From positions 62,001 to 126,000 of the forward strand of contig NZ_JAUPED010000007.1 in the NCBI RefSeq assembly GCF_030552475.1: a stretch of DNA of 64,000 bases, written 5' to 3'. Position numbers and translations under genes: made by a program. The notes beneath the pieces are model-generated. The model saw only the letters and a program-made list of their open reading frames with translations. It ran no database searches and was not told the DNA's origin. Origin of the DNA: Mariniflexile sp. AS56 (GTDB lineage: Bacteria; Bacteroidota; Bacteroidia; Flavobacteriales; Flavobacteriaceae). Shown piece after piece: positions 1 through 64,000 of the stretch; the stretch's first letter is position 1; each line of letters opens with the position of its first letter.

Positions 1-103
1 AATTAAAAAATAGGAGCTAAAATAGACTCCCTATTAAAAAAAATTAATACTAATTTTGAAAGTATAATGCCAAATGGCTATAATAGGTCCTTAATTAAGT
101 GAA

Positions 104-498
104 AGTGATTCAACATGGATGCCTTACGATGTAAGTAAAGGAGGCTTCTGGAAAGGAGTGAAACATTGGAGTGAAGTATTAAAGGATGATGCCATTGGTT
201 TTATTGAGGCAGCTAAGACAAAAGACACGCCGTTCTTTATGTATCTAGCTTTTAATGCACCACATGATCCTGGACAAGCTCCAAAAGAATATCAAGATAT
301 GTATGCTTTAGAAAACATATCTGTTCCTAAAAGTTTTTACCATAATACAAGTATAGAGATGATATTGCTAGTGGGAATAAAACGAGGGATGGAGCTTTAG
401 CACCTAGTCCTAGAACTGAATACGCTGTGAAAGTTCATACTAAAGAATATTATGCCAGTATTACACATTTAAATGATCAAATATCACAAATAAAATAG
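104..498 (+). pseudogene. sulfatase fragment, internal part only, frameshifted
   Basis: The reading frame around 104-345 encodes a typical formylglycine-sulfatase interior: a [12 protein letters not shown]-like stretch, then [13 protein letters not shown] with the conserved His-Asp near the metal site. Near 340-350 the frame shifts, and the next frame continues the same family (TEYAVKVHTKEYYASITHL) until a TAG at 496-498. The N-terminal CxPxR activation motif and the C-terminal half are both missing, so this cannot be a working sulfatase. An open frame from the ATG at 119 would give only 93 residues. It is a relic that suggests the locus once acted on a sulfated glycan; the family call is secure, the original specificity unknown. 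Confidence 0.8.
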
Positions 499-1004
499 CT
501 TCAATAGACCCTTACCAGTGCTTACCTGTTGACCTTGTCATTGAAAAGACGAAAGACTGTGAATATGAATTGGTGATTTTAGGCGATCATAATTACGATG
601 AACTTTGGGCAAAACTGGATGACACTTCTCATGCAGTAAAATTTAAGGGCTCTTGGGAACGAATAGAAGCGATTTCGGCATTTTTTAATTCTGAAATGGT
701 AAGCAAAACTACCGGAGATGCTGCTGAGTTTTCTTTTATAGGAGCACGTTTTAAAGTTTTTGGACAACTGGGACGTCAAATTGGTTCTTTTGAAGTATAT
801 GTCGATGGAAAATATATTGAAACTATTCGTTGTAACTATCCACCAGTTCCACAATCACCAATTTACCCGAGTTGGGTATTAACCAATGGCAAACACGTTA
901 TAAAATTGGTGAAAACAGAGACCGAATTCAACAGACAAGTTACGATAGAAGTTTTTGCTGTGGAGGTGCGAAGTAATAATTATAAAACTAGGTGCAAGTT
1001 CTAG
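486..1004 (+). pseudogene. C-terminal beta-rich fragment of a secreted carbohydrate-active protein
   Basis: An open frame runs from about 486 through 1004 without a credible start; the first in-frame initiator is a TTG at 570. The translation has a jelly-roll look: alternating beta-type segments such as FSFIGARFKVFGQLG, then GSFEVYVDGKYIETI and a terminal VTIEVFAVEV strand. Such modules are often appended to secreted glycosidases or esterases. There is no signal peptide and no catalytic domain, and it directly abuts the sulfatase relic. I read it as the surviving 3' end of a deleted gene. The parent family was not identified. Confidence 0.5.
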
Positions 1005-1601
1005 TAGAGTTATAACAAACATAGTAAAAGTGAGTAGTAATTAGTTTCCTTCACATAAAAACTCGAAAAAGTTTATTTGCACTGTGTCAAAAGAGTTGAA
1101 GATATTCTGAAAATACTTAAGTAATTGATTGTTTTAATGAAGAAATTCTCTTTTTTAGATGAGACTTGTTTAAGTTTTAAAATCTCAGGTATATTATAAC
1201 CTGAGTTTTTTTATTAATTACAAATCACTTTTGTAGAATAGGTTTACATCGCATAATAAAAGCAACACCTCAAATCATAGAAATAATTATACCAGAAAGT
1301 ACCTAAAAACTAATTTAGGAGAGTCTTAGCTACTCGTTTCATGTTATCTAAAAGTTCATTCAAGTCCACAATTATTTTTTAAAAAAAAGTATTAATATTA
1401 CCATTTTCCAACACATCATTGCATAGAAGAAAAGATCTTTGAATACTACAGAACTCATAGTCTGAATGGATGAGCTTGTGCTCAAAGTTAGGGAAAACGT
1501 TAAAGTGCTACATATAATCGTTTACACGGATATATGTAGCACAGGTTTTAGGATAGCTTCTTTTTAAATTGCCATGAGTAAAAGAATTACTTGAAAAAAC
1601 A
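1005..1601. other. gene-free stretch between relics and the HTCS gene
   Basis: No convincing open frame on either strand. It contains the terminator at 1184-1212; the rest is AT-rich sequence without a recognised signal. Confidence 0.5.
1184..1212 (+). terminator. Rho-independent terminator
   Basis: A perfect 7-bp stem, CTCAGGT (1184-1190) with ACCTGAG (1199-1205), closes an 8-nt loop and is followed by seven T. It lies about 180 bp past the relic ending at 1004 and would end plus-strand transcription there. Confidence 0.75.
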
Positions 1602-4600
1602 TTAAGTGTTTTCGAGCTTTTCGTTGTTATCTTTAAATTTTTTAGCGAAATCAGTAGGAGACATGTTGTAAGCTTGTTTAAAACATTTACTAAAATATTT
1701 AGGGTCGTTAAAGCCCGTCATTATGCAAATTTCAGAAATTAATAAACCAGAATTTTGTTCTATAATTTGAACAGCTCGCTTTAGTCTATAATTTCTAATA
1801 AACTCATTTGCCGATGTACCCGTTAATTGAGTAAGTTTTCTGTAAAGAACAGAATGACTCATATTCATTTCTTTTTTAAATGTATGGGCTGTAAAATCAG
1901 GGTCATTGAAGTTTTTGTCTAATACTTCATAAGCTTTATGCACAAATACATCATCAATAGAATCTAAATTTGTGTTTTCGGGATTGAAATCAAGCTTAAC
2001 TTTAGATTTTTCTGATATCTTTTTATTGGTTTCAATAATGTTTTTAATTTTTGATTCTAAAATATTGTAACTAAAAGGCTTTTTAATATAGTCTATAGCT
2101 CCAATATTTAAACCGTTTATTTTAAACTCATCAGAAGACCAGGCACTTAAAAATAAAAATGGAATATGGCTAGTCGTTTCATCCTTTTTTATTTCTTTAC
2201 AAAATTCTATTCCGTCCATAACAGGCATCATGGTATCGCTGAGAATTAAATCTGGAATGTGTTTTTTTGCCTTTACAAGACCTTCTTTGCCGTTTGGAGC
2301 ATCAATAACTCGAAACTTTTGTGATAATGATTGTACCAAGTATGATCTAATGTCAAAATCATCTTCAACAATTAGAAGTTTAGGAATACTTTTGTTATGG
2401 CTTTTAATTTGATTTTTAATTTCTGATTGTTCCGCTTTATCAATGGTTATGGGATCTAAAGGCTCGCGTTTAGAAGTGTATTTTCTAATATTTTTCGACT
2501 TGTAAGCACCTTTTTTTATTGGAATAGTTAAGGAAAATATGGAGCCTTTATCTATTTGACTCTCAACGTTAATAGTTCCTTTGTGTAGTTTTGTTAATCT
2601 GTTTACATAATCTAAACCAATACCAGCACCGTTAGGATTTAAGGATTTGGCAGATTTCACTTGATAAAAACCTTCAAAAATTTTAGATAATTTGTCTTCA
2701 GGAATTCCTATGCCACTGTCTTTTACACTAATAACGACTTTCTCCTTTGCATCATCGTAATAATTTACTGAAATAGTTATATTTCCTTTTTTTAGGGTAA
2801 ATTTAAAGGCATTAGAAAGTAAATTGTAAATTATTTTTTCAATTTTATCTTCATCTACCCACCCCATCATTACCTCTTGTTCTTTATTGAACTTAAAGGA
2901 GATATTGTTTTGTATGGCAAATTCATGAAATACCGTTGTGGTATCTTCAATGCATTTAACAATATTTTGTTTAGATACCTGTAAGTTTAAAGTATTACCC
3001 TCAATTTTACTAATATCTAATATTTGATCCACTAAGCGTAGTAGTCTAAAAACATTTTTATTGATTAATTTTAATAAATGGTAATCATGGTCATCTTTGT
3101 CTACCTTGTTATTGATTAGCTGGGAAACTGGATCGGAAATAAGCGTTAACGGTGTTCGTAATTCGTGTGATACATATGTAAAAAATCGAAATCTCATTTG
3201 GTTAAAATCTTCTTCGTTTTTAAGCTTTTGGCGTTGAAGTTCATTTTCATTTTTCTGTTTAGTGCTTATTATAGTATATTTTTTATAGTAATATAGAGCA
3301 GTAATTAGTAGAATTGCCATAAGAACTTTAAACCACCAAGTAGCGTAAAATGGAGGTGCAATGTTTATTTTTAAAGACTTTACGATGTTTTCGTTATTAC
3401 TGTTAATTAGTTTTACTTTAAAAATATAATTCCCGTGATTTAGATTTGTAAAACCTACAGATCTAGAAGCACCTAGATTAGCCCAAGTATTCATATATCC
3501 TTCTAAAATATAAGCATATTTGTTATTGCCTTGATTGTTAAAATCTAGTGCGGCAAATTCTATGGTAAAATCGTTCTGATTTGCTTTAAGATTTAATTGA
3601 GCGGTACTATTTAGACTTTCCGTTATTGGTGATCCAGTTTTATTTATATCAATAATTTTATTATCTATTTTTAAAGATGAAAAAACAATATTAATTGGTT
3701 TGGTAATTTTGTTAATACTATCAGGATTAAAAACGACCAATCCTTTAGATCCACCAAAACCAAAAGTATTATCAGGTAATATGACACTCGCTTTAGGTTG
3801 AAATTGATTTGAAGGTAATTTGTGGATAGTGGTAAAATTTTCAAATTTCTCAGTGTTTTTGTTAAATTTTACTAAGCCTTTAAATGTGCTGACCCAAAAG
3901 ATATTTCCTTGTGGAATTAAGCTAGAGACAAAATTACTAGATAACCCATCCTTTTCCGTGAAAAATTTGAAATCTTTGGTGCTCGGTACTAAGTATCCTA
4001 TTCCTTTTCCTTGCGAGCAAAACCATATTTTATTTTCTTTATCATTAATATAAACTTCACTCACGGGAGTTGAAATTAATGTGTTCGAATAGAAATTTGA
4101 AAACATTTGGGTTTTTGGATTAAATATAGAAATACCACCCATGGTTGCTATGATGAAGTTGCCATTTTTAGCTAATTTAATATCTCTCACTTCTAAGTTT
4201 CCAAATGTCGTAAAACTATTATTTTTAGAGTCATATAGATTTAAACCTTTTTGTGTGCCTACCCATAAATTTTTCTTATTGTCTTCCATTAAAGCATAAA
4301 TTTTGTCATCACTGATACTGCTGGACGAACCATAAATATGTTTGTATTGAGTAAAAAATGAATTTTTTCTCTCTAACAAATTAAGACCACCAGAGTAAGT
4401 TCCAAACCACATGCGTTTTTCATGGTCTTCCAAAATGGTTGTTACGGTATTGAAACTAAGTGAGTTGTCGTCTTGGTATTTGTGTGAATAGGAATTGTAG
4501 GTTTTGTTCTTAGGGTTATAGACACTTATACCGCCTAATGTGCCGAACCACAAATGTTCTTCGCTGTCTAGGTATATACTTCGCACCCTGCTCTCAATAA

Positions 4601-5690
4601 TGCTATTAGGATTATGCGTTTGATGTGTTATTAATTTAAAAGCGCTTTTTTTGGATGTGTTAAAACTTACACCTTCTCCATAGGTTCCTGCCCATAAAAT
4701 TCCATCTTGATCTTCGTAAACCGAATATATAGCATTCGTTGCAATACTTTTTAGGTGATTAGAATTATATAAGTAGTTAGTAAAGGTATTGTTTAATTGA
4801 TTTATTTTTGTTAATCCACCTCCATTAGTAGCTACCCATATATAATTGTCGTTAGTTTGAAAAATATCATAAATTTCATTGTGTTGTAGCAAGCTGTTTT
4901 TTGTATTGTAATTAGTGAATTTCTCACTAGAGTAAGGTAGGTACGAAACACCTCCAAGGATCGTTCCTATCCATAAGTCACCACTTTTATTAACTGAAAG
5001 TGTTCTAATTGTGTTTCCTGGAAGGGTGTTGTGGTTGTCAGTTTTATGAAAATAATTTACAAACTGTTTGTTTTGTTTATTGAAATGATTCAAGCCATGG
5101 TTTGTGCCTACCCATAATTCATTTTTATAGTTAGCTAAAGATAAAACTTCGGAGTTTGATAGCGAATTACCCATGCTGGAGTTATATCTGTAATGCTCAA
5201 TGACGCCTTTAATCTTATGATATAAAACCAAACCTTCAGAAGTTCCAAGCCAAATTTGAGTTTTGTTTTCTTTTTCAATACAATTCACCTTAACGGGTAA
5301 GCTGAAATTCTGAAATAAATTATGCTTAGTGACTTTTTCAGTTACTGGATTATATGATTTGAGTCCATCATCAGTTCCAATCCATAGTATGTTTTCATTA
5401 TCTTCATAAAGGTCAAAAACCTTATTTCCAGTTGAAACCTTTGAATTGCTATCTCTTATATTAATAATTTTAATATCATAGCTGTCGTATCTGTTTAGTC
5501 CGTCATCTGTCCCAAACCAAAGAAAACCTGATTTGTCTTTTAAAATAGTATTCACCGTATTCTGAGATAAACCTTCAGCAGTAGTAATGGTGTTGAAATT
5601 AAATTCAGATTGATCTTCAATAAACTGCGCATTACTTATTGATATGTAAAAAAGTGCTAAAATAAAGAGTCTTAGAGAGTTGTTGGACAT
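1602..5690 (-). CDS. hybrid two-component system sensor-regulator (HTCS), AraC output
   Basis: One-protein sensor and transcription factor controlling glycan-use genes. Order from the ATG (1362 aa): signal peptide (about 1-22); about a dozen two-component-regulator propeller repeats with WFGT/WVGT/WIGT signatures (about 30-680); Y_Y_Y domain (about 720-780); one membrane helix (about 790-812); histidine kinase with H-box SHELRTPL (His842); HATPase with GxGIGL; receiver with phospho-acceptor Asp1152 in LSDTMMP; AraC-type HTH in the last 110 residues. The propeller would bind an oligosaccharide in the periplasm while the output binds DNA in the cytosol. The ATG at 5690 is preferred over a TTG at 5723 because it places the signal peptide at the N-terminus. 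It is divergent from the GH3 gene, the usual place for a locus regulator. Confidence 0.95.
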   Translation of the reverse strand: MSNNSLRLFILALFYISISNAQFIEDQSEFNFNTITTAEGLSQNTVNTILKDKSGFLWFGTDDGLNRYDSYDIKIINIRDSNSKVSTGNKVFDLYEDNENILWIGTDDGLKSYNPVTEKVTKHNLFQNFSLPVKVNCIEKENKTQIWLGTSEGLVLYHKIKGVIEHYRYNSSMGNSLSNSEVLSLANYKNELWVGTNHGLNHFNKQNKQFVNYFHKTDNHNTLPGNTIRTLSVNKSGDLWIGTILGGVSYLPYSSEKFTNYNTKNSLLQHNEIYDIFQTNDNYIWVATNGGGLTKINQLNNTFTNYLYNSNHLKSIATNAIYSVYEDQDGILWAGTYGEGVSFNTSKKSAFKLITHQTHNPNSIIESRVRSIYLDSEEHLWFGTLGGISVYNPKNKTYNSYSHKYQDDNSLSFNTVTTILEDHEKRMWFGTYSGGLNLLERKNSFFTQYKHIYGSSSSISDDKIYALMEDNKKNLWVGTQKGLNLYDSKNNSFTTFGNLEVRDIKLAKNGNFIIATMGGISIFNPKTQMFSNFYSNTLISTPVSEVYINDKENKIWFCSQGKGIGYLVPSTKDFKFFTEKDGLSSNFVSSLIPQGNIFWVSTFKGLVKFNKNTEKFENFTTIHKLPSNQFQPKASVILPDNTFGFGGSKGLVVFNPDSINKITKPINIVFSSLKIDNKIIDINKTGSPITESLNSTAQLNLKANQNDFTIEFAALDFNNQGNNKYAYILEGYMNTWANLGASRSVGFTNLNHGNYIFKVKLINSNNENIVKSLKINIAPPFYATWWFKVLMAILLITALYYYKKYTIISTKQKNENELQRQKLKNEEDFNQMRFRFFTYVSHELRTPLTLISDPVSQLINNKVDKDDHDYHLLKLINKNVFRLLRLVDQILDISKIEGNTLNLQVSKQNIVKCIEDTTTVFHEFAIQNNISFKFNKEQEVMMGWVDEDKIEKIIYNLLSNAFKFTLKKGNITISVNYYDDAKEKVVISVKDSGIGIPEDKLSKIFEGFYQVKSAKSLNPNGAGIGLDYVNRLTKLHKGTINVESQIDKGSIFSLTIPIKKGAYKSKNIRKYTSKREPLDPITIDKAEQSEIKNQIKSHNKSIPKLLIVEDDFDIRSYLVQSLSQKFRVIDAPNGKEGLVKAKKHIPDLILSDTMMPVMDGIEFCKEIKKDETTSHIPFLFLSAWSSDEFKINGLNIGAIDYIKKPFSYNILESKIKNIIETNKKISEKSKVKLDFNPENTNLDSIDDVFVHKAYEVLDKNFNDPDFTAHTFKKEMNMSHSVLYRKLTQLTGTSANEFIRNYRLKRAVQIIEQNSGLLISEICIMTGFNDPKYFSKCFKQAYNMSPTDFAKKFKDNNEKLENT

Positions 5691-6295
5691 TTTAAAGAAT
5701 GAATTATTTTTAGATGCTTGCAAGCATAAATGAAATTATAGACTAATGATATTCTGTCTACAATTAATGTTTATAATGGATTTAATTCTTACGGAAATAA
5801 AAGTATATAAAGATACAAATTAATCTTAATTTAATTAAAAAGAATAAAATTTTATAACAATAAATGTGGGTCTGTAATTTAAACCCTGTTTGCTCATTTT
5901 TTTAAAGGATTAGGCCCGCATTTTAATTGTCTTAATGTTATAATTTTCCAAATAAAAACTAACCATTTTGTTAACTAAAATTTGTAATATAATTCAGAAA
6001 TGTGCTATGGTTTCCACTTGATAAGGTTTACTTAGAGTTCATTAATATTGAAATTTTGAACATACAAACCCCCTTTTGTTTCTTTATTTGAACAAATTTT
6101 ATACCATTTAAGATGTTAAGTCTACTTTGTTTATCGGATTTATCAGGTTATTTGAAGTTCGTTATGAAGTTATTATGTCGTTTGTATTTTTATTCGGTAA
6201 ATGGCATTTATAAATAAAAGGGTGGAATGGTTCCAAAAGGGTATTCCATTATTTTGATAATTAATTTTAATACAAGGATTTTTCCGTTTTTTATT
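5691..6295. promoter_or_regulatory. divergent intergenic region, HTCS / GH3
   Basis: About 600 bp of very AT-rich sequence separate the start codons of the HTCS regulator (minus) and GH3 (plus). Both promoters and probably the HTCS operator must lie here. I could not pick a convincing TAnnTTTG box or operator repeat by eye, so only the role is inferred from position. Confidence 0.45.
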
Positions 6296-8779
6296 ATGAA
6301 AATTTATACGTTTTTTAATTATTTACTAATAGGTATGTTCCCATTATTTATTGGAATGAAGGTGTTCTCGAATGAAACCATTCAAAAAGAAAAACCTGAT
6401 AAAATTTATCATAGCAACTGGATAGATTTCAATAAAAATGGTGCAAAAGATATTTACGAGAATCGCGAGGAATCTATAGAAAAAAGGGTTGAAGATCTAT
6501 TGTCACAAATGACTTTAGAAGAGAAAAGTTGCCAAATGGCAACATTATATGGTTTTGGAAGAGTATTAAAAGATGAATTACCTACTGCAGATTGGAAAAA
6601 TGAAATATGGAAAGATGGTATTGGTAATATGGATGAACAGCTTAATAATTTAGCATATCATCCAAATTCGGCTACAGATAAAGCTTGGCCACCATCAAAT
6701 CATATAAAAGCATTAAATGAGATCCAGAAATTTTTTATTGAAAATACACGTTTAGGAATTCCTGTTGAGTTTACTAATGAAGGTATTCGGGGTTTGTGTC
6801 ATGAAAAAGCAACTAGTTTTCCTTCTCAAATTGGTGTGGCATCTAGCTGGAACAGAGATTTAGTAAGCCAAATTGGACACATTACAGGAAAGGAAGCAAG
6901 ATTATTAGGTTATACAAATGTATATGCTCCTATTTTAGATATTGCAAGAGATCCAAGATGGGGTCGAGTTGTAGAATGTTATAGTGAAGATCCCTATTTA
7001 ACAGGTGAATTAGGTTATAATATGGTTAAAGGAATCCAAGAAGAGCGTGTTGTAGCAACTCCTAAGCATTTTGCTATATATAGTGCTCCAAAAGGTGGCC
7101 GTGACGGCGATGCTAGAACAGATCCACATATTACAGAAAGAGAATTGTTTTCATTATATCTATATCCTTTTAAAAGAGCTATTAAAGATGCTGGTGCTTT
7201 AGGGGTTATGAGTTCATATAATGATTATAATGGTGTGCCCATTACATCCTCTAGTTATTTTTTAAGAGATATTCTTCGTGATTCATGGGGCTTTAAGGGA
7301 TATGTTGTTTCAGATAGTAGAGCGGTTGAGTTTATTGCTGATAAACACCGTGTAGCTAAAAACCATAAAGATGCCGTTTTACAATCAGTTAATGCTGGTT
7401 TAAATATTAGAACGGATTTTACTATGCCTGAAGATTATATTTTACCAGTAAGGGAATTGGTTAAAGAAGGTAAATTGAGTATGGAAACTATTGATAATTG
7501 TGTTCGAGATATTTTAAAAGTAAAGTTTTGGCAAGGCCTTTTTGATTCACCTTATGGAACAGAATTTGAAAAAGCAGACGCTACGGTCTCAAATGAAAAA
7601 TCTCAAAAAATCTCATATCAAGCTTCATTAGAGTCAATTGTTTTGTTGAAGAATGAAAACAGAACTTTACCTTTGGATTTTAGTAAATTAAAATCAGTAT
7701 TAGTTACCGGACCAAATGCAAAAGCTGTAGATCACTCTGTGAGTAGATATGGACCCTCAAATATAGACGTCGTATCAGTCTATGAAGGAATAAAGAAAAA
7801 ATTCCCAAAAAATATAGAAATAAATTATGCCAAAGGCTGCGGTTTTTTTGATGAAAACTGGCCTGATAGTGAATTAATTCCTATGGATCCAACAGCTTCA
7901 GAACAAGCTGAGATTGATAAAGCAGTTGAGATGGCCAAAACAGTTGGTCTTGCAATTGTAGTAGTAGGGGATGATGAAGAAACCGTAGGAGAGTCAAGAT
8001 CAAGAACTTCTTTAGAACTTCCAGGAAACCAACAAAAACTAGTTGAAGCTATCTATAATACAGGGACTCCTGTTGTGGTAGTTTTAATAAATGGAAGACC
8101 ATTAACGATAAACTGGATTAATAAATATGTTCCAGCCGTTGTAGAAGGATGGTTTCAAGGTAAATTTGGAGGAGCCGCCATTGCAGATGTTTTGGTTGGG
8201 AATTACAATCCAAGTGGAAAACTACCAGTGTCATTTCCTAAAACAGTAGGACAACTTCCTATGAACTTTCCATCAAAGCCAGGAGCTCAAGCAAACCAAC
8301 CAACAAACGGACCAAATGGTTCTGGTAAAACTCGTGTGGGAGGTTTCCTCTATCCTTTTGGATATGGATTAAGTTATACAACCTTTAAGTATAGTAATTT
8401 AAACGTAAGCTCTAAAATAAAATCAGGAAAAGGAGAGGTGATTGTTACTTTAGACGTTACTAATACAGGAGAAGTTAAAGGAGATGAAATTGTACAATTA
8501 TATTTTTCAGATTTACATTCTTCTATTACAGTTTATGAAAAACAACTTAGAGGTTTTGCGCGTGTTTCATTAAATTCTAAGGAAACAAAGTCAACAACAT
8601 TTATTTTGAAACCAGAGGATTTTGCGTTATACGATCTAAATATGGATTTTGTTTTGGAAGCAGGAGATTTCAATATTATGATTGGAAGTTCTTCTGAAGA
8701 TATAAAGTTAAGTCAAAAAATAAATATAGCAGACTCTGTGGTATTAAGCAAACAGATTAAAATGTCTACATCTAAATAA
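6296..8779 (+). CDS. GH3 family beta-glycosidase
   Basis: Retaining exo-beta-glycosidase (beta-glucosidase/beta-xylosidase class), predicted periplasmic. The 827-aa protein has a signal peptide (about 1-28), a GH3 (beta/alpha)8 domain with NVYAPILDIARDPRWGR and ATPKHFA motifs, the nucleophile Asp340 in VVSDSRAVE, the second alpha/beta sandwich with the GDDEETVGESRSR segment, and a C-terminal Fn3-like domain. SDSRAV rather than the common SDW is seen in many Bacteroidetes GH3 enzymes. The ATG at 6296 is chosen because the signal peptide begins there; an upstream in-frame ATG at 6227 adds an unlikely 23-residue leader. It is the first gene downstream of the divergent HTCS regulator. The precise sugar removed cannot be told from sequence alone. 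Confidence 0.92.
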   Translation: MKIYTFFNYLLIGMFPLFIGMKVFSNETIQKEKPDKIYHSNWIDFNKNGAKDIYENREESIEKRVEDLLSQMTLEEKSCQMATLYGFGRVLKDELPTADWKNEIWKDGIGNMDEQLNNLAYHPNSATDKAWPPSNHIKALNEIQKFFIENTRLGIPVEFTNEGIRGLCHEKATSFPSQIGVASSWNRDLVSQIGHITGKEARLLGYTNVYAPILDIARDPRWGRVVECYSEDPYLTGELGYNMVKGIQEERVVATPKHFAIYSAPKGGRDGDARTDPHITERELFSLYLYPFKRAIKDAGALGVMSSYNDYNGVPITSSSYFLRDILRDSWGFKGYVVSDSRAVEFIADKHRVAKNHKDAVLQSVNAGLNIRTDFTMPEDYILPVRELVKEGKLSMETIDNCVRDILKVKFWQGLFDSPYGTEFEKADATVSNEKSQKISYQASLESIVLLKNENRTLPLDFSKLKSVLVTGPNAKAVDHSVSRYGPSNIDVVSVYEGIKKKFPKNIEINYAKGCGFFDENWPDSELIPMDPTASEQAEIDKAVEMAKTVGLAIVVVGDDEETVGESRSRTSLELPGNQQKLVEAIYNTGTPVVVVLINGRPLTINWINKYVPAVVEGWFQGKFGGAAIADVLVGNYNPSGKLPVSFPKTVGQLPMNFPSKPGAQANQPTNGPNGSGKTRVGGFLYPFGYGLSYTTFKYSNLNVSSKIKSGKGEVIVTLDVTNTGEVKGDEIVQLYFSDLHSSITVYEKQLRGFARVSLNSKETKSTTFILKPEDFALYDLNMDFVLEAGDFNIMIGSSSEDIKLSQKINIADSVVLSKQIKMSTSK

Positions 8780-8818
8780 TTTAAAATTAATATTTAATAA
8801 TCATAAATAAATTATAGA

Positions 8819-10282
8819 ATGAAAAAAATAGTTATCGTTTTGGTGTTTGCCCTGTTTGTAATTAAAGGATTTGCACAAAAAAAGTATGAAGCCAATTGGG
8901 AATCTATAGATAGTAGACCTATACCAACTTGGTATACAGATGCTAAGTTTGGTGTTTTTGTTCATTGGGGACCTTATTCAGTGCCTGCATTTTCAAAAGT
9001 AGGCGCTTATTCTGAGTGGTACTGGGAAAATTTAACAAACCCAAAACGAGTTTCAAATGGTTATAACGAAACAAATGAGTTTCATAATCGTGTGTATGGT
9101 GAAAAATTCACATATCCAGATTTTGTGCCTTTATTTACTGCCGATTTATTTGATGCTGATCAATGGGCTGATATATTTAAACAATCAGGTGCTAAATATG
9201 TGGTGTTAACTTCAAAACATCATGATGGTTATACACTTTGGCCAAGTAAAGAGTCTGATAAATCGTGGGGACGCCCATGGAGTTCTACCAATTCTGGTCC
9301 AGGAAGAGATCTTGTAGGCGAATTAACTACAGCTGTAAGAAAAACAGATGTAAAAATGGGGCTTTATTATTCGCTTTATGAATGGTACAACCCATTGTAC
9401 ACAAGTGATGTTGATTTGTTTGTTGATAAACACATGATTCCTCAGTTTAAAGATTTAGTAAATAATTATGCACCTTCTTTAATTTTTACAGATGGTGAAT
9501 GGGACTATCCCCATACTACATGGCGATCTACTGAATTGTTGTCTTGGTTATATAATGACTCTCCAAGTAAAGACGACGTTGTGATTAATGATCGTTGGGG
9601 TAAAGAAACGAGGCATCACCACGGGGGGTATTATACTACAGAGTATGGTTCAGGTATGCCAAATGCCGATGTGCCTTGGGAAGAAAACAGAGGGATGGCG
9701 CATTCTTTTGGATTTAGTAAAACCGAAAATTTAAAAGATTATAATTCTACTCAACAATTGGTTTATATGTTGGTTGATATTGTAAGTAGAGGTGGTAACT
9801 TTTTATTAGATGTTGGACCTACTGCAGATGGAAGGATTCCTGTGATTATGCAAGAACGATTAATTGAAATGGGTGACTGGTTGAAAGTAAATGGTGAGGC
9901 CATTTATGGAACTACTTTATCGAATAATACATGCCAATGGACCAAAGGAAAAGTAAGAGATGCAGAAAGAGGAAGATATAAGGTGGTATACGATGTTATG
10001 AAGCTAACTGTAAACCCAGATAAAGGGTATGCTACTAAAGAGGTTTTCTTTACTAAAAAAGGAGATGTTCTATATGGTATCTGTCCTATTTATCCAAAAA
10101 ATGAATTGGTTATAAAAGATGTAAGTCTTAAGTCAGGTGCTAAAGTTGAATTATTGGGCTATGATAAAAAGTTAAAGTGGAAACAGAAAGGAAGTGATGT
10201 AGTTATTGAAGTGCCTGCTTTAACACCGTCTGACGCACCTTGCAATCATGCTTGGACATTTAAACTTGATGGGGTAAAATAA
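8819..10282 (+). CDS. GH29 alpha-L-fucosidase, secreted
   Basis: Removes terminal alpha-L-fucose by a retaining mechanism. The 487-aa protein starts with a signal peptide ending at ...IKGFAQ. GH29 hallmarks are KFGVFVHWGPYSVP, SKHHDGYTLWPS, the nucleophile Asp225 in LIFTDGEWDYP, and SRGGNFLLDVGPTADG near the end of the barrel. A C-terminal beta-sandwich follows (about 360-487). Length is typical for the family. It lies 39 bp after GH3 in the same direction and is probably cotranscribed. It is one of four intact GH29 enzymes in the window, which differ strongly from one another and so probably differ in linkage preference. Confidence 0.95.
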   Translation: MKKIVIVLVFALFVIKGFAQKKYEANWESIDSRPIPTWYTDAKFGVFVHWGPYSVPAFSKVGAYSEWYWENLTNPKRVSNGYNETNEFHNRVYGEKFTYPDFVPLFTADLFDADQWADIFKQSGAKYVVLTSKHHDGYTLWPSKESDKSWGRPWSSTNSGPGRDLVGELTTAVRKTDVKMGLYYSLYEWYNPLYTSDVDLFVDKHMIPQFKDLVNNYAPSLIFTDGEWDYPHTTWRSTELLSWLYNDSPSKDDVVINDRWGKETRHHHGGYYTTEYGSGMPNADVPWEENRGMAHSFGFSKTENLKDYNSTQQLVYMLVDIVSRGGNFLLDVGPTADGRIPVIMQERLIEMGDWLKVNGEAIYGTTLSNNTCQWTKGKVRDAERGRYKVVYDVMKLTVNPDKGYATKEVFFTKKGDVLYGICPIYPKNELVIKDVSLKSGAKVELLGYDKKLKWKQKGSDVVIEVPALTPSDAPCNHAWTFKLDGVK

Positions 10283-10309
10283 AATTTTTAGAGTAATTAA
10301 ATCAATAAA

Positions 10310-10354
10310 ACCCCATAAAACCTTGATTTGTTTAAGTGGTTATAGGGGTGTTTT
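10310..10354 (+). terminator. possible imperfect terminator or attenuator
   Basis: ACCCC (10310-10314) pairs with GGGGT (10345-10349) and AACC (10319-10322) with GGTT (10338-10341), followed by TTTTGCTTTT. The stem has internal bulges. It lies in the 133-bp gap after the first GH29 and may lower read-through. Confidence 0.45.
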
Positions 10355-10415
10355 GCTTTTGTAAGGGGAAGATTTTTATAGATGATTTAGTAAAACTATA
10401 AAACAAAATATATTA

Positions 10416-12767
10416 ATGTTTAAAGTTTTTATGAACAAAATAAGTTTCTTATTAGGTTTAGTATCATTGCTACTATTTCTTCAATGTAAAAGTGCAGTAG
10501 TGGATAACCACATTTTTTACGTTTCAAAACAAGGAAACGATAGCTGGTCTGGAACATTGTCTGAACCTAATGCTAATGGAACGGATGGGCCTTTTTTAAC
10601 GATAACTAAAGCATCCCTGAATTTAAAGCCAGGGGCAATCTGTTTTATTAAAGAAGGAATTTATAGAGAAACTTTAAAGCCTCTTAAATCAGGTAATTCA
10701 TTACATAAAATTGTTTATTCTAATTTTAATAATGAAAAAGTAATAATTACTGGAACAGATTTATTGCATGGTAAGTGGGTTAAAGATAAAGGTCACATTT
10801 ATAAAATACCTTTTAAAAAGCAGTCTGCGGGAATCATGATTTATTCTCAAGGTAATTTAGCGCCCGAAGCCAGTTGGCCAAATAGTTCTGGCGATTTATT
10901 AAAGCCAAACTATGGTAAAGTTAAAGGAGGCACCTATTTAGCCATGGCAGCAGAATATTTACCTGAAGGAATAGATTTAAAAGGAGCTATTTTATATGGT
11001 TATTTTGGAAAGGAATGGGCGTTGCAAACCATGGCAGTATCTGGCTATGATTCAGAAACAAAAACAGTGTCGTTTCCAGAGCCAAAAAGGCGGAAAAACT
11101 ATTATGGAGGCCATGAAAAATGGATGAAAAATTATGGTCCAAGAGCGGGTAATCGGTTTTATATAAAAGGGCATTATGATTTGTTAGATGAAAATAATGA
11201 GTGGTATTTAAATGAGAAAACGAATACACTTTATATGTTTTCTAACGAAGAAATACCTCTGCAAGAACAGAATATTTCAGTAAAAGTAAGAGATTATGCT
11301 ATTGATATCTCTAACGTGTCATATGTTGATATTTCAGGAATTGAAATTTTTGGAGCCGGAGTTAAAACGGATAGTGCAACCACTTTTTGTATAATTAAAC
11401 AAGTAAAAGGGTATTATGTTGATCCTGGGATTTCAATTGCCGGGAGTTATAATGAAGTTAATAATTGCGAATTTGCTTATAGTAAAAAAGGCATCTTAAA
11501 TGTGTCTGGTAATAGCAATCGTATCATAAACAACTACATTCATGATGGGAATTATACAGGAGACTGGGGAGAAATTTTAAATACTACAGGGTATGGTCAT
11601 TTAGTGAGTCATAATACGGTTGCGCGATCTGGAGGTGGTAGCATAGGTCCTGGAGGACGTAATATGCGATTTCAATATAATACAGTTACAGATGCAGGCT
11701 TAATTCGTCATGATATAGGTGGTTTTTATATTGCCAATAACGATGGAGGCGGTACTGTAATTTCACATAATCGTGTTCAAAACATCTACGGTATTGGAAT
11801 TTATTTAGATAATAGTACAAGTAATTATATCATACATCATAATGTTGTGTGGAATTGTGGTTGGCAGTATGTTTTGTCTAACCCACCAGCGTCGTTTCTT
11901 GATATAGGAGCATACGATGCTATTCGGTTAAATACGCCAAGTAATTTTAACTTAGTTTACAATAATACGACTTTTGGAGGACCTGGTTTGGGTTATTGGG
12001 GACGTAATTTTAAGCGCGATATGTATGGCGATTATGTTATCAATAATATATTTCCAGGCTCATTCCGAATAACAGAATCTGCAATTGCTGGTCCTAATTT
12101 AAATCAAGATGTTAAGCCCGATTTTATAAATCCAGAACAAACTAATTTTGAATTAAAAAGTAGCTCTCTAGCCATAGATAGTGCATATAAATTAGCAAAT
12201 ATACATAATGACTACGTTGGGGAAAGTCCAGATTTTGGTGCATACGAATTTGGTAGAAAAGCATGGAAGTCAGGACATGATTTTAACGCTTCACCGAAGC
12301 CTGAATTTATAGCATTTAAAACCGACTTTATGAACTTGATTCAGAACAATGGTTTTGAAGATGGAGTTAATAGCTGGAATAATACCAGTTCAAAGCTAAT
12401 TAGTTTAGTAAAACAAGATTCTTGGGGAATTGAAACAGCAGATACTAGAATGCAATCGCATGCCATAAGCTTATTGAATTCTGATGTTGAAATCAATCAA
12501 GCAGTTTCTGGTTTAAAGACTAAAAAACGTTATACACTATCTGCTTGGATAAAAACAAAAAAACAAGGTGTTGGAGAAATTAGTATTCAATTTGGAACAT
12601 TTAAAAAAAGTATTAAAACTTCAAAAATGGATACTTGGGAATTTATAAAATTCGATTTTGAATTGCAAAACAGTGTGACGTCAGCAAAAGTTAGTATAAA
12701 AAATATTGGTGAAGGTGGAAGTGAAATATATTGTGATGATGTGGGATTGATTCAAAGCATAAATTAA
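10416..12767 (+). CDS. right-handed beta-helix lipoprotein (GH141-like) with C-terminal CBM-like domain
   Basis: Predicted surface or periplasmic lipoprotein (783 aa) with a lipobox LFLQC (Cys24). After an IFYVSKQGNDSWSG-type N-terminus comes a parallel beta-helix (about 50-600) built of short N-rich turns such as NTVARSG, NRVQNI and NVVWNCG. The end (about 640-783, NNGFEDGVNSW) resembles CBM4/9-type beta-sandwich modules. Beta-helix proteins with this layout, including the phrase EWYLNEKTNTLYMF in which a wall strand precedes the helix, resemble GH141, a family that includes an alpha-L-fucosidase of rhamnogalacturonan-II breakdown. That assignment is inferred from layout and motifs. An ATG at 10431 is an equally good start and gives a shorter signal peptide. 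Confidence 0.75.
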   Translation: MFKVFMNKISFLLGLVSLLLFLQCKSAVVDNHIFYVSKQGNDSWSGTLSEPNANGTDGPFLTITKASLNLKPGAICFIKEGIYRETLKPLKSGNSLHKIVYSNFNNEKVIITGTDLLHGKWVKDKGHIYKIPFKKQSAGIMIYSQGNLAPEASWPNSSGDLLKPNYGKVKGGTYLAMAAEYLPEGIDLKGAILYGYFGKEWALQTMAVSGYDSETKTVSFPEPKRRKNYYGGHEKWMKNYGPRAGNRFYIKGHYDLLDENNEWYLNEKTNTLYMFSNEEIPLQEQNISVKVRDYAIDISNVSYVDISGIEIFGAGVKTDSATTFCIIKQVKGYYVDPGISIAGSYNEVNNCEFAYSKKGILNVSGNSNRIINNYIHDGNYTGDWGEILNTTGYGHLVSHNTVARSGGGSIGPGGRNMRFQYNTVTDAGLIRHDIGGFYIANNDGGGTVISHNRVQNIYGIGIYLDNSTSNYIIHHNVVWNCGWQYVLSNPPASFLDIGAYDAIRLNTPSNFNLVYNNTTFGGPGLGYWGRNFKRDMYGDYVINNIFPGSFRITESAIAGPNLNQDVKPDFINPEQTNFELKSSSLAIDSAYKLANIHNDYVGESPDFGAYEFGRKAWKSGHDFNASPKPEFIAFKTDFMNLIQNNGFEDGVNSWNNTSSKLISLVKQDSWGIETADTRMQSHAISLLNSDVEINQAVSGLKTKKRYTLSAWIKTKKQGVGEISIQFGTFKKSIKTSKMDTWEFIKFDFELQNSVTSAKVSIKNIGEGGSEIYCDDVGLIQSIN

Positions 12768-12803
12768 TCAGATTTAAATTAAAATAGTTTTAAATGAATT
12801 ATT

Positions 12804-15005
12804 ATGAATAGAATTACTAGAATAATACGTTTATTATGTGTTTTAACCATGCTATCTGGTTGTGTACAAGAAGAGAGTGTCATTAATGTTTTTATATCTC
12901 CAAGTGGTTCCAATATTAACAATGGTAGTAAAGAGGCGCCTTTTGCAACATTAGAAAGGGCAAGAGATGAAGTAAGAAAATATATTAAAGAAGGACTTAA
13001 AAATAACGTTTCAATAAATCTCAGAGCTGGAGAGTATACGTTGTCCGAAACATTGGTTTTAGGTCTGGAAGATTTTGCTCCTAACGGATTTACAATTACT
13101 TACCAAAACTATAATAATGAAGATGTTACTATCAGTTCTGGAGTTCATATTAATAATTGGAAAAAAGTAAATACCAAAATATTGGGTTTGCCAAAAGCGG
13201 CAGAAGGAAAGGTTTGGGAAGCTAAAGTGCCTTCAGTATTAAAAAAATTTTACACCTTGTATAAAGGCGATGAGCGTTTGCCTAGAGCCCGTACAGAAGG
13301 TTTTGTGCCTGATACCGATATTCACCCAAGAGACAACCCCGATCCTAATTTAGATAAATACACGCTGCATTATCCAGAGGGAGCTCTTAGAAATTGGGAT
13401 AATTTGAGTGATGTAGAATTATTTATTATTCCGGGCTACCCATGGTGGATGAATATTTTGCCGTTAGCATCTGTAGAGGAAGAAAAACGTATTGCAAAAA
13501 CAGCAATTATAGGCACACAAAAACTGGTAGATATGGTTAGTTATTCTAGAGGCAAAGAAGGCTACGAAAAAACAACTTGGATTGAAAATGTGCCCGAAGG
13601 CATGCTTAAACCTGGGAATTGGATGCTTAACACAAAAGAAGGCAAAGTGTATTTGTGGGAAGAAAACGGGAAACCAAACAACAATATTTTTGCACCAGCA
13701 CTTAGAGAACTTATTAAAGTTGAAGGTAAGAATGACGAGTGGGGAGAGAACGATATCCCTGTTCAAGGTATTATTTTTAAGGGGTTATCATTTACAAAAG
13801 CCGATAGGGGTGTTTGGGAAAAGGGAGATAAAGGTATTCAACACGATTGGGAAATGTTAGATAAAGACAATGCTATGTTAAGGTTTAGGGGCGCTAAAGA
13901 TTGTAAAGTAGAGCAATGTCACTTTTTTAATGCTGGGGGAAATGCCATACGTATGGATTTATACGCTCAAAATATAAGTGTGGAAAACTGCTTGTTTAAC
14001 AACTTAGGCCAATCGGCAGTAATGATGCTGGGCTATGGGCTAGGGAAAGAAGATGTCAATAAAAACAATAGGGTTTATAATAATCATATTCATGATTGCG
14101 GACAAATTTATTGGCATTCGCAAATGATAACGGCTTGGCAAAGTGGTGATAATTATATAGGTCATAATTATTTACATGATATACCTCGTAAGGCGATTTG
14201 TATCAGTGGTATCCGATTTCATTTTTTAAGTGAAGAAGAAAAAGACCGCCGCGAGTGTGTTAGTTCCATTCGCTGGAAAGAGATTGGTTCACCTCAAAGT
14301 TTTGAGGAAATGATACCATTTTTACATTCTAGAAATAATATTATAGAATATAATGATATACACCATGCTCTAGAGATGCTTGGTGATGGCGCAGCAATAA
14401 ATTTATCTGGAGGGGCACTTGGTAATATTGTCAGGTATAATTATGTACATGATATAACGGCTTTGAACCCTTCTTCAGCAATCAGGACAGATAATGATCA
14501 AAACGAAACGCTTATTGAAAATAATATTATTTATAATATTAGTGTTGCAGGAATTTCTCCAAAAGGCAAAAATACAGTTCGTAATAATTTTATCATCAAC
14601 GCTTGTGCACGAAAGAATTATGGGATTTATAGAGGCATGGGACAGCATCAAGGAGGTTTGTCAAACATAGAGCACAATATTGTTTATAATGCTTTTGAAA
14701 ACAGCGACTTTTATTCCTATTATAAATTTGATGACTATAACGAAGCGGTTTATAAAACAAAAACAATTGATTATAACCTGTATTACAATCCGTTAAGACC
14801 TGAGTCTAATTGGGAAGGTCTATCTGTACTCAAATCAAAAGGATTTGATGCACATTCAAAATATGAAGACCCCATGTTTGAAGATTTTGAAAATGGGAAT
14901 TTTACATTGAAACACAATTCACCAGCATTAAAAATGGGGATTAAACAAATTGAGATTTCTGGAGTTGGATTAACCGATGTCTTTCCTCAAAAGTGGAAGA
15001 ATTAA
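12804..15005 (+). CDS. right-handed beta-helix lipoprotein, GH141-like glycosidase
   Basis: A 733-aa lipoprotein with lipobox TMLSGC (Cys20). The N-terminus has the GH141-style opening: VFISPSGSNINNGS, then FATLERARDEVR and a VTISSG strand. The GNWMLNTKEGKVYLW segment corresponds to the PGEWYLD...LYYWP motif common in this family. The following beta-helix carries many NxIxxC/NxIHD turns (HNYLHDIP, NDIHHALEM, NYVHDI). GH141 contains alpha-L-fucosidase and xylanase activities, and the fucosidase neighbours favour the former (inference). It lies 36 bp after the previous beta-helix gene. The two are clearly different members rather than a recent duplicate. Confidence 0.78.
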   Translation: MNRITRIIRLLCVLTMLSGCVQEESVINVFISPSGSNINNGSKEAPFATLERARDEVRKYIKEGLKNNVSINLRAGEYTLSETLVLGLEDFAPNGFTITYQNYNNEDVTISSGVHINNWKKVNTKILGLPKAAEGKVWEAKVPSVLKKFYTLYKGDERLPRARTEGFVPDTDIHPRDNPDPNLDKYTLHYPEGALRNWDNLSDVELFIIPGYPWWMNILPLASVEEEKRIAKTAIIGTQKLVDMVSYSRGKEGYEKTTWIENVPEGMLKPGNWMLNTKEGKVYLWEENGKPNNNIFAPALRELIKVEGKNDEWGENDIPVQGIIFKGLSFTKADRGVWEKGDKGIQHDWEMLDKDNAMLRFRGAKDCKVEQCHFFNAGGNAIRMDLYAQNISVENCLFNNLGQSAVMMLGYGLGKEDVNKNNRVYNNHIHDCGQIYWHSQMITAWQSGDNYIGHNYLHDIPRKAICISGIRFHFLSEEEKDRRECVSSIRWKEIGSPQSFEEMIPFLHSRNNIIEYNDIHHALEMLGDGAAINLSGGALGNIVRYNYVHDITALNPSSAIRTDNDQNETLIENNIIYNISVAGISPKGKNTVRNNFIINACARKNYGIYRGMGQHQGGLSNIEHNIVYNAFENSDFYSYYKFDDYNEAVYKTKTIDYNLYYNPLRPESNWEGLSVLKSKGFDAHSKYEDPMFEDFENGNFTLKHNSPALKMGIKQIEISGVGLTDVFPQKWKN

Positions 15006-15081
15006 TAGTAGGGGGTGATGTTAAAATATTACAGGATACTCGGTTGTTTAAATAATTACTAATTAAATTAATAAGAAAAAA

Positions 15082-16206
15082 ATGGAGCAAATTCAGAAAA
15101 ATAAACTTTTACTTTCTCTTTTATTTATATTACTGGTTTTTATGCTTACTTCATGTAATTATAGGATTGACTCTTCAAATAAAGATAAACAGGGTACTAT
15201 TTACTCGCAAAGACTTTCTAAAGAAAAATTAGAGGAATGGCAGAACCTTAAATATGGGATGTTTATTCATTATGGTATGAGTACTTTTTTAGGAGAAGAA
15301 TTGCCAGATGGTAAGGCACCTATTGATGCGTATGCTCCAACAGATTTAGATGTTTCACAATGGATTCAGGTTGCAAAAGATGCGGGAATGAATTATGCCG
15401 TGTTAACAGCTAAACATGTTGCGGGGCATTGTCTTTGGCCTTCTAAGTATACAGAATATGATGTAGAAAACAATAAAGACAATACAGATGTAGTTGGTGA
15501 ATTTGTAAAAGAATGTAGGAAACAAGGTATTGCTCCAGGTATTTATTATTGTGCATGGGATAATCATCATGATTTTTTTAGTTTAATGCCCGACAAAAGT
15601 GAAAATTATTCGGGCGCTTTAATTACACCATCAGAAAAAGATCTTCATTTATCACCCCCTCCATTTACTACCTCATTATATCAAAATTTTATGACGGCAC
15701 AAATAGATGAATTATTAGAAAATTATGGGCCTTTAGTTCAGTTCTGGATAGATATTCCAATTATTCTAGGGAATGGCTATAGGGAATATATTTATAAGCA
15801 TATTACAGATAAGTACCCTGATATGTTGGTAATAATGAATCATGGTAAAAAACAAAAAGATGGTGAATTAGTTTTTCTGGAAGACAAAGCCTGGCCTAGT
15901 GATGCGCTTACTTTAGAAAGATATTACTCAGATAATCCGTATAATCCTATATGGACCATAAAAGGAAAGAAAACCTATTTTCCTGCAGAATCAAACCTCC
16001 CGATAGGTAATGAATGGTTTTGGGAAGACGATGATGAAGTTAAGCCGATGGATGATTTAGTGAAAATTTTTAATGGAAATTTAGATAATAAAGTGAATTT
16101 CCTTTTAAATGTACCACCTGATAGGTCTGGACAAATTCCTGAAAAGTGGATAAAACCCTTAATTGAATTGAAAAAGAGAATGAATCATAAAATTAATAAT
16201 AAATAG
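15082..16206 (+). CDS. GH29 alpha-L-fucosidase, compact lipoprotein
   Basis: A 374-aa lipoprotein (lipobox MLTSC, Cys about 25) carrying a GH29 barrel: LKYGMFIHYGMSTF, AKHVAGHCLWPSKYTEYD, and FWIDIP containing the candidate nucleophile Asp224. The end of the barrel reads VNFLLNVPPDRSGQIP. It stops soon after the catalytic domain and lacks the C-terminal sandwich of the first GH29, resembling the GH29 types that prefer branched or 1,3/1,4-linked fucose; subfamily placement is inference. Its stop at 16206 lies 2 bp before the GTG of the next gene, so the pair is probably translationally coupled. Confidence 0.88.
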   Translation: MEQIQKNKLLLSLLFILLVFMLTSCNYRIDSSNKDKQGTIYSQRLSKEKLEEWQNLKYGMFIHYGMSTFLGEELPDGKAPIDAYAPTDLDVSQWIQVAKDAGMNYAVLTAKHVAGHCLWPSKYTEYDVENNKDNTDVVGEFVKECRKQGIAPGIYYCAWDNHHDFFSLMPDKSENYSGALITPSEKDLHLSPPPFTTSLYQNFMTAQIDELLENYGPLVQFWIDIPIILGNGYREYIYKHITDKYPDMLVIMNHGKKQKDGELVFLEDKAWPSDALTLERYYSDNPYNPIWTIKGKKTYFPAESNLPIGNEWFWEDDDEVKPMDDLVKIFNGNLDNKVNFLLNVPPDRSGQIPEKWIKPLIELKKRMNHKINNK

Positions 16207-16208
16207 CA

Positions 16209-18179
16209 GTGAGAATATTTAAGTTTTTAGCTTTTTTTTGCATAGTTACATTACTACCCAATTTAATAATAGGGCAATCTATATCATTAGCAAAGCCAAC
16301 CCAACAGCAAATTAATTTTGCAGATTGGGAAGTTGGAGCATTTATTCATTATGGATTAAACCCTTTTACAGATCAAGAACATGGTGATGGTCAAGAGTCG
16401 CCATCAAAATTTAATCCTACAAATTTAGATGTAGAACAATGGGTGCTTACCGCCAAATCCATGGGGGCAAAATATGTATGTCTAACAGCACGTCATGAAG
16501 GAGGTTTTTGTTTGTGGCCTTCAAAAACTACAGAATATACTATCGCCAACAGCTCATATAAAGATGGAAAAGGAGATATTGTACGGGAGTTTGTCGATGC
16601 TTGTCGTAAACACGGTTTAATACCAACTTTATACCATACTGCAGCTTTTGATGCCAACGCCACTTTAGGAAAATATAAAGGTGATTTGAAACTACCTCTC
16701 GACTGGATGACAACATGGGGACAAGCAATGGGGGAAGCGCATCGGGCTGATCCGGGACTAAAAAAACGTTTAATACAGAAGCAAGTTGAGCAAATGCGAG
16801 AATTACTTACCAATTATGGGCCTATTGGTTTTATGTGGTCAGACCACTGGGATGCCAAAGATCCTAATGGTGTATGGAGAGCTGTCACCGATTTAGCAAA
16901 AGAGCTTCAACCAGAAATGGTTTTTATGGGGCCAGATACTTGGGTTCCGGGAAATGAAACAGGTCATGTAGTTTACCCTATGTGGAATGCAGTACATACC
17001 GTTGATGGAACAAATAACACAAGACCAGCAGCTAATAGTAATGACATGACCACAGAGAATAATTATGGTTTATTAGAAGGCGAAGTACGAACAGGGCATC
17101 CGTTAGGAGAATTTTGGCGTGTAAGAGAATGTACAACAAATAATGCATTTAGCTATGGAGGTTGGTTTTGGCATCCAGATTCAATAATGAAAACCTATCC
17201 TAAAAAACATTGGGAGCATCTTGATCTTTATTATAGAACCGTTGGTTTAGGGGCAAATACAATAATTAACCTACCTCCAAATACAGAGGGGGTAATTCCA
17301 AAGGATATTGCAGATGCAGCAAAAGCTTTGGGTGATGACATTCGTAAACGTTTTTCTAACCCAATTGCAGAAGTTAAAACAGTAACTAAAGGCGATATAG
17401 TTGAAGTGTCTTGGAAGAAAGCTAGAGAAATAAATACCATTGTTACCATGGAGAATATTGTAAACGGACAAAAAATATCAAAATATATTCTAGAAGCTTT
17501 TGTTAACGGAAAATGGGAAAAGCTTGAGCCTAGAAATAAATTGGTTGGATTTAAACCTTATAGTAACAATCCGGGATACGAAACTATTGGCCATAAAAAA
17601 ATTGATAGGGTAAAACCTGTAATTACAAAACGTATTCGTTTTCGTTGTTTAGAATCTGTCGTAAAACCAGTAGAAATTCGTAGCCTATCTGTTTATAATT
17701 GTGACCCAATTGTTCGTAACTATGCATCTAAGTACCCTTATTTAAGTGGTGTACAAACCATTTCCGAATCTGCGCATGGAGGTGTAAGACGTGATAAGGA
17801 TTATGAAGGGAATGGTATTGAAATTAACGGAAAAAGCTTTGATAAAGGATTAATGATTTGTCCTGTTGGAAGTGAAAAAATAGGATATGCTGAATTTGAT
17901 AAAACCGAATTTAAAAAGGCAAAAGGTATGAAAGCTTTTATAGGAATAGAGGATATGACAAATGATAATGGCTCATGTGTTTTTATAGTTGAAGCTTTTA
18001 AATATGATAAATGGGAAGTAATATATAAAAGTGAGAGACTTACAGGAAAAGATGATGCGGTCTTAATTAACGTGGAATTCCCAAAAGGAACGGATAAAAT
18101 TCGTTTAACAACAACAGATGGTGGGGACAATGGTAGTTCAGATCATGCGGTGTGGACAGATGCTCAGTTTGTCAGGTAA
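16209..18179 (+). CDS. GH29 alpha-L-fucosidase with C-terminal NPCBM domain
   Basis: A 656-aa secreted fucosidase. Signal peptide about 1-22 (ends LIIGQ). GH29 signatures: DWEVGAFIHYGLNPF, ARHEGGFCLWPSKTTEY, GFMWSDHWDAK with candidate nucleophile Asp212, and TIINLPPNTEGVIP. A linker and sandwich domain lead to a C-terminal NPCBM/NEW2-type carbohydrate-binding domain (about 510-656; SFDKGLMICPVGSEKIGYAEF, ending GGDNGSSDHAVWTDAQF). The start is GTG at 16209, fixed by the 2-bp spacing from the preceding stop and by the signal peptide. The NPCBM domain suggests binding to galactose-like branches in the polymer. Confidence 0.9.
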   Translation: MRIFKFLAFFCIVTLLPNLIIGQSISLAKPTQQQINFADWEVGAFIHYGLNPFTDQEHGDGQESPSKFNPTNLDVEQWVLTAKSMGAKYVCLTARHEGGFCLWPSKTTEYTIANSSYKDGKGDIVREFVDACRKHGLIPTLYHTAAFDANATLGKYKGDLKLPLDWMTTWGQAMGEAHRADPGLKKRLIQKQVEQMRELLTNYGPIGFMWSDHWDAKDPNGVWRAVTDLAKELQPEMVFMGPDTWVPGNETGHVVYPMWNAVHTVDGTNNTRPAANSNDMTTENNYGLLEGEVRTGHPLGEFWRVRECTTNNAFSYGGWFWHPDSIMKTYPKKHWEHLDLYYRTVGLGANTIINLPPNTEGVIPKDIADAAKALGDDIRKRFSNPIAEVKTVTKGDIVEVSWKKAREINTIVTMENIVNGQKISKYILEAFVNGKWEKLEPRNKLVGFKPYSNNPGYETIGHKKIDRVKPVITKRIRFRCLESVVKPVEIRSLSVYNCDPIVRNYASKYPYLSGVQTISESAHGGVRRDKDYEGNGIEINGKSFDKGLMICPVGSEKIGYAEFDKTEFKKAKGMKAFIGIEDMTNDNGSCVFIVEAFKYDKWEVIYKSERLTGKDDAVLINVEFPKGTDKIRLTTTDGGDNGSSDHAVWTDAQFVR

Positions 18180-18220
18180 ATTATAAAAGTAAATAAACTT
18201 AAATATTAAATATTAAATAA

Positions 18221-20662
18221 ATGAAAAAGATAATCACAATTTTAGTCTTGTTTTTCCAACTTGTTTCTTTTGGACAATCGAACAATAAATCATCTATATT
18301 AACTAGTAGTGCCCCAGCCAATCGCTGGGATGATGCCTTAATTGGAGGTAATGGAGTTCAAGGAGTTATGGTTTATGGGAATCCATTAGAAGAAACAATT
18401 GTTTTTAATCATGAAAAATTATGGGTTCCTGCACAGCCTGTTAAACCCAATGTGCCTGATATGACTAAAGATTCTCGTACGCTTAGAGAACTTGCTAAAA
18501 CAGGAGAGTTTGCTAAGGCTTCTAAAGGCCTTCATAATGCTTTTTCTAGCGGAAACAGAGCTATTTACCCAGAAGAGGCACTAGTACGACCAGGGTCAAG
18601 GTTGGGTTTAAATTATGTGCATCCAGGGCTTTACTTAAAATTTTCTATCCCTAAAGAAGGAGACATTGAAAAATATAAGCGTTCGGTTAATTTAGAAACA
18701 GGAGAAATCAACGTCCAATGGGAAGATGAAAGAGGGGCGTGGAAGCGTGATGTATTTGTTTCAAGAGCTAACAATATTATTGTTACGCGTATTACAAAAC
18801 CTGAAAAAGCGAAACTTTCAATGTCTTTTCGTTTTGCAGCCCGTCCAGGTTGGAATGAAGATGATATAGCTGCTCCAGTTATAGAGCATAAGGATGGACA
18901 AATTTATTTGCATACTTACTATAAAAAATTACATGGACTTAAGGAACCAGATGGCTACCAAGCTATGGCTCGTGTTATTGTAAAAGGTGGACACAGTAAA
19001 GTGGAATCTGACCATATTGTTGTTTCTGAGGCAGATGAGGTATTGCTAATTTCTAGAGTTGAATATTTACCCGCTGCATCAAAAGGAACCCCAGAAATTT
19101 TAAATGCAGAACTTAATGGGCTTTCAGGTTCTTATGACCAATTGTTAAATTCACATATTCTTATTCATAAGGAAAGATTCAATCGTGTTAGTCTTGATTT
19201 GGGTGGAAATCATGGGATTGGAAAAACTACAGAACAGATTATAGCAGAATCGGCAAATGGACCTACTCCAGAATTATTAGAATTATTGTTTGATGTAGGG
19301 AGGTACAGTTTAATTTCTAGTAGTGGCGAACTTCCTCCAACCCTTATGGGTATTTGGGGTGATACATGGAATCCACGCTGGTGGGGGCATTATACTAATG
19401 ATTCAAATTTAAATCTTGCAATATCTTTTGGAAGTGTAGGCAACCAGCCAGAAGCTATGGAAAGTTATTTTGGTTGGATAGAATCACTTTATCCAGATTG
19501 GGAGCTAAATGCAAAAAACACATACGGCTGTCGTGGGTATATGGGGGCAATCTCTCATGGTTGGAGACATGGTACTACCATAGCAGGCTGGGAGCAATGG
19601 ACAGGAGCATCAGGTTGGTTAGGTGGTTATTTTTGGCAACATTATTTATTCACTGGTGATAAAATTTTTCTAGAAAATAGGGTAGTGCCATTATTAGAAA
19701 ATGTAGTGTTATTTTATCAGGATTTTTTAAAAAATATGGAAGGAAAAGATGGTAAATTTTTAATTTTTCCTAGCGTATCCCCAGAAAATTCACCTGGAAA
19801 ATATGAAGGCATGGATCCTAATCTTGCTATATCGGTTAATGCGAGTTCAGAAATCGCTATTATTCGAACATCAGTTAATTCATTAATTAAAGCTTATAAT
19901 GAGTTGGGGATAAATCAAGATAAAATTGTGGCGTTAGAGCGCTTTTTGGCTAAAGTGCCCGATTATCGCATTAATGAAGATGGTGCCATTGCCGAATGGA
20001 GCTATCCAAATATAAAAGATAATTACGATCACCGACATAATTCCCATTTGTATGCGGTATATCCAGGTAACGATATTAATCCAAGTACGCCAAAACTTTA
20101 CGAAGCAGCTAAAATTGCTATTAATAAGCGTATTGAGTCAGGTCAAGGAGATAAGTCAGCACATGGGTTTATGCATCTTGGTTTTATGGGAGCACGCCTT
20201 CATGCTCCAGAGATTTCATGGAACTCTTTAGATGTTTTTGCTAAGAATAATTACCTAAATAGCAGTTTAATTAGTTCTCATAATCCAAACAAGAATACTT
20301 ATAACTTAGATTCAACATTATCCCTACCTGCAATTATTACAGAAATGTGTTTAATTTCTCGTCCGGGTACATTGGATTTATTACCAGGGATTGATGTTGA
20401 AAAATTACCAACAGGAAAAATTAAGGGAATACTTGCTCAGAAAGCAATTATTGTTGATAGCATGGAATGGAATTGGGAAAACAGGGAAGTTAATCTTGTT
20501 GTGACCAGTAAAATTGATCAAACCATCGCAATAGAAAGTCGATTGGCAATAAAGTCTATCAATGATAAAAATATATCAAAAAACAGGAAGGATAAAAATG
20601 AAATTGATTTGCCAGCGAATGTTAAAGTACATGTGAAAATAGGTTTTGCCAAAAGTAAATAA
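18221..20662 (+). CDS. GH95 family alpha-L-fucosidase/galactosidase
   Basis: An inverting exo-enzyme (813 aa), usually alpha-1,2-L-fucosidase, with some members acting on L-galactose. Signal peptide ends at SFGQS. The N-terminal sandwich starts with RWDDALIGGNGVQGVMVYG and ETIVFNHEKLW (typical GH95). The (alpha/alpha)6 barrel includes FDVGRYSLISSSG, LMGIWGDTWNPRWWGHYTND, SVSPENSPG, and HRHNSHLYAVYPG. The segment that in characterised GH95 enzymes reads TxNINxQMNYWPA is here YTNDSNLNLAISFGS, so it is a divergent member, and its activity could differ. It is the last gene before the terminator at 20782. Confidence 0.9.
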   Translation: MKKIITILVLFFQLVSFGQSNNKSSILTSSAPANRWDDALIGGNGVQGVMVYGNPLEETIVFNHEKLWVPAQPVKPNVPDMTKDSRTLRELAKTGEFAKASKGLHNAFSSGNRAIYPEEALVRPGSRLGLNYVHPGLYLKFSIPKEGDIEKYKRSVNLETGEINVQWEDERGAWKRDVFVSRANNIIVTRITKPEKAKLSMSFRFAARPGWNEDDIAAPVIEHKDGQIYLHTYYKKLHGLKEPDGYQAMARVIVKGGHSKVESDHIVVSEADEVLLISRVEYLPAASKGTPEILNAELNGLSGSYDQLLNSHILIHKERFNRVSLDLGGNHGIGKTTEQIIAESANGPTPELLELLFDVGRYSLISSSGELPPTLMGIWGDTWNPRWWGHYTNDSNLNLAISFGSVGNQPEAMESYFGWIESLYPDWELNAKNTYGCRGYMGAISHGWRHGTTIAGWEQWTGASGWLGGYFWQHYLFTGDKIFLENRVVPLLENVVLFYQDFLKNMEGKDGKFLIFPSVSPENSPGKYEGMDPNLAISVNASSEIAIIRTSVNSLIKAYNELGINQDKIVALERFLAKVPDYRINEDGAIAEWSYPNIKDNYDHRHNSHLYAVYPGNDINPSTPKLYEAAKIAINKRIESGQGDKSAHGFMHLGFMGARLHAPEISWNSLDVFAKNNYLNSSLISSHNPNKNTYNLDSTLSLPAIITEMCLISRPGTLDLLPGIDVEKLPTGKIKGILAQKAIIVDSMEWNWENREVNLVVTSKIDQTIAIESRLAIKSINDKNISKNRKDKNEIDLPANVKVHVKIGFAKSK

Positions 20663-20781
20663 TGGAAGAATTAAACCTGTATTGTATTTATAACTTTTTA
20701 TGGATGAGCTAGAATTAAATAAACATAGCGTTTTTCTGTAAGTTTAAAACAATGATTATTGGTAATAAAGACTAATCTGAA

Positions 20782-20818
20782 CCTATTAAAACCAATTCCG
20801 TTTTAATAGGTTTTTTTT
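20782..20818 (+). terminator. strong Rho-independent terminator after GH95
   Basis: An 11-bp perfect stem, CCTATTAAAAC (20782-20792) with GTTTTAATAGG (20800-20810), closes a 7-nt loop and is followed by eight T. It ends the transcription unit that begins with GH3. Confidence 0.9.
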
Positions 20819-21058
20819 GATAAAGTGGCATTGTATGTCAAAGAGTTTAGTAATGTGATTAATTAAATATTAAAAAATAAGACTCTAAAAAGTTTATTTA
20901 ATAATAGAACTATAGATTTTTTCATCAAATATAGAGAACACCACTGTTTTGAACAATTTATACCCTAAATCAGGTTTATAAATAGTGTCTTGAAGTGATG
21001 AGGTGTAATATATTTGATTTTTAATTTCAAATATAAATGCACAAATAATCTTCAAATT

Positions 21059-24000
21059 ATGAAAATATTTAAATTCCGTTTAGTTGCTTCCATTTTAATT
21101 GTTTTAACTTTTTATGGCGAAATTTCAGGGCAGGCTATTTATGTGAGTCCTAATGGGAATGATTCTAATTCTGGTGGTATTTCGACACCAGTTAAAACTT
21201 TAAAAAAGGCTTTTGAAATGGTAGCTTCTAATAGCTCTATAAAAGGAGTGAATTTAAGAGAGGGGGTTTATAATATTGATCAGACTATTGATTTGAATAG
21301 CAATCATTCAGGAGCTCTGAACGATCCTTTAAAAATAAAAGCGTATCAAGAAGAAAAAGTTACAATAACATCTAATAAAGAGATTCCATTTGCTTCTTTT
21401 AAAAAATTAGAGGAGACGCCTTATATGGATAGATTACCAGTAAATTCACAAAGTCAGGTTTATGTAGCTAACCTTGCTAACGAAAGCTTTTTTGCAGGTC
21501 TTGATGAAGGTGACTATGGGTCATTATCATGGGATGGGTATGCGCTTCCTGTTGCCCAATGGCCAAATAAAGGTTTCGGTTATATAGAAACAATTACAGA
21601 CGGAGGTCCTTTTGATAGATTTTTAGCTCCGGGAGAAAGCCCACCTGCCTATAGTTTTGAAAGCCCTTCGGGTGGAAAATTTATCATGGAAAATGGATGT
21701 GCAACAGATTTGACACTGTTAAATAATGATCTTATGGATTCTGAAGATATTGCTGTAGAAGGATATTTAAGTAATGACTGGTTTTACGATCGTAATTTTT
21801 TAGCTCGTGTAAATACTGAAACAAGAGAAATGCAACTGTTAAAGCATACAAGATATGGTATACAAGAACTTGGAAGTGTCCCTAGACGATTTAAGTTGAT
21901 AAATGCCTTGTCTCAATTGGATATGCCAGGTGAGTGGTATTATGATAAAAAAAGAAAACAGTTGTTTATTTGGCCCTTACAACCAATTACACAGAGTAAG
22001 CCTATAGTACAAATAAATAATATTGTTTTGTTTAAAGGAAGTGGAATCAAGCATCTCAATTTTGAAAAAATAAATTTCACAGGCTTTGGTTTAGTTGCAA
22101 TAGAAATTGATAATTCAGAATATATTAGTGTAAAAGGCTGTAGTTTTTCTTCATCAAAAAAAGGCCGTGGGATAAATTTAAAGAGAAATATATACGCTAG
22201 TATTACTGGTTGTGATTTTTTCGATTTATTTAATGCTTTTGCTATTGGTGGACGCGATGAAAATATATTGAGTTTGACTCAGGAACATAATGTGGCTACA
22301 AATAATCACATTTATAATTGTGAAATTAAAGGTTATGGGTTAATAGGCTTTGGAGGAGTAGGTGGTTATTTTGCTAATAATTTAATACACGATGTTAATG
22401 GAGGGCTTAGTTTTAGTGGAAATGACCATGTAATTGAATACAATGAAATATATAATGCAGGTTATTCTATGGGAGATTGGAATTCTATATACTTTGGCGG
22501 GGACATTGCTTTTTTTGGTAATAAAATTCAATATAATTTTTTTCATCATTTCCCTGAAACACCGGGAGCACATCCTGTAACAGCTGTTCGTGGAGATGAT
22601 GGATGTTCAGGATTGTCAGTGTTAAATAATATATTCTATAAGACAGGAAGAGGTGGGGCGTCTGGTTCAGGACCTGATGTTCATATAGAAGGAAATGTTG
22701 GGATAGGGATTAATTATATTTGGGGATTAACTCAAACGCCTTATGAAAAAATATCTAAAGAGCAATTTCTTGCGGATAAAGTAGCAGAACACGAACAAAT
22801 GCAATTGGATATTGCAGCAGGAACACTTTCGGTAAATGAGAAAAATAATTATTTAGGAAGAGCACAACTAGTCTTTGGTAAGGAGGGTTGGAAGAGCAAT
22901 CAAATTTGGATTGATAAATATCCTAATTTTTCTAAAATATTTGATTTAACAGACCCAAATTCTCATCCATGGACACAATCCTATTCTACATTAGATAACA
23001 ACTATATTTCTGGAGGTAAAGTACCTTATATAGATTATCATGGATATAATCCTAATAAAACATTAAATGATATTATTAATGGCATGCCAACAACTGCAAG
23101 TGTTGAGTCTCCGATTGCCTTCGATCCTGCTGTGGCCTTTGAAAACCCTTCAGTATTAGATTTTAGATTTAAAGATTCATTTGCACCCATGGCAGGTTTT
23201 GAAAAATGGGATTTTCAAAAAGTAGGTTTGGTAGTTGATGACTTTAGAAAAGAAGTACCTAATAAAAGTGAGTATAGAAATACAGTTAAAACAAAATATA
23301 ATAATACGCCATCTTCAGGCGGAACTTTAGATTTGGCAGAAATAAATCTTCGTTATCCAGACCCAGCCTATTTAGGAGTCGTGACTCTAAGTAAAAATAA
23401 AATACCAGGTATTATTGAAGCAGAAAGTTATGATGAAGGATGCAATGGCGTCGCTTTTTTTGATGTTGATACTGCAAATAAAGGGAAGCAATATCGTTCT
23501 AACGCCGTTGATATAGAGGCTACTAATGATACAGATAGCGATTATGTGATAAGCTATATTTCTGATAACGAATGGCTTAACTATTCCGTAAATGTAGAAA
23601 CAGCAGGAGAGTATAAGTTAGATGTTAGAGTTTCTTCACCGGTTTCTACAGGACAGTTTGTAATAAAATTTGATGATGTAAATAAAACCAATTCAGTAGT
23701 TGTTCCTTCTTCAGGAGGTTTTCAAAGTTGGAAAACTATTAGTGAGTTTGTAACACTTGAGGCAGGTACACAGATAATGCAATTTTATGTTGAAAAAGGT
23801 GGTTTTAATCTTAACTGGATAAAGTTAACTAAACTATCTGATGCAGGGGATGAAAGCTATAATATTAAAACAATAGGTGAGACCTGTTTAGATAAGAATA
23901 ATGGACAAATAATAATTGTGGCTCAAGACCAGGGGGATTATGTTGCAAACTTTAATGGTTCTGATAATGACTTTACAAGAGAGTTGAGCTTAGAAAATCT

Positions 24001-24529
24001 ACCTGCAGGAACTTATGATTTATGTATAACCAATACAGCAACAGGTATACAAAATTGTTATAGTTTAGAAATTGAATCTGGTACTTCCATTTCAGGAAAA
24101 ACAAGTTCAGATAAAGGAAAAGTCTCAATAGAAATGACTCAAGGAACGGCTCCATATAACGTATCGGTAAATGGAAGATCTGTTCTGCAAACATCGTCCA
24201 CACTTTTCTCTGTTGATGCTGGCTTTGGAGATGTTATAGAAGTTAAAACTAGTGTTCTGTGTGAAGGGACTTTAACCAAAGAAATAGACGGTATTATAAA
24301 TGCCACCCCAAACCCAACAAAAGGTCGTTTTGAAATAGCATTATCAATATCATTAGATGTCATAACTGTAGAGCTTTACAATGTATATTCTCAGTTACTT
24401 TCAACGAAAGCATACAATGTAAAAGGAGGAAAGGTTGAGTTAGATATAAGTGATAAGCCTGCCGGAATATACTTTGCTGTTGTTCAGTTTAATAAAAAGC
24501 CTAAGACAATTAAAATAATAAAAGAATAA
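21059..24529 (+). CDS. T9SS-exported beta-helix enzyme with CBM6
   Basis: A 1156-aa secreted protein. Order: signal peptide (1-25, ends EISGQ); an IYVSPNGNDSNSGG opening; wall domain with GYALPVAQWPNKGFGYI and PGEWYYDKKRKQLFIWPL (GH141-like); right-handed beta-helix (about 330-530); a C-terminal extension of the core; a CBM6 domain (about 781-920, starting IPGIIEAESYDEG, with SDNEWLNYSVNV); further beta repeats; and a T9SS type-A sorting domain at the end (ATPNPTKGRFEI to KTIKIIKE). T9SS export predicts a cell-surface or released enzyme. Start is ATG 21059; the in-frame TTG at 21014 would add 15 residues before the signal peptide. The core is paralogous to the gene at 25553. Confidence 0.82.
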   Translation: MKIFKFRLVASILIVLTFYGEISGQAIYVSPNGNDSNSGGISTPVKTLKKAFEMVASNSSIKGVNLREGVYNIDQTIDLNSNHSGALNDPLKIKAYQEEKVTITSNKEIPFASFKKLEETPYMDRLPVNSQSQVYVANLANESFFAGLDEGDYGSLSWDGYALPVAQWPNKGFGYIETITDGGPFDRFLAPGESPPAYSFESPSGGKFIMENGCATDLTLLNNDLMDSEDIAVEGYLSNDWFYDRNFLARVNTETREMQLLKHTRYGIQELGSVPRRFKLINALSQLDMPGEWYYDKKRKQLFIWPLQPITQSKPIVQINNIVLFKGSGIKHLNFEKINFTGFGLVAIEIDNSEYISVKGCSFSSSKKGRGINLKRNIYASITGCDFFDLFNAFAIGGRDENILSLTQEHNVATNNHIYNCEIKGYGLIGFGGVGGYFANNLIHDVNGGLSFSGNDHVIEYNEIYNAGYSMGDWNSIYFGGDIAFFGNKIQYNFFHHFPETPGAHPVTAVRGDDGCSGLSVLNNIFYKTGRGGASGSGPDVHIEGNVGIGINYIWGLTQTPYEKISKEQFLADKVAEHEQMQLDIAAGTLSVNEKNNYLGRAQLVFGKEGWKSNQIWIDKYPNFSKIFDLTDPNSHPWTQSYSTLDNNYISGGKVPYIDYHGYNPNKTLNDIINGMPTTASVESPIAFDPAVAFENPSVLDFRFKDSFAPMAGFEKWDFQKVGLVVDDFRKEVPNKSEYRNTVKTKYNNTPSSGGTLDLAEINLRYPDPAYLGVVTLSKNKIPGIIEAESYDEGCNGVAFFDVDTANKGKQYRSNAVDIEATNDTDSDYVISYISDNEWLNYSVNVETAGEYKLDVRVSSPVSTGQFVIKFDDVNKTNSVVVPSSGGFQSWKTISEFVTLEAGTQIMQFYVEKGGFNLNWIKLTKLSDAGDESYNIKTIGETCLDKNNGQIIIVAQDQGDYVANFNGSDNDFTRELSLENLPAGTYDLCITNTATGIQNCYSLEIESGTSISGKTSSDKGKVSIEMTQGTAPYNVSVNGRSVLQTSSTLFSVDAGFGDVIEVKTSVLCEGTLTKEIDGIINATPNPTKGRFEIALSISLDVITVELYNVYSQLLSTKAYNVKGGKVELDISDKPAGIYFAVVQFNKKPKTIKIIKE

Positions 24530-24532
24530 ATT

Positions 24533-25261
24533 ATGAAAAATATTATATTAAGATTTCTAGCTATTAGTTTGATAATTACTTCATGTAGTGGAGGAGGAGA
24601 CGATCCGGATACATCAAATCCTGGAACAGATCCAGATCCAGGTTCAACTGTAAATAAAGCTCCTAATTCCCCTGTTTTAATAGGACCGACAGATAATCAA
24701 TTGTGTATAAGCAATAATCTTGAATTTGATTGGTCAAATTCGATAGATCCAGATGGTGATGCTGTAAAGTATACGATGGAAGTTTCGAAGAATGCTGAAT
24801 TTACACAAATAACACATAGTTTTAGTAATCTTTCTACTCCTACAAAAACAATTTCATTAGAAAAAGGAGTAGCTTATTACTGGAGAGTAAAAGCAGTTGA
24901 TAGTAAAAATGCAAGTAGTTCATTCTCATCAGTATTTAACTTTTACACCGAAGGTTTTGGTAAAGAGAACCATTTACCGTCCTCTCCAACGTTAATTCAA
25001 CCAGCTTTAAACATAACAACTCAAGGCACTTCAGCTTCATTAGTATGGGGAGCAACAGATGCGGATGGAGATGCACTTACTTTTGACGTGGTTTTAGATA
25101 CTAGCAACCCTCCAACAGCAAGTATTGTTACAAATCATCCAGAGAAAAGCTACATAGCTTCTTCTTTGACTTCAGGAACAACATATTATTGGAAAGTAAT
25201 AACTAAAGATAGTCATGGAGGAATAGCAGTAGGGCAAGTTTGGAGCTTTAAAACGGAGTAA
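24533..25261 (+). CDS. surface lipoprotein with two fibronectin-III domains
   Basis: A 242-aa lipoprotein with lipobox IITSC (Cys18), followed at once by SGGGDDPD, an acidic stretch resembling the lipoprotein export signal that sends Bacteroidetes lipoproteins to the outer face. After a Pro/Asp/Gly-rich linker come two Fn3-like repeats (about 45-135 and 150-242); each has a DPDGDAVKYTMEV/DADGDALTFDVVL motif and ends with YYWRVKAVDS/YYWKVITKDS. There is no catalytic domain. It starts 3 bp after the beta-helix/CBM6 gene and is surely cotranscribed. A role in glycan binding or display at the surface is inferred from location only. Confidence 0.8.
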   Translation: MKNIILRFLAISLIITSCSGGGDDPDTSNPGTDPDPGSTVNKAPNSPVLIGPTDNQLCISNNLEFDWSNSIDPDGDAVKYTMEVSKNAEFTQITHSFSNLSTPTKTISLEKGVAYYWRVKAVDSKNASSSFSSVFNFYTEGFGKENHLPSSPTLIQPALNITTQGTSASLVWGATDADGDALTFDVVLDTSNPPTASIVTNHPEKSYIASSLTSGTTYYWKVITKDSHGGIAVGQVWSFKTE

Positions 25262-25552
25262 TCACAAGGTTGGAGACAATTGTATATTATATGAGTACAG
25301 TTTTAAGTTCTATCTACTTGAGATGCATTTTTTGTGGCGTCTATTCTGATATCAATCCTGCGGTAAACAACAGGTTATTTTGATTAAAAGATGTTTTCAA
25401 CGAAATATTACTCCTTAATTTGAAATAAATAAAAATAAACCCGTCTAAATTAAAGCCATACGAGTCGAACGGTGATAGGCAATCTCTTTCAGAGAAAAAC
25501 TACTGTACAGGTGAATTTTGTATTAGTTTATAAAAACAATAAACAATAAACA

Positions 25553-27892
25553 ATGAAAAAATGTAATAGTAATTTATTAATGTTTCTATTTATGAACATG
25601 TTACTCGGGAATGTATATTCTCAGGAAGCATTAAATATATACCTATCTCCTAAAGGGAATGATTTTAATAGTGGTACAGTGGATTCTCCTGTAAATACAT
25701 TGTCGGGTGCCAAAATACTTATTCAAAAATCAATTCAAGAAAAAAAATATAGAGAAGTCAATGTATTATTGGCAGATGGGGATTATAAAATTAAAGAAGA
25801 GGTTGTTTTTGATAGTTTATTGATGATGTCCAAAGATATTAAATTAAGTATTAAATCTAATGGCAAAGATAAAGCAACGATTTCTGGTGGTATGCGTATT
25901 CCGGCTTCTCTGTTTAAACCTGTTCGTTCTGATGTTTATGCGCGTTTGCACAAAAGTGCTGCTGGTAAAGTATATGTTGCTAATTTAAAAGGGGATGCTG
26001 CTGCTGGTGTTTTTAACGTGCTAGGAGAAGAAGGTGAAATTCATAAGAATCAGTCAGGCGATTTAATTTTACCTCCAAAATCCTCAGATTATAGTCTTTT
26101 AACTTGGAATGAATTTTCATTACAACTTGCACAATGGCCTAATCGAGGCTATTCACATATTAAAGAAGTTATTAAGGAAGGTCCTACAACGCGTTGGTTA
26201 AAACCAGAAGAAAGCCCAGCTCCTTATTCCTTAGAAAACCCTACAGGTGGTAAATTCAAAACTCATGAACAGACTGATTGGGCTAAGTGGGATGCCGAAT
26301 TTAAAAAAAATGGACAGGTGGTAGTGCAAGGTTATTTGCATAATGATTGGTATTTTCAAAGCGAACGTATAGGAGCAATTGAAAATGGAGAAGTTCAGTT
26401 ATTGCATCATACACGTTATGGTGTGGTGGATAGTCAAAAAGGGATACCACGTCGCGCTCGCGTAGTTAACATGTTGTGTGAATTGGATCAGCCCGGTGAA
26501 TGGTATTTTGATATACAGGAGAAGAAGTTGTACTTATGGCCAATTAGTGCTATGAAATCGTCAGTTAATATCTCCGTTGCAGGAGGCGGTAATATGTTAC
26601 GTTTCGACCAACTTAGTAATGTGAGTATTGAGAATATTGTATTTCAGAATGGTGGTGAACTCGCTATCGGTATTAATGGAGGTGAAAATAATAAAGTTGT
26701 AGGATGTGATTTTCGCAATTTTGTAAAAAAAGGAGTTGATATTAATGGCGGAAAGAATAATGGTATTGTTGCATGTACATTTAAAGGTTTATACAGTGCT
26801 GCCTCAATTAGTGGAGGCGATCGCAAAACATTAGAAGCATGTAATAATTATTTCATCAATAACGAAATTGCCGAATGTCGTTTACGTGGTTATGGAGTCG
26901 TGGGTATTCATGGTGTAGGTATTGAGTGTTCTCATAATTTATTTCACACAATGAATGGAGCACTTATTTTTAAAGGTAACGATATTACTATTGAGTATAA
27001 TGAGTTCTATAATATGGGTTGGGAAATGGGTGATTGGAATGCTTGTTATACAGGATCTGACTGGGCCTCTTTTGGGAATAAATTTCAATACAATTTCATT
27101 CATCACTTGATGGAAACCCCAGGAGCTTACCCAGTGGAAGGTGTGCGTAATGATGATCTTGGAATGGGTGTGGCATTTAATAGTAATGTATTTTATAAAT
27201 CAGGTAGAGGAAGTATTGCCTTCTCTGGTGCAGGTAACGATTGTAGGAATAATATAGCTTTAGAGACAACAACTGTATGGCAAGCCTTTTATGCGTCAAA
27301 GGACGTAGATAAAGTTAGAGCAGAATGGGAAAAACGACGTGCTTATGATGATGGTATAAAGCGTCGAGGTGATAAGGAAGATAACCTTTGGCGTGCAGAA
27401 CAGAACTATGGTAAGATGGGATGGCTATTTGAACCCTATAAATCTAAATATCTTACTCTAAAAAAAATCATGAATGACGGGAATCCTTTTGCCCCATCAT
27501 TTGGAGTAATCAATAAAAACTATGTACAAGAGTCTAGTATGTCAACTAGTGGCTCGAACAAAGGAGGATTATATATGCACGGTTGTACAGTGGAAGATTT
27601 ACCTATAACTACTAGTTGGGAATATCCTAAACCCATTACTATGGACGCTTTTGTAGATGCATCGACACTTAATTTCAAGATGAAGGATGATTTTCAACCA
27701 ATGGTAGGGTTTGATAAAATTCCGTTTGAAGAGATTGGTTTGTTTATTGATAATTACCGTCGTTCAATGCCCGATAAAGATAAATATAGAAAAGCCATTA
27801 AAAAGCGTTTCGATGGTGTAAAATCTAACGGTGGTCGTTACGATATGAAGACAGCGTATAAAAGATATCCATTGCCAATCTATTTAGAATAA
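25553..27892 (+). CDS. secreted beta-helix enzyme, paralogue of the 21059 protein
   Basis: A 779-aa protein with a signal peptide (ends NVYSQ) and no T9SS tail or CBM. Opening NIYLSPKGNDFNSG; wall-domain motifs LQLAQWPNRGYSHI, ESPAPYSLENPTGGKF and PGEWYFDIQEKKLYLWPI; beta-helix about 340-560. It aligns along the entire core with the gene at 21059 (shared GYLxNDW, HTRYG, PRR, GDWNxxYxGxDxAxFGNKxQYNF and ETPGAxPV). The two therefore arose by duplication and have diverged, one gaining or keeping CBM6 and T9SS modules. It is probably a fucosidase-like or other exo/endo enzyme of the GH141-type clan (inference). A 291-bp gap separates it from the Fn3 lipoprotein. Confidence 0.78.
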   Translation: MKKCNSNLLMFLFMNMLLGNVYSQEALNIYLSPKGNDFNSGTVDSPVNTLSGAKILIQKSIQEKKYREVNVLLADGDYKIKEEVVFDSLLMMSKDIKLSIKSNGKDKATISGGMRIPASLFKPVRSDVYARLHKSAAGKVYVANLKGDAAAGVFNVLGEEGEIHKNQSGDLILPPKSSDYSLLTWNEFSLQLAQWPNRGYSHIKEVIKEGPTTRWLKPEESPAPYSLENPTGGKFKTHEQTDWAKWDAEFKKNGQVVVQGYLHNDWYFQSERIGAIENGEVQLLHHTRYGVVDSQKGIPRRARVVNMLCELDQPGEWYFDIQEKKLYLWPISAMKSSVNISVAGGGNMLRFDQLSNVSIENIVFQNGGELAIGINGGENNKVVGCDFRNFVKKGVDINGGKNNGIVACTFKGLYSAASISGGDRKTLEACNNYFINNEIAECRLRGYGVVGIHGVGIECSHNLFHTMNGALIFKGNDITIEYNEFYNMGWEMGDWNACYTGSDWASFGNKFQYNFIHHLMETPGAYPVEGVRNDDLGMGVAFNSNVFYKSGRGSIAFSGAGNDCRNNIALETTTVWQAFYASKDVDKVRAEWEKRRAYDDGIKRRGDKEDNLWRAEQNYGKMGWLFEPYKSKYLTLKKIMNDGNPFAPSFGVINKNYVQESSMSTSGSNKGGLYMHGCTVEDLPITTSWEYPKPITMDAFVDASTLNFKMKDDFQPMVGFDKIPFEEIGLFIDNYRRSMPDKDKYRKAIKKRFDGVKSNGGRYDMKTAYKRYPLPIYLE

Positions 27893-27942
27893 AGAAAATA
27901 TAATACAATCTGAATTTAAGTTAAACTCTTTTTTATTTTAAT

Positions 27943-28176
27943 ATGAAATCACAATTTTTATTTTTCATTTTTATCGCTTTTTGCTCACAAATTGTAGCAG
28001 CGCAAATAACGTCTCAAGTTTTCTATGTAGAGTTGAAAAAAGGACAAACTGTTTCGCAAAATCCAATTAAGGAATACCATCAAGAATCTATAATTAAAGC
28101 AGACAAGAAGATTGTTGTTTATCTAGAAATTCAATTCCAAACCATTGAAGGCATAGTAGGGGCCTGGAATGTCTAA
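27943..28176 (+). CDS. short secreted protein, possibly a truncated gene
   Basis: A 77-aa frame with a clear signal peptide (MKSQFLFFIFIAFCSQIVAAQ) and a short beta-rich remainder (QVFYVELKKGQTV). No family recognised. It sits 50 bp after the beta-helix gene and directly upstream of two relics, so it may be the surviving 5' end of a gene whose 3' part was replaced rather than an intact small gene. Confidence 0.45.
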   Translation: MKSQFLFFIFIAFCSQIVAAQITSQVFYVELKKGQTVSQNPIKEYHQESIIKADKKIVVYLEIQFQTIEGIVGAWNV

Positions 28177-28213
28177 TTTTGTTGGTACACTTTTAAGTGA
28201 ATAAATTAACTTA

Positions 28214-28444
28214 GCAAAATGGGTAGAATAGTTTATAATCAAAGCTTTAAAAAAGGACTCTCCGTTCTATGATTATGAAATCGATCACATTGAAATCTTA
28301 GGCTCAAACGAAAAAATTGAATATAAAATTACTGCCGATGGTCTTAAAATAACAATTCCAGACGAAGTGAATATTTCAGAATATGCGACTTCCTTTAAAA
28401 TTGTAGCAGGCGATTTAATGTATGCTTCTTTAAATGAGAGATAA
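28214..28444 (+). pseudogene. GH29 alpha-L-fucosidase, C-terminal sandwich relic
   Basis: One frame from about 28214 to the TAA at 28442-28444 reads KWVE, an in-frame TAG, then FIIKALKKDSPFYDYEIDHIEILGSNEK and ITADGLKITIP up to SFKIVAG. This is the pattern of the C-terminal beta-sandwich of GH29 enzymes (IxxLGSxExIxWKxTxxGLxI). There is no barrel domain upstream. It is the 3' stub of a fifth GH29 gene with at least one stop codon. Confidence 0.7.
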
Positions 28445-28461
28445 AAAATTAATTAAATTGT

Positions 28462-28920
28462 TTGAGAGACATAACAAAGAATTTATTAACATTTATATTA
28501 GTAAGTTTTTTTACTTCGTGTAGTGTTAGAAATGACATAAAAATTAAAACATTTCATTTAGAAATCGTATTCAATGCTAATGAAACTATAATAAGCGTGA
28601 AATTTGATAGTAGAAAAGAAATACCAGATATAGCAGGTTCATCAACATTCATACTCTGTGGTATTAATTAAGTCCACATTACAATACGTGGTATAAGGGG
28701 AATGCTCTTTACTTATCTGGTAAATGGAAATTGTTTGAACATGGCTTATTTAAATTTAGGAAAACAGACACAATATGGTCATGCTATTTCGGTCACTGAA
28801 GCTCCTTTGGAACTTTTTTTAGATAACAAACCGATGACTTTAGAGAGATATCCTAGTAAAGGAAGTTTTGTTTTGGATATTGAAACAGATAAATTAAATA
28901 GAAGAAAATTTAAGCAGTAA
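28462..28920 (+). pseudogene. beta-helix lipoprotein relic (N-terminal part)
   Basis: Two adjoining frames: 28462-28671 starts with a lipoprotein signal (FFTSC) and beta-type sequence; 28702-28920 contains GHAISVTEAPLELFLDNKPM followed by TLERYPSKGSF. This matches the wall-domain segment (AxLPVAQWPNKGF-like) of the beta-helix proteins at 21059 and 25553. An in-frame stop separates the halves and no helix follows. It is read as the 5' remains of another member of this family. Confidence 0.55.
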
Positions 28921-29013
28921 ATAGAAGTAGCTCTTGGATTATGCCATTGGAGTTATAAAAATGTTGTAAGCAGGCTAACTAAACCGATAAAAACTATTTT
29001 AAAAAATCACAAT

Positions 29014-29439
29014 ATGAGTTCAAAAAGAAAAAAAATACTTTTGATTTTAACTGGAATTATATTGTTGATTTCTTTTAGTCCAATAACTTACTTCAATGCT
29101 CGTACTAATATTGAAACTAACAATAAGAAAAATCACAAACATTACGGTTCAACAACAAAACATTATACTTATAAAAAAGGAATATCCTTTAATGAAAAAG
29201 AAAATGAATTGGAAAATGACGGTAGATTTAAAGTCACTAAATCTTCAATGCTAAATTTTGGAATTTATTCAATATTCGCTAAAGAAATATCTTTTGAAAG
29301 AGTGATTAATAATGAAACGGTCAAGACACTTATAAAAGCAGAAAGTGAGATTTGGGGGTTAGGACAATCAAATCTAAAAAAAAACAATTTTAATGACATT
29401 ATTAAAGATAGAATTGACGAAATATACCTAGAAAACTGA
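29014..29439 (+). CDS. hypothetical membrane-anchored protein
   Basis: A 141-aa protein with a basic N-terminus (MSSKRKKILL) and one hydrophobic segment (about 8-27) that would act as a signal anchor. The remaining domain is charged and mixed alpha/beta (KYxFKVTKSSMLNFGIY-like). No known motif recognised. It is unlike the surrounding glycan enzymes and lies between relics and the helical enzyme, so it may have arrived with rearranged DNA. Confidence 0.55.
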   Translation: MSSKRKKILLILTGIILLISFSPITYFNARTNIETNNKKNHKHYGSTTKHYTYKKGISFNEKENELENDGRFKVTKSSMLNFGIYSIFAKEISFERVINNETVKTLIKAESEIWGLGQSNLKKNNFNDIIKDRIDEIYLEN

Positions 29440-29660
29440 ATGAAGTGCGTTTGACCAATTAAAGTCCAGCTTACGAGACAGTATATGAAAAATTGCTACT
29501 TTTTGCTTAATCAATGTGAATTGCTTGTTTGCTTGCATCTGATTTTCCTTCGGAAAATCCTCGCACATAAACACGCAACTTTCCAAGATATTATACATAA
29601 ACGATAGTCACAAGCTTGAACTATGGCTCAATTTTAAACTAAAACTAAAGCAATAAAAAA

Positions 29661-31016
29661 ATGATAAAAACGTACGCCATATTTATACTTTTAATAGCAG
29701 AAATTATAATGTGTAATGTATCTTATTCACAAGAATTAGTTGTACCTATTGATTGGGGAAACTTTAAAAAAGATAATCCTAGCCAAGAGTTTTTATTGAG
29801 TTCAAAACTTATAGCAAATGCCGGTAGATACTCCTATACATGGGCAAACGATTTCTACAAATCTTCTGAAACTAATGACATGTTTATTATTGAAAATGTC
29901 AATAAAGAACAACCGATTCGTACACCATCAAGTGCCGCATTAGGATTAGCTGTAGCAATTAAGACAGGAATAGAACCACAATTAATGGGAGGTTCTTATT
30001 ATGAAATTGAAAAGACAATTATAAAACTCGTTAAAGGGGTTGTCATAAACCACAAAGCTAATGGAGGAAAATGGGGAGACCACTGGCAATCAACTTTATG
30101 GGTAGCGCAGATTGCACGTGCGGGCTGGATGCTTTGGGATAAATTAGATAAAAACACTCAAGAGATGCTATGTAAAGCATTGATATACGAAGCAAATAGA
30201 CATATTTTTCCTGCTTATAAAATTGAGTACTGGAACGGAGAAGGAGGAAACTCTCGTGCAGAAGAAAACTCCTGGGATTCTATGCCGCTTCAGTTAGCCA
30301 TTGCCATGATGCCCTATCATCCAAATGTAAAAGACTGGAAAGAAGTTTGCAGTAGATTACTTATTAGCGCTTATTCGGTAAAGAATGATATGAGTAAAAC
30401 CAAGCCTAAATTAGATGGAAAATCACCAAAAGAGTGGTTAGACGGCTACAATGTTCGTGAAGACGGTATTGTTATAAATCACAACATATTACATAATGAC
30501 TATATGGTTTCTATTGCTCATTTACAGATGTCTGGATTTCTAGTGTTTTCCTTAGCACAACAAAAAGTTCCTCAGACATTGGATCACAACTTTAGATTTA
30601 TTTATAAAACCCTAGTTAGCAAGAAATTTATGGCCCCGCCTTATAAGGCACCAGGAGGAACGATGTATATCCCGGAAAGTCCTGAACAATATTACCCCGA
30701 AGGAACAGATTGGTCAAAGTATAGATATGCTTGTTATTATGGTATGGATGCTCTAGTGGATATTTTAAAATATGACAAGAAGTTACCAAAAGCAGCAGAA
30801 TGGAGAAAATTAAGGGCGGAAAGAATATTAGAACTACAATCTCGACATGAAGACGGCCGAATGTATGAGAAAGGGGAATATGATAATTATTGGGGTAAAG
30901 AACAAATGGTATTCTGGATGATGGCAGATGCTCACATGTTACAATGGCTGGCAGACAAGGACGCATTGTCGAAAAAAAGTAATTGGCTTAGGCACAAATA
31001 CTTAATGCTTAACTAA
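29661..31016 (+). CDS. secreted alpha-helical barrel-like protein, unrecognised family, candidate glycosidase
   Basis: A 451-aa protein with a signal peptide (ends NVSYSQ). The rest is rich in helices with regularly spaced Trp and Gly motifs typical of (alpha/alpha) toroids: NHKANGGKWGDHWQ, RAEENSWDSMPLQLAIAMMP, NVREDGIVINHNI, APPYKAPGGTMYIPE, and PEGTDWS. I do not recognise the family; GH88/GH105/GH154-type barrels or lyase toroids are candidates only. A clear but frameshifted paralogue lies at 37676, and conserved acidic residues between the two (AEEN and EDG) are candidate active-site positions. The genes around it all encode glycan breakdown. Confidence 0.7.
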   Translation: MIKTYAIFILLIAEIIMCNVSYSQELVVPIDWGNFKKDNPSQEFLLSSKLIANAGRYSYTWANDFYKSSETNDMFIIENVNKEQPIRTPSSAALGLAVAIKTGIEPQLMGGSYYEIEKTIIKLVKGVVINHKANGGKWGDHWQSTLWVAQIARAGWMLWDKLDKNTQEMLCKALIYEANRHIFPAYKIEYWNGEGGNSRAEENSWDSMPLQLAIAMMPYHPNVKDWKEVCSRLLISAYSVKNDMSKTKPKLDGKSPKEWLDGYNVREDGIVINHNILHNDYMVSIAHLQMSGFLVFSLAQQKVPQTLDHNFRFIYKTLVSKKFMAPPYKAPGGTMYIPESPEQYYPEGTDWSKYRYACYYGMDALVDILKYDKKLPKAAEWRKLRAERILELQSRHEDGRMYEKGEYDNYWGKEQMVFWMMADAHMLQWLADKDALSKKSNWLRHKYLMLN

Positions 31017-31394
31017 AAAATGATAAACAATCTTTATCGTTTAAAACCGTCTGTGCCTAATAACTAAGATTTCGTTTTGCCAATAGGCTAAAAATGAATT
31101 CTGCGTTGAGGAATCTGGTTAATTTGACGTACTATGGGTAAAACGATGCGTTTAGGGAAGGCTATTTGGTGGTCTTGATGGAATTGATGTGATCAAAATG
31201 TTTAACGTTCACTTGTTTACTAACATTTTTGGGTGATTTTTTTAGTGGTTTTAATTTGCGTTTTCTGCGTTTTATCACTTCGTTTTATCACTTCGTTTTA
31301 AAGTTAAGCCATAGCAGAGCTAGGCCGCTTTTGCAGATGTAATGGTAGTTAATTAGTTAGTTATATTCATTAACTTAGGCTTTAGTAAAACGTG
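31017..31394. other. gene-free flank of the dead IS region
   Basis: No open frame of note. It holds the short tandem repeat at 31268-31300 and presumably one terminus of the IS91-type element. Confidence 0.4.
31268..31300. repeat. 2.5 copies of a 13-bp tandem repeat
   Basis: CGTTTTATCACTT occurs at 31268-31280 and 31281-31293, with a partial third copy to 31300. It lies about 100 bp beyond the transposase 3' end. Confidence 0.8.
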
Positions 31395-32486
31395 CTAATT
31401 GTCGGTTGGCCCACGGTCATTAAACAACAAAATGGTATGCAGTCTTCCCTTTTTACAAACAGGACATTGGCGGTGTAAAACGGGGTTGTCTGTTTTAATT
31501 GGTTCTATTTTTACGGTAGCTAGTTCAGCTTGTAGTTTTGGCAATTTCTTTTTCTTCCAACTGCTGCTTAAAATCCCATAATGCCGGATGCGGGTAAATC
31601 TTTTTGGTAAAATATGTAAAGTAAAACACGTTATAAACTCCCCACTCAATACCGTTAAATTGGTTTTCTTACCACCACGACGGTAATCTTTGGCAGTGAA
31701 GGAGACTTGCTTATTTTTACTATCAATATTTGTATCCCTATGGTTTTCAATGGCTCTTTGGTGGATATAACTGCATAAGTATTCTATCACATATTTTGGA
31801 CTTCTAAAAGGCTCTTTGGCATAAACCACGCACTTTTTTCGGAATACGTCATTGTAAATTTTCTGAGGAATTTTTAAATCACTTTTTCTGAGATCTGCTA
31901 TATACTTAGCTCGAAACACCTGGCTCATGGATTTAACATTGAAGAGGTATTTGCCCTTGTTCTTGGCTGTTTTTCATTGTCCCGATTGACTTAAATTACC
32001 TCTTGGAACCATGCAGTACAAGTGCGGGTGTAAACTCATGATCTGACCTCAAGTATGCAGTACCGCAATCATGCCAATGCTACCACCCAAGTGTTTGGGA
32101 TTGTTACCAAATTGCTGCAAAGTCTGCCATGCTGCCTTAGACAAATTGCCATACACTATTTTGCAGTGGTTTAGCGCATAGCTATTAAACTCGCTTGGAA
32201 GGGTAAATACTAGATGAAAATAAGGTACATTTAAAAGTTCGCCTTCTCGTGCCCGAATCCATTCTTCGCGTTTATGTCCTTGGCAAGTTGGGCAGTGTCT
32301 GTTCCTGCAACTGTTGTAACTAATCTGTAAGGCGTGGTAACAATCGCATTTATCAATGTGTCCGCCCATCGCTTTGGTACGGCACCTGGTCTACAAAGCT
32401 CGGTAATGCCACGAAGTTAAGCTCAAACTTTTAAGTTGCAGCTATTCCATCTCTAAAATGTCCGCCACCGTATGTCGGGGACTCAT
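31395..32486 (-). pseudogene. IS91-family transposase, inactivated by in-frame stops
   Basis: A single frame of 364 codons from the ATG at 32486 to the TGA... stop at 31395 keeps the whole family layout: the N-terminal zinc region SYNSCRNRHCPTCQGHKREE, a LHPHLYCMVP segment containing the HxH site, and a C-terminal VCKKGR zinc knuckle. The frame is interrupted by stops near residues 15 and 30 and by two TGA codons (32049-32051 and about 31972), each where the family usually has Trp (TWGQ and KWKTAK contexts). The pattern is point mutation without frameshift, indicating a relatively recent death. Confidence 0.85.
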
Positions 32487-32946
32487 TAATCGTAGAGTTT
32501 GTCCAGTGCAGAATACTTCGAACCACTGGGCGGATTGTCCACCCCGAAAATACGGAGCAGGCTATGCAGATAGGTTAGCGTCATTTCAATATGCGCATGC
32601 CCTAAAAGTTCTTTTAGGCAAACAATATTAACGCCATATTCCAACAAATGTGTGGCAAAAATATGGCGCAAGTTGTGGTCGGTTATTTTCTTTGAGCTGC
32701 CTATTTTACTGCGGTTTCCCTAATGATCCAGCCAATACCATTGGTGGTTAATCCTTGAGTTTCTCCATCTTTGGTAACCTGAAGGTTGAAAAGATATATT
32801 TGAGAATTTTCAATTTTAATGTATGTTTTAAGTCTTCTAATTAAGAATATTCTTAAAGGTCCATAACGGTCAATCTTCCCTGTTTTCTTGGGAATAAATA
32901 CTGTTTTTCGAGCAAAATCAATGTCTGACCACTTTAAGTTGCAAAG
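32486..32946 (-). pseudogene. tyrosine recombinase/integrase fragment
   Basis: The catalytic half is readable: KWSDIDFARKTVFIPKKTG at the upstream end, then DGETQGLTTNGIGWIIRE, a frameshift near 32703-32720, and HNLRHIFATHLLEYG followed by KELLGHAHIEMTLTYLH, which contains the R-H-R...H-Y active-site pattern. The first Arg-bearing helix and the N-terminal SAM-like domain are missing beyond 32946, where an IS3 relic abuts. Confidence 0.75.
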
Positions 32947-32999
32947 TTAGTGGCTATGAAGTGTGCAACCCTAAAGCATCCCAATAATTATTTTCTTGA

Positions 33000-33446
33000 A
33001 CTATAAGTAAGTGGCTTTTAGGGTTCTAAACAACCTATCTTCCCACTTTAACTGTGTCTAATTCAGCCTCTAATAAAAAATATAATTTTCGAGTATCTAA
33101 GCGTGGAATCTTTATGCGCAATTAATGACTTGTTGGGCTAAATGTTTCTTAAGTATTCTTGCTTTTTCGTCCTATAATAAACCTGTCAATTCATTCCCCA
33201 AGTAATCTGCGGAAGAAACAATTGTTTTTTGTGTTTGTTAGCGATAGTATTCGACAACTTTGGTGTGTAATTTATTTTCTTATTTGGGTAACGTATTTAT
33301 TTTCAATCATTTCAACGATCGTATCAAAAAATAATAACTTTTTTATCGGCTCTCTCAGCAAGATGTTCTGCCCTAGCTTTTTTCTTTTCAAGAGGCTTCA
33401 CTTTACTCTCTAATTCAATAATTCTTTGTTCTGATGTTTTTGTCAT
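33000..33446 (-). pseudogene. IS3-family (IS150-like) transposase relic, orfA end and orfB start
   Basis: On the minus strand, from an ATG at 33446, the translation MTKTSEQRIIELESKVKPLE followed by KKKARAEHLAERADKK matches orfA coiled-coil sequences of Bacteroidetes IS3 elements. After a frameshift it continues DTIVEMIENKY. Farther on, QVYYRTKKQEYLRNI and RIKIPRLDTRKLYFLLEAEL then VKVGR match the beginning of orfB, with several stops. The catalytic DDE core is absent. It ends where the integrase fragment begins, so one element probably interrupted or deleted the other. Confidence 0.7.
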
Positions 33447-33716
33447 GGTACTTAAAGATAAATTTTCCCAATCAAAGGCGCAATTTTTTTATTCCATTGA
33501 GTTATTTGGCTCGTAATTGAACATCATCAATGAGATGAGCATCTAATCGATTTTTTGAACCACTTGAAGCTTAAAAGAAAACGATTAATCTTTTTAGTTT
33601 TTTTTTAAATAGAAACCGAACAAATTAGTAGTTAAATTAGGAATATTTGTCTCTATATATAAAGTTCTTTATTAGTTTCTTTGGTAACTATATTCAACAT
33701 AAATTATACAAATATT

Positions 33717-36044
33717 ATGACAGTAAAATTGATATCTCTAAAAGGTTTATTCTTATTATTTATTTTAAGTTTTAATAATTTAATAGCAAAAAACAATTTA
33801 AATTATGAAAACACATATTATCAACAAGAGTCTTTAATTATCGAGGCTTTACCTAATAATTTATCCGATAATTTATCAATACCTATTACCTATTTAGGAG
33901 AACTATTGACTTTAGAACTTGAGAGAAGTTCTGTTTATGGTCATAATACTAGAATTTTAGTAGATAACGGGACAGGAAAGTTAATTGAAGTGGAAAAAAC
34001 TGAAGAATGTACATACACAGGGTATGTTAAAGAACATTTAGGATATTATGTTAATGCTGTTATTACTCCAAAAGGTTTAATTGCTACTATAATTAAATCT
34101 AGAGATGAAAAAATAGAAATAAGACCGCTATTAGAAGATAAAAAGACTCATGAAATTTTTACTATTAAAACAGAAAAACCACACACACCTACTTATGAAG
34201 TTGTAAAAAGGGAATATTCTAATTCTGTAGTTCAAAATAAAAATTTAACGTGGGATCTTTTTTCCAATAATTTAAAGAAAATAATATTAGAAAAAAAACC
34301 AAAAACGCAGGGTGCTACTTTAGTCCCAACAACAGTAATGGATGTTCTTGAATATGAAATAGGAGTAGAAATTGGATCGAGATCATTCCTGGCGGAGGCT
34401 TATAATGGAGATTTAGCCATTGCTCAAGCTTCTGCACAATCAATTATTGGAAACCTTAATAGGCGTTATCTTCCTGGTGCTGGAGTTAAATTCACACTTG
34501 GTACTGTTATAATTAGAACAAATGCGAGTACTGATCCATTAAGAGATTTAGTGACAGGTACTGGAACAGCCTCTACTGCAAATTCAAGTCTTGCAGCTTT
34601 TAAAGATTACTGGAATAATAATCCAGACGAAGTTGGCACAACTCACGATATAGCTGTATATCACGTAAAATCAGCTCCGTCTGGTTTGGCTTATGTTAAT
34701 AATGTAGGAACTTCTAATAGATATGGTACTATGGGAGGAAATGGAGCTACCAGTTGGGCCGATGGAACAGCCGTGCATGAAGTAGGTCATATTTGGAACC
34801 TCAGACACACGAGTAGTTCTGGTATCTTTTATGAAAATAGACCAAGAGTTGATGCCGGTGCGACTAGTTCAGGAGGAAGAGATTATACTATCAGCGTTAT
34901 GCATGGATCAGGAAATCATAATATAGGAAGGTTCTCTACAGAAGAAGCTCAGGTTGTTAGAGAGGTGCTTAATAGAAAACGCGCTATTGGAAACTCACCA
35001 TCAAACTTAGGTGAAATAAAACCATTTGGTGTATACGATAGGTTTTTTATGGAATCTAATGACCCTATTACTATAGATGTTGTTTCAAATGATTATGATG
35101 TTAATAATGATGTTTTAGATGTTAGGGTTTTAGATCAAGTTAGTAACTTAGGGGGCACTATTAGTCTCTCTACCGGTACTGGCCCAGGAGGAAGAAATGA
35201 GCTTATTTATACACCACCTGTATCTGGCCTTAATGGGCAAGATTTTTTCCATTATACCGTTTTTGATACATCGGGACTTACCGATTTTGGAGCTGTTTAT
35301 GTCACACGTGAAGCCTCCCTTTTTAATGAGAATAGTGATGAATTCAGATTTGATTTAGGTACAAAAACATCAGCTCTTTGGCCTGGTTATGATAGAGTAC
35401 ATGCAACAACTTCTAATGATTTATACGGATGGGTTGATTCTACCAATTTAAGTGATAGAGATAGAGGAACTGATGGAGGAGCTAATAACCTTAATAGAGA
35501 TTTGTGTCATTCTTCTGAACCTGCAACATTTGAAACAAAAGTGCAAAATGGTAAATGGAAGGTACTTATTACATTTGGAGATACTTTTTCTCATGATGAG
35601 ATATATGTTAAAGCAGAAGGTGTGGATAAAGTAGTAGGTGTCGATGTCACACCAAATATATATTTTAATGAAATATTTGAAGTAGATGTAGCAGATGGCA
35701 AGTTGTCGTTAGAGTTCTCAGATCGAGGAGGCAGTGATAGTAATTGGGTGGCTACTAGAATTTGGTTAACTTATTTGGGTACTTTAAGTGTAGAGAATAA
35801 TGGTATTGAAGATGTTTTTTCTGTTTATCCAAATCCTACAAATTCCATTTTGAATATAAAAATTAACGGAAATAGAAGTGGTTCACTGTCAATTGTAGAT
35901 GTATTAGGCAATGTGGTGTATACAAAAAAAGAATTAGAAAATATGGAAACAGTAATAGATGTCAGCCATTGGGCAAAAGGAACTTATTTTATCACTTATG
36001 AAAGAGAAGCAATCGAAATCACAAAAAAAATTATAATTCATTAA
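33717..36044 (+). CDS. T9SS-secreted zinc metallopeptidase with beta-domains
   Basis: A 775-aa protein with a signal peptide (about 1-25). The propeptide-like N-terminal region is followed by a metzincin-type zinc site HEVGHIWNLRH (His354, Glu355, His358, His364) and a possible Met-turn in SVMHGSGNHNIGRF. Then come a cadherin/Big-like domain (about 430-530; DPITIDVVSNDYDVNNDV), a domain starting FRFDLGTKTSALWPGYDRV that resembles the malectin/CBM-like modules of secreted glycan enzymes (about 545-690), and a T9SS type-A sorting domain (YPNPTNSILNI to the C-terminus). It would cleave proteins outside the cell. Start ATG 33717 is favoured over an in-frame TTG at 33681. It is unusual inside a glycan locus. 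Confidence 0.82.
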   Translation: MTVKLISLKGLFLLFILSFNNLIAKNNLNYENTYYQQESLIIEALPNNLSDNLSIPITYLGELLTLELERSSVYGHNTRILVDNGTGKLIEVEKTEECTYTGYVKEHLGYYVNAVITPKGLIATIIKSRDEKIEIRPLLEDKKTHEIFTIKTEKPHTPTYEVVKREYSNSVVQNKNLTWDLFSNNLKKIILEKKPKTQGATLVPTTVMDVLEYEIGVEIGSRSFLAEAYNGDLAIAQASAQSIIGNLNRRYLPGAGVKFTLGTVIIRTNASTDPLRDLVTGTGTASTANSSLAAFKDYWNNNPDEVGTTHDIAVYHVKSAPSGLAYVNNVGTSNRYGTMGGNGATSWADGTAVHEVGHIWNLRHTSSSGIFYENRPRVDAGATSSGGRDYTISVMHGSGNHNIGRFSTEEAQVVREVLNRKRAIGNSPSNLGEIKPFGVYDRFFMESNDPITIDVVSNDYDVNNDVLDVRVLDQVSNLGGTISLSTGTGPGGRNELIYTPPVSGLNGQDFFHYTVFDTSGLTDFGAVYVTREASLFNENSDEFRFDLGTKTSALWPGYDRVHATTSNDLYGWVDSTNLSDRDRGTDGGANNLNRDLCHSSEPATFETKVQNGKWKVLITFGDTFSHDEIYVKAEGVDKVVGVDVTPNIYFNEIFEVDVADGKLSLEFSDRGGSDSNWVATRIWLTYLGTLSVENNGIEDVFSVYPNPTNSILNIKINGNRSGSLSIVDVLGNVVYTKKELENMETVIDVSHWAKGTYFITYEREAIEITKKIIIH

Positions 36045-36389
36045 TTATTTTAAAAAGCCAAAGTAAAGGAGGTTGTTCCAATGATTATAAAGATTAACTA
36101 AGAATAAATGATAAGCAAAAATTAATCAAGTAAGCAATAATGTAATTGCTAAGCTTTAATTAGTAACTTTAAATAATAAATTATCTGTATCGCTTTTCTA
36201 GAAAGTGACAGTTGTATTTCTTGAAAATTGTTTAGTAATCCAAATAATGGTGATATTTGTTTATAAATATAGATTTGCTGATTATGAAGAATCCAGTACG
36301 GTGGGAGGTTTTTAAAATCTTAAAATGAATTTATATAATTTATAAAAATGAAAGATATACAAAATAAACTTAATAGAATATTAAAGAAA
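36045..36389. other. intergenic region upstream of GH105
   Basis: About 345 bp without a gene; holds the candidate promoter box at 36270. No terminator with a T-run was found after the peptidase gene. Confidence 0.4.
36270..36277 (+). promoter_or_regulatory. candidate flavobacterial -7 box
   Basis: TAGATTTG fits the Bacteroidetes sigma factor consensus TAnnTTTG and lies about 110 bp before the GH105 start. A matching TTG at the -33 position was not evident, so this is tentative. Confidence 0.3.
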
Positions 36390-37502
36390 ATGAAAACATT
36401 AAAAATTGTCATCATGTTTGCAATATTTGCCATTGCAAGCTCATCGCAAGCCCAAGAAATAAAACCACTAGAAGTAAAAAAAGTCATGGAAAAAGTGGCT
36501 GACTGGCAAATGGCACATTTTAATGATTCGTACAGTGGAAATAAAGAGCCTCATCATCAATTAGATTGGACCAATGGCGCTTTATATGTGGGTATGGTGA
36601 AGTGGGCAGAAATGACTGGTGACGAGAAATATTATAATTGGCTTAAAGAAATTGGAGAAAATAATGAATGGAAATTGTATTTCCGTAAATACCATGCAGA
36701 TGATCACACCGTAGGTCAATTATATATTGAATTATACCGTAAGTTTAAGGATGATAAAATGATTAAACCAACAAAAGATCAGTTCAATTTTATTATGCTT
36801 CATCCTGCACAAACTTTAATGAATTGGAAGACTCCTTATCACCAAGACCGCTGGAATTGGTGTGATGCGCTATTCATGTCTCCGCCTGTTTGGGCTAAAC
36901 TTTATAACATAACAAGAGAGGAAAAATACCTTGATTTTTTAATGAAGGAATACAAAGCATCAACAGATTTTTTATTTGATAAAAAAGAAAGTCTTTATTA
37001 CCGGGACGAAAAATATATAGGGAAGTTGGACAATGGTACAAAAATATTTTGGGCACGCGGTAACGGTTGGGTATTTGCTGGTCTTGTAAATATTATGAAT
37101 GAATTAGATTCAAATAGCAAAGAATATAAGTATTTTTTGAAAATTTACAAAAAAATGGCGAATAAATTACTTAAAACTCAAACACCACAAGGGCATTGGG
37201 CAATGAGTATATTAGGTCAAGACTTTTATACTACACCTGAAACAAGTGGTTCATCATTTTTTATTTATGGTTTAGCTTGGGGATTAAATAATGGTGTTTT
37301 AGATAAAACAACCTACGCACCTGCTGTTAAAAAAGGATGGAATGCCATGGTGGGGCATGTTACAGAAGATGGTATGTTAGGTTATGTTCAGCCCATTGGA
37401 GCTGCTCCTGGAAAAGCGTGGCCTGACAAAACTGAAGTTTACGGAACTGGAGCTTTTTTAAGTGCCGGAACAGAAGTATATAAATTGTATGGGGGAGAAT
37501 AA
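36390..37502 (+). CDS. GH105 unsaturated uronyl hydrolase
   Basis: Hydrolyses the 4,5-unsaturated uronic acid left at the non-reducing end by a polysaccharide lyase. The 370-aa secreted protein (signal peptide ends SSSQA) has the (alpha/alpha)6 layout of YteR/YesR-type rhamnogalacturonyl hydrolases: DWTNGALYVGM, YHADDHTVGQLY, DRWNWCDALFMSPPVW with the catalytic Asp159, FWARGNGWVFAGL, and ETSGSSFFIYGLAWG. Length is normal. ATG 36390 was chosen because the signal peptide starts there; an upstream ATG at 36348 adds 14 residues. Together with GH88 at 46807 it shows that lyase products are handled here. Confidence 0.92.
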   Translation: MKTLKIVIMFAIFAIASSSQAQEIKPLEVKKVMEKVADWQMAHFNDSYSGNKEPHHQLDWTNGALYVGMVKWAEMTGDEKYYNWLKEIGENNEWKLYFRKYHADDHTVGQLYIELYRKFKDDKMIKPTKDQFNFIMLHPAQTLMNWKTPYHQDRWNWCDALFMSPPVWAKLYNITREEKYLDFLMKEYKASTDFLFDKKESLYYRDEKYIGKLDNGTKIFWARGNGWVFAGLVNIMNELDSNSKEYKYFLKIYKKMANKLLKTQTPQGHWAMSILGQDFYTTPETSGSSFFIYGLAWGLNNGVLDKTTYAPAVKKGWNAMVGHVTEDGMLGYVQPIGAAPGKAWPDKTEVYGTGAFLSAGTEVYKLYGGE

Positions 37503-37675
37503 AATATTTAGTTTGTTCATATGACTATGCCCAGTAGTAAACTTATTTACATAGAGTAATATAAGTAAATTCAGGGTGTGTAAAACACCTAGCTATTGCA
37601 TCTAAAGTAACAACGTAAATCATTTTCAACCTGTAGCCATATTTTAAAATTAAAAATTAAAAGAAATTATTAAAA

Positions 37676-38966
37676 ATGAGAAGGACAATTTTTATTACTA
37701 TTTGGTCTGTTTTTTCAGTTTTCCTGATGAATGTATTTGGACAAGTTCTTCCACAATGGAATAAATTAAATTTAGAAAGCACAGAAGACACTCTAACCTT
37801 AAAAATTAATAAACTAACAAATAATTCATTAAAATTCATTCTCAACAATGAAAAAGGATTCTCTTGGTTTATACATTTTTAATGGCGTTAGCGAACATTC
37901 AATACGTCCACCAGCACAAACAGTTATGGCGCTAGGTATTGCACTATCAATTAATATCTATGATGAAAAAATTGTAGGAATATCTAATATTGAAGCAAAA
38001 GAAATACAAACAAATTTAATTAAATCACTTTTAAAAGAGCATAAAGCCAACGGAGGCAAATGGGGAAATTGTTGGCAATGCGCTCACTGGGCATTTTATA
38101 GTGGTTTTGGTGCATGGCTTTCTTTAGATTTATTAGACACGGAAACAGAAGAACAGTTACTGAAAATGATTGTTATGGAAGCTAATAATTTTAATAAAGA
38201 ACCTCCATATTGTAACGATTGCACCAATGATACCAAGGCCGAAGAAAATGCTTGGAATGCAAACATTTTGACTTTGGCTTTGGCTACAATGCCAAAACAT
38301 GAAAATGCAAAATGGTGGAAAGAGCGAGCTAGCCAATGGATGCTTTCGGCGTATTCTCGTGAATCTGATTTATCCAATAATCCAATTATTGATGGTAAGC
38401 CTATAAATCATTGGATATCTGGATGGAATATGCATGAAGATGGTTATGTTTATAATCATAATCGTATACATCCTTATTATACAGCTGCTGCAAACATTAA
38501 TTTATGGAACCCATTGGTTTTTACTTTAGCAAACCAAAAAGGCTTGCAGGCCGCATATTGGAATATGAGCTATGTATATAAACAACTTATAGATTTTAAA
38601 TGGCAGAATCCTCCTTATCAAGCTCCAGGAGGAACAATTTACCGACGTGACTCAAACACACTTCATGCAACGGTTTATTACCCAAACGGTACAGATTGGT
38701 CAGTGAATTTAGTTGATAATTTTTTTATGTTTGACGTTCAATGTTCTGTTATGGGTTTAGATAATTTGGTGGATATTTCAGCAGTAAAATGGGCTAATAC
38801 GCGTGCAGATTATATGCTGTGGATGCAATCTCGATCAACAACTGGACAACTTTATACGAAAGAAGACAATTTAAATTTCCCTCCAAAGGAGAGTAAAGCG
38901 GCATCCATGTTTGCGCTCGCCAGACTTACTATTATGTTAAAACAAGACATTGGAAAAAAACTATAG
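37676..38966 (+). pseudogene. frameshifted paralogue of the helical enzyme at 29661
   Basis: The first frame (37676-37882) gives a signal peptide (ends NVFGQ) and about 45 more residues; the second frame (from about 37848 to 38966) carries the rest. They overlap by 35 bp, and the family continuity switches frame near 37855, in an AAAAAGG-type run. Shared motifs with the 29661 protein: EHKANGGKWGNCWQ, AEENAWNANILTLALATMP, HEDGYVYNHNRIHP, PPYQAPGGT, and PNGTDWS. One indel or a sequencing error in the poly-A run separates it from an intact gene of about 428 residues. Product family unrecognised. Confidence 0.75.
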
Positions 38967-39310
38967 TCAATGCGTTGAGGTTATCTATTAACTCAATGCT
39001 AATAGATACAATTAAAGTTTAACTCAAGATTTTAAATATGGTATATATGAATGGTATGTCGTTGACTTGTTGATGTTTACAATTTGATACGTCCTGTCTC
39101 ACGTTGTTTCAATATAATAAATGCCGAATACCATGCTTAATTGACTCTAGATAGCTTTAAAGTTTCTATCTCAAGTAAGGCAGCACAGGCTTTGTAAAAT
39201 GGCTCAAATAAATTAGCTCAGAGTATTTATAAATATGCTAAAAAAGCAAAAACAGGTTTAAACTATTTATAGTTTAAACCTTTTTAATTTACAGATATTT
39301 GAGGATAGTG
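38967..39310. other. convergent intergenic region
   Basis: Between the 3' ends of the plus-strand helical pseudogene and minus-strand GH36. It holds a weak hairpin (38983-39007, no T-run) and the bidirectional terminator at 39254-39281. Confidence 0.4.
39254..39285. terminator. bidirectional terminator
   Basis: AGGTTTAAACT (39254-39264) pairs perfectly with AGTTTAAACCT (39271-39281) around a 6-nt loop, with TTTTT on the plus side and an A-rich flank that gives a T-run on the minus side. It would end minus-strand GH36 transcription (stop at 39311) and any plus-strand read-through. Confidence 0.8.
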
Positions 39311-41170
39311 TTATTTTAAAATAAGCATTCCAGATTCTGGAATGTTCAAGGTATTAGTTCCTTTACTTAATTCAATTTCTTTTTCAAACAAATGTTTGCC
39401 TTTGCAATCTATAACATTTAAAATACCTTTAAAATCTTTTTGTAGTTGAAACGTGACGCTAGTAGTTGCTTTTGCATTTATAATGTCTAGTCGTGTCATT
39501 TCATCTTGAACTTCAATAACAACATTTTCGTAAACTGTGGTAATTTGATGCTTATTATTTATTGCTGTTAATGATGGATAATTTGCTCCTGGATTTGAGG
39601 GTATAAACGTGCCGTCTATTAATACTTCTCGATTTTTGTTCCAATAATTAAACCAATAGCGAATCATATTTAAATGTTCTTCGGGAATGTTATCTAACTT
39701 TACAGACAATTGAGGCACACTATATAAAATATTTAAAATTTGAAGCGCCGCTTGTTCTACCGTTTCTTCTGGTCGCCAAATAAACATATCGCTGTGTACG
39801 GCTGTATTTTGTGCCATAATACGTAAATTAGTGACTTCAACTTTATTAGCAACAGCATTATTTGGTGCATCGATGCCTCTAAACATGTTACCATATTTGC
39901 GCATTAATGGTCCTATATAAGGTTGTCTAAATTCAATTAATACTTCTGGTTTTAATGAGGTTAATTTTTGAGTTATTTCGGTCATTAATGCATCTGTTGC
40001 ATTATTTACGCTGGCGAAATCTCTTCCATCTGCTTTTGTTAATTGAGTATCTTCTGTTGCTGTAAACCAACCAATAAAATCAAGCTTAAAACCATCAAGT
40101 TTCCACTCCTGCATTGCTTTTACATAAGTGTTGATCATATATTCGCGCACTTCTGGATAACGAGGGTCAAGCACATAAGTTCCTTGGCTTTTCCAATATT
40201 GCAGATACTTTCCTTTAAATTTCAAATGGTTTTTGGCTTTTTCTCCCATAAACGGCAAAGAATACCATAATAAAAATTTCATGTCTTCTTTATGAACTGC
40301 TTCCACAAGTTCTTTCATATCAGGAATACGATCTGGATTCCAATCTCCAGTATAAGCATACCCTCTATTTCCATCTTTTGTTTGCCAACCATCATCTACA
40401 ATGACGGCGCCACAGCCTAAACTCTTTGCTATTTTACATTCCTTTATAATCTCTTCACTAGTAATATTTTGATGATAACTATACCATGTAGAATACATTG
40501 GTTTTTTAGCTTCATCAGGTACTTGCATTGGTTTATAGGAGGTATTATTTGCCCACCAACTGGCTACATCGTCTATAGATTTATAATATGGAATTGTTCG
40601 GGTATCTATTCGTAATTGAACCTTATATTCTTTAGTCTTAGGTAATTTTTCATCAAAGAGTTTTATTTTAGGGTAAAAGTGAACGTCTTCTTCTTTTAAA
40701 TAACTTATAAATTCCGATTTATTTAAGGCATCGGATAATGCTATTGTTATACGATTGTTTAACGCATTGTCATAAAATGCTAAAATTGGAGCATTTCCTG
40801 ATGCTTTTGCTGAAAAACCACTGTGGTAATAATTTACTTTATCGATTGCTATTTTTGGATTCCAATACCCATTAATAGCTAATGATGGAAAGCTGAATTT
40901 TATAGTGGCTGGCTGTAACTCTGAAAGTGTGTTGGCTGTAAATGTAAAAGTAATTAGTTGGATGCCGTCAGCTTCTTCTGTGATCTCTTTATGTACTTTA
41001 AAGTTTCCTAAATCGCCTTCAACCTTAATACTATCTTTAACAATTTTTAATGGCTGAATAGCTTTGGTTTCAGGTATTGTATAATTTAGTGTTTTATTTT
41101 CATTACAAGAAAAAAAGGCTAAAGTTAGTAGTAATACGGCTATAGATTTTTGGAATATTGTATTTTTCAT
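39311..41170 (-). CDS. GH36-family alpha-galactosidase-like lipoprotein
   Basis: A 619-aa lipoprotein (lipobox AFFSC, Cys22), predicted retaining alpha-galactosidase or related exo-enzyme acting in the periplasm. An N-terminal beta-sandwich (about 30-215) precedes the barrel with MYSTWYSYHQ, GCGAVIVDDGWQ, DGFKLDFIGW containing the nucleophile Asp364, FRQPYIGP, and RGIDAPNN with the likely acid/base Asp434, and a C-terminal beta domain. This is the clan-D layout. It is 10 bp upstream of the end of the GH63-like pseudogene, in the same direction, so both were one minus-strand unit. Exact substrate (alpha-Gal or another alpha-hexoside) is unknown. Confidence 0.85.
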   Translation of the reverse strand: MKNTIFQKSIAVLLLTLAFFSCNENKTLNYTIPETKAIQPLKIVKDSIKVEGDLGNFKVHKEITEEADGIQLITFTFTANTLSELQPATIKFSFPSLAINGYWNPKIAIDKVNYYHSGFSAKASGNAPILAFYDNALNNRITIALSDALNKSEFISYLKEEDVHFYPKIKLFDEKLPKTKEYKVQLRIDTRTIPYYKSIDDVASWWANNTSYKPMQVPDEAKKPMYSTWYSYHQNITSEEIIKECKIAKSLGCGAVIVDDGWQTKDGNRGYAYTGDWNPDRIPDMKELVEAVHKEDMKFLLWYSLPFMGEKAKNHLKFKGKYLQYWKSQGTYVLDPRYPEVREYMINTYVKAMQEWKLDGFKLDFIGWFTATEDTQLTKADGRDFASVNNATDALMTEITQKLTSLKPEVLIEFRQPYIGPLMRKYGNMFRGIDAPNNAVANKVEVTNLRIMAQNTAVHSDMFIWRPEETVEQAALQILNILYSVPQLSVKLDNIPEEHLNMIRYWFNYWNKNREVLIDGTFIPSNPGANYPSLTAINNKHQITTVYENVVIEVQDEMTRLDIINAKATTSVTFQLQKDFKGILNVIDCKGKHLFEKEIELSKGTNTLNIPESGMLILK

Positions 41171-41180
41171 TTTTAAAATA

Positions 41181-42518
41181 TTAGTTAACTTCCAATAATA
41201 AAGGGGTATTTTCGGCTTCTCCCATAAGTATATTTTGTACTAATAAATTCCAACCAACAAAACCAGTGAAAATTCCGCCTTTAGATTGGTTTGCTGTAGG
41301 AGCTAAAGTAGCACCAGTATCGGCATGATAATTCTCGTGCATTGAACCACAAGTAGCAATATCATTTAAAACTAATGTTCCTAATGTAGATGCCAATTGT
41401 TTACATTCTTCTGTAAAACCATAATTTTTAAGTGCTACATAATACATGTAATTCGCTACAGGCCAAACGGGACCTTGCCAATTGGAGTAAGGCACAATAA
41501 TGTTTTCGTTATTATAATCAGGGTCTTGTTTAGAAAGTGATCGTAAACCGTATTTTGCCAGTAAATGGTCTTCATTCCATAAATAACGTTTAATCATTTC
41601 TCTGCCGTTTTCTTGACTTAATAAATCAGAATCCATTAAAGCTATGAAGTTTGAATAGCTTACACGTTTATATAGTCTTCCTGTTCTATACATATTCCAG
41701 AAACTTTTTGCTTCATCGTCCCAAAGGTGTTTCTGTATGTTTGTCTTTAATGTATTGGCTTTAACAGCATAGCTATATGCGTCATCGGTTTGGCCTAGAT
41801 TGGTAGCCACCTTTTTCATTGCCATATATTCACGATACATAAATGCAGATAAATCTACTGCTTAAATAGCACCTGGTTGATTTTTATCGTTTGTTAGTAC
41901 CACATTATTATCACCTCCACTTGACATCGCATCATCCCAATAGAATAATCCGTATGTTGAATCTAAACTTATATTTTCACGATACTTGATTATGCTTTTT
42001 ATTTGGGTATATACATCTGGGGTAATCCAACTATAATCGTTTAATTTTTCTGAAGCTAAATAAGTGCCCTGACCTATGAATGGTTTCATGGCAAATTTTC
42101 CAAATAAAGGTCTTGGACCTTTGGTTGTTATACAACCAGGAACGTAACCTTCTTCGTCTGCTGATGACGCAAAATTTAATACCCAATATTTAAGATATTC
42201 TGGTTTTCCAATACTCATTAAATGAGCCCCGATATAAAAACCATCCCAATCCCACATTTGTTTGTAAAATCCGGCGGGAATTAAATAGTCGTATTTTATA
42301 TATCCTTCCGCAGGACGAATAGATTGTGGCCTTAATTGAGCAAAAGCTTTCTTTACCTCAATGTTTAGAGAATCTAAATGGTCTTTCGATATACTTTGCT
42401 CTAAGCTACTGTCGTGATTTGTTTTTCCAGAAGAGTCCATTCCGTTTTTCGAATTTTTGTTACAAGAAATAAGCAAACTCATATTTAAGAATAAAAATAG
42501 TAAAAAGGTTGATTTCAT
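41181..42518 (-). pseudogene. GH63-like/GH37-like glycosidase lipoprotein split by an in-frame TAA
   Basis: From the ATG at 42518, a lipoprotein signal (LLISC, Cys19) leads into an (alpha/alpha)6 glycosidase: QMWDWDGFYIGAHL, GYVPGCITTKG, GLFYWDDAMSSGGDNN. After QPGAI a TAA (41862-41864) interrupts, and the identical frame continues AVDLSAFMYREYMAMKKVA to VPYSNWQGPVWPVANYMYYV and a normal end at 41181. The motifs are those of GH63/trehalase-type enzymes (WDWD and GPVWP). Only one codon is lost, so either a nonsense mutation inactivated the gene or it is translated as two pieces; the second half has no signal peptide. The original substrate is unknown. Confidence 0.8.
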
Positions 42519-43354
42519 ATGTGATCATAATTTAGTAGTCATTTTGACTTTTAAGTATATATTTTTTTAATCTATTTGCATTAATGGTAAAAAGTGGTTT
42601 TGTAATACTATATAGTACCATAAAACAAATTTTCAACAGGTAAATAGTTTCATTACACACCTATTTTTCCTTATAGCAGGGATTGTGAATAATTTGTAAA
42701 TAGCCGCTTTCGGTTTAAAGCTCCCTTTCTTGACTATAGCGGTTATGGTACAATTTCTAATCTTACTATAGGTTTTTTTAGAAATTGAAGCACTCGATTG
42801 TGGTCTCTATGTTTCTCAAAACAACTTACTTTGACCATCTTGAAGACATGAAAAAAAGACAAAATAACTTCAAGATATGATTTACGCTACTAATAACAAA
42901 AATGGAACAATCTAATGATCTTCATGGTAGGTATATCTTTCAAATTATGGTAATAAATCGTTCTTTAGTGATTTCTAAGCTTAATTGAAGGAATGTAATG
43001 CTTAATGGCTTGAGTAAATCAAATACACTATTAAATCTTGAGGGTTATCAAAATAATAAATATTTAAAGACACTTGAGGGTGTTGTTAAAGTAGACATAA
43101 ATCAAAAATTAACGATATGGTTCCATAACATTCGTTTTAAAACCATTTATTGTTTTTCAAACTTTGAATAGAGACATCTGATTTTAAGTTTTATTCACAT
43201 AAAGAGTATGCCATTGGTATTTTTAAATGCTGTTGAACAATTTCTCACCATAATTTGAAATTTATGAAGAAGCGAGTTGTAAAGGGATACGCTATTTTTA
43301 ACTTTTTAAAAGCGAACTATATCGTTCGTTCAAAAATCCGAGAAATAAATTAAT
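42519..43354. promoter_or_regulatory. large divergent intergenic region
   Basis: 836 bp between the GH63-like pseudogene (minus) and the DUF5107-TPR gene (plus). No credible open frame or relic was recognised on either strand. It must hold promoters for both units. A short repeat (CTTGAGGGT near 43038 and 43072) was the only pattern noted. Confidence 0.4.
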
Positions 43355-46300
43355 ATGGAAGTAAAAGCTTGGTCTGAAAAAGTAATAATCCCAACTTATG
43401 AAGTGGGAGCTGCTGAAAAAAATCCAATATTCTTAGAAAAAAGAATTTATCAAGGAGCTAGTGGAAAGGTGTATCCTTTTCCGGTTGTCGAAAAAATAAG
43501 TGATACCAAAATTGATAAGGAGTGGATAGCTTGCTATCTAGAGAATGATTATGTCAAAATAATGATATTGCCTGAACTTGGTGGTCGTGTCCAGATGGCA
43601 TATGATAAAGTAAAAAAGAGACATTTTGTTTATTATAATGAGGTTATAAAACCAGCACTTGTTGGGTTAACGGGGCCTTGGATTTCTGGAGGAATTGAGT
43701 TCAATTGGCCACAGCATCATCGTCCAAGTACTTATAGTCCTGTTGATTTTAGTATCGAAGCGCATGAAGATGGTAGTAAAACCGTTTGGTGTAATGAGAT
43801 TGAACGCATGTCAAGAACGAAAGGTATGGCTGGTTTTAGGTTGTACCCGGATAAAGCTTATTTAGAAATTAATGTAAAATTATATAATAGAACCTCGCAA
43901 CCTCAAACATTTTTATGGTGGGCAAACCCTGCGGTAGCGGTTAATGATGATTATCAATCGGTATTTCCACCAGATGTAAATGCGGTGTTTGATCATGGAA
44001 AACGTGATGTATCAGAATTCCCTATAGCTAAAGGGATTTATTATAAGTTCGATTATTCTCCGGGAACCGATATTTCTAGATATAAGAATATCCCTGTACC
44101 TACATCTTACATGGCTATAAAATCTGACTACAATTTTGTTGGAGGCTTTGAACATGATTCTAAAGGCGGGTTGTTGCACGTAGCCAATCATCACGTATCT
44201 CCAGGAAAGAAACAATGGACGTGGGGTGATGGTGATTTTGGTAGAGCTTGGGATAGAAATCTTACAGACAAAAACGGGCCATATATAGAGTTAATGTGTG
44301 GTGTGTATACAGATAATCAACCCGATTTCTCTTGGTTGATGCCATACGAACAAAAGTCTTTTACTCAATACTTTATGCCGTATCAAGATATAGGCGTTGT
44401 AAAAAATGCTTCTAAAGATGCTATGTTAAATATTGAATTTCTTGAAGGAGAAATGGCTATTAAAGCATATGCTACGGGCGTGTTTCCCGATGCATCTATA
44501 AAAATATATAACCAAGGAAAAATAGTATTTGAAGAAAAATTTAGTTTTAAACCAGGCATTAGTTACTCTAGAGAAATAGATTTAAATAAAAAACTAAAAA
44601 AATCTGATTATGAGGTTGTCATTGAGGCTAAGTCGGGTATTACATTAATCGATTGGAAGATAACCGAAGAGGGTCATAAAGAAATCCCTAAAGCAGCAAC
44701 AGCCGCAAAAAAACCTGAAAATATTGAGACTAATGAGGAGCTATTTCTAAATGGTCAGCATTTAGAACAATATAGGCATGCTACTTACAGTCCTTTACCT
44801 TACTATAAAGAGGCGTTAAAAAGAGATCCTGATGATATACGTTGTAATAATGCGATAGGTTTAATGTTGTTACGCAGTGGTAATTTTGAAGAATCAGAAC
44901 TACATTTTTTAAAAGCCTATAATAGACAGTTACAACGTAATCCGAACCCTTATGATGGAGAACCCTTGTTTAATCTTGGGCTGGCATTACGCTATCAAGG
45001 TAAAATAGATAAGGCATATGATGCTTTTTACAAATCGGTATGGAATGCCGCATTTATGGATGCAGGTTACTTTCAAATAGCTTTAATTGATGCAAAACGT
45101 GGTGATTGGGTTTTAGCCTTAGATACCGTTGAAAGATCTTTAGTTCGAAATTGGCATAACCATAAAGCGAGGCACTTAAAAGTAGCAATTCTAAGAAAAT
45201 TAGGAAAACAAGTTGAAGCCAATACTTTAATAGAGGATTCATTAGCGATTGATTTGTTTAATTATGGCGTTTATTTTGAGAAATATCTTTTAGGAGACAC
45301 GAAAGCAAAAGATGCTCTAGTAACCTTAAGTAGAGACGATATTCAAAACTATATTGAAATTTCTTTGGACTATGCCGATGCAGGTTTATATAAAGAAGCT
45401 ATCCAAATTATTGATTTAGGAATTGATCAGCAAACGGTTGTCTATCCTATGGCTCAGTATTTTAAAGCATGGTTTTTGAGCCTTTTAGGAGATGATAATA
45501 ACGCTAAAAAAGTTGTTAGTGAAGCTGAAAATTGTATTCCAGATTATTGCTTTCCAAATAGATTAGAAGCCGTTCATGCTTTAAATAAAGCCATGGAACT
45601 ATGTCCAGAGTGCGCCAAAGCGCCATATTATTTAGGGAATTTATTTTATAATGCTAAGCGTTATGACGATGCTATAATATGCTGGGAGCGATCCGTTCTA
45701 AACGATGGCACATTTGCCACTGCCCATAGAAATTTGGCTTTGGCATATTTCAATAAATCTCATGCTTTTGAAAAAGCACAAGTTTCTATGGAAACCGCAT
45801 TTCATTTAGATTTAACTGACGCAAGGGTTTTTATGGAATTGGATCAATTATACAAAAAGTTCAATAAATCAATTGATTTTAGACTGGCATTTTATAATGA
45901 ACATAAAGCGTTAATAGATAAACGAGATGATTTGTACATTGAGTGGGTTTATTTAAATATATTAAGTAGAAATTTTCAATATGCACATTCGCTTATAAAT
46001 GAAAGAATTTTTCATCCATGGGAAGGTGGAGAAGGTAAAGTTACTACAGCATACGTTACCGCATTATTAGGACTTGCTCAAATAGCTTTTCAAGAAGATA
46101 ATTATAAAGTAGCCATAAATTATTTAGAAGCTTCGAAGGTGTTTCCTCACAATTTAGGAGAAGGAAAATTAGATGGTGCACAAGAAAATGAGATCGATTA
46201 TTGGTTGGGCTGTGCGCATGAAAAGTTAGGCGATAATGAAAATGCGTATCAGTACTGGACTAAAGCATCACAGGGTTTAAGCGATCCTGCAATAGCTTGG

Positions 46301-46666
46301 TTTTATAATGATCAACAACCGGATACTATTTATTATCAAGGATTAGCATTGTTAAAATTAGGAAAGCCAGACGAAGCTTATACAAGATTTGATAAGCTTA
46401 TTGAATTTGGTAAAGTACATTTAGACGATACTGTAAGTGTTGATTATTTTGCAGTGTCATTACCAGATTTAATGGTGTGGGAAGAAAACTTAAACCAAAA
46501 AAACGATGCACATTGTTATTACATGATGGCATTGGGGTATAAAGGAAAAGATGATGAAAATGCTAAAAAATGTTTTGAAACTTTATTTTTTCAAGAACAG
46601 CATCACCTTGGAGCAGCAAAGAATAATATTAATTATAACTACAGGAAAATAAACCAAAATTTATAA
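43355..46666 (+). CDS. DUF5107 protein with C-terminal TPR array
   Basis: A 1103-aa protein without signal peptide, hence cytoplasmic. Residues about 25-400 form a DUF5107 domain of galactose-mutarotase-like appearance (ILPELGGRVQMAYDKV, GGIEFNWPQHH, FLWWANPAVAVND, DGDFGRAWDRNLTDKNGPYIELM). Residues about 470-1095 are tetratricopeptide repeats (e.g. NAIGLMLLRSGNFEESELHF and KAPYYLGNLFYNAKRYDDA). Proteins of this type occur next to sugar-catabolic genes in Bacteroidetes; a sugar-binding or epimerase-like role is inference. It opens the operon that continues with GH88, beta-helix, GH29, BNR_4 and the MFS porter. Confidence 0.85.
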   Translation: MEVKAWSEKVIIPTYEVGAAEKNPIFLEKRIYQGASGKVYPFPVVEKISDTKIDKEWIACYLENDYVKIMILPELGGRVQMAYDKVKKRHFVYYNEVIKPALVGLTGPWISGGIEFNWPQHHRPSTYSPVDFSIEAHEDGSKTVWCNEIERMSRTKGMAGFRLYPDKAYLEINVKLYNRTSQPQTFLWWANPAVAVNDDYQSVFPPDVNAVFDHGKRDVSEFPIAKGIYYKFDYSPGTDISRYKNIPVPTSYMAIKSDYNFVGGFEHDSKGGLLHVANHHVSPGKKQWTWGDGDFGRAWDRNLTDKNGPYIELMCGVYTDNQPDFSWLMPYEQKSFTQYFMPYQDIGVVKNASKDAMLNIEFLEGEMAIKAYATGVFPDASIKIYNQGKIVFEEKFSFKPGISYSREIDLNKKLKKSDYEVVIEAKSGITLIDWKITEEGHKEIPKAATAAKKPENIETNEELFLNGQHLEQYRHATYSPLPYYKEALKRDPDDIRCNNAIGLMLLRSGNFEESELHFLKAYNRQLQRNPNPYDGEPLFNLGLALRYQGKIDKAYDAFYKSVWNAAFMDAGYFQIALIDAKRGDWVLALDTVERSLVRNWHNHKARHLKVAILRKLGKQVEANTLIEDSLAIDLFNYGVYFEKYLLGDTKAKDALVTLSRDDIQNYIEISLDYADAGLYKEAIQIIDLGIDQQTVVYPMAQYFKAWFLSLLGDDNNAKKVVSEAENCIPDYCFPNRLEAVHALNKAMELCPECAKAPYYLGNLFYNAKRYDDAIICWERSVLNDGTFATAHRNLALAYFNKSHAFEKAQVSMETAFHLDLTDARVFMELDQLYKKFNKSIDFRLAFYNEHKALIDKRDDLYIEWVYLNILSRNFQYAHSLINERIFHPWEGGEGKVTTAYVTALLGLAQIAFQEDNYKVAINYLEASKVFPHNLGEGKLDGAQENEIDYWLGCAHEKLGDNENAYQYWTKASQGLSDPAIAWFYNDQQPDTIYYQGLALLKLGKPDEAYTRFDKLIEFGKVHLDDTVSVDYFAVSLPDLMVWEENLNQKNDAHCYYMMALGYKGKDDENAKKCFETLFFQEQHHLGAAKNNINYNYRKINQNL

Positions 46667-46806
46667 TGAATGAGGTTGCTTGTGATAGGTTAATTAGCCT
46701 AAAACTTATTAAAAATCAATTAATCTGAGAATATAAATATCTATTAATAAACATGCATTCCAGTCTTAGTTTTGAAGTTGAAAAAATAAAATTATTAAAA
46801 TATATT

Positions 46807-48015
46807 ATGTCGTATTTAAAAGGAAAATTAAGATTGTCAATGATAGTTTTGGTTTGTGTCGTTACATATAGCTGTAAAACGAAACCATCAAAAGAGTTCA
46901 ATTTAGAAGCTGTTGTTTCAAAAACAGAAAAGCAATTAAGTTATCATTATGGCATTGTTGAGAAATATCAAGAAGATAATTTATTACCAAGATCTATAGA
47001 TGAAAAAGGATTGGTGATGGTGCCTTCAGACGATTGGACAAGTGGCTTTTTTCCAGGTGAATTGTGGATGATGTATGATTTAACAGACAACGCTATATGG
47101 AAAGAAAGAGCCATAAAGTACACGGAGTATTTAGAAAGCGAGCAGTTTAATACGGGCACACACGATGTTGGTTTTATGATGTATTGCAGCTATGGCCATG
47201 GGTATAAAACAACGGGTAGTTCTAAATATAAAGATATTCTTATTCAAACAGCCAAATCATTAGCGAGTCGGTATAATCCAACATTAAAAAGTATTCGTTC
47301 TTGGGATCATAGTACTTCACTGTATACATTTCCTGTTATTATAGATAATATGATGAATATGGAATTATTGCTATGGGCAAGTCAGGAAACAGGCGATCCT
47401 TACTATAAAAATATCGCAATAAATCATACAAATACAACACTTAAGAATCACTTTAGAGGTGATAATTCGTCATACCATGTTGTAGATTATTCACCCGAAA
47501 AAGGAGAGATTATAAAAAAAGTAACCAACCAAGGTTATGCAGACGAATCAGCTTGGTCTCGTGGGCAAGCTTGGGGTTTGTACGGATTTACAGTCATGTA
47601 TCGCGCCACAAAAGATGAAGCATATCTTAAACAAGCAGAACGCATTGCTAAATTCATTCTATCTCACAAAAATTTACCAGAAGACAAAATTCCTTATTGG
47701 GATTTTGATGCTCCTAAATTACCTAACGAACCCAGAGATGCCTCTGCTGCCGCTATTATAGCTTCAGGTTTGTATGAACTTGCTGGGTATTCAAAGAATA
47801 GTATAGAATATTTAGAAGTTGCTGATACTATGTTAAAATCATTATCTACTGAAAAATACTTGAATAAAAAAGGAACAAAATATGGTTTTTTGCTATCGCA
47901 TTCTACAGGAAATTGGCCTAGAAATTCAGAAATAGATGAACCCATTGTGTATGCGGATTATTATTATCTTGAAGCCCTAAATAGAAAAAAAAGATTGAAT
48001 GCAATTACTTACTAA
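46807..48015 (+). CDS. GH88 unsaturated glucuronyl hydrolase lipoprotein
   Basis: Removes the delta-4,5-unsaturated uronic acid from lyase-generated oligosaccharides. A 402-aa lipoprotein (lipobox VTYSC, Cys23) with the GH88 (alpha/alpha)6 barrel: DWTSGFFPGELWMMY, GTHDVGFMMYCSYG (Asp120), IIDNMMNMELLLWAS with the second catalytic Asp180, NQGYADESAWSRGQAWGLYGF, and DASAAAIIASGLYEL. ATG 46807 places the lipoprotein signal at the N-terminus; an earlier ATG at 46753 adds 18 residues. It is 10 bp before the next gene. Its presence with GH105 suggests two different unsaturated uronyl linkages. Confidence 0.93.
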   Translation: MSYLKGKLRLSMIVLVCVVTYSCKTKPSKEFNLEAVVSKTEKQLSYHYGIVEKYQEDNLLPRSIDEKGLVMVPSDDWTSGFFPGELWMMYDLTDNAIWKERAIKYTEYLESEQFNTGTHDVGFMMYCSYGHGYKTTGSSKYKDILIQTAKSLASRYNPTLKSIRSWDHSTSLYTFPVIIDNMMNMELLLWASQETGDPYYKNIAINHTNTTLKNHFRGDNSSYHVVDYSPEKGEIIKKVTNQGYADESAWSRGQAWGLYGFTVMYRATKDEAYLKQAERIAKFILSHKNLPEDKIPYWDFDAPKLPNEPRDASAAAIIASGLYELAGYSKNSIEYLEVADTMLKSLSTEKYLNKKGTKYGFLLSHSTGNWPRNSEIDEPIVYADYYYLEALNRKKRLNAITY

Positions 48016-48025
48016 ATTATATTAA

Positions 48026-49648
48026 ATGAAAATAGCACACCTAAACAGAATCCTTAAGAGAGTTTTTATTATTGTAGCTTTTTATCTAACATTAACAGTG
48101 TGTGGACAACAAATTCCTAAAGGAGCTTGGCAATCATCAAGAGTTTATTATAATAATGATAAACTTGAATATGTAGCAGATAAACAAGGAAATAGAATAC
48201 CTGATTTTAGTTATTCAGGGTATAAAAACAGTGAAGTTGCTATTCCGGAAATTCCTGTTGTTCTCTCAATAAAATCGATATCTGGTGATAATACAAAGCA
48301 CATTCAGGAAGCCATAGATAAAGTAGGTGCTTTACCTTTAAATGAAAATGGATTTAGAGGTGCTTTGTTACTAAAGGCAGGTAGTTATAGTGTGCACGGG
48401 ACTTTATACCTGAACTATAGTGGCGTTGTACTTCGAGGTGAAGGAGATGGTGCAGATGCAGTAAAAAACACAGTAATTAATGCTTTAGGCGATGCACCTG
48501 AAAATAGAACGGTATTGATAGCAGGAGGTAACAAAAATAATGAGTTGGATGATGATTGGGAATGGGGTACACGTAGTTTTATTACGAGTGATTTTGTTCA
48601 AGTAGGCGATTTTACTTTTGTAGTTGATAACCCATCACTTTATCAGGTTGGTGATAATATTATTATTAATCATCCCTGTACTCAAAAATGGTTAGAGGCG
48701 AATGATTGGGGGGTTAATAATGATAAAACTAAATTTTGGCATGAAGGAGAATTACCATTATTGTATAATAGGTTTATTAAGAAAATTGATGGAAATCAAA
48801 TAACCATTGACGCTCCTATATTTAATCATTTAGACAAAAAACTATCACAAAGTTTTATCTATAAATACAATAGAAAAGGATTATTAACACATATTGGTAT
48901 AGAAGATTTACGTATAGATATTCATACGCTTGGCCGTACAGATATAAAAAATCATGCAGAAAACGCTATTGCATTGCGTCAAATTGAAGATTCTTGGGTG
49001 AAAAATTGCTCAACATTACATTTTTGGAAATCTGGAATTATGACTCAAACGGCTTTTAGGATTTCGGTAATTAATAGTAAAGCCCTAGAACCATATGGTG
49101 TAGTTACAGGAGGACAACGCTATAATTTTAACGCTTCCACATTTTCACAACAAATATTATTCTACAAATGTCAAGCTTCCGATGCTCGTCACGGTTATGT
49201 TTCTAATGGGAGAGCTTCAGTATCAGGAATTGCTGTGGTAGAAAGTACCAATTTAAGGTCGTATACAGCCAGCGAAGGTCATCAAAAATGGAGTCAAGGA
49301 CTTTTATTTGATAATTTAAAAGAAACAGAAACTAGGGTAGAAAGCGAAGGAGGCAATCGTGTAATGGGGTTTTACAATCGTGGGAATTGGGCTAATGGAC
49401 ATGGGTGGTCCGCAGCTCACTCAGTATTATGGAATTGTAATGCTAATGGTAAAGCCATCACACTGCAAAAACCTCCAACAGCTCAAAATTATGCTATAGG
49501 GTGTTTCGGAGAAGTTTCAGGGAACGGTCCCTTTGAAGGTCCCGAAGGTTTTATTGAAGGAAGTAATAAAGTGGGCTTGTATCCTAAATCGTTGTTTAAG
49601 GCCCAATTTAAAGAACGAACAAATAAAGTTTTCGACGACCTTCAATAA
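48026..49648 (+). CDS. secreted right-handed beta-helix protein, pectate-lyase-like
   Basis: A 540-aa protein with a signal peptide (ends TVCGQ). The pectate-lyase superfamily beta-helix opens with a DNTKHIQEAIDKVG motif (typical of the N-terminal cap), then LLLKAGSYSVHGTLYL and VVLRGEGDGADA. The rungs contain IGIEDLRIDIH, ENAIALRQIEDSWVKNC and similar. The C-terminal part (GHGWSAAHSVLWNCNANG) resembles the DUF4955-associated end of such proteins. It is either a polysaccharide lyase or an inverting glycosidase; the adjacent GH88 makes a lyase attractive but the catalytic residues cannot be assigned. It differs clearly from the GH141-like beta-helix proteins earlier in the window. Confidence 0.78.
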   Translation: MKIAHLNRILKRVFIIVAFYLTLTVCGQQIPKGAWQSSRVYYNNDKLEYVADKQGNRIPDFSYSGYKNSEVAIPEIPVVLSIKSISGDNTKHIQEAIDKVGALPLNENGFRGALLLKAGSYSVHGTLYLNYSGVVLRGEGDGADAVKNTVINALGDAPENRTVLIAGGNKNNELDDDWEWGTRSFITSDFVQVGDFTFVVDNPSLYQVGDNIIINHPCTQKWLEANDWGVNNDKTKFWHEGELPLLYNRFIKKIDGNQITIDAPIFNHLDKKLSQSFIYKYNRKGLLTHIGIEDLRIDIHTLGRTDIKNHAENAIALRQIEDSWVKNCSTLHFWKSGIMTQTAFRISVINSKALEPYGVVTGGQRYNFNASTFSQQILFYKCQASDARHGYVSNGRASVSGIAVVESTNLRSYTASEGHQKWSQGLLFDNLKETETRVESEGGNRVMGFYNRGNWANGHGWSAAHSVLWNCNANGKAITLQKPPTAQNYAIGCFGEVSGNGPFEGPEGFIEGSNKVGLYPKSLFKAQFKERTNKVFDDLQ

Positions 49649-49686
49649 AAAGTAAACATCAAACTAAAAAGAATACAATATTTATT

Positions 49687-51177
49687 ATGAAAAAAATAAT
49701 TGTTATAATGTGTATAAGCTTATCACAACTGGTATTAAATGCACAAGAAGCACCTTATAAACCCACATTGGAATCATTGTCTAATCATGTAAATGCACCA
49801 GAGTGGCTAGTAGATGCCAAATTGGGAATATACTTCCATTGGGGATTGTATAGCGTGCCTGCTTATTCGAATGAATGGTATCCTTGGTATATGTATAAAA
49901 CTGATGATAATGAAGTAGCTAAGTATCATCGTGAAACCTACGGGGATCCTACTAAATTTAATTATCACGATTTTGCTCCTATGTTTACGGCAGAGCATTT
50001 TGATGCAGCTAATTGGGCTAAATTGTTCAAGGAAGCTGGAGCTAAATTTGCAGGACCGGTAGCCATTCATCATGACGGTTTTGCTATGTGGGATAGTAAA
50101 GTTAATCCGTGGAATTCTAAAGATAAAGGTCCTAAAAAAGATATTACTGGATTATTGTTAAAGGAACTTAAGAAAGAAGGATTGAAAACTATAACCACAT
50201 TTCACCACGCTAGAACACTGCAACGAAATGCTGATAATCCAGCAGAGTGGGAAGGGTTTACCAGTCATTTTGCTTATAATCCTGAGTTTGTTACAGCTTC
50301 AACTGATCCTAATTTAAGAAAATTATATGGCAATATGCCTGCTTCTGAATTTCACGATTATTGGTTTGCAGAGTTAAAGGAGGTTGTAGACCAATATTCA
50401 CCCGATATTGTGTGGTTTGACTCTTGGTTAAACATGATTCCTGAGCAGTATAGAAATGATTTCGCTGCTTATTATTTTAATGAAGCTAATAAAAAGAAAC
50501 AAGAGGTGGCACTTGTAACTAAACAGTACGATTACCCAAAAGCGTTTAGTGTTCTGGATATTGAACAAGGGGGGAAAAAAGATTTGTCAGAGTCGGTTTG
50601 GATGACTGATGTTACTTTAGGATTAGGCTCTTGGTGCTATACAAACGGTTTAAAATATAAATCGGCTGATTTAGTACTTCGCAACATGATTGATGTGTGG
50701 AGTAAAAATGGTATTGTTCTATTGAATCTTTCTCCTCGTAAAGATGGGGTGATTCCTCAAGAACAGCGCGATGTTGTTTTAGAAGTAGGGGAATGGTTAA
50801 AAACGTATGGAGAATCGGTATATGGTACACGTCCTTATAAAGTTTATGGTTTTGGAAATGCGAATGTGGCAGATGGACATTTTGGTGGGCAATCTGCGGA
50901 AACTCAGTACAGTGCAGACGATATACGTTTTACACGGTCTAAAGACGAAAAAACAGTGTATGTTTTCTTTTTAGGTAAGCCTGAGATAGGAAAAACAGTA
51001 GGCTTAAGGATATTGGGTCCACATCGTTACCCTTTGTATTCAAAATTAAAGCGTGTCACCCTTCTTGGTAGCGATGTTGAAGCAAAATTCAAAGTAGATT
51101 CCGATAATGTATTTATAACTATTCCAGATGCCAAAATGGATGATTTGGCAACCGTTTTTAAGTTTGAATTAGAATAA
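49687..51177 (+). CDS. GH29 alpha-L-fucosidase, secreted
   Basis: A 496-aa protein with signal peptide (ends LVLNAQ). GH29 signatures: DAKLGIYFHWGLYSVPAYSNEWYPWYMY, AIHHDGFAMWDSKVNPWN, PDIVWFDSWLN with nucleophile Asp245, and NGIVLLNLSPRKDGVIP; C-terminal sandwich from about 370. The EWYPWYMY and HHDGFAMWDS versions are typical of the longer GH29 group. It lies 38 bp after the beta-helix gene and 10 bp before the BNR_4 gene. It differs from the three GH29 enzymes of the first operon, so the locus likely removes fucose in several linkages or contexts. Confidence 0.94.
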   Translation: MKKIIVIMCISLSQLVLNAQEAPYKPTLESLSNHVNAPEWLVDAKLGIYFHWGLYSVPAYSNEWYPWYMYKTDDNEVAKYHRETYGDPTKFNYHDFAPMFTAEHFDAANWAKLFKEAGAKFAGPVAIHHDGFAMWDSKVNPWNSKDKGPKKDITGLLLKELKKEGLKTITTFHHARTLQRNADNPAEWEGFTSHFAYNPEFVTASTDPNLRKLYGNMPASEFHDYWFAELKEVVDQYSPDIVWFDSWLNMIPEQYRNDFAAYYFNEANKKKQEVALVTKQYDYPKAFSVLDIEQGGKKDLSESVWMTDVTLGLGSWCYTNGLKYKSADLVLRNMIDVWSKNGIVLLNLSPRKDGVIPQEQRDVVLEVGEWLKTYGESVYGTRPYKVYGFGNANVADGHFGGQSAETQYSADDIRFTRSKDEKTVYVFFLGKPEIGKTVGLRILGPHRYPLYSKLKRVTLLGSDVEAKFKVDSDNVFITIPDAKMDDLATVFKFELE

Positions 51178-51187
51178 AATAAAATTT

Positions 51188-52531
51188 ATGTTCAAAATAT
51201 TAATAAATAATTATACGATCATATTTTGCTTATTAGTAGGAATGTTAAATTCTTGTAAAAAAGAATTTAAACCTAATTTCTCACTTCCTATAGGAAAGAT
51301 GCAAACACTTACTGAAGATGGAGCTTGGTGTTGGTTTTCAGATCCTAGAGCTATCTATGTACATGGAAATCGAAATGGTATTCAAACAGGTTGGGTTACT
51401 GAAAATGGAACCATAGAAGCTGGTTTTATTGGTGAAAATGGAGAAATAAAAAAACAGATTTTGGCAGATACTTTGGATAAAGATGATCATGCTAATCCTG
51501 CTTTTGTTCAGTTATTAAATGGGGAAACCATGGTGTTTTATACCAAACACTTTGATGAAAAAATCCGTAGTCATAAGATGAAAAATAATTCTAAAGATAG
51601 TTTATTCGGAAAACTTATTGGTATAAATCCGTTCGACTCCTTTGAATTAAAAAAATTCCCGTTAAAGCGAACTACCTATGCAAACCCATTTGTGTTGGAA
51701 GATGAAGCTGGAAAGCTATTTTGTTTTGGAAGATGGACTGGCTTCAAGCCAAACATGATGTGGTCTACAGATCATGGTAAAACGTTTTCAAAATCAAAAG
51801 TTGTAGTTACTAATTATCCTTTTGATGGAGAAAATCGTCCTTATGTAAAATACTATTCTGATGGAAAATCTAAAATCCATATGGTTTTCACAGATGGACA
51901 CCCTAGAAATGAACCTTTAAATTCAGTCTATTATGCTTATTATGAAAAAGAGGCTTTTTGGCGCGTAGATGGATCAAAAATATGCAATGTAGACGAATTG
52001 CCTTTTGAACCTAAAGACGCATCTATTGTTTATAAAGCTGATGAAAGAAAAGGAAGGAGCTGGATTTATGACTTGGCATCAGATGAAAAAGGGAATCCCG
52101 TTATATTATATGCTAGATATCCAAATGAAGAAACACATATCTACCATTATGCCAAATATACTGGTGATAATTGGCTAGATGTGAAAATATGCAATTCTGG
52201 GAAATGGTTCGAAAAAACACCAGAAAACAAAGTAGAACCAGAGCCTCATTATTCTGGTGGGATGACTTTAAACCCATTAAAGACCAATGTTGTATTCACT
52301 TCAGAAACGATTAATAAAGTTTTTGAAATAGTTAGATATAAGTTTAATACTCAGGGAGAAGTAGAGAAAAGAGAGCTTATAACAAGCAATTCTAAAAGAG
52401 ACAATATCCGTCCATTTATTCCTAGAAATATGAAAAAAGAAGATCCAGAAGTGGTGTTATGGATGGAAAACGAAAAATATGTGCATTATACAAATTACAA
52501 AACGGCCATAAAATACTATAGTTACAAATAA
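51188..52531 (+). CDS. BNR_4 beta-propeller lipoprotein, candidate polysaccharide lyase
   Basis: A 447-aa lipoprotein (lipobox MLNSC, Cys23). The sequence is that of BNR-4 proteins: DGAWCWFSDPRAIYVHG, TGWVTENGTI, DKDDHANPAFVQL, FCFGRWTGFKPNMMWSTDHG, IHMVFTDGHPRNE, and a repeating beta-propeller. The seven-bladed BNR_4 fold is used by ulvan lyases (PL24, PL25) and by other lyases, whose catalytic His lies in a DDH-type motif. Because GH88 and GH105 need unsaturated ends, this protein and the beta-helix protein at 48026 are the best lyase candidates; activity is inference. Ten bp after GH29, same operon. Confidence 0.8.
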   Translation: MFKILINNYTIIFCLLVGMLNSCKKEFKPNFSLPIGKMQTLTEDGAWCWFSDPRAIYVHGNRNGIQTGWVTENGTIEAGFIGENGEIKKQILADTLDKDDHANPAFVQLLNGETMVFYTKHFDEKIRSHKMKNNSKDSLFGKLIGINPFDSFELKKFPLKRTTYANPFVLEDEAGKLFCFGRWTGFKPNMMWSTDHGKTFSKSKVVVTNYPFDGENRPYVKYYSDGKSKIHMVFTDGHPRNEPLNSVYYAYYEKEAFWRVDGSKICNVDELPFEPKDASIVYKADERKGRSWIYDLASDEKGNPVILYARYPNEETHIYHYAKYTGDNWLDVKICNSGKWFEKTPENKVEPEPHYSGGMTLNPLKTNVVFTSETINKVFEIVRYKFNTQGEVEKRELITSNSKRDNIRPFIPRNMKKEDPEVVLWMENEKYVHYTNYKTAIKYYSYK

Positions 52532-52592
52532 TTAGGATTCATCAAATAGGAAGTAGAAACCAAGATAACAATAATAATTTAAATAAATAAAT

Positions 52593-53987
52593 ATGATTAA
52601 ATCGGATGGATTGAATTTTAAATACATATTAACCATTTCAATGATTTCTGCATTGGGTGGCTTACTGTTTGGCTATGATTGGGTAGTTATTGGAGGCGCT
52701 AAACCATTTTATGAAAGGTATTTTGAAATTTCAGATATTCCTACTTTACAAGGTTGGGCCATGGGAAGTGCTTTAATAGGTTGTGTTTTTGGTGCCATGG
52801 TGGCAGGTAAAATAACAGAACGTTTTGGGCGGAAAAAACCTTTAGGTCTTGCAGCTTTATTATTTATTATTTCTGCCGGAGGAACGGGATGGTTTAGTGC
52901 TTTTAACTTATTTATCATTTTTAGAATTATTGGAGGCATTGGTATAGGTCTAGCTTCTACTATTTCACCTTTATACATTGCAGAGGTAGCTCCATCTAAT
53001 TACAGGGGGCGTTTAGTTTCTCTTAATCAATTAGCCATTGTTGTTGGTATTTTGGCAGCCCAAATAATTAATTTTTTAATTGCGGATATTGTCGCAGAAG
53101 GTATGTCTAATATTGATATTGTAAACTCATGGAATGGTCAAATAGGTTGGAGATGGATGTTTTGGGCAGAATTAGTGCCAGCGACTTTGTTTTTTGTGCT
53201 TATTTTTATAATTCCAGAAAGTCCGCGTTGGTTGTCTAGTCATAATAAAATAGATGAATCTAAAAAAATTCTAGTAGATATTGGTGGACAAAATTACGCA
53301 CAAAAAGTACAACAGCAAATTACGGAAACTTTAAAGATTACTACCGAAAATGTGAGCTTTAAGAGCTTGTTTACAGGTAAAAATCGTAAGCTTGTTTCTA
53401 TAGGTATTATACTTGCTTTTTTGCAACAATGGTGCGGAATCAATGTGGTGTTTAATTATGCTGAAGAAATTTTTGCAAATGCTGGTTATGGAGTAAGCGA
53501 TGCCTTGTTTTTTATTATTTTAACGGGTGTAGTCAATTTAGTATTTACACTAATTGCTATGCAAGTGATTGATAAGTGGGGTCGTAAAAAATTATGGCTT
53601 TTAGGGGCATTAGGTTTAAGTTTATTGTATGTCTTAATTGGACTGTTTTACTTTTTTGATTTCCAAGGTTTTTTCCTTGTTGTATTAGTAGTAGTCGCTA
53701 TTGCTATTTATGCGCTTACGCTCGCTCCTGTATTTTGGGTGTTAGTCTCTGAAATATTTCCAAATAGAATACGTGGTGCTGCCTTGTCAGTTACTACAAC
53801 AGCCTTATGGACTGCATGTTTTTTACTTACCTATAGTTTTCCTACCCTAAATGATATGCTAGGTGCATATGGTACTTTTTGGGTGTATGGGGTTATTTGT
53901 CTCATTAGTTACTTTTATGTGAAATTTAAAATTCCTGAAACTAAAAACAAAACTTTAGAGGAGTTGGAAGCTATTTTTGATAAATAA
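52593..53987 (+). CDS. MFS sugar:proton symporter (sugar porter family)
   Basis: Inner-membrane importer of a monosaccharide (464 aa, about 12 helices). Sugar-porter signatures: GGLLFGYDWVVIGG in helix 1, GRKKPL between helices 2 and 3, RIIGGIGIGLAS, PESPRWL after helix 6, LQQWCGINVVFNYAEEIF in helix 7, DKWGRKKLW between helices 8 and 9, and the PETKNKTLEELE tail. This resembles xylose/arabinose/glucose porters rather than FucP, which belongs to a different MFS family. It is the last gene of the DUF5107-to-porter operon and may import sugars released by the preceding enzymes. The window shows no SusC/SusD pair. Confidence 0.92.
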   Translation: MIKSDGLNFKYILTISMISALGGLLFGYDWVVIGGAKPFYERYFEISDIPTLQGWAMGSALIGCVFGAMVAGKITERFGRKKPLGLAALLFIISAGGTGWFSAFNLFIIFRIIGGIGIGLASTISPLYIAEVAPSNYRGRLVSLNQLAIVVGILAAQIINFLIADIVAEGMSNIDIVNSWNGQIGWRWMFWAELVPATLFFVLIFIIPESPRWLSSHNKIDESKKILVDIGGQNYAQKVQQQITETLKITTENVSFKSLFTGKNRKLVSIGIILAFLQQWCGINVVFNYAEEIFANAGYGVSDALFFIILTGVVNLVFTLIAMQVIDKWGRKKLWLLGALGLSLLYVLIGLFYFFDFQGFFLVVLVVVAIAIYALTLAPVFWVLVSEIFPNRIRGAALSVTTTALWTACFLLTYSFPTLNDMLGAYGTFWVYGVICLISYFYVKFKIPETKNKTLEELEAIFDK

Positions 53988-54235
53988 GTAAATAAGTACC
54001 CTAACAAAAATATGTTACTTTAGTTTGCATATTGTATTCGTGCAACCAAAAAAACAATTGATATAGTCATCTAATGACTTCTATTTATTCACATTACCAA
54101 AACTTAACGAAATAGGGTTTAATGGAGAAAATATAAAATTTGCGCGAATTATAAGGGAACATATATAATAAATTTCAAATATTTAGAGGTTAAAAACATA
54201 TAATTAACATCATTGCATTCAATAAAAATAATAAC

Positions 54236-56473
54236 ATGATAAACAAAAAAAAATATTGCCTATTATTAGTTTTTTTAGCATTTTTAAATTGTGATAAAAA
54301 AGTGTATTCAGAAAAAATTTATGAAAAACCCGAAATCGTAATGGAAGCTTCCTCAGATTTTCTTTCACCAGAAGAAAGTATGAAAACATTTTATTTACCT
54401 GAAGGTTATAAAGTGGAGTTAGTGGCAAGCGAACCTATGATAGATGAGCCAGTAACTATTGCGTGGGATGGTAACGGGCGTATGTATGTTGCAGAGATGA
54501 ATACCTATATGCAGGATGTTGACGGTACAGGAACCGATAGATCTATTAGTAAAATAAAATTGCTTGAGGATACAGATGGTGATGGTAAAATGGATAAGAG
54601 CACTGTATTTATAGATAACTTGGTTTTGCCAAGAATGATTTTACCTCTAGAAAATGAGTTGATAGTAAACGAAACCTATTCATACGACTTGTGGAGTTAT
54701 AAAGATACAGATGGCGATGGTGTTGCTGATAAAAAAGAACGCGTATATTATAATCCAGAGCGTCGTGGTGGAAATTTAGAACATCAACAAAGTGGACTTA
54801 TTTGGAATTTGGATAACTGGGTATACACAACTTATAACCCCATCCGTTTTAAATTCAAAAAAAATGAAGTTATTGTCGATTCTTTAGATAATATGCCAAG
54901 AGGTCAATGGGGATTAACTCAAGATGATAGAGGGGTTATGTACTATGCTTCTGCTGGTAGTGAAAATCCAGGTTACGGTTTTCAACAACCGGCCGTTTAT
55001 GGAGACTATAATCCTAAAGGAAGGCTTTCTGAAGGTTTTATGGAGCCTTGGCCAATAGTTGGTACTCCAGATGTGCAAGGTGGGCCTAAACGTTTACGTG
55101 GAGATAATACATTAAATCGCTTTACAGGAGTTGCGGGACAGGAAATTTTCCGCGGACATAAATTGCCGCCTTCAACTTATGGTGATTTATTTATCCCAGA
55201 ACCTGTTGGGCGTTTAATTCGTCGAGCTAAAATAAAAGTAGAAGATGGTAAGCGAGTATTATATAATGCTTATGATAAAACGGAATTTATGGCTTCTACG
55301 GATTTAAACTTTAGACCAATACAAGCCAAAACAGGCCCAGATGGTGCGCTTTATATTGTTGATATGTATCGTGGAATTATTCAAGAAAGTAACTGGACAA
55401 AAGAAGGAAGTTCGCTTCGTCCTGTAATTATTCGTAAAGAATTAGATAAAAATATTGGAAAAGGACGTATTTATCGTATTGTTCACGAAGATATCAAGCC
55501 TGATGGAAAACCAAATCTTATAGGGAAAAAAGCATCGCAATTAATTCAATATTTAGGACATCAAAATGGTTGGTATCGTAATACAGCTCAGAAATTAATT
55601 ATTTTAAAAGACGATCAGTCTGTAATTCCAAAATTACAAGCAATAGCGAGAGATAATTCATCGTTTTTTGATCGTTTTTTTAGTAGTGATAAAGATTTAG
55701 GTCTCGAACGTGTAACGGTACTTTGGACGCTAGAGGGTTTGGATAACGTTGACAAAGCTTTAATTAAAGAAAAACTAGCTGATCAAGACCCTAGAGTACG
55801 AGCTACTGCTATCAGATTGAGTGAAAACTTTATGAAATCCGGAGATGCGGATATAATTTCTAGTTTAGAAAAATTGGTTTCAGATCCTGAAATTGACGTT
55901 GTAAACCAATTAGCATTAAGTTTACGTTATAGTAAAGATAAAAAAGCGACGGAAATACTTGATGCAATATATGCAAAATATGAAAGCAATGATATTGTGT
56001 CCCATTCTGTAAAAGAAAGTTTAAAGAAAGTCGATTCAAAATTAGCTCAGTTAAAAAAGCGTTTAGCTGGTAGGAGTTTAGATGAAAAGAAAAGTATTAT
56101 TAAAGGGTACGATTCCTATAATCAACTTTGTATTACCTGTCATGGTATTAATTTAAAAGGAGTGCCACTTGAGGCAGGAGCGTTGGTAGCGCCTTCGTTA
56201 ATTGGAAGTCCTCGGGTAATAGGAGATGACAAAGATAAACTGAGTAAAATATTGTTAAACGGCCTTATTGGGCCTGTAGACGGTGTCGATTATGGTATTA
56301 TGATGCCATTAAACTCTAATAGCGATGAATGGATTGCAGATGTGCTTACCTATGTTAGGGCTATGAATGATGTTGATGGAGTTGATAAGACGTTTGTTAA
56401 AAACGCCAGAGCACAATCAAAAGACAGAAAGGATTATTGGACGTTGAAGGAACTTGAGTCAGAGAAGAAATAG
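54236..56473 (+). CDS. propeller-HEAT-cytochrome c lipoprotein (PVC-type dehydrogenase-like)
   Basis: A 745-aa lipoprotein (lipobox AFLNC, Cys19). An N-terminal beta-propeller like those of membrane-bound PVC-type/sorbosone dehydrogenases (about 50-420; FYLPEGYKVELVASEP, DEPVTIAWDGNGRMYVAEM, TDGDGKMDKSTVF, GPDGALYIVDMYRG) is followed by helical HEAT-like repeats (about 440-610; DPRVRATAIRLSE) and a C-terminal cytochrome c domain with heme site CITCH (Cys632, Cys635, His636) and a likely distal Met689/690 (GIMMP). It probably oxidises a sugar or alcohol in the periplasm and passes electrons through its own heme. Substrate and cofactor are unknown. A 248-bp gap separates it from the porter. Confidence 0.85.
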   Translation: MINKKKYCLLLVFLAFLNCDKKVYSEKIYEKPEIVMEASSDFLSPEESMKTFYLPEGYKVELVASEPMIDEPVTIAWDGNGRMYVAEMNTYMQDVDGTGTDRSISKIKLLEDTDGDGKMDKSTVFIDNLVLPRMILPLENELIVNETYSYDLWSYKDTDGDGVADKKERVYYNPERRGGNLEHQQSGLIWNLDNWVYTTYNPIRFKFKKNEVIVDSLDNMPRGQWGLTQDDRGVMYYASAGSENPGYGFQQPAVYGDYNPKGRLSEGFMEPWPIVGTPDVQGGPKRLRGDNTLNRFTGVAGQEIFRGHKLPPSTYGDLFIPEPVGRLIRRAKIKVEDGKRVLYNAYDKTEFMASTDLNFRPIQAKTGPDGALYIVDMYRGIIQESNWTKEGSSLRPVIIRKELDKNIGKGRIYRIVHEDIKPDGKPNLIGKKASQLIQYLGHQNGWYRNTAQKLIILKDDQSVIPKLQAIARDNSSFFDRFFSSDKDLGLERVTVLWTLEGLDNVDKALIKEKLADQDPRVRATAIRLSENFMKSGDADIISSLEKLVSDPEIDVVNQLALSLRYSKDKKATEILDAIYAKYESNDIVSHSVKESLKKVDSKLAQLKKRLAGRSLDEKKSIIKGYDSYNQLCITCHGINLKGVPLEAGALVAPSLIGSPRVIGDDKDKLSKILLNGLIGPVDGVDYGIMMPLNSNSDEWIADVLTYVRAMNDVDGVDKTFVKNARAQSKDRKDYWTLKELESEKK

Positions 56474-56711
56474 GTGCAATTCAATGGCATAAAAAGGTTG
56501 TAATATTCACTTAAAAACAGTTCTTTTATTTTTTGCAAATGCCGTTCGCAATGTAGAAAATGGAAGAGCTGTTTCATTTAGAATAAATAAAATTCTCTGA
56601 ATCTCAAAAATTGCTCTAAAGAGTAATGAAATAATCGCTTTATAAAATTGGACTTTCTCTATCCAGACATAAAGTTGCTAGATTCAGATTTACATAAATT
56701 AACGTTAAATC

Positions 56712-56795
56712 ATGAAGAAACAATACAGAAATTACAGTACAATATTTAAGCAAGAGGCAGTAGAGTTAAGTTATGCTCGAGGTCGTAAAAAATGA
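56712..56795 (+). pseudogene. IS3-family orfA, first 27 codons
   Basis: ATG at 56712 gives MKKQYRNYSTIFKQEAVELS then YARGRKK and a stop. This is the start of an IS3-type orfA (HTH region). It is cut off where the sialidase fragment begins. Confidence 0.6.
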
Positions 56796-57056
56796 AAACG
56801 GGGAACCACAATCAGTGCAACTCTTTTCAAATCCAAATTCAAAATACAGTAGAATAGACAAACTATTAAAGTGAGTTATGATGATGGAAATAGTTCGCCA
56901 GAAAAATATTGGATAGAGCTTGGCGCCAATCGTAGAGCTGGATATTCTTGCTTAACTTCTGTAGACGAAAATACTGTAGATATTTTATATGAAGGTATTC
57001 AAGCACAAGTGACCTTTCAAATAATTCCTTTAAGCAACCTACTGTTAAGACGTTAA
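56781..57056 (+). pseudogene. GH33 sialidase (exo-alpha-sialidase), C-terminal fragment
   Basis: From about 56781 a frame reads VVKNENGEPQSVQLFSNPNS and YSRIDKLLK; after a shift near 56872 it continues VSYDDGNSSPEKYWIELG, then RAGYSCLTSVDENTVDILYEG and QAQVTFQIIPLSNLL. These are the last two propeller blades of bacterial GH33 sialidases (the GYSCLT...ILYEG motif). The Asp boxes, Arg triad and catalytic Tyr/Glu are absent upstream. It is only a 3' stub, fused at its left to the IS3 fragment. Confidence 0.85.
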
Positions 57057-57061
57057 AACCA

Positions 57062-57331
57062 TTGATTTATGTTGACAACAATGAGAATTTTGAAGTTTTT
57101 AATATAGGGACAGGAAAAGGGGCTTCCGTTTTAGAAGTAATTCATGCTTTTGAAGAGGTTTCAAACACAAAATTAAATTACAAAATTGTAAACCGTCGAG
57201 AGGGCGATGTCGTTTCTGCTTACGCCGATACAGATAAAGCATACGCTGTTTTAGCCTGGAAAGCGGAATTGAGCTTAAAAGATGCTTTATTCTCTGCCTG
57301 ATAGTGGGATAAGAAGTTGAAATATTTATGA
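57062..57331 (+). pseudogene. galE: UDP-glucose 4-epimerase, C-terminal fragment
   Basis: The frame reads NFEVFNIGTGKGASVLEVIHAF, then YKIVNRREGDVVSAYADTDK and LAWKAELSLKDALFSA: the C-terminal third of GalE. Right after FSA come TGA and TAG (57299-57304), where GalE normally reads a WKW-type sequence, and the frame continues WDKKLK to 57331. The NAD-binding half is absent. It starts 6 bp after the sialidase stub, though these genes are not naturally joined, so this is deletion scar or patchwork DNA. Confidence 0.85.
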
Positions 57332-58067
57332 AAAGGAAATCAACATAAAATACAGTTTACTAACTTAATCTGCTGGTAAAAATATAATTATAGTCATCAA
57401 TTAACAATTTGATTATTAGTGGTTTTTTTCCAATAAGCGTTCAGCCCATTCCCCTGCATTCCGTAAAAACATCATTCCGAGCAAAGCGCTTCATTAAAAA
57501 AGTCTTGGACAGAACTTCAAAGATTCCGATTTCCATTTCACTTACCCGCTCATTCCCGAGAAATGTCGGGAAGCTATCAATAGCCATTACAATCTCCATC
57601 TTTAAAGTTAAGTCCGCTTAATATACTGCTAAACGAGAATAATCCGTTTTCATAACCCACTCAGCACATTTCCTTCCATTCCGTAAAAACTACATTCCAG
57701 AAAAAGAGCTTCCCTTAAAAAGTCTTGAACACAATCCCCAATTTTAGCTTTCCATTACGTTAACCCCATCCGCTGCGCTGGAACGGGACACTTCATTCCT
57801 GAGCTAAAACTGTGAATAGCGTTCGCCAAATGGAAATTCCATTATTCATTTGGTACCGCTTCCTATGTTTTTGTATTTCACAAAAGCCTTTAGACTTGCA
57901 TCCGCACCCTCGCCGTTATACCCTTTTTTCGACAGCAAAATACCAACATTTTGAAGTTGAACAGACTGCATAAACCGTTCTCGCTGCGCTTCACTTTTTA
58001 TAAGTCCTTATCAATTCCAAATATTGAAAATGTATCAGCAACAAAAAAAGGTAACAGCGAGAGCACT
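57332..58067. other. non-coding leader of the mobilisation module
   Basis: No credible gene. Base composition is more GC-rich than the flanks, with the imperfect direct repeat noted separately and several short inverted repeats (e.g. CCCGA/TCGGG near 57557). Confidence 0.4.
57441..57735. repeat. two imperfect copies of a ~75-bp non-coding unit
   Basis: Copy 1 (about 57441-57516) and copy 2 (about 57661-57735) share TCAGC-CATT, CATTCCGTAAAAAC, CATTCC, GCTTC, TTAAAAA and AGTCTTG-AC in the same order, offset by 220 bp. Weaker similarity continues past both copies (TCCATT... and ...GAATAGC/CAATAGC), so the duplicated unit may be about 200 bp. Confidence 0.65.
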
Positions 58068-58178
58068 ATGGGAAGTAAATCTAAAATGAATCTTATGAAA
58101 TCTTACAAAAACATCAAAAAGGAAGCGGCACCAAAAAAAACAAACAAGGAAAACGCTCCAGATATAATAAGTAAATAA
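58068..58178 (+). CDS. possible small basic protein upstream of ssb
   Basis: ATG 58068 opens 36 codons of a Lys-rich peptide (MGSKSKMNLMKSYKNIKKEA, ending DIISK), the coding-looking end of a longer open frame. It is 63 bp before ssb. No family recognised; could be chance or a tiny element gene. Confidence 0.3.
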   Translation: MGSKSKMNLMKSYKNIKKEAAPKKTNKENAPDIISK

Positions 58179-58241
58179 TTTAAAAAAATAAACGTTCTGA
58201 ATGGTTCAGATACGGTTTAATTAATCTTTAAATATGTTATT

Positions 58242-58586
58242 ATGAGTACTTTAAAAAATCATGTACAGTTAATCGGAAATGTTGGACAAGAGCCAACGGT
58301 TACAAACCTTGAAAGCGGAAAAAAAGTTGTCCGTTTTTCATTAGCAACTAACGAGTATTACAAGGATGCCAAAGGCGAAAAGCAAACGGAAACCAATTGG
58401 CATACTGTTGTAGCCTGGGGCAAAACTGCAGAGATCATTGAAAAATATGTAAGCAAAGGCAAGGAAGTAGGTGTTACTGGGAAACTGAAATCCCGAAGTT
58501 ATGAGGACAAAGACGGTACAAAACAATATGTTACTGAAATTGAAGCAAATGAAATTCTACTGCTTGGAACCAAAAACGACAAGTAA
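58242..58586 (+). CDS. ssb: single-stranded DNA-binding protein
   Basis: A 114-aa OB-fold protein that coats single-stranded DNA. Motifs: LKNHVQLIGNVGQEPTVTNL, KVVRFSLATNEYYKDAKGE, TNWHTVVAWGKTAEIIEKYV, and GKEVGVTGKLKSRSYEDKDG. It lacks the Gly-rich linker and acidic C-terminal tip of chromosomal SSB, as is common for element-borne versions, which protect transferred single-stranded DNA. It is followed by a strong terminator and heads the mobilisation module. Confidence 0.95.
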   Translation: MSTLKNHVQLIGNVGQEPTVTNLESGKKVVRFSLATNEYYKDAKGEKQTETNWHTVVAWGKTAEIIEKYVSKGKEVGVTGKLKSRSYEDKDGTKQYVTEIEANEILLLGTKNDK

Positions 58587-58598
58587 TACTTAAAAGCC

Positions 58599-58635
58599 AA
58601 AGAGGGCGTACCGTCTAAAAATGCGCCCTCTTTTT
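58599..58635 (+). terminator. Rho-independent terminator after ssb
   Basis: AAAGAGGGCG (58599-58608) pairs with CGCCCTCTTT (58624-58633), and the right arm runs into a T5 tract. Confidence 0.88.
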
Positions 58636-58663
58636 CATTATTAACCCTTTAAACTAAATTAAA

Positions 58664-59044
58664 ATGAAATTACAAGTTAACGAAATTAAAGCAGGTTTAC
58701 AACATTTTCATGGTACAGAAATGTTTTACCAAATCCCATTATTACGGACCCGATTTACAGATGGTTTAAAATATTTAGCTAATGTGGCAGATTGTTATTG
58801 GCTCATTACAGATACTTCAATGGTAGCCAAAAGTTTGATGAATCGAAGCGAGTTCATTACCATAGACTTTAAAAGATTCTCGGAAGAAAAACAAATTATA
58901 ACAGGTTATGAAGCAGAGATAATTTACACCGATGGTGACGATACTATTTTGGATAAACAAGGCTATCGAGTTACCGATTTTCCACTCGATGAATTACGAT
59001 TGTTCTTTGTGAATGATACACTAATGTTACCAAGCGAATACTAA
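58664..59044 (+). CDS. DUF6876-like element protein
   Basis: A 126-aa soluble protein without signal or membrane segment. The FTDGLKYLANVADCYWLITD core matches small proteins (DUF6876 type, from memory) common on Bacteroidetes conjugative and mobilisable elements, with a C-terminal acidic stretch (YTDGDDTILDKQGY). Function unknown. It lies between ssb and another small element gene. Confidence 0.65.
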   Translation: MKLQVNEIKAGLQHFHGTEMFYQIPLLRTRFTDGLKYLANVADCYWLITDTSMVAKSLMNRSEFITIDFKRFSEEKQIITGYEAEIIYTDGDDTILDKQGYRVTDFPLDELRLFFVNDTLMLPSEY

Positions 59045-59055
59045 AATCTAAAGCT

Positions 59056-59253
59056 ATGGTATATCTAAATTTTACAGACCTAAACGAGGAAGCTCAAAAC
59101 CGACTTTTGGAGGCTTCAAAAAAAGATGTGGAACGTAAATTTGGCGACGATATTCGCAAATACGTAAGGGAAAATTACACTTGTTTTGAAACGATGATAG
59201 AGGAAGAAGCATTACGAAATTTGTATTCCTATAAATTTGTATTTAATGTCTAA
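59056..59253 (+). CDS. small hypothetical element protein
   Basis: A 65-aa protein beginning MVYLNFTDLNEEAQNRLLEA, largely helical and acidic, with KFGDDIRKYVRENY and a C-terminal EEEALRNLYSYKF. Similar small proteins accompany ssb and mob genes in Bacteroidetes elements; no function recognised. It is 11 bp downstream of the previous gene and followed by a terminator. Confidence 0.6.
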   Translation: MVYLNFTDLNEEAQNRLLEASKKDVERKFGDDIRKYVRENYTCFETMIEEEALRNLYSYKFVFNV

Positions 59254-59275
59254 TTTTCTAAACTTTATAATCAAG

Positions 59276-59303
59276 CACCTCTAAATTTTAGAGGTGTTTT
59301 TTT
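59276..59303 (+). terminator. Rho-independent terminator
   Basis: CACCTCTAAA (59276-59285) pairs with TTTAGAGGTG (59287-59296), effectively an 8-bp stem with a small A/T loop, followed by seven T. It closes the two small genes. Confidence 0.9.
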
Positions 59304-59399
59304 GCAAATCATTTAATTCAATAAAAAAGTGTATCTTTATTTTGCTGAAAATTAGCATTCAAATTTACGTATGGTTATCCATTTTTCGACTTTCGCCGA

Positions 59400-59671
59400 T
59401 AACCATACTCATCAAAAAATAACATATCGGAAAATCATTTTCCTAGAAAATGGCAATCGGTTTTTTAACCGGATTGAATGGATTTTTGTCACGCTTGCGC
59501 GTGACGAAAAGGAATAGCAAGAGGGTAACACGCTGCGCGATGTTTCGGATTCCTTTTCGTTTTTAAGTAGTTGAATATTAGTGATTTAAATATGTATTAA
59601 TTTCCTAACTATCAACGATTTGCGACAAAGGGGCTGTAACTATCCATTTTTAGGGAAGATTTTGCGACAAA
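59400..59671. other. structured candidate oriT region with inverted repeats
   Basis: Upstream of the mob genes lie several nested inverted repeats: CAATCGGTT/AACCGGATTG (about 59455-59476), GTCACGC/GCGTGAC (59488-59494 with 59499-59505), and a perfect 12-bp pair ACGAAAAGGAAT (59504-59515) with ATTCCTTTTCGT (59549-59560). An 11-bp direct repeat TTTGCGACAAA occurs at 59619-59629 and 59661-59671. Inverted repeats immediately 5' of relaxase genes are the normal look of an origin of transfer; the nick site is not identified. Inference from position and structure. Confidence 0.5.
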
Positions 59672-59681
59672 ACGGCGAATT

Positions 59682-60062
59682 ATGGACTCATTTATTGGTA
59701 TTAGATTTAAAAAGGAAACAGCTATACGTTTTCAAGAATTTTCAAGAACACACTTCAAATCACATACAGAAGCGATGGCAGCGATGCTCGATTTTTTCCT
59801 TTACAATGAAATTTCTCCGAAGGAAAAATTTGGTCCAACAGGACGCACCATCGAAGCGAACTTGTTGAAACGCATCAATGCAGTAATTGCCATAATTCGG
59901 GATATAGAAAAGACGCAGACCAAACCGACGGTAGCCATGATGGAAACTCTTTTTCAGACCGACGCACCAACCAAAAAATCTTTGATTTTAGAAAAGAAAT
60001 TTGTCGAAGAAATGAAGGAAGTAAGCTTTCGTGAAAAACAGAATGATACCAACTCACTTTAA
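59682..60062 (+). CDS. BfmA/BtgA-type mobilisation accessory protein
   Basis: A 126-aa protein that would help the relaxase at the origin of transfer. The N-terminus (FIGIRFKKETAIRFQEFSRT, HTEAMAAMLDFFLYNEI) looks like a ribbon-helix-helix DNA-binding module of Bacteroidetes BfmA/BtgA proteins, followed by a coiled helical part (NLLKRINAVIAIIRDIEKTQ). It is 11 bp before the relaxase gene and just after the inverted-repeat region. An overlapping frame at 59620-59868 was judged a shadow because the +59682 frame has the family motifs. Confidence 0.8.
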   Translation: MDSFIGIRFKKETAIRFQEFSRTHFKSHTEAMAAMLDFFLYNEISPKEKFGPTGRTIEANLLKRINAVIAIIRDIEKTQTKPTVAMMETLFQTDAPTKKSLILEKKFVEEMKEVSFREKQNDTNSL

Positions 60063-60073
60063 TTTTTAGAACC

Positions 60074-61105
60074 ATGTATATCACAATAACAGCACAAAAA
60101 TTAGGAGGCACATACTCCCAAAGTTCCGCAGATTTTGTAGGTTATCTTGAGAAAGAAAACCAAAGTCTGGAGCAAGAGCATATAGAAAACTTTTTTAATC
60201 AATATGGAGATGAGATTTCCGCCGAGGAAGTGGTAAAAGATATTGATGGAAATACAGCTAAACTGAAGAAGACCGAGCCCAAATTTTATTCTATTACGGT
60301 TAGTCCTTCCAAATATGAATTATCCAAATTACAAAATAGCAGCGAAGACTTAAAAAAGTATACACGTGAATTGATGAAGGATTACGTGATGTCTTTCAAC
60401 AGAGAAATCAACAGTCGTCCGCTTACCATGGATGATATTAAATATTATGCAAAAATTGAACACGAAAGAACTTTTAAGGGTACTGACATTCAAGTTAAAG
60501 AAAATCAACCTTTCGCCACCAAAATACTTCAGCTAAAAAATGACATCCGTAAAATAGAAAGCGGAAAATTAGAAGGAAATGCGAAGATCAAAGAAATGGA
60601 AATAGCAAAATTGGAACGTGAAGCTCCCCATCAGCAAAACGGGAGGCGCATAGTTCAGGGCATGCCAAAGGCGGGAAATCAAAGTCATATCCACATTATT
60701 GTAAGCCGTAAAGATGCTTCCAATAGGTTTAGCTTGTCTCCGGGAAGCAAATACAAAGCTTCCGATGTTGAACTAAACGGAAAAACAGTAAAACGTGGAT
60801 TTGATCGCGATTCATTTTTTCAGAATGCCGAAAAAACATTTGATAAGACCTTCGGCTATCAAAGAAATTTTGCAGAAACCTACAAAGCAAGAAAGGATTT
60901 TATCAAGAATCCGAAAATATATTTTGCATCCTTGATGAAATTGCCCACTAATGAGAAAGCATTGGCCTTTAAAATTATGGGTAAAGCTGGTATTCCAATA
61001 ATGCCCAGTATTCCAGTAACGCAAGCACAGGTGGCTATGAAAATATTTAATAGACTACGGCGTGGGGCAGAAGTGGCGATTAAATCAAGTTCTATAGGAA
61101 TCTAA
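60074..61105 (+). CDS. relaxase-type mobilisation protein (DUF5712/MobB-like)
   Basis: A 343-aa protein predicted to nick and carry the transferred strand. It begins MYITITAQKLGGTYSQSSAD and contains KFYSITVSPSKYEL, an Arg/Lys-rich central helix (KIKEMEIAKLEREAP), and NQSHIHIIVSRKD, where His205 and His207 form an HxH-type relaxase metal site. The C-terminus is basic and hydrophobic. Bacteroidetes DUF5712 proteins with this layout are annotated as MobB relaxases. It lies between the BfmA-like gene and the coupling ATPase, the canonical order. Confidence 0.8.
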   Translation: MYITITAQKLGGTYSQSSADFVGYLEKENQSLEQEHIENFFNQYGDEISAEEVVKDIDGNTAKLKKTEPKFYSITVSPSKYELSKLQNSSEDLKKYTRELMKDYVMSFNREINSRPLTMDDIKYYAKIEHERTFKGTDIQVKENQPFATKILQLKNDIRKIESGKLEGNAKIKEMEIAKLEREAPHQQNGRRIVQGMPKAGNQSHIHIIVSRKDASNRFSLSPGSKYKASDVELNGKTVKRGFDRDSFFQNAEKTFDKTFGYQRNFAETYKARKDFIKNPKIYFASLMKLPTNEKALAFKIMGKAGIPIMPSIPVTQAQVAMKIFNRLRRGAEVAIKSSSIGI

Positions 61106-61114
61106 ATTAAGGAT

Positions 61115-62695
61115 ATGTTACAAGATCATTTTTTATTACTGCTTTTTATTGTTGGAATGTCCAGTGGGGTATTTTACGTGGTTTTCAGAATCAGTAAATA
61201 TGCTTTTTTTCTCAATAATTTAATGCTCGGAATCCTGATGCTATTTTTAAATCAGCAATTCGAACTTATCTTAATTGTACTCTTTATAGGCTGCCCTCTA
61301 CTATTAATTAACGTAGGAATGTATGTGTTTCTACATAAGGTAGATGCCTCTAGAAGCGGAGATAAAAAATATCAAGTGAATTTTACTACCGACAACGGAA
61401 ATTTCAAATTAGAAAATATTAAACGTGGTGCATCGGTCATAGGTTCTGCTGGAAGTGGAAAGACCGAAAGCGTGGTTTATGGATTTTTAAAACATTTCCG
61501 GAAAGAAAGCTTTTGCGGAATTATCCATGATTACAAAGATTTTGAATTGACCGAAATGGCATACCCACTTTTCAAAGAGAGTGATATGCCTTTTAAAACT
61601 ATTTCCTTCGATAAAATTATACATCGGGTAAACCCCATAGCGCCTCGTTATGTGGAGAACGAGGAAAGCGTTAATGAAGTTTCGAGGGTGTTGATTGAAA
61701 ATTTGTTGGAACAGCGTGAATCTGAAACATCAGGCACATCCAAATTCTTTAATGACGCGGCGGAAGGCTTGATAGGTGGGCTTATTTGGAAATTGAAAAC
61801 AAGTTATCCGAAATTCTGTACATTACCGCATTTGATTGCGATTTATCAATATTTAGATACCGATAGCCTTATTAAGTTTTTAGAAAACAACACTACTTCC
61901 AGAGCTATGGCAGATGCCTTTATTAGCGGAAAAGATTCGGAACGACAAACCGCAGGTGTAAAAAGTACTTTAGCGAATGCACTGAAACGAATTAGTACAC
62001 AACGTATTTTTATGGTATTATCGGCAGATGAAGTACCTCTAAATATAAACAGCCCTGAAAACCCCTGTGTTATTTCTGTAGTAAATAACCCCAAATTTGA
62101 AACGTCTTATTCGCCAGTGATTGCTACCATCATTCACACGATTACCAAACAAATGAGTGTTCGAAATTCTAAACCGTCTTTTCTATTAATGGAAGAAGCA
62201 CCTACCATTCGATTGCTGAATATGCACCGTATTCCTGCAACATTGCGGAGTTATAACATTTCTACCGTATATGTGATGCAGGATAAGATTCAGAATGATA
62301 TGATGTATGGAGATAAAGCCAGCAAAGCGATTTTAAGTAATCTCTCTTATCAATTCTTCGGCAAAGTCAACGATCCAGACACCGCAAAATATTACGAACG
62401 CTTTTTTGAGATTGTGAAAGATTCCACAAAAAGCGTGAGTCGTGGTCACAATTTAGATTTTGATACAAGGATAACAACGGGAGAAAAGGAAATTCCAAAA
62501 ATTAGGGCAGATGTTTTTTTTAGGCTGAAACAAGGTGAGTTTATAACGTATGCTGATGGAAAGGATAAAAAAGTTCAGTTTAAATTACAGAATATTGAAA
62601 GAGCGCTTCCTAAAGAGTCTAATCAATTTTCAAAGGCTGATTTGGAAGCTAATTTTGAGAGAATTTATAAGGAAGCTAAATCAATTTTTGAATAG
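61115..62695 (+). CDS. type IV coupling protein (TraG/MobC-type ATPase)
   Basis: A 526-aa membrane ATPase that links the relaxase-DNA complex to a conjugative pore. Two to three N-terminal membrane helices (about 5-90) precede the ATPase with Walker A GSAGSGKTES (110-119), a FCGIIHDYKDFEL region, and Walker B-like FLLMEEAPT. Further family motifs are FNDAAEGLIGGLIW and STVYVMQDKIQNDMMYG. Nine bp after the relaxase gene. No type IV secretion genes appear in the window, so the element is probably mobilisable rather than self-transmissible. Confidence 0.88.
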   Translation: MLQDHFLLLLFIVGMSSGVFYVVFRISKYAFFLNNLMLGILMLFLNQQFELILIVLFIGCPLLLINVGMYVFLHKVDASRSGDKKYQVNFTTDNGNFKLENIKRGASVIGSAGSGKTESVVYGFLKHFRKESFCGIIHDYKDFELTEMAYPLFKESDMPFKTISFDKIIHRVNPIAPRYVENEESVNEVSRVLIENLLEQRESETSGTSKFFNDAAEGLIGGLIWKLKTSYPKFCTLPHLIAIYQYLDTDSLIKFLENNTTSRAMADAFISGKDSERQTAGVKSTLANALKRISTQRIFMVLSADEVPLNINSPENPCVISVVNNPKFETSYSPVIATIIHTITKQMSVRNSKPSFLLMEEAPTIRLLNMHRIPATLRSYNISTVYVMQDKIQNDMMYGDKASKAILSNLSYQFFGKVNDPDTAKYYERFFEIVKDSTKSVSRGHNLDFDTRITTGEKEIPKIRADVFFRLKQGEFITYADGKDKKVQFKLQNIERALPKESNQFSKADLEANFERIYKEAKSIFE

Positions 62696-62914
62696 AGAAT
62701 TTATTTAAATTACAAAAATGCCAACCTAGATAAATATAAAAATTTTATAAGAAATTATGAGTCTCTTTTGAAGATTAACAAAATATTATTTTTTAAATTG
62801 TACAACAAATAAATGATGACGCTTGTAATACAGACTTACCCAAAATTACATGGATTTGTATGATTTTAGTATGCATATAAGCGATTTGTGGGCAATTTTA
62901 AAAAAAAAAACTGA

Positions 62915-63859
62915 ATGGCAAGAGTATCTACCGACATAATAACTAGTGCATTTGCTTTGTTAGAAAGTAAAATCAGCTTGAATTCTCATTTGAATCTTCA
63001 AGATATAAATATTCATTTGGAAAATATACTTAGGGATATACTGAATATTATTTACACTGACCGACAGTTTATTAATTTAAACACAGAAAAAGGTAATTAT
63101 ACTTCTATTGATTTAGGAGATAATATTAATGATATTTCTTTTCAAGTTACATCCACTACAACACCTAAAAAAGTCCGTGAAACAATTTCGAAATATAAAG
63201 ATGATTACAATTTCAAAAAAGTAATAATGTTATATGGAAAAATACAAAAACCGAAAAGAACTATAGATTTCGAAACAGAAATTGATGGACGATTTAAGTT
63301 TGAAGAATGGGATTTCAGTATGTTAGTTGAAAATATTAACGACTGCAAAAGTCACGAAATCAATCAAATTCAACAAATTTTAATAAATGAAGTAATCCCT
63401 AAAATTTCTGATAACTTTAAAATAGAAGATGATTCAGGTACTGAACTCTGGGACAATCTCGAACAAAAAGATATTAGAAATTTCAAAGATAAATTACTAG
63501 ATGTAAACTCTAATATTCGAGATGCTAGAATTGAAATGTATTGTAGAGAAATAGCTTCAGGAAAGGTAGAATTAAGCAACTATTCAGAAAGAGAAATCAG
63601 TGCTATGAAATACCGAGTTTTTGAAATTTGTCAAAAAGAACTTTTAGACTTCTGTGATGAAAATGAGAAAAAAGAATTAACACATAAAGAAATTAATAAC
63701 CTTATTACAAACTATACAGAACAAGCATATAAGATAATAGAGGAAAGAACAAAAGATTACTCTTATCCATTTAAAAATAAAGACACATTAAAAAAAATAG
63801 TATTAGCATTAATAGATGAGTGCTATCTTTCTTTTGATGAAAAAGGTATTTACTTATGA
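62915..63859 (+). CDS. SMEK-domain protein, probable effector of an ABC-3C-like system
   Basis: A 314-aa protein without signal or membrane segments. Its N-terminal half (about 1-150) has the SMEK-domain pattern: LQDINIHLENILRDILN, then INLNTEKGNYTSIDLGDN and DISFQVTSTTTPKKVRETI, which resembles a PD-(D/E)xK-like nuclease core (SIDLGD...FQVTST...K). The C-terminal half (about 190-314) is helical. SMEK proteins have been described as parts of ABC-ATPase three-component (ABC-3C) conflict systems, from memory. Its stop overlaps the next gene's start by 4 bp (ATGA), and it sits as cargo after the mob genes. Function is inferred from family and context. Confidence 0.75.
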   Translation: MARVSTDIITSAFALLESKISLNSHLNLQDINIHLENILRDILNIIYTDRQFINLNTEKGNYTSIDLGDNINDISFQVTSTTTPKKVRETISKYKDDYNFKKVIMLYGKIQKPKRTIDFETEIDGRFKFEEWDFSMLVENINDCKSHEINQIQQILINEVIPKISDNFKIEDDSGTELWDNLEQKDIRNFKDKLLDVNSNIRDARIEMYCREIASGKVELSNYSEREISAMKYRVFEICQKELLDFCDENEKKELTHKEINNLITNYTEQAYKIIEERTKDYSYPFKNKDTLKKIVLALIDECYLSFDEKGIYL

Positions 63860-64000
63860 TAGCGACAAAAGAAAACGCAAAAAGGAGGTTGATGTATATT
63901 CAGAAAGAGGATTACAACTTTCTGGCGTATAATATATTACTTGTATTAAGTCAATTTAATGCCAATTCGGAAAGTTCAAGTTTCAAAGACTTTAGGAAAA
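63856..64000 (+). CDS. start of next gene, possible ABC-3C middle component, cut by the window edge
   Basis: ATG 63856, in the ATGA overlap with the SMEK gene, opens a frame that runs to the window end (48 codons). It begins MIATKENAKRRLMYIQKEDY and continues NFLAYNILLVLSQF. A small helical protein beginning with a hydrophobic NxLLVL segment fits the middle component of ABC-3C systems, but only the first part is visible, so the assignment rests on the overlap and the SMEK partner. Confidence 0.5.
   Translation, partial: MIATKENAKRRLMYIQKEDYNFLAYNILLVLSQFNANSESSSFKDFRK

Follow-up and report, generated by a model that had tools for sequence, protein, structure and literature searches.

Enzymes of the GH88 family remove the unsaturated uronate that polysaccharide lyases leave behind. 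Among the lyases, PL35 members (GAGase II, GAGase VII and BcPL35) contain an (alpha/alpha)6 toroid and have been described alongside a GH88 partner at one locus (excerpts of PMC12269599), whereas their catalytic His is provided by a C-terminal beta-sheet domain (excerpts of PMC12088678). The latter excerpts place a His and a Tyr close together inside the toroid of PL8 and PL23 (H233/Y242 and H291/Y299), and name Glu as the neutralizing residue of PL21 lyases. GH154 and P29_PDnc dehydratases, which also act in unsaturated uronate chemistry, are co-located with GH88/GH105 enzymes, according to excerpts of PMC8511951 and PMC12269599.

The window analysed here, a 64,000-nucleotide stretch of the Mariniflexile sp. 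AS56 genome, carries two members of one protein family, denoted W1 and W2, which are the only two family matches in this 4.65-Mb genome. W1 is encoded by an intact gene (positions 29661–31016, plus strand), as initially annotated, with an open frame of 451 aa and an N-terminus that appears signal-like by eye. The second gene (37676–38966, plus strand) is indeed frameshifted near position 37850: the frame starting at 37676 encodes MRRTIFITIWSVFSVFLMNVFGQ..., which by eye again resembles a signal sequence, and ends after 68 codons; the homologous reading resumes one base out of register. The remaining 3′ part of W2 is an open frame of 372 aa (37848–38966, plus strand) which retains the EE, NH and Y residues discussed below. 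The frameshift may be a real lesion or an assembly error.

Pfam matches bear out the description of the surroundings as a fucose/uronate locus. A GH88/GH105 unsaturated uronyl hydrolase gene (36348–37502, plus strand; PF07470, E=3.9e-88), the product of which has the unsaturated 3S-rhamnoglycuronyl hydrolase 4ce7 as its best PDB match (E=1.7e-64), precedes W2 by 173 bases and follows W1 at a distance of 5.3 kb, and is the expected partner for removal of unsaturated uronate. A second, divergent GH88-like protein is encoded at 46753–48015 (plus strand; PF07470, E=3e-8). The fucose side-chain enzymes of the locus are encoded at 6227–20662 (plus strand), where a GH3 gene, three alpha-L-fucosidase (PF01120) genes, two beta-helix protein genes and a GH95 gene are found; a fourth alpha-L-fucosidase gene occupies 49687–51177 (plus strand; PF01120, E=7.8e-93). 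Other features include a right-handed beta-helix protein (25553–27892, plus strand) with a GH141 insertion-domain match below the cut-off and, between W1 and W2, remnants of an IS91-type transposase (31395–32369, minus strand; PF04986 and PF14319).

W1 and W2 share 36% identity over 359 aligned columns (E=4e-71), a similarity far beyond chance, and all motifs listed for them in the initial annotation are present in both. By contrast, the view of the pair as a local duplication does not agree with the tree, in which W1 joins members from two other genomes (L004 and L005) with support of 100/100 to the exclusion of W2. Recent local copying is rejected on this tree; W1 and W2 are either deep paralogues or separate acquisitions. 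Across 13 relatives, 11 residues are invariant (W138, G139, E177, E201, E202, W205, N264, N273, H274, Y281 and P346 in W1 numbering). The APGGT motif, previously included in the active site, is not general among these relatives, and its place in a shared active site is not supported. Family members span bacteria, phage tail regions and one archaeon, and the longer ones (L009, L031 and L017) have C-terminal extensions.

The family is rare and has no name, consistent with the earlier failure to match it to a known one. Neither W1 nor W2 is recognized above cut-off by any Pfam, NCBIfam or PHROG model; ‘unnamed’ is judged against these libraries and the PDB sequences, and covers CAZy families as far as they are represented there. 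A phmmer search with W1 (E up to 1) and a search with the 13-row family profile (E up to 10) retrieved no PDB sequence, including those of PL35 (8khv, 8khw and 9o3q). No match of W1 or W2 to the alginate lyase-type PF05426 or the heparinase II/III-type PF16889 was obtained in Pfam at E up to 1, and single-sequence hhalign comparisons with proteins encoded elsewhere in this genome, two of them matching PF05426 and one PF16889, were insignificant. W1 also lacks Pfam matches to PL8 (PF08124) and GH88 (PF07470), and the corresponding hhalign comparisons yielded a probability of 0.2% (E=0.36) with a four-sequence PL8 profile and an insignificant result with the GH88 protein of the window. Neither protein matches GH154 (PF10022, DUF2264) in Pfam. 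Sub-threshold matches of W2 to FliW (E=0.12) and of L004 to Peptidase_M15_4 (E=0.003) were discarded. In tblastn searches, known phage records contained no match to W1, to the domains of the environmental phage proteins L015 and L028 or to those of L016, L020 and L027, and megablast of the L016 domain against E. coli retrieved none. No description of the family was found among the literature matches listed, a weak negative because coverage is limited to open-access texts.

The AlphaFold model of W1 (pLDDT 84.2, pTM 0.88) comprises 12 main helices arranged in an (alpha/alpha)6 toroid and, together with structural matches to toroid enzymes, corroborates the toroid assignment. Only 19 residues follow helix 413–432, so that W1, unlike PL35 enzymes, consists of the toroid alone. 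The PL35 structures 9o3q, 8khw and 8khv rank among the closest structures to both models compared, with the chondroitinase 9o3q in the top row for each (Z 21.4, 3.4 Å, 300 aligned residues for W1; Z 21.4, 3.1 Å, 290 aligned residues for the second model), tied with epimerases. Cellobiose 2-epimerases and their relatives reach a Z of about 21 with W1 despite the lack of a sequence match and despite the degradative and phage contexts of the W1 family. The toroids of GH88/GH105 and of 5noa (BACCELL_00875) are close to W1 in size (Z about 18–20). Overall, the models match cellobiose 2-epimerases, the dermatan sulfate epimerase and GH88 as well as they match lyases, or nearly so, and the fold alone cannot separate a lyase from a hydrolase, dehydratase or epimerase. 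PL38 and PL5 chains are absent from the best 50 VIA rows of both models, which excludes neither family. The Foldseek check proposed initially produced no PDB match for W1 at E up to 0.001, the best one (E=4.2e-3), labelled as the transaldolase AprG, being counted solely as a fold match; a search against BFVD likewise gave none at E up to 0.001.

In the predicted model, the conserved residues gather on one face of the toroid, in support of the initial reading: all 11 invariants fall in connections leading from an odd to an even helix, which by our own definition comprise 207 of the 391 residues (Fisher p=8e-4). E201/E202 and W205 are located at the start of helix 6 and H274/Y281 at the start of helix 8. 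Judging from the residues published for PL8, PL23 and PL35 (excerpts of PMC12088678), E201/E202 would correspond to the neutralizer position and H274/Y281 to the acid/base positions; PL35 probably has Asn-Asn where W1 has the Glu pair. Two observations count against a lyase: the Asn usually serving as neutralizer is not strictly conserved (9 of the 13 alignment rows have Asn at position 203), and lyases seldom carry an invariant pair of Glu residues, although PL21 uses a Glu.

In four of the five genomes tested (G000, G139, G483 and G947), no more than 0.5 kb separates a family gene from a PF07470 match; in the Mariniflexile genome (G000), this family gene is W2 rather than W1. The exception is G170. 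Each of the five genomes contains three to seven GH88 matches, and under uniform placement with 5-kb flanks, the probability of at least four of five such associations is ~2e-7, a value that is too favourable because carbohydrate genes cluster and that leaves out a sixth genome, G1223, found later. In Carboxylicivirga (L004), a GH88 match is located 3.5 kb upstream of the family gene. GH154-type (DUF2264) genes are present at the G139 and G170 loci; the adjacent G170 protein resembles beta-D-glucuronate dehydratases of solved structure (9o4u, E=1.4e-121), the entry that it matches best, 8oi4, being named a beta-galactosidase. With small purpose-made HMMs, which also failed to pick up the two weak GH88-like genes that Pfam recognizes, neither GH88 nor GH154 was detected at three of the nine cellular loci, namely, L005, which ends at a contig end, L017 of Halocatena and L053 of G1223.

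Taken together, we consider it probable (roughly 0.7) that W1, and W2 before its breakage, belong to a family of secreted polysaccharide lyases undescribed in the searched libraries, acting as follows. A uronate-containing chain would bind across one face of the toroid, with its side chains stripped by the fucosidases of the locus. E201/E202 and W205, with N264 and N273, would hold the carboxylate of the uronate and neutralize it, whereas H274 and Y281 would carry out a beta-elimination, taking the proton from C5 and supplying one to the leaving oxygen. The resulting 4,5-unsaturated uronate would then be removed by the neighbouring GH88 enzyme; on phage tail proteins, the same domain would cut the host capsule. 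We infer catalysis, residue roles and substrate from the family, the predicted fold, the one-sided conservation and the gene neighbourhoods. The best reading of W1 is an unclassified toroid-only lyase presumably active on a uronate polymer, most likely a fucosylated polysaccharide from algae or bacteria that contains uronate. What is new is the sequence family; the kind of enzyme is already known.

The initial annotation had suggested a new glycosidase or lyase; of the two, the gene neighbours and invariant residues favour a lyase. A glycoside hydrolase using two of E177, E201 and E202 as acid and base on a fucose/uronate polymer would account for the three Glu among the invariants of the conserved face, for the many hydrolases among the toroid matches and for the abundance of hydrolases in the locus, but is unlikely given the invariant NH and Tyr and the GH88 and GH154 neighbours, which point to unsaturated uronate chemistry. 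Such chemistry could also be that of an oligosaccharide uronate dehydratase, generating the unsaturated end by water removal as GH154 or P29_PDnc do; these enzymes pair with GH88/GH105 as well (excerpts of PMC8511951 and PMC12269599), and GH154 structures are among the Foldseek matches of W1 (9nwf and 9o4u). Nevertheless, a dehydratase appears less probable still, given that W1 has no DUF2264 match, that a DUF2264/GH154-type gene already sits beside the family gene at two loci and that the occurrence of members in phage tail regions implies an enzyme that cuts polymers. The dermatan sulfate epimerase 6hzn ranks near the top of the structural matches (Z 19.9 and 20.6 for the two models) and the G1223 member resides in a capsule-export cluster; however, the other annotated cellular loci look degradative and no purpose is apparent for a C5-uronate epimerase on a phage tail, making this function very improbable. 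A non-catalytic binding or structural toroid, compatible with the lack of a known activity in the family and the long branches of some phage members, is no better placed, given the polar invariants (E, E, E, N, N, H and Y) on one face across bacteria, phages and an archaeon.

If the proteins are lyases, several currently called hypothetical, such as WP_301688482.1 from a Klebsiella prophage and WP_264556860.1 from a sulfatase/GH78 locus of the haloarchaeon Halocatena, gain a testable function, and W1 becomes a possible tool for the fucose/uronate polymer. More tentatively, the family might represent a new toroid-only lyase family with all catalytic groups, the Glu pair and His/Tyr, inside the toroid and with three uses: growth of bacteria and the haloarchaeon on acidic polysaccharides, capsule cutting by phage tails, and trimming of the producer's own exported polysaccharide. 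The presence of members in phage tail regions fits a chain-cutting role. In the tree, the phage members may or may not share a single origin (support of 60/84), with long branches in three of the five phage rows.

The intact family member W1 (29661–31016, forward strand; 451 aa) probably encodes a secreted polysaccharide lyase that consists of the toroid alone and acts on a uronate polymer, a reading to which we assign a probability of about 0.7 and for which we infer both the residue roles and the substrate. Searches of W1 and its frameshifted relative W2 against Pfam, NCBIfam and PHROGs gave nothing above cut-off, and no PDB sequence is matched by W1 or by the 6-row and 13-row family profiles. 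The initial annotation, which had called the family unrecognised, therefore holds for these libraries; it may still belong to an existing CAZy family, PL40 included.

The AlphaFold model of W1, built from nine sequences, has a mean pLDDT of 84.2, a pTM of 0.88 and 12 main helices, and a run on the same sequences led by the phage protein L015 gave values of 84.6 and 0.89. With an E threshold of 0.001, Foldseek returned nothing from the PDB. In VIA-align, the PL35 chondroitinase 9o3q came first for both models (Z 21.4, rmsd 3.4 Å, 300 aligned for W1; Z 21.4, rmsd 3.1 Å, 290 aligned for the L015-led model), sharing this rank with cellobiose 2-epimerases and GAGase VII; dermatan sulfate epimerase and GH88/GH105 scored equal or slightly below. 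The models point to an (alpha/alpha)6 toroid, as had been suspected from the motifs, a predicted fold that leaves the reaction type unnamed.

Eleven positions are invariant in all 13 relatives (W138, G139, E177, E201, E202, W205, N264, N273, H274, Y281 and P346). All of them fall in the odd-to-even helix connections, defined as extending 3 residues into the first helix and 6 into the next, which contain 207 of the 391 residues overall (Fisher p=8e-4), so that the conserved residues are gathered on one side of the toroid, in line with the proposed active site. These connections also hold 17 of the 19 positions conserved in at least 12 rows (the exceptions are P218 and W226), 26 of 33 at a cut-off of 11 rows and 36 of 53 at 10 rows (p=0.013). 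The catalytic residues tabulated for toroid lyases are an Asn neutraliser, Tyr and His, namely N192/Y246/H401 in PL35, N183/H233/Y242 in PL8 and N236/H291/Y299 in PL23, with Glu205 as the neutraliser in PL21 (PMC12088678, Table 4). In the W1 model, helix 6 begins with the EE..W group and helix 8 with NH......Y, which by analogy would provide the neutraliser and acid/base positions. Where the toroid makes up the whole protein, every catalytic group has to sit inside it, and the candidate groups of W1 are all predicted to lie there. However, Asn203, the nearest analogue of the usual Asn neutraliser, is kept in only 9 of the 13 aligned rows. The invariant Glu residues could instead serve a hydrolase, a rival and less likely reading. 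By eye, a distant member with a signal-like start (G1223; locus L053, 9469–10641, reverse strand) keeps EE and NH, with Ile replacing W205.

If W1 is a lyase, beta-elimination would leave an unsaturated uronate of the kind removed by GH88. The window encodes GH3, four alpha-L-fucosidases, GH95 and beta-helix proteins, together with a GH88 enzyme and a divergent protein resembling it, which bears out the proposed fucose/uronate locus; its GH88 is closest to 4ce7, an ulvan-pathway hydrolase. Measured from ORF to ORF, GH88 lies 173 bases from W2 and 5.3 kb from W1, and 95, 147 and 486 bases from the members in genomes G483, G139 (a weak GH88 match, E=2.4e-9) and G947, respectively. PF07470 matches, of which the five genomes tested carry 3–7 each, occur near a family gene in four, the exception being G170; if matches were placed uniformly and flanks of 5 kb are counted, at least four in five would arise by chance with a probability of ~2e-7, an estimate that is too favourable because carbohydrate genes cluster. 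Across nine cellular loci, GH88 is present in five (window, L004, G139, G483 and G947), GH154-type proteins in two (G139 and G170) and one or the other in six. L005 (its upstream side ends at the contig end), L017 and L053 showed neither, as judged only by our own HMMs, for which four GH88 and two DUF2264 proteins from the same loci served as input and which also missed the two weak GH88-like genes.

In G170, where no PF07470 match lies near the family gene, the locus instead encodes a SusC/SusD-type pair and GH43, as well as a DUF2264 protein that matches 8oi4 (E=8.3e-171; named a beta-galactosidase) and two beta-D-glucuronate dehydratases, 9o4u (E=1.4e-121) and 9nwf (E=1e-120). A 2025 paper argues that this family comprises dehydratases (PMC12269599). 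A less likely rival reading makes W1 itself an oligosaccharide dehydratase. An epimerase, a class sharing the top structural scores with the PL35 lyase, is a further, unlikely alternative. At the G139 locus, sulfatase and esterase genes accompany a GH88-like and a DUF2264 gene, and the family protein there carries a SASA esterase domain as a fusion. Just upstream of the L004 family gene, a 625-aa protein (3941–5818, forward) without Pfam or PDB sequence match is possibly another unnamed enzyme. Near W2, a GH63/MGH1-like glycosidase gene apparently split into two ORFs (41181–42518, reverse) is possibly a second broken sugar enzyme, and a reprolysin-like metalloprotease with a Por secretion tail (33681–36044, forward) lies inside the sugar locus.

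Relatives also occur in viral settings. The family protein follows tail genes in L015 (PHROG major tail and tail protein), a minor-tail-like protein (directly) in L020 and a TipJ-type tail protein in a Klebsiella record; the L016 protein is near-identical to the Klebsiella one, with an N-terminal module common to tail fibres, and the L027 contig also encodes a phage-type helicase and exonuclease. L028 is viral by IMG/VR assignment only, its three scanned proteins having no PHROG match; by eye, its family protein (6573–9011, forward) ends in the toroid and also has a collagen-like GPQGPQG stretch of a kind that certain tail fibres contain. A binding module is the remaining, unlikely rival, set against invariants gathered on one toroid face. 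In Halocatena L017 the gene stands among GH78, GH10, sulfatase and L-rhamnose mutarotase genes, and in G1223 it is flanked by an ABC-type pair for polysaccharide export on one side and by glycosyltransferases on the other (names from our reading of translations).

By sequence search the family is rare. Among overlapping genome sets, the class set (295 genomes, single-sequence search) yielded 3 genomes with a match and the phylum set (395) 4, both counts including the window's own genome, which was also the single hit in the order set (296); in the sets for the classes of G139 (395 genomes) and G483 (391), 3 and 2 genomes had a match. On PLSDB plasmids the family turns up in two Halocatena marina records and one of Klebsiella pneumoniae, and four IMG/VR scans yielded eight distinct contigs, gene surroundings being covered for five. 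Of the cellular relatives that carry a name, L004 is from Carboxylicivirga (62% identical) and L005 from a Saccharicrinis MAG (88%). The L005 gene is 88% identical to W1 DNA over 1376 columns, and within the DNA available the similarity ends near the gene ends, which suggests transfer as a unit.

W2 begins at 37676, loses its frame near 37850 and remains open from 37848 to 38966 (forward; 372 aa). It is 36% identical to W1 over 359 columns (E=4e-71), confirming a related pair with one frameshifted member, and the two are the sole family matches in the 4.65-Mb genome (window at C47:62001-126000). Both genes lie in the sugar locus, as stated previously, but the notion of a local copy did not hold: W1 and W2 are best regarded as old paralogues or separate acquisitions, because a 15-row tree groups W1 with L005 and L004 (support 100/100) and leaves W2 outside. 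Between them lie IS91-type transposase remnants (Y2_Tnp, Zn_Tnp_IS91; 31395–32369, reverse), and DNA at about 31397–31499 resembles a stretch of contig C1 (83% match). Mobilisation genes follow downstream of the pair, in a mobile element adjoining the sugar locus that encodes DUF5712, a TraG/TrwB-type coupling protein and a SMEK protein (60074–63859, forward).
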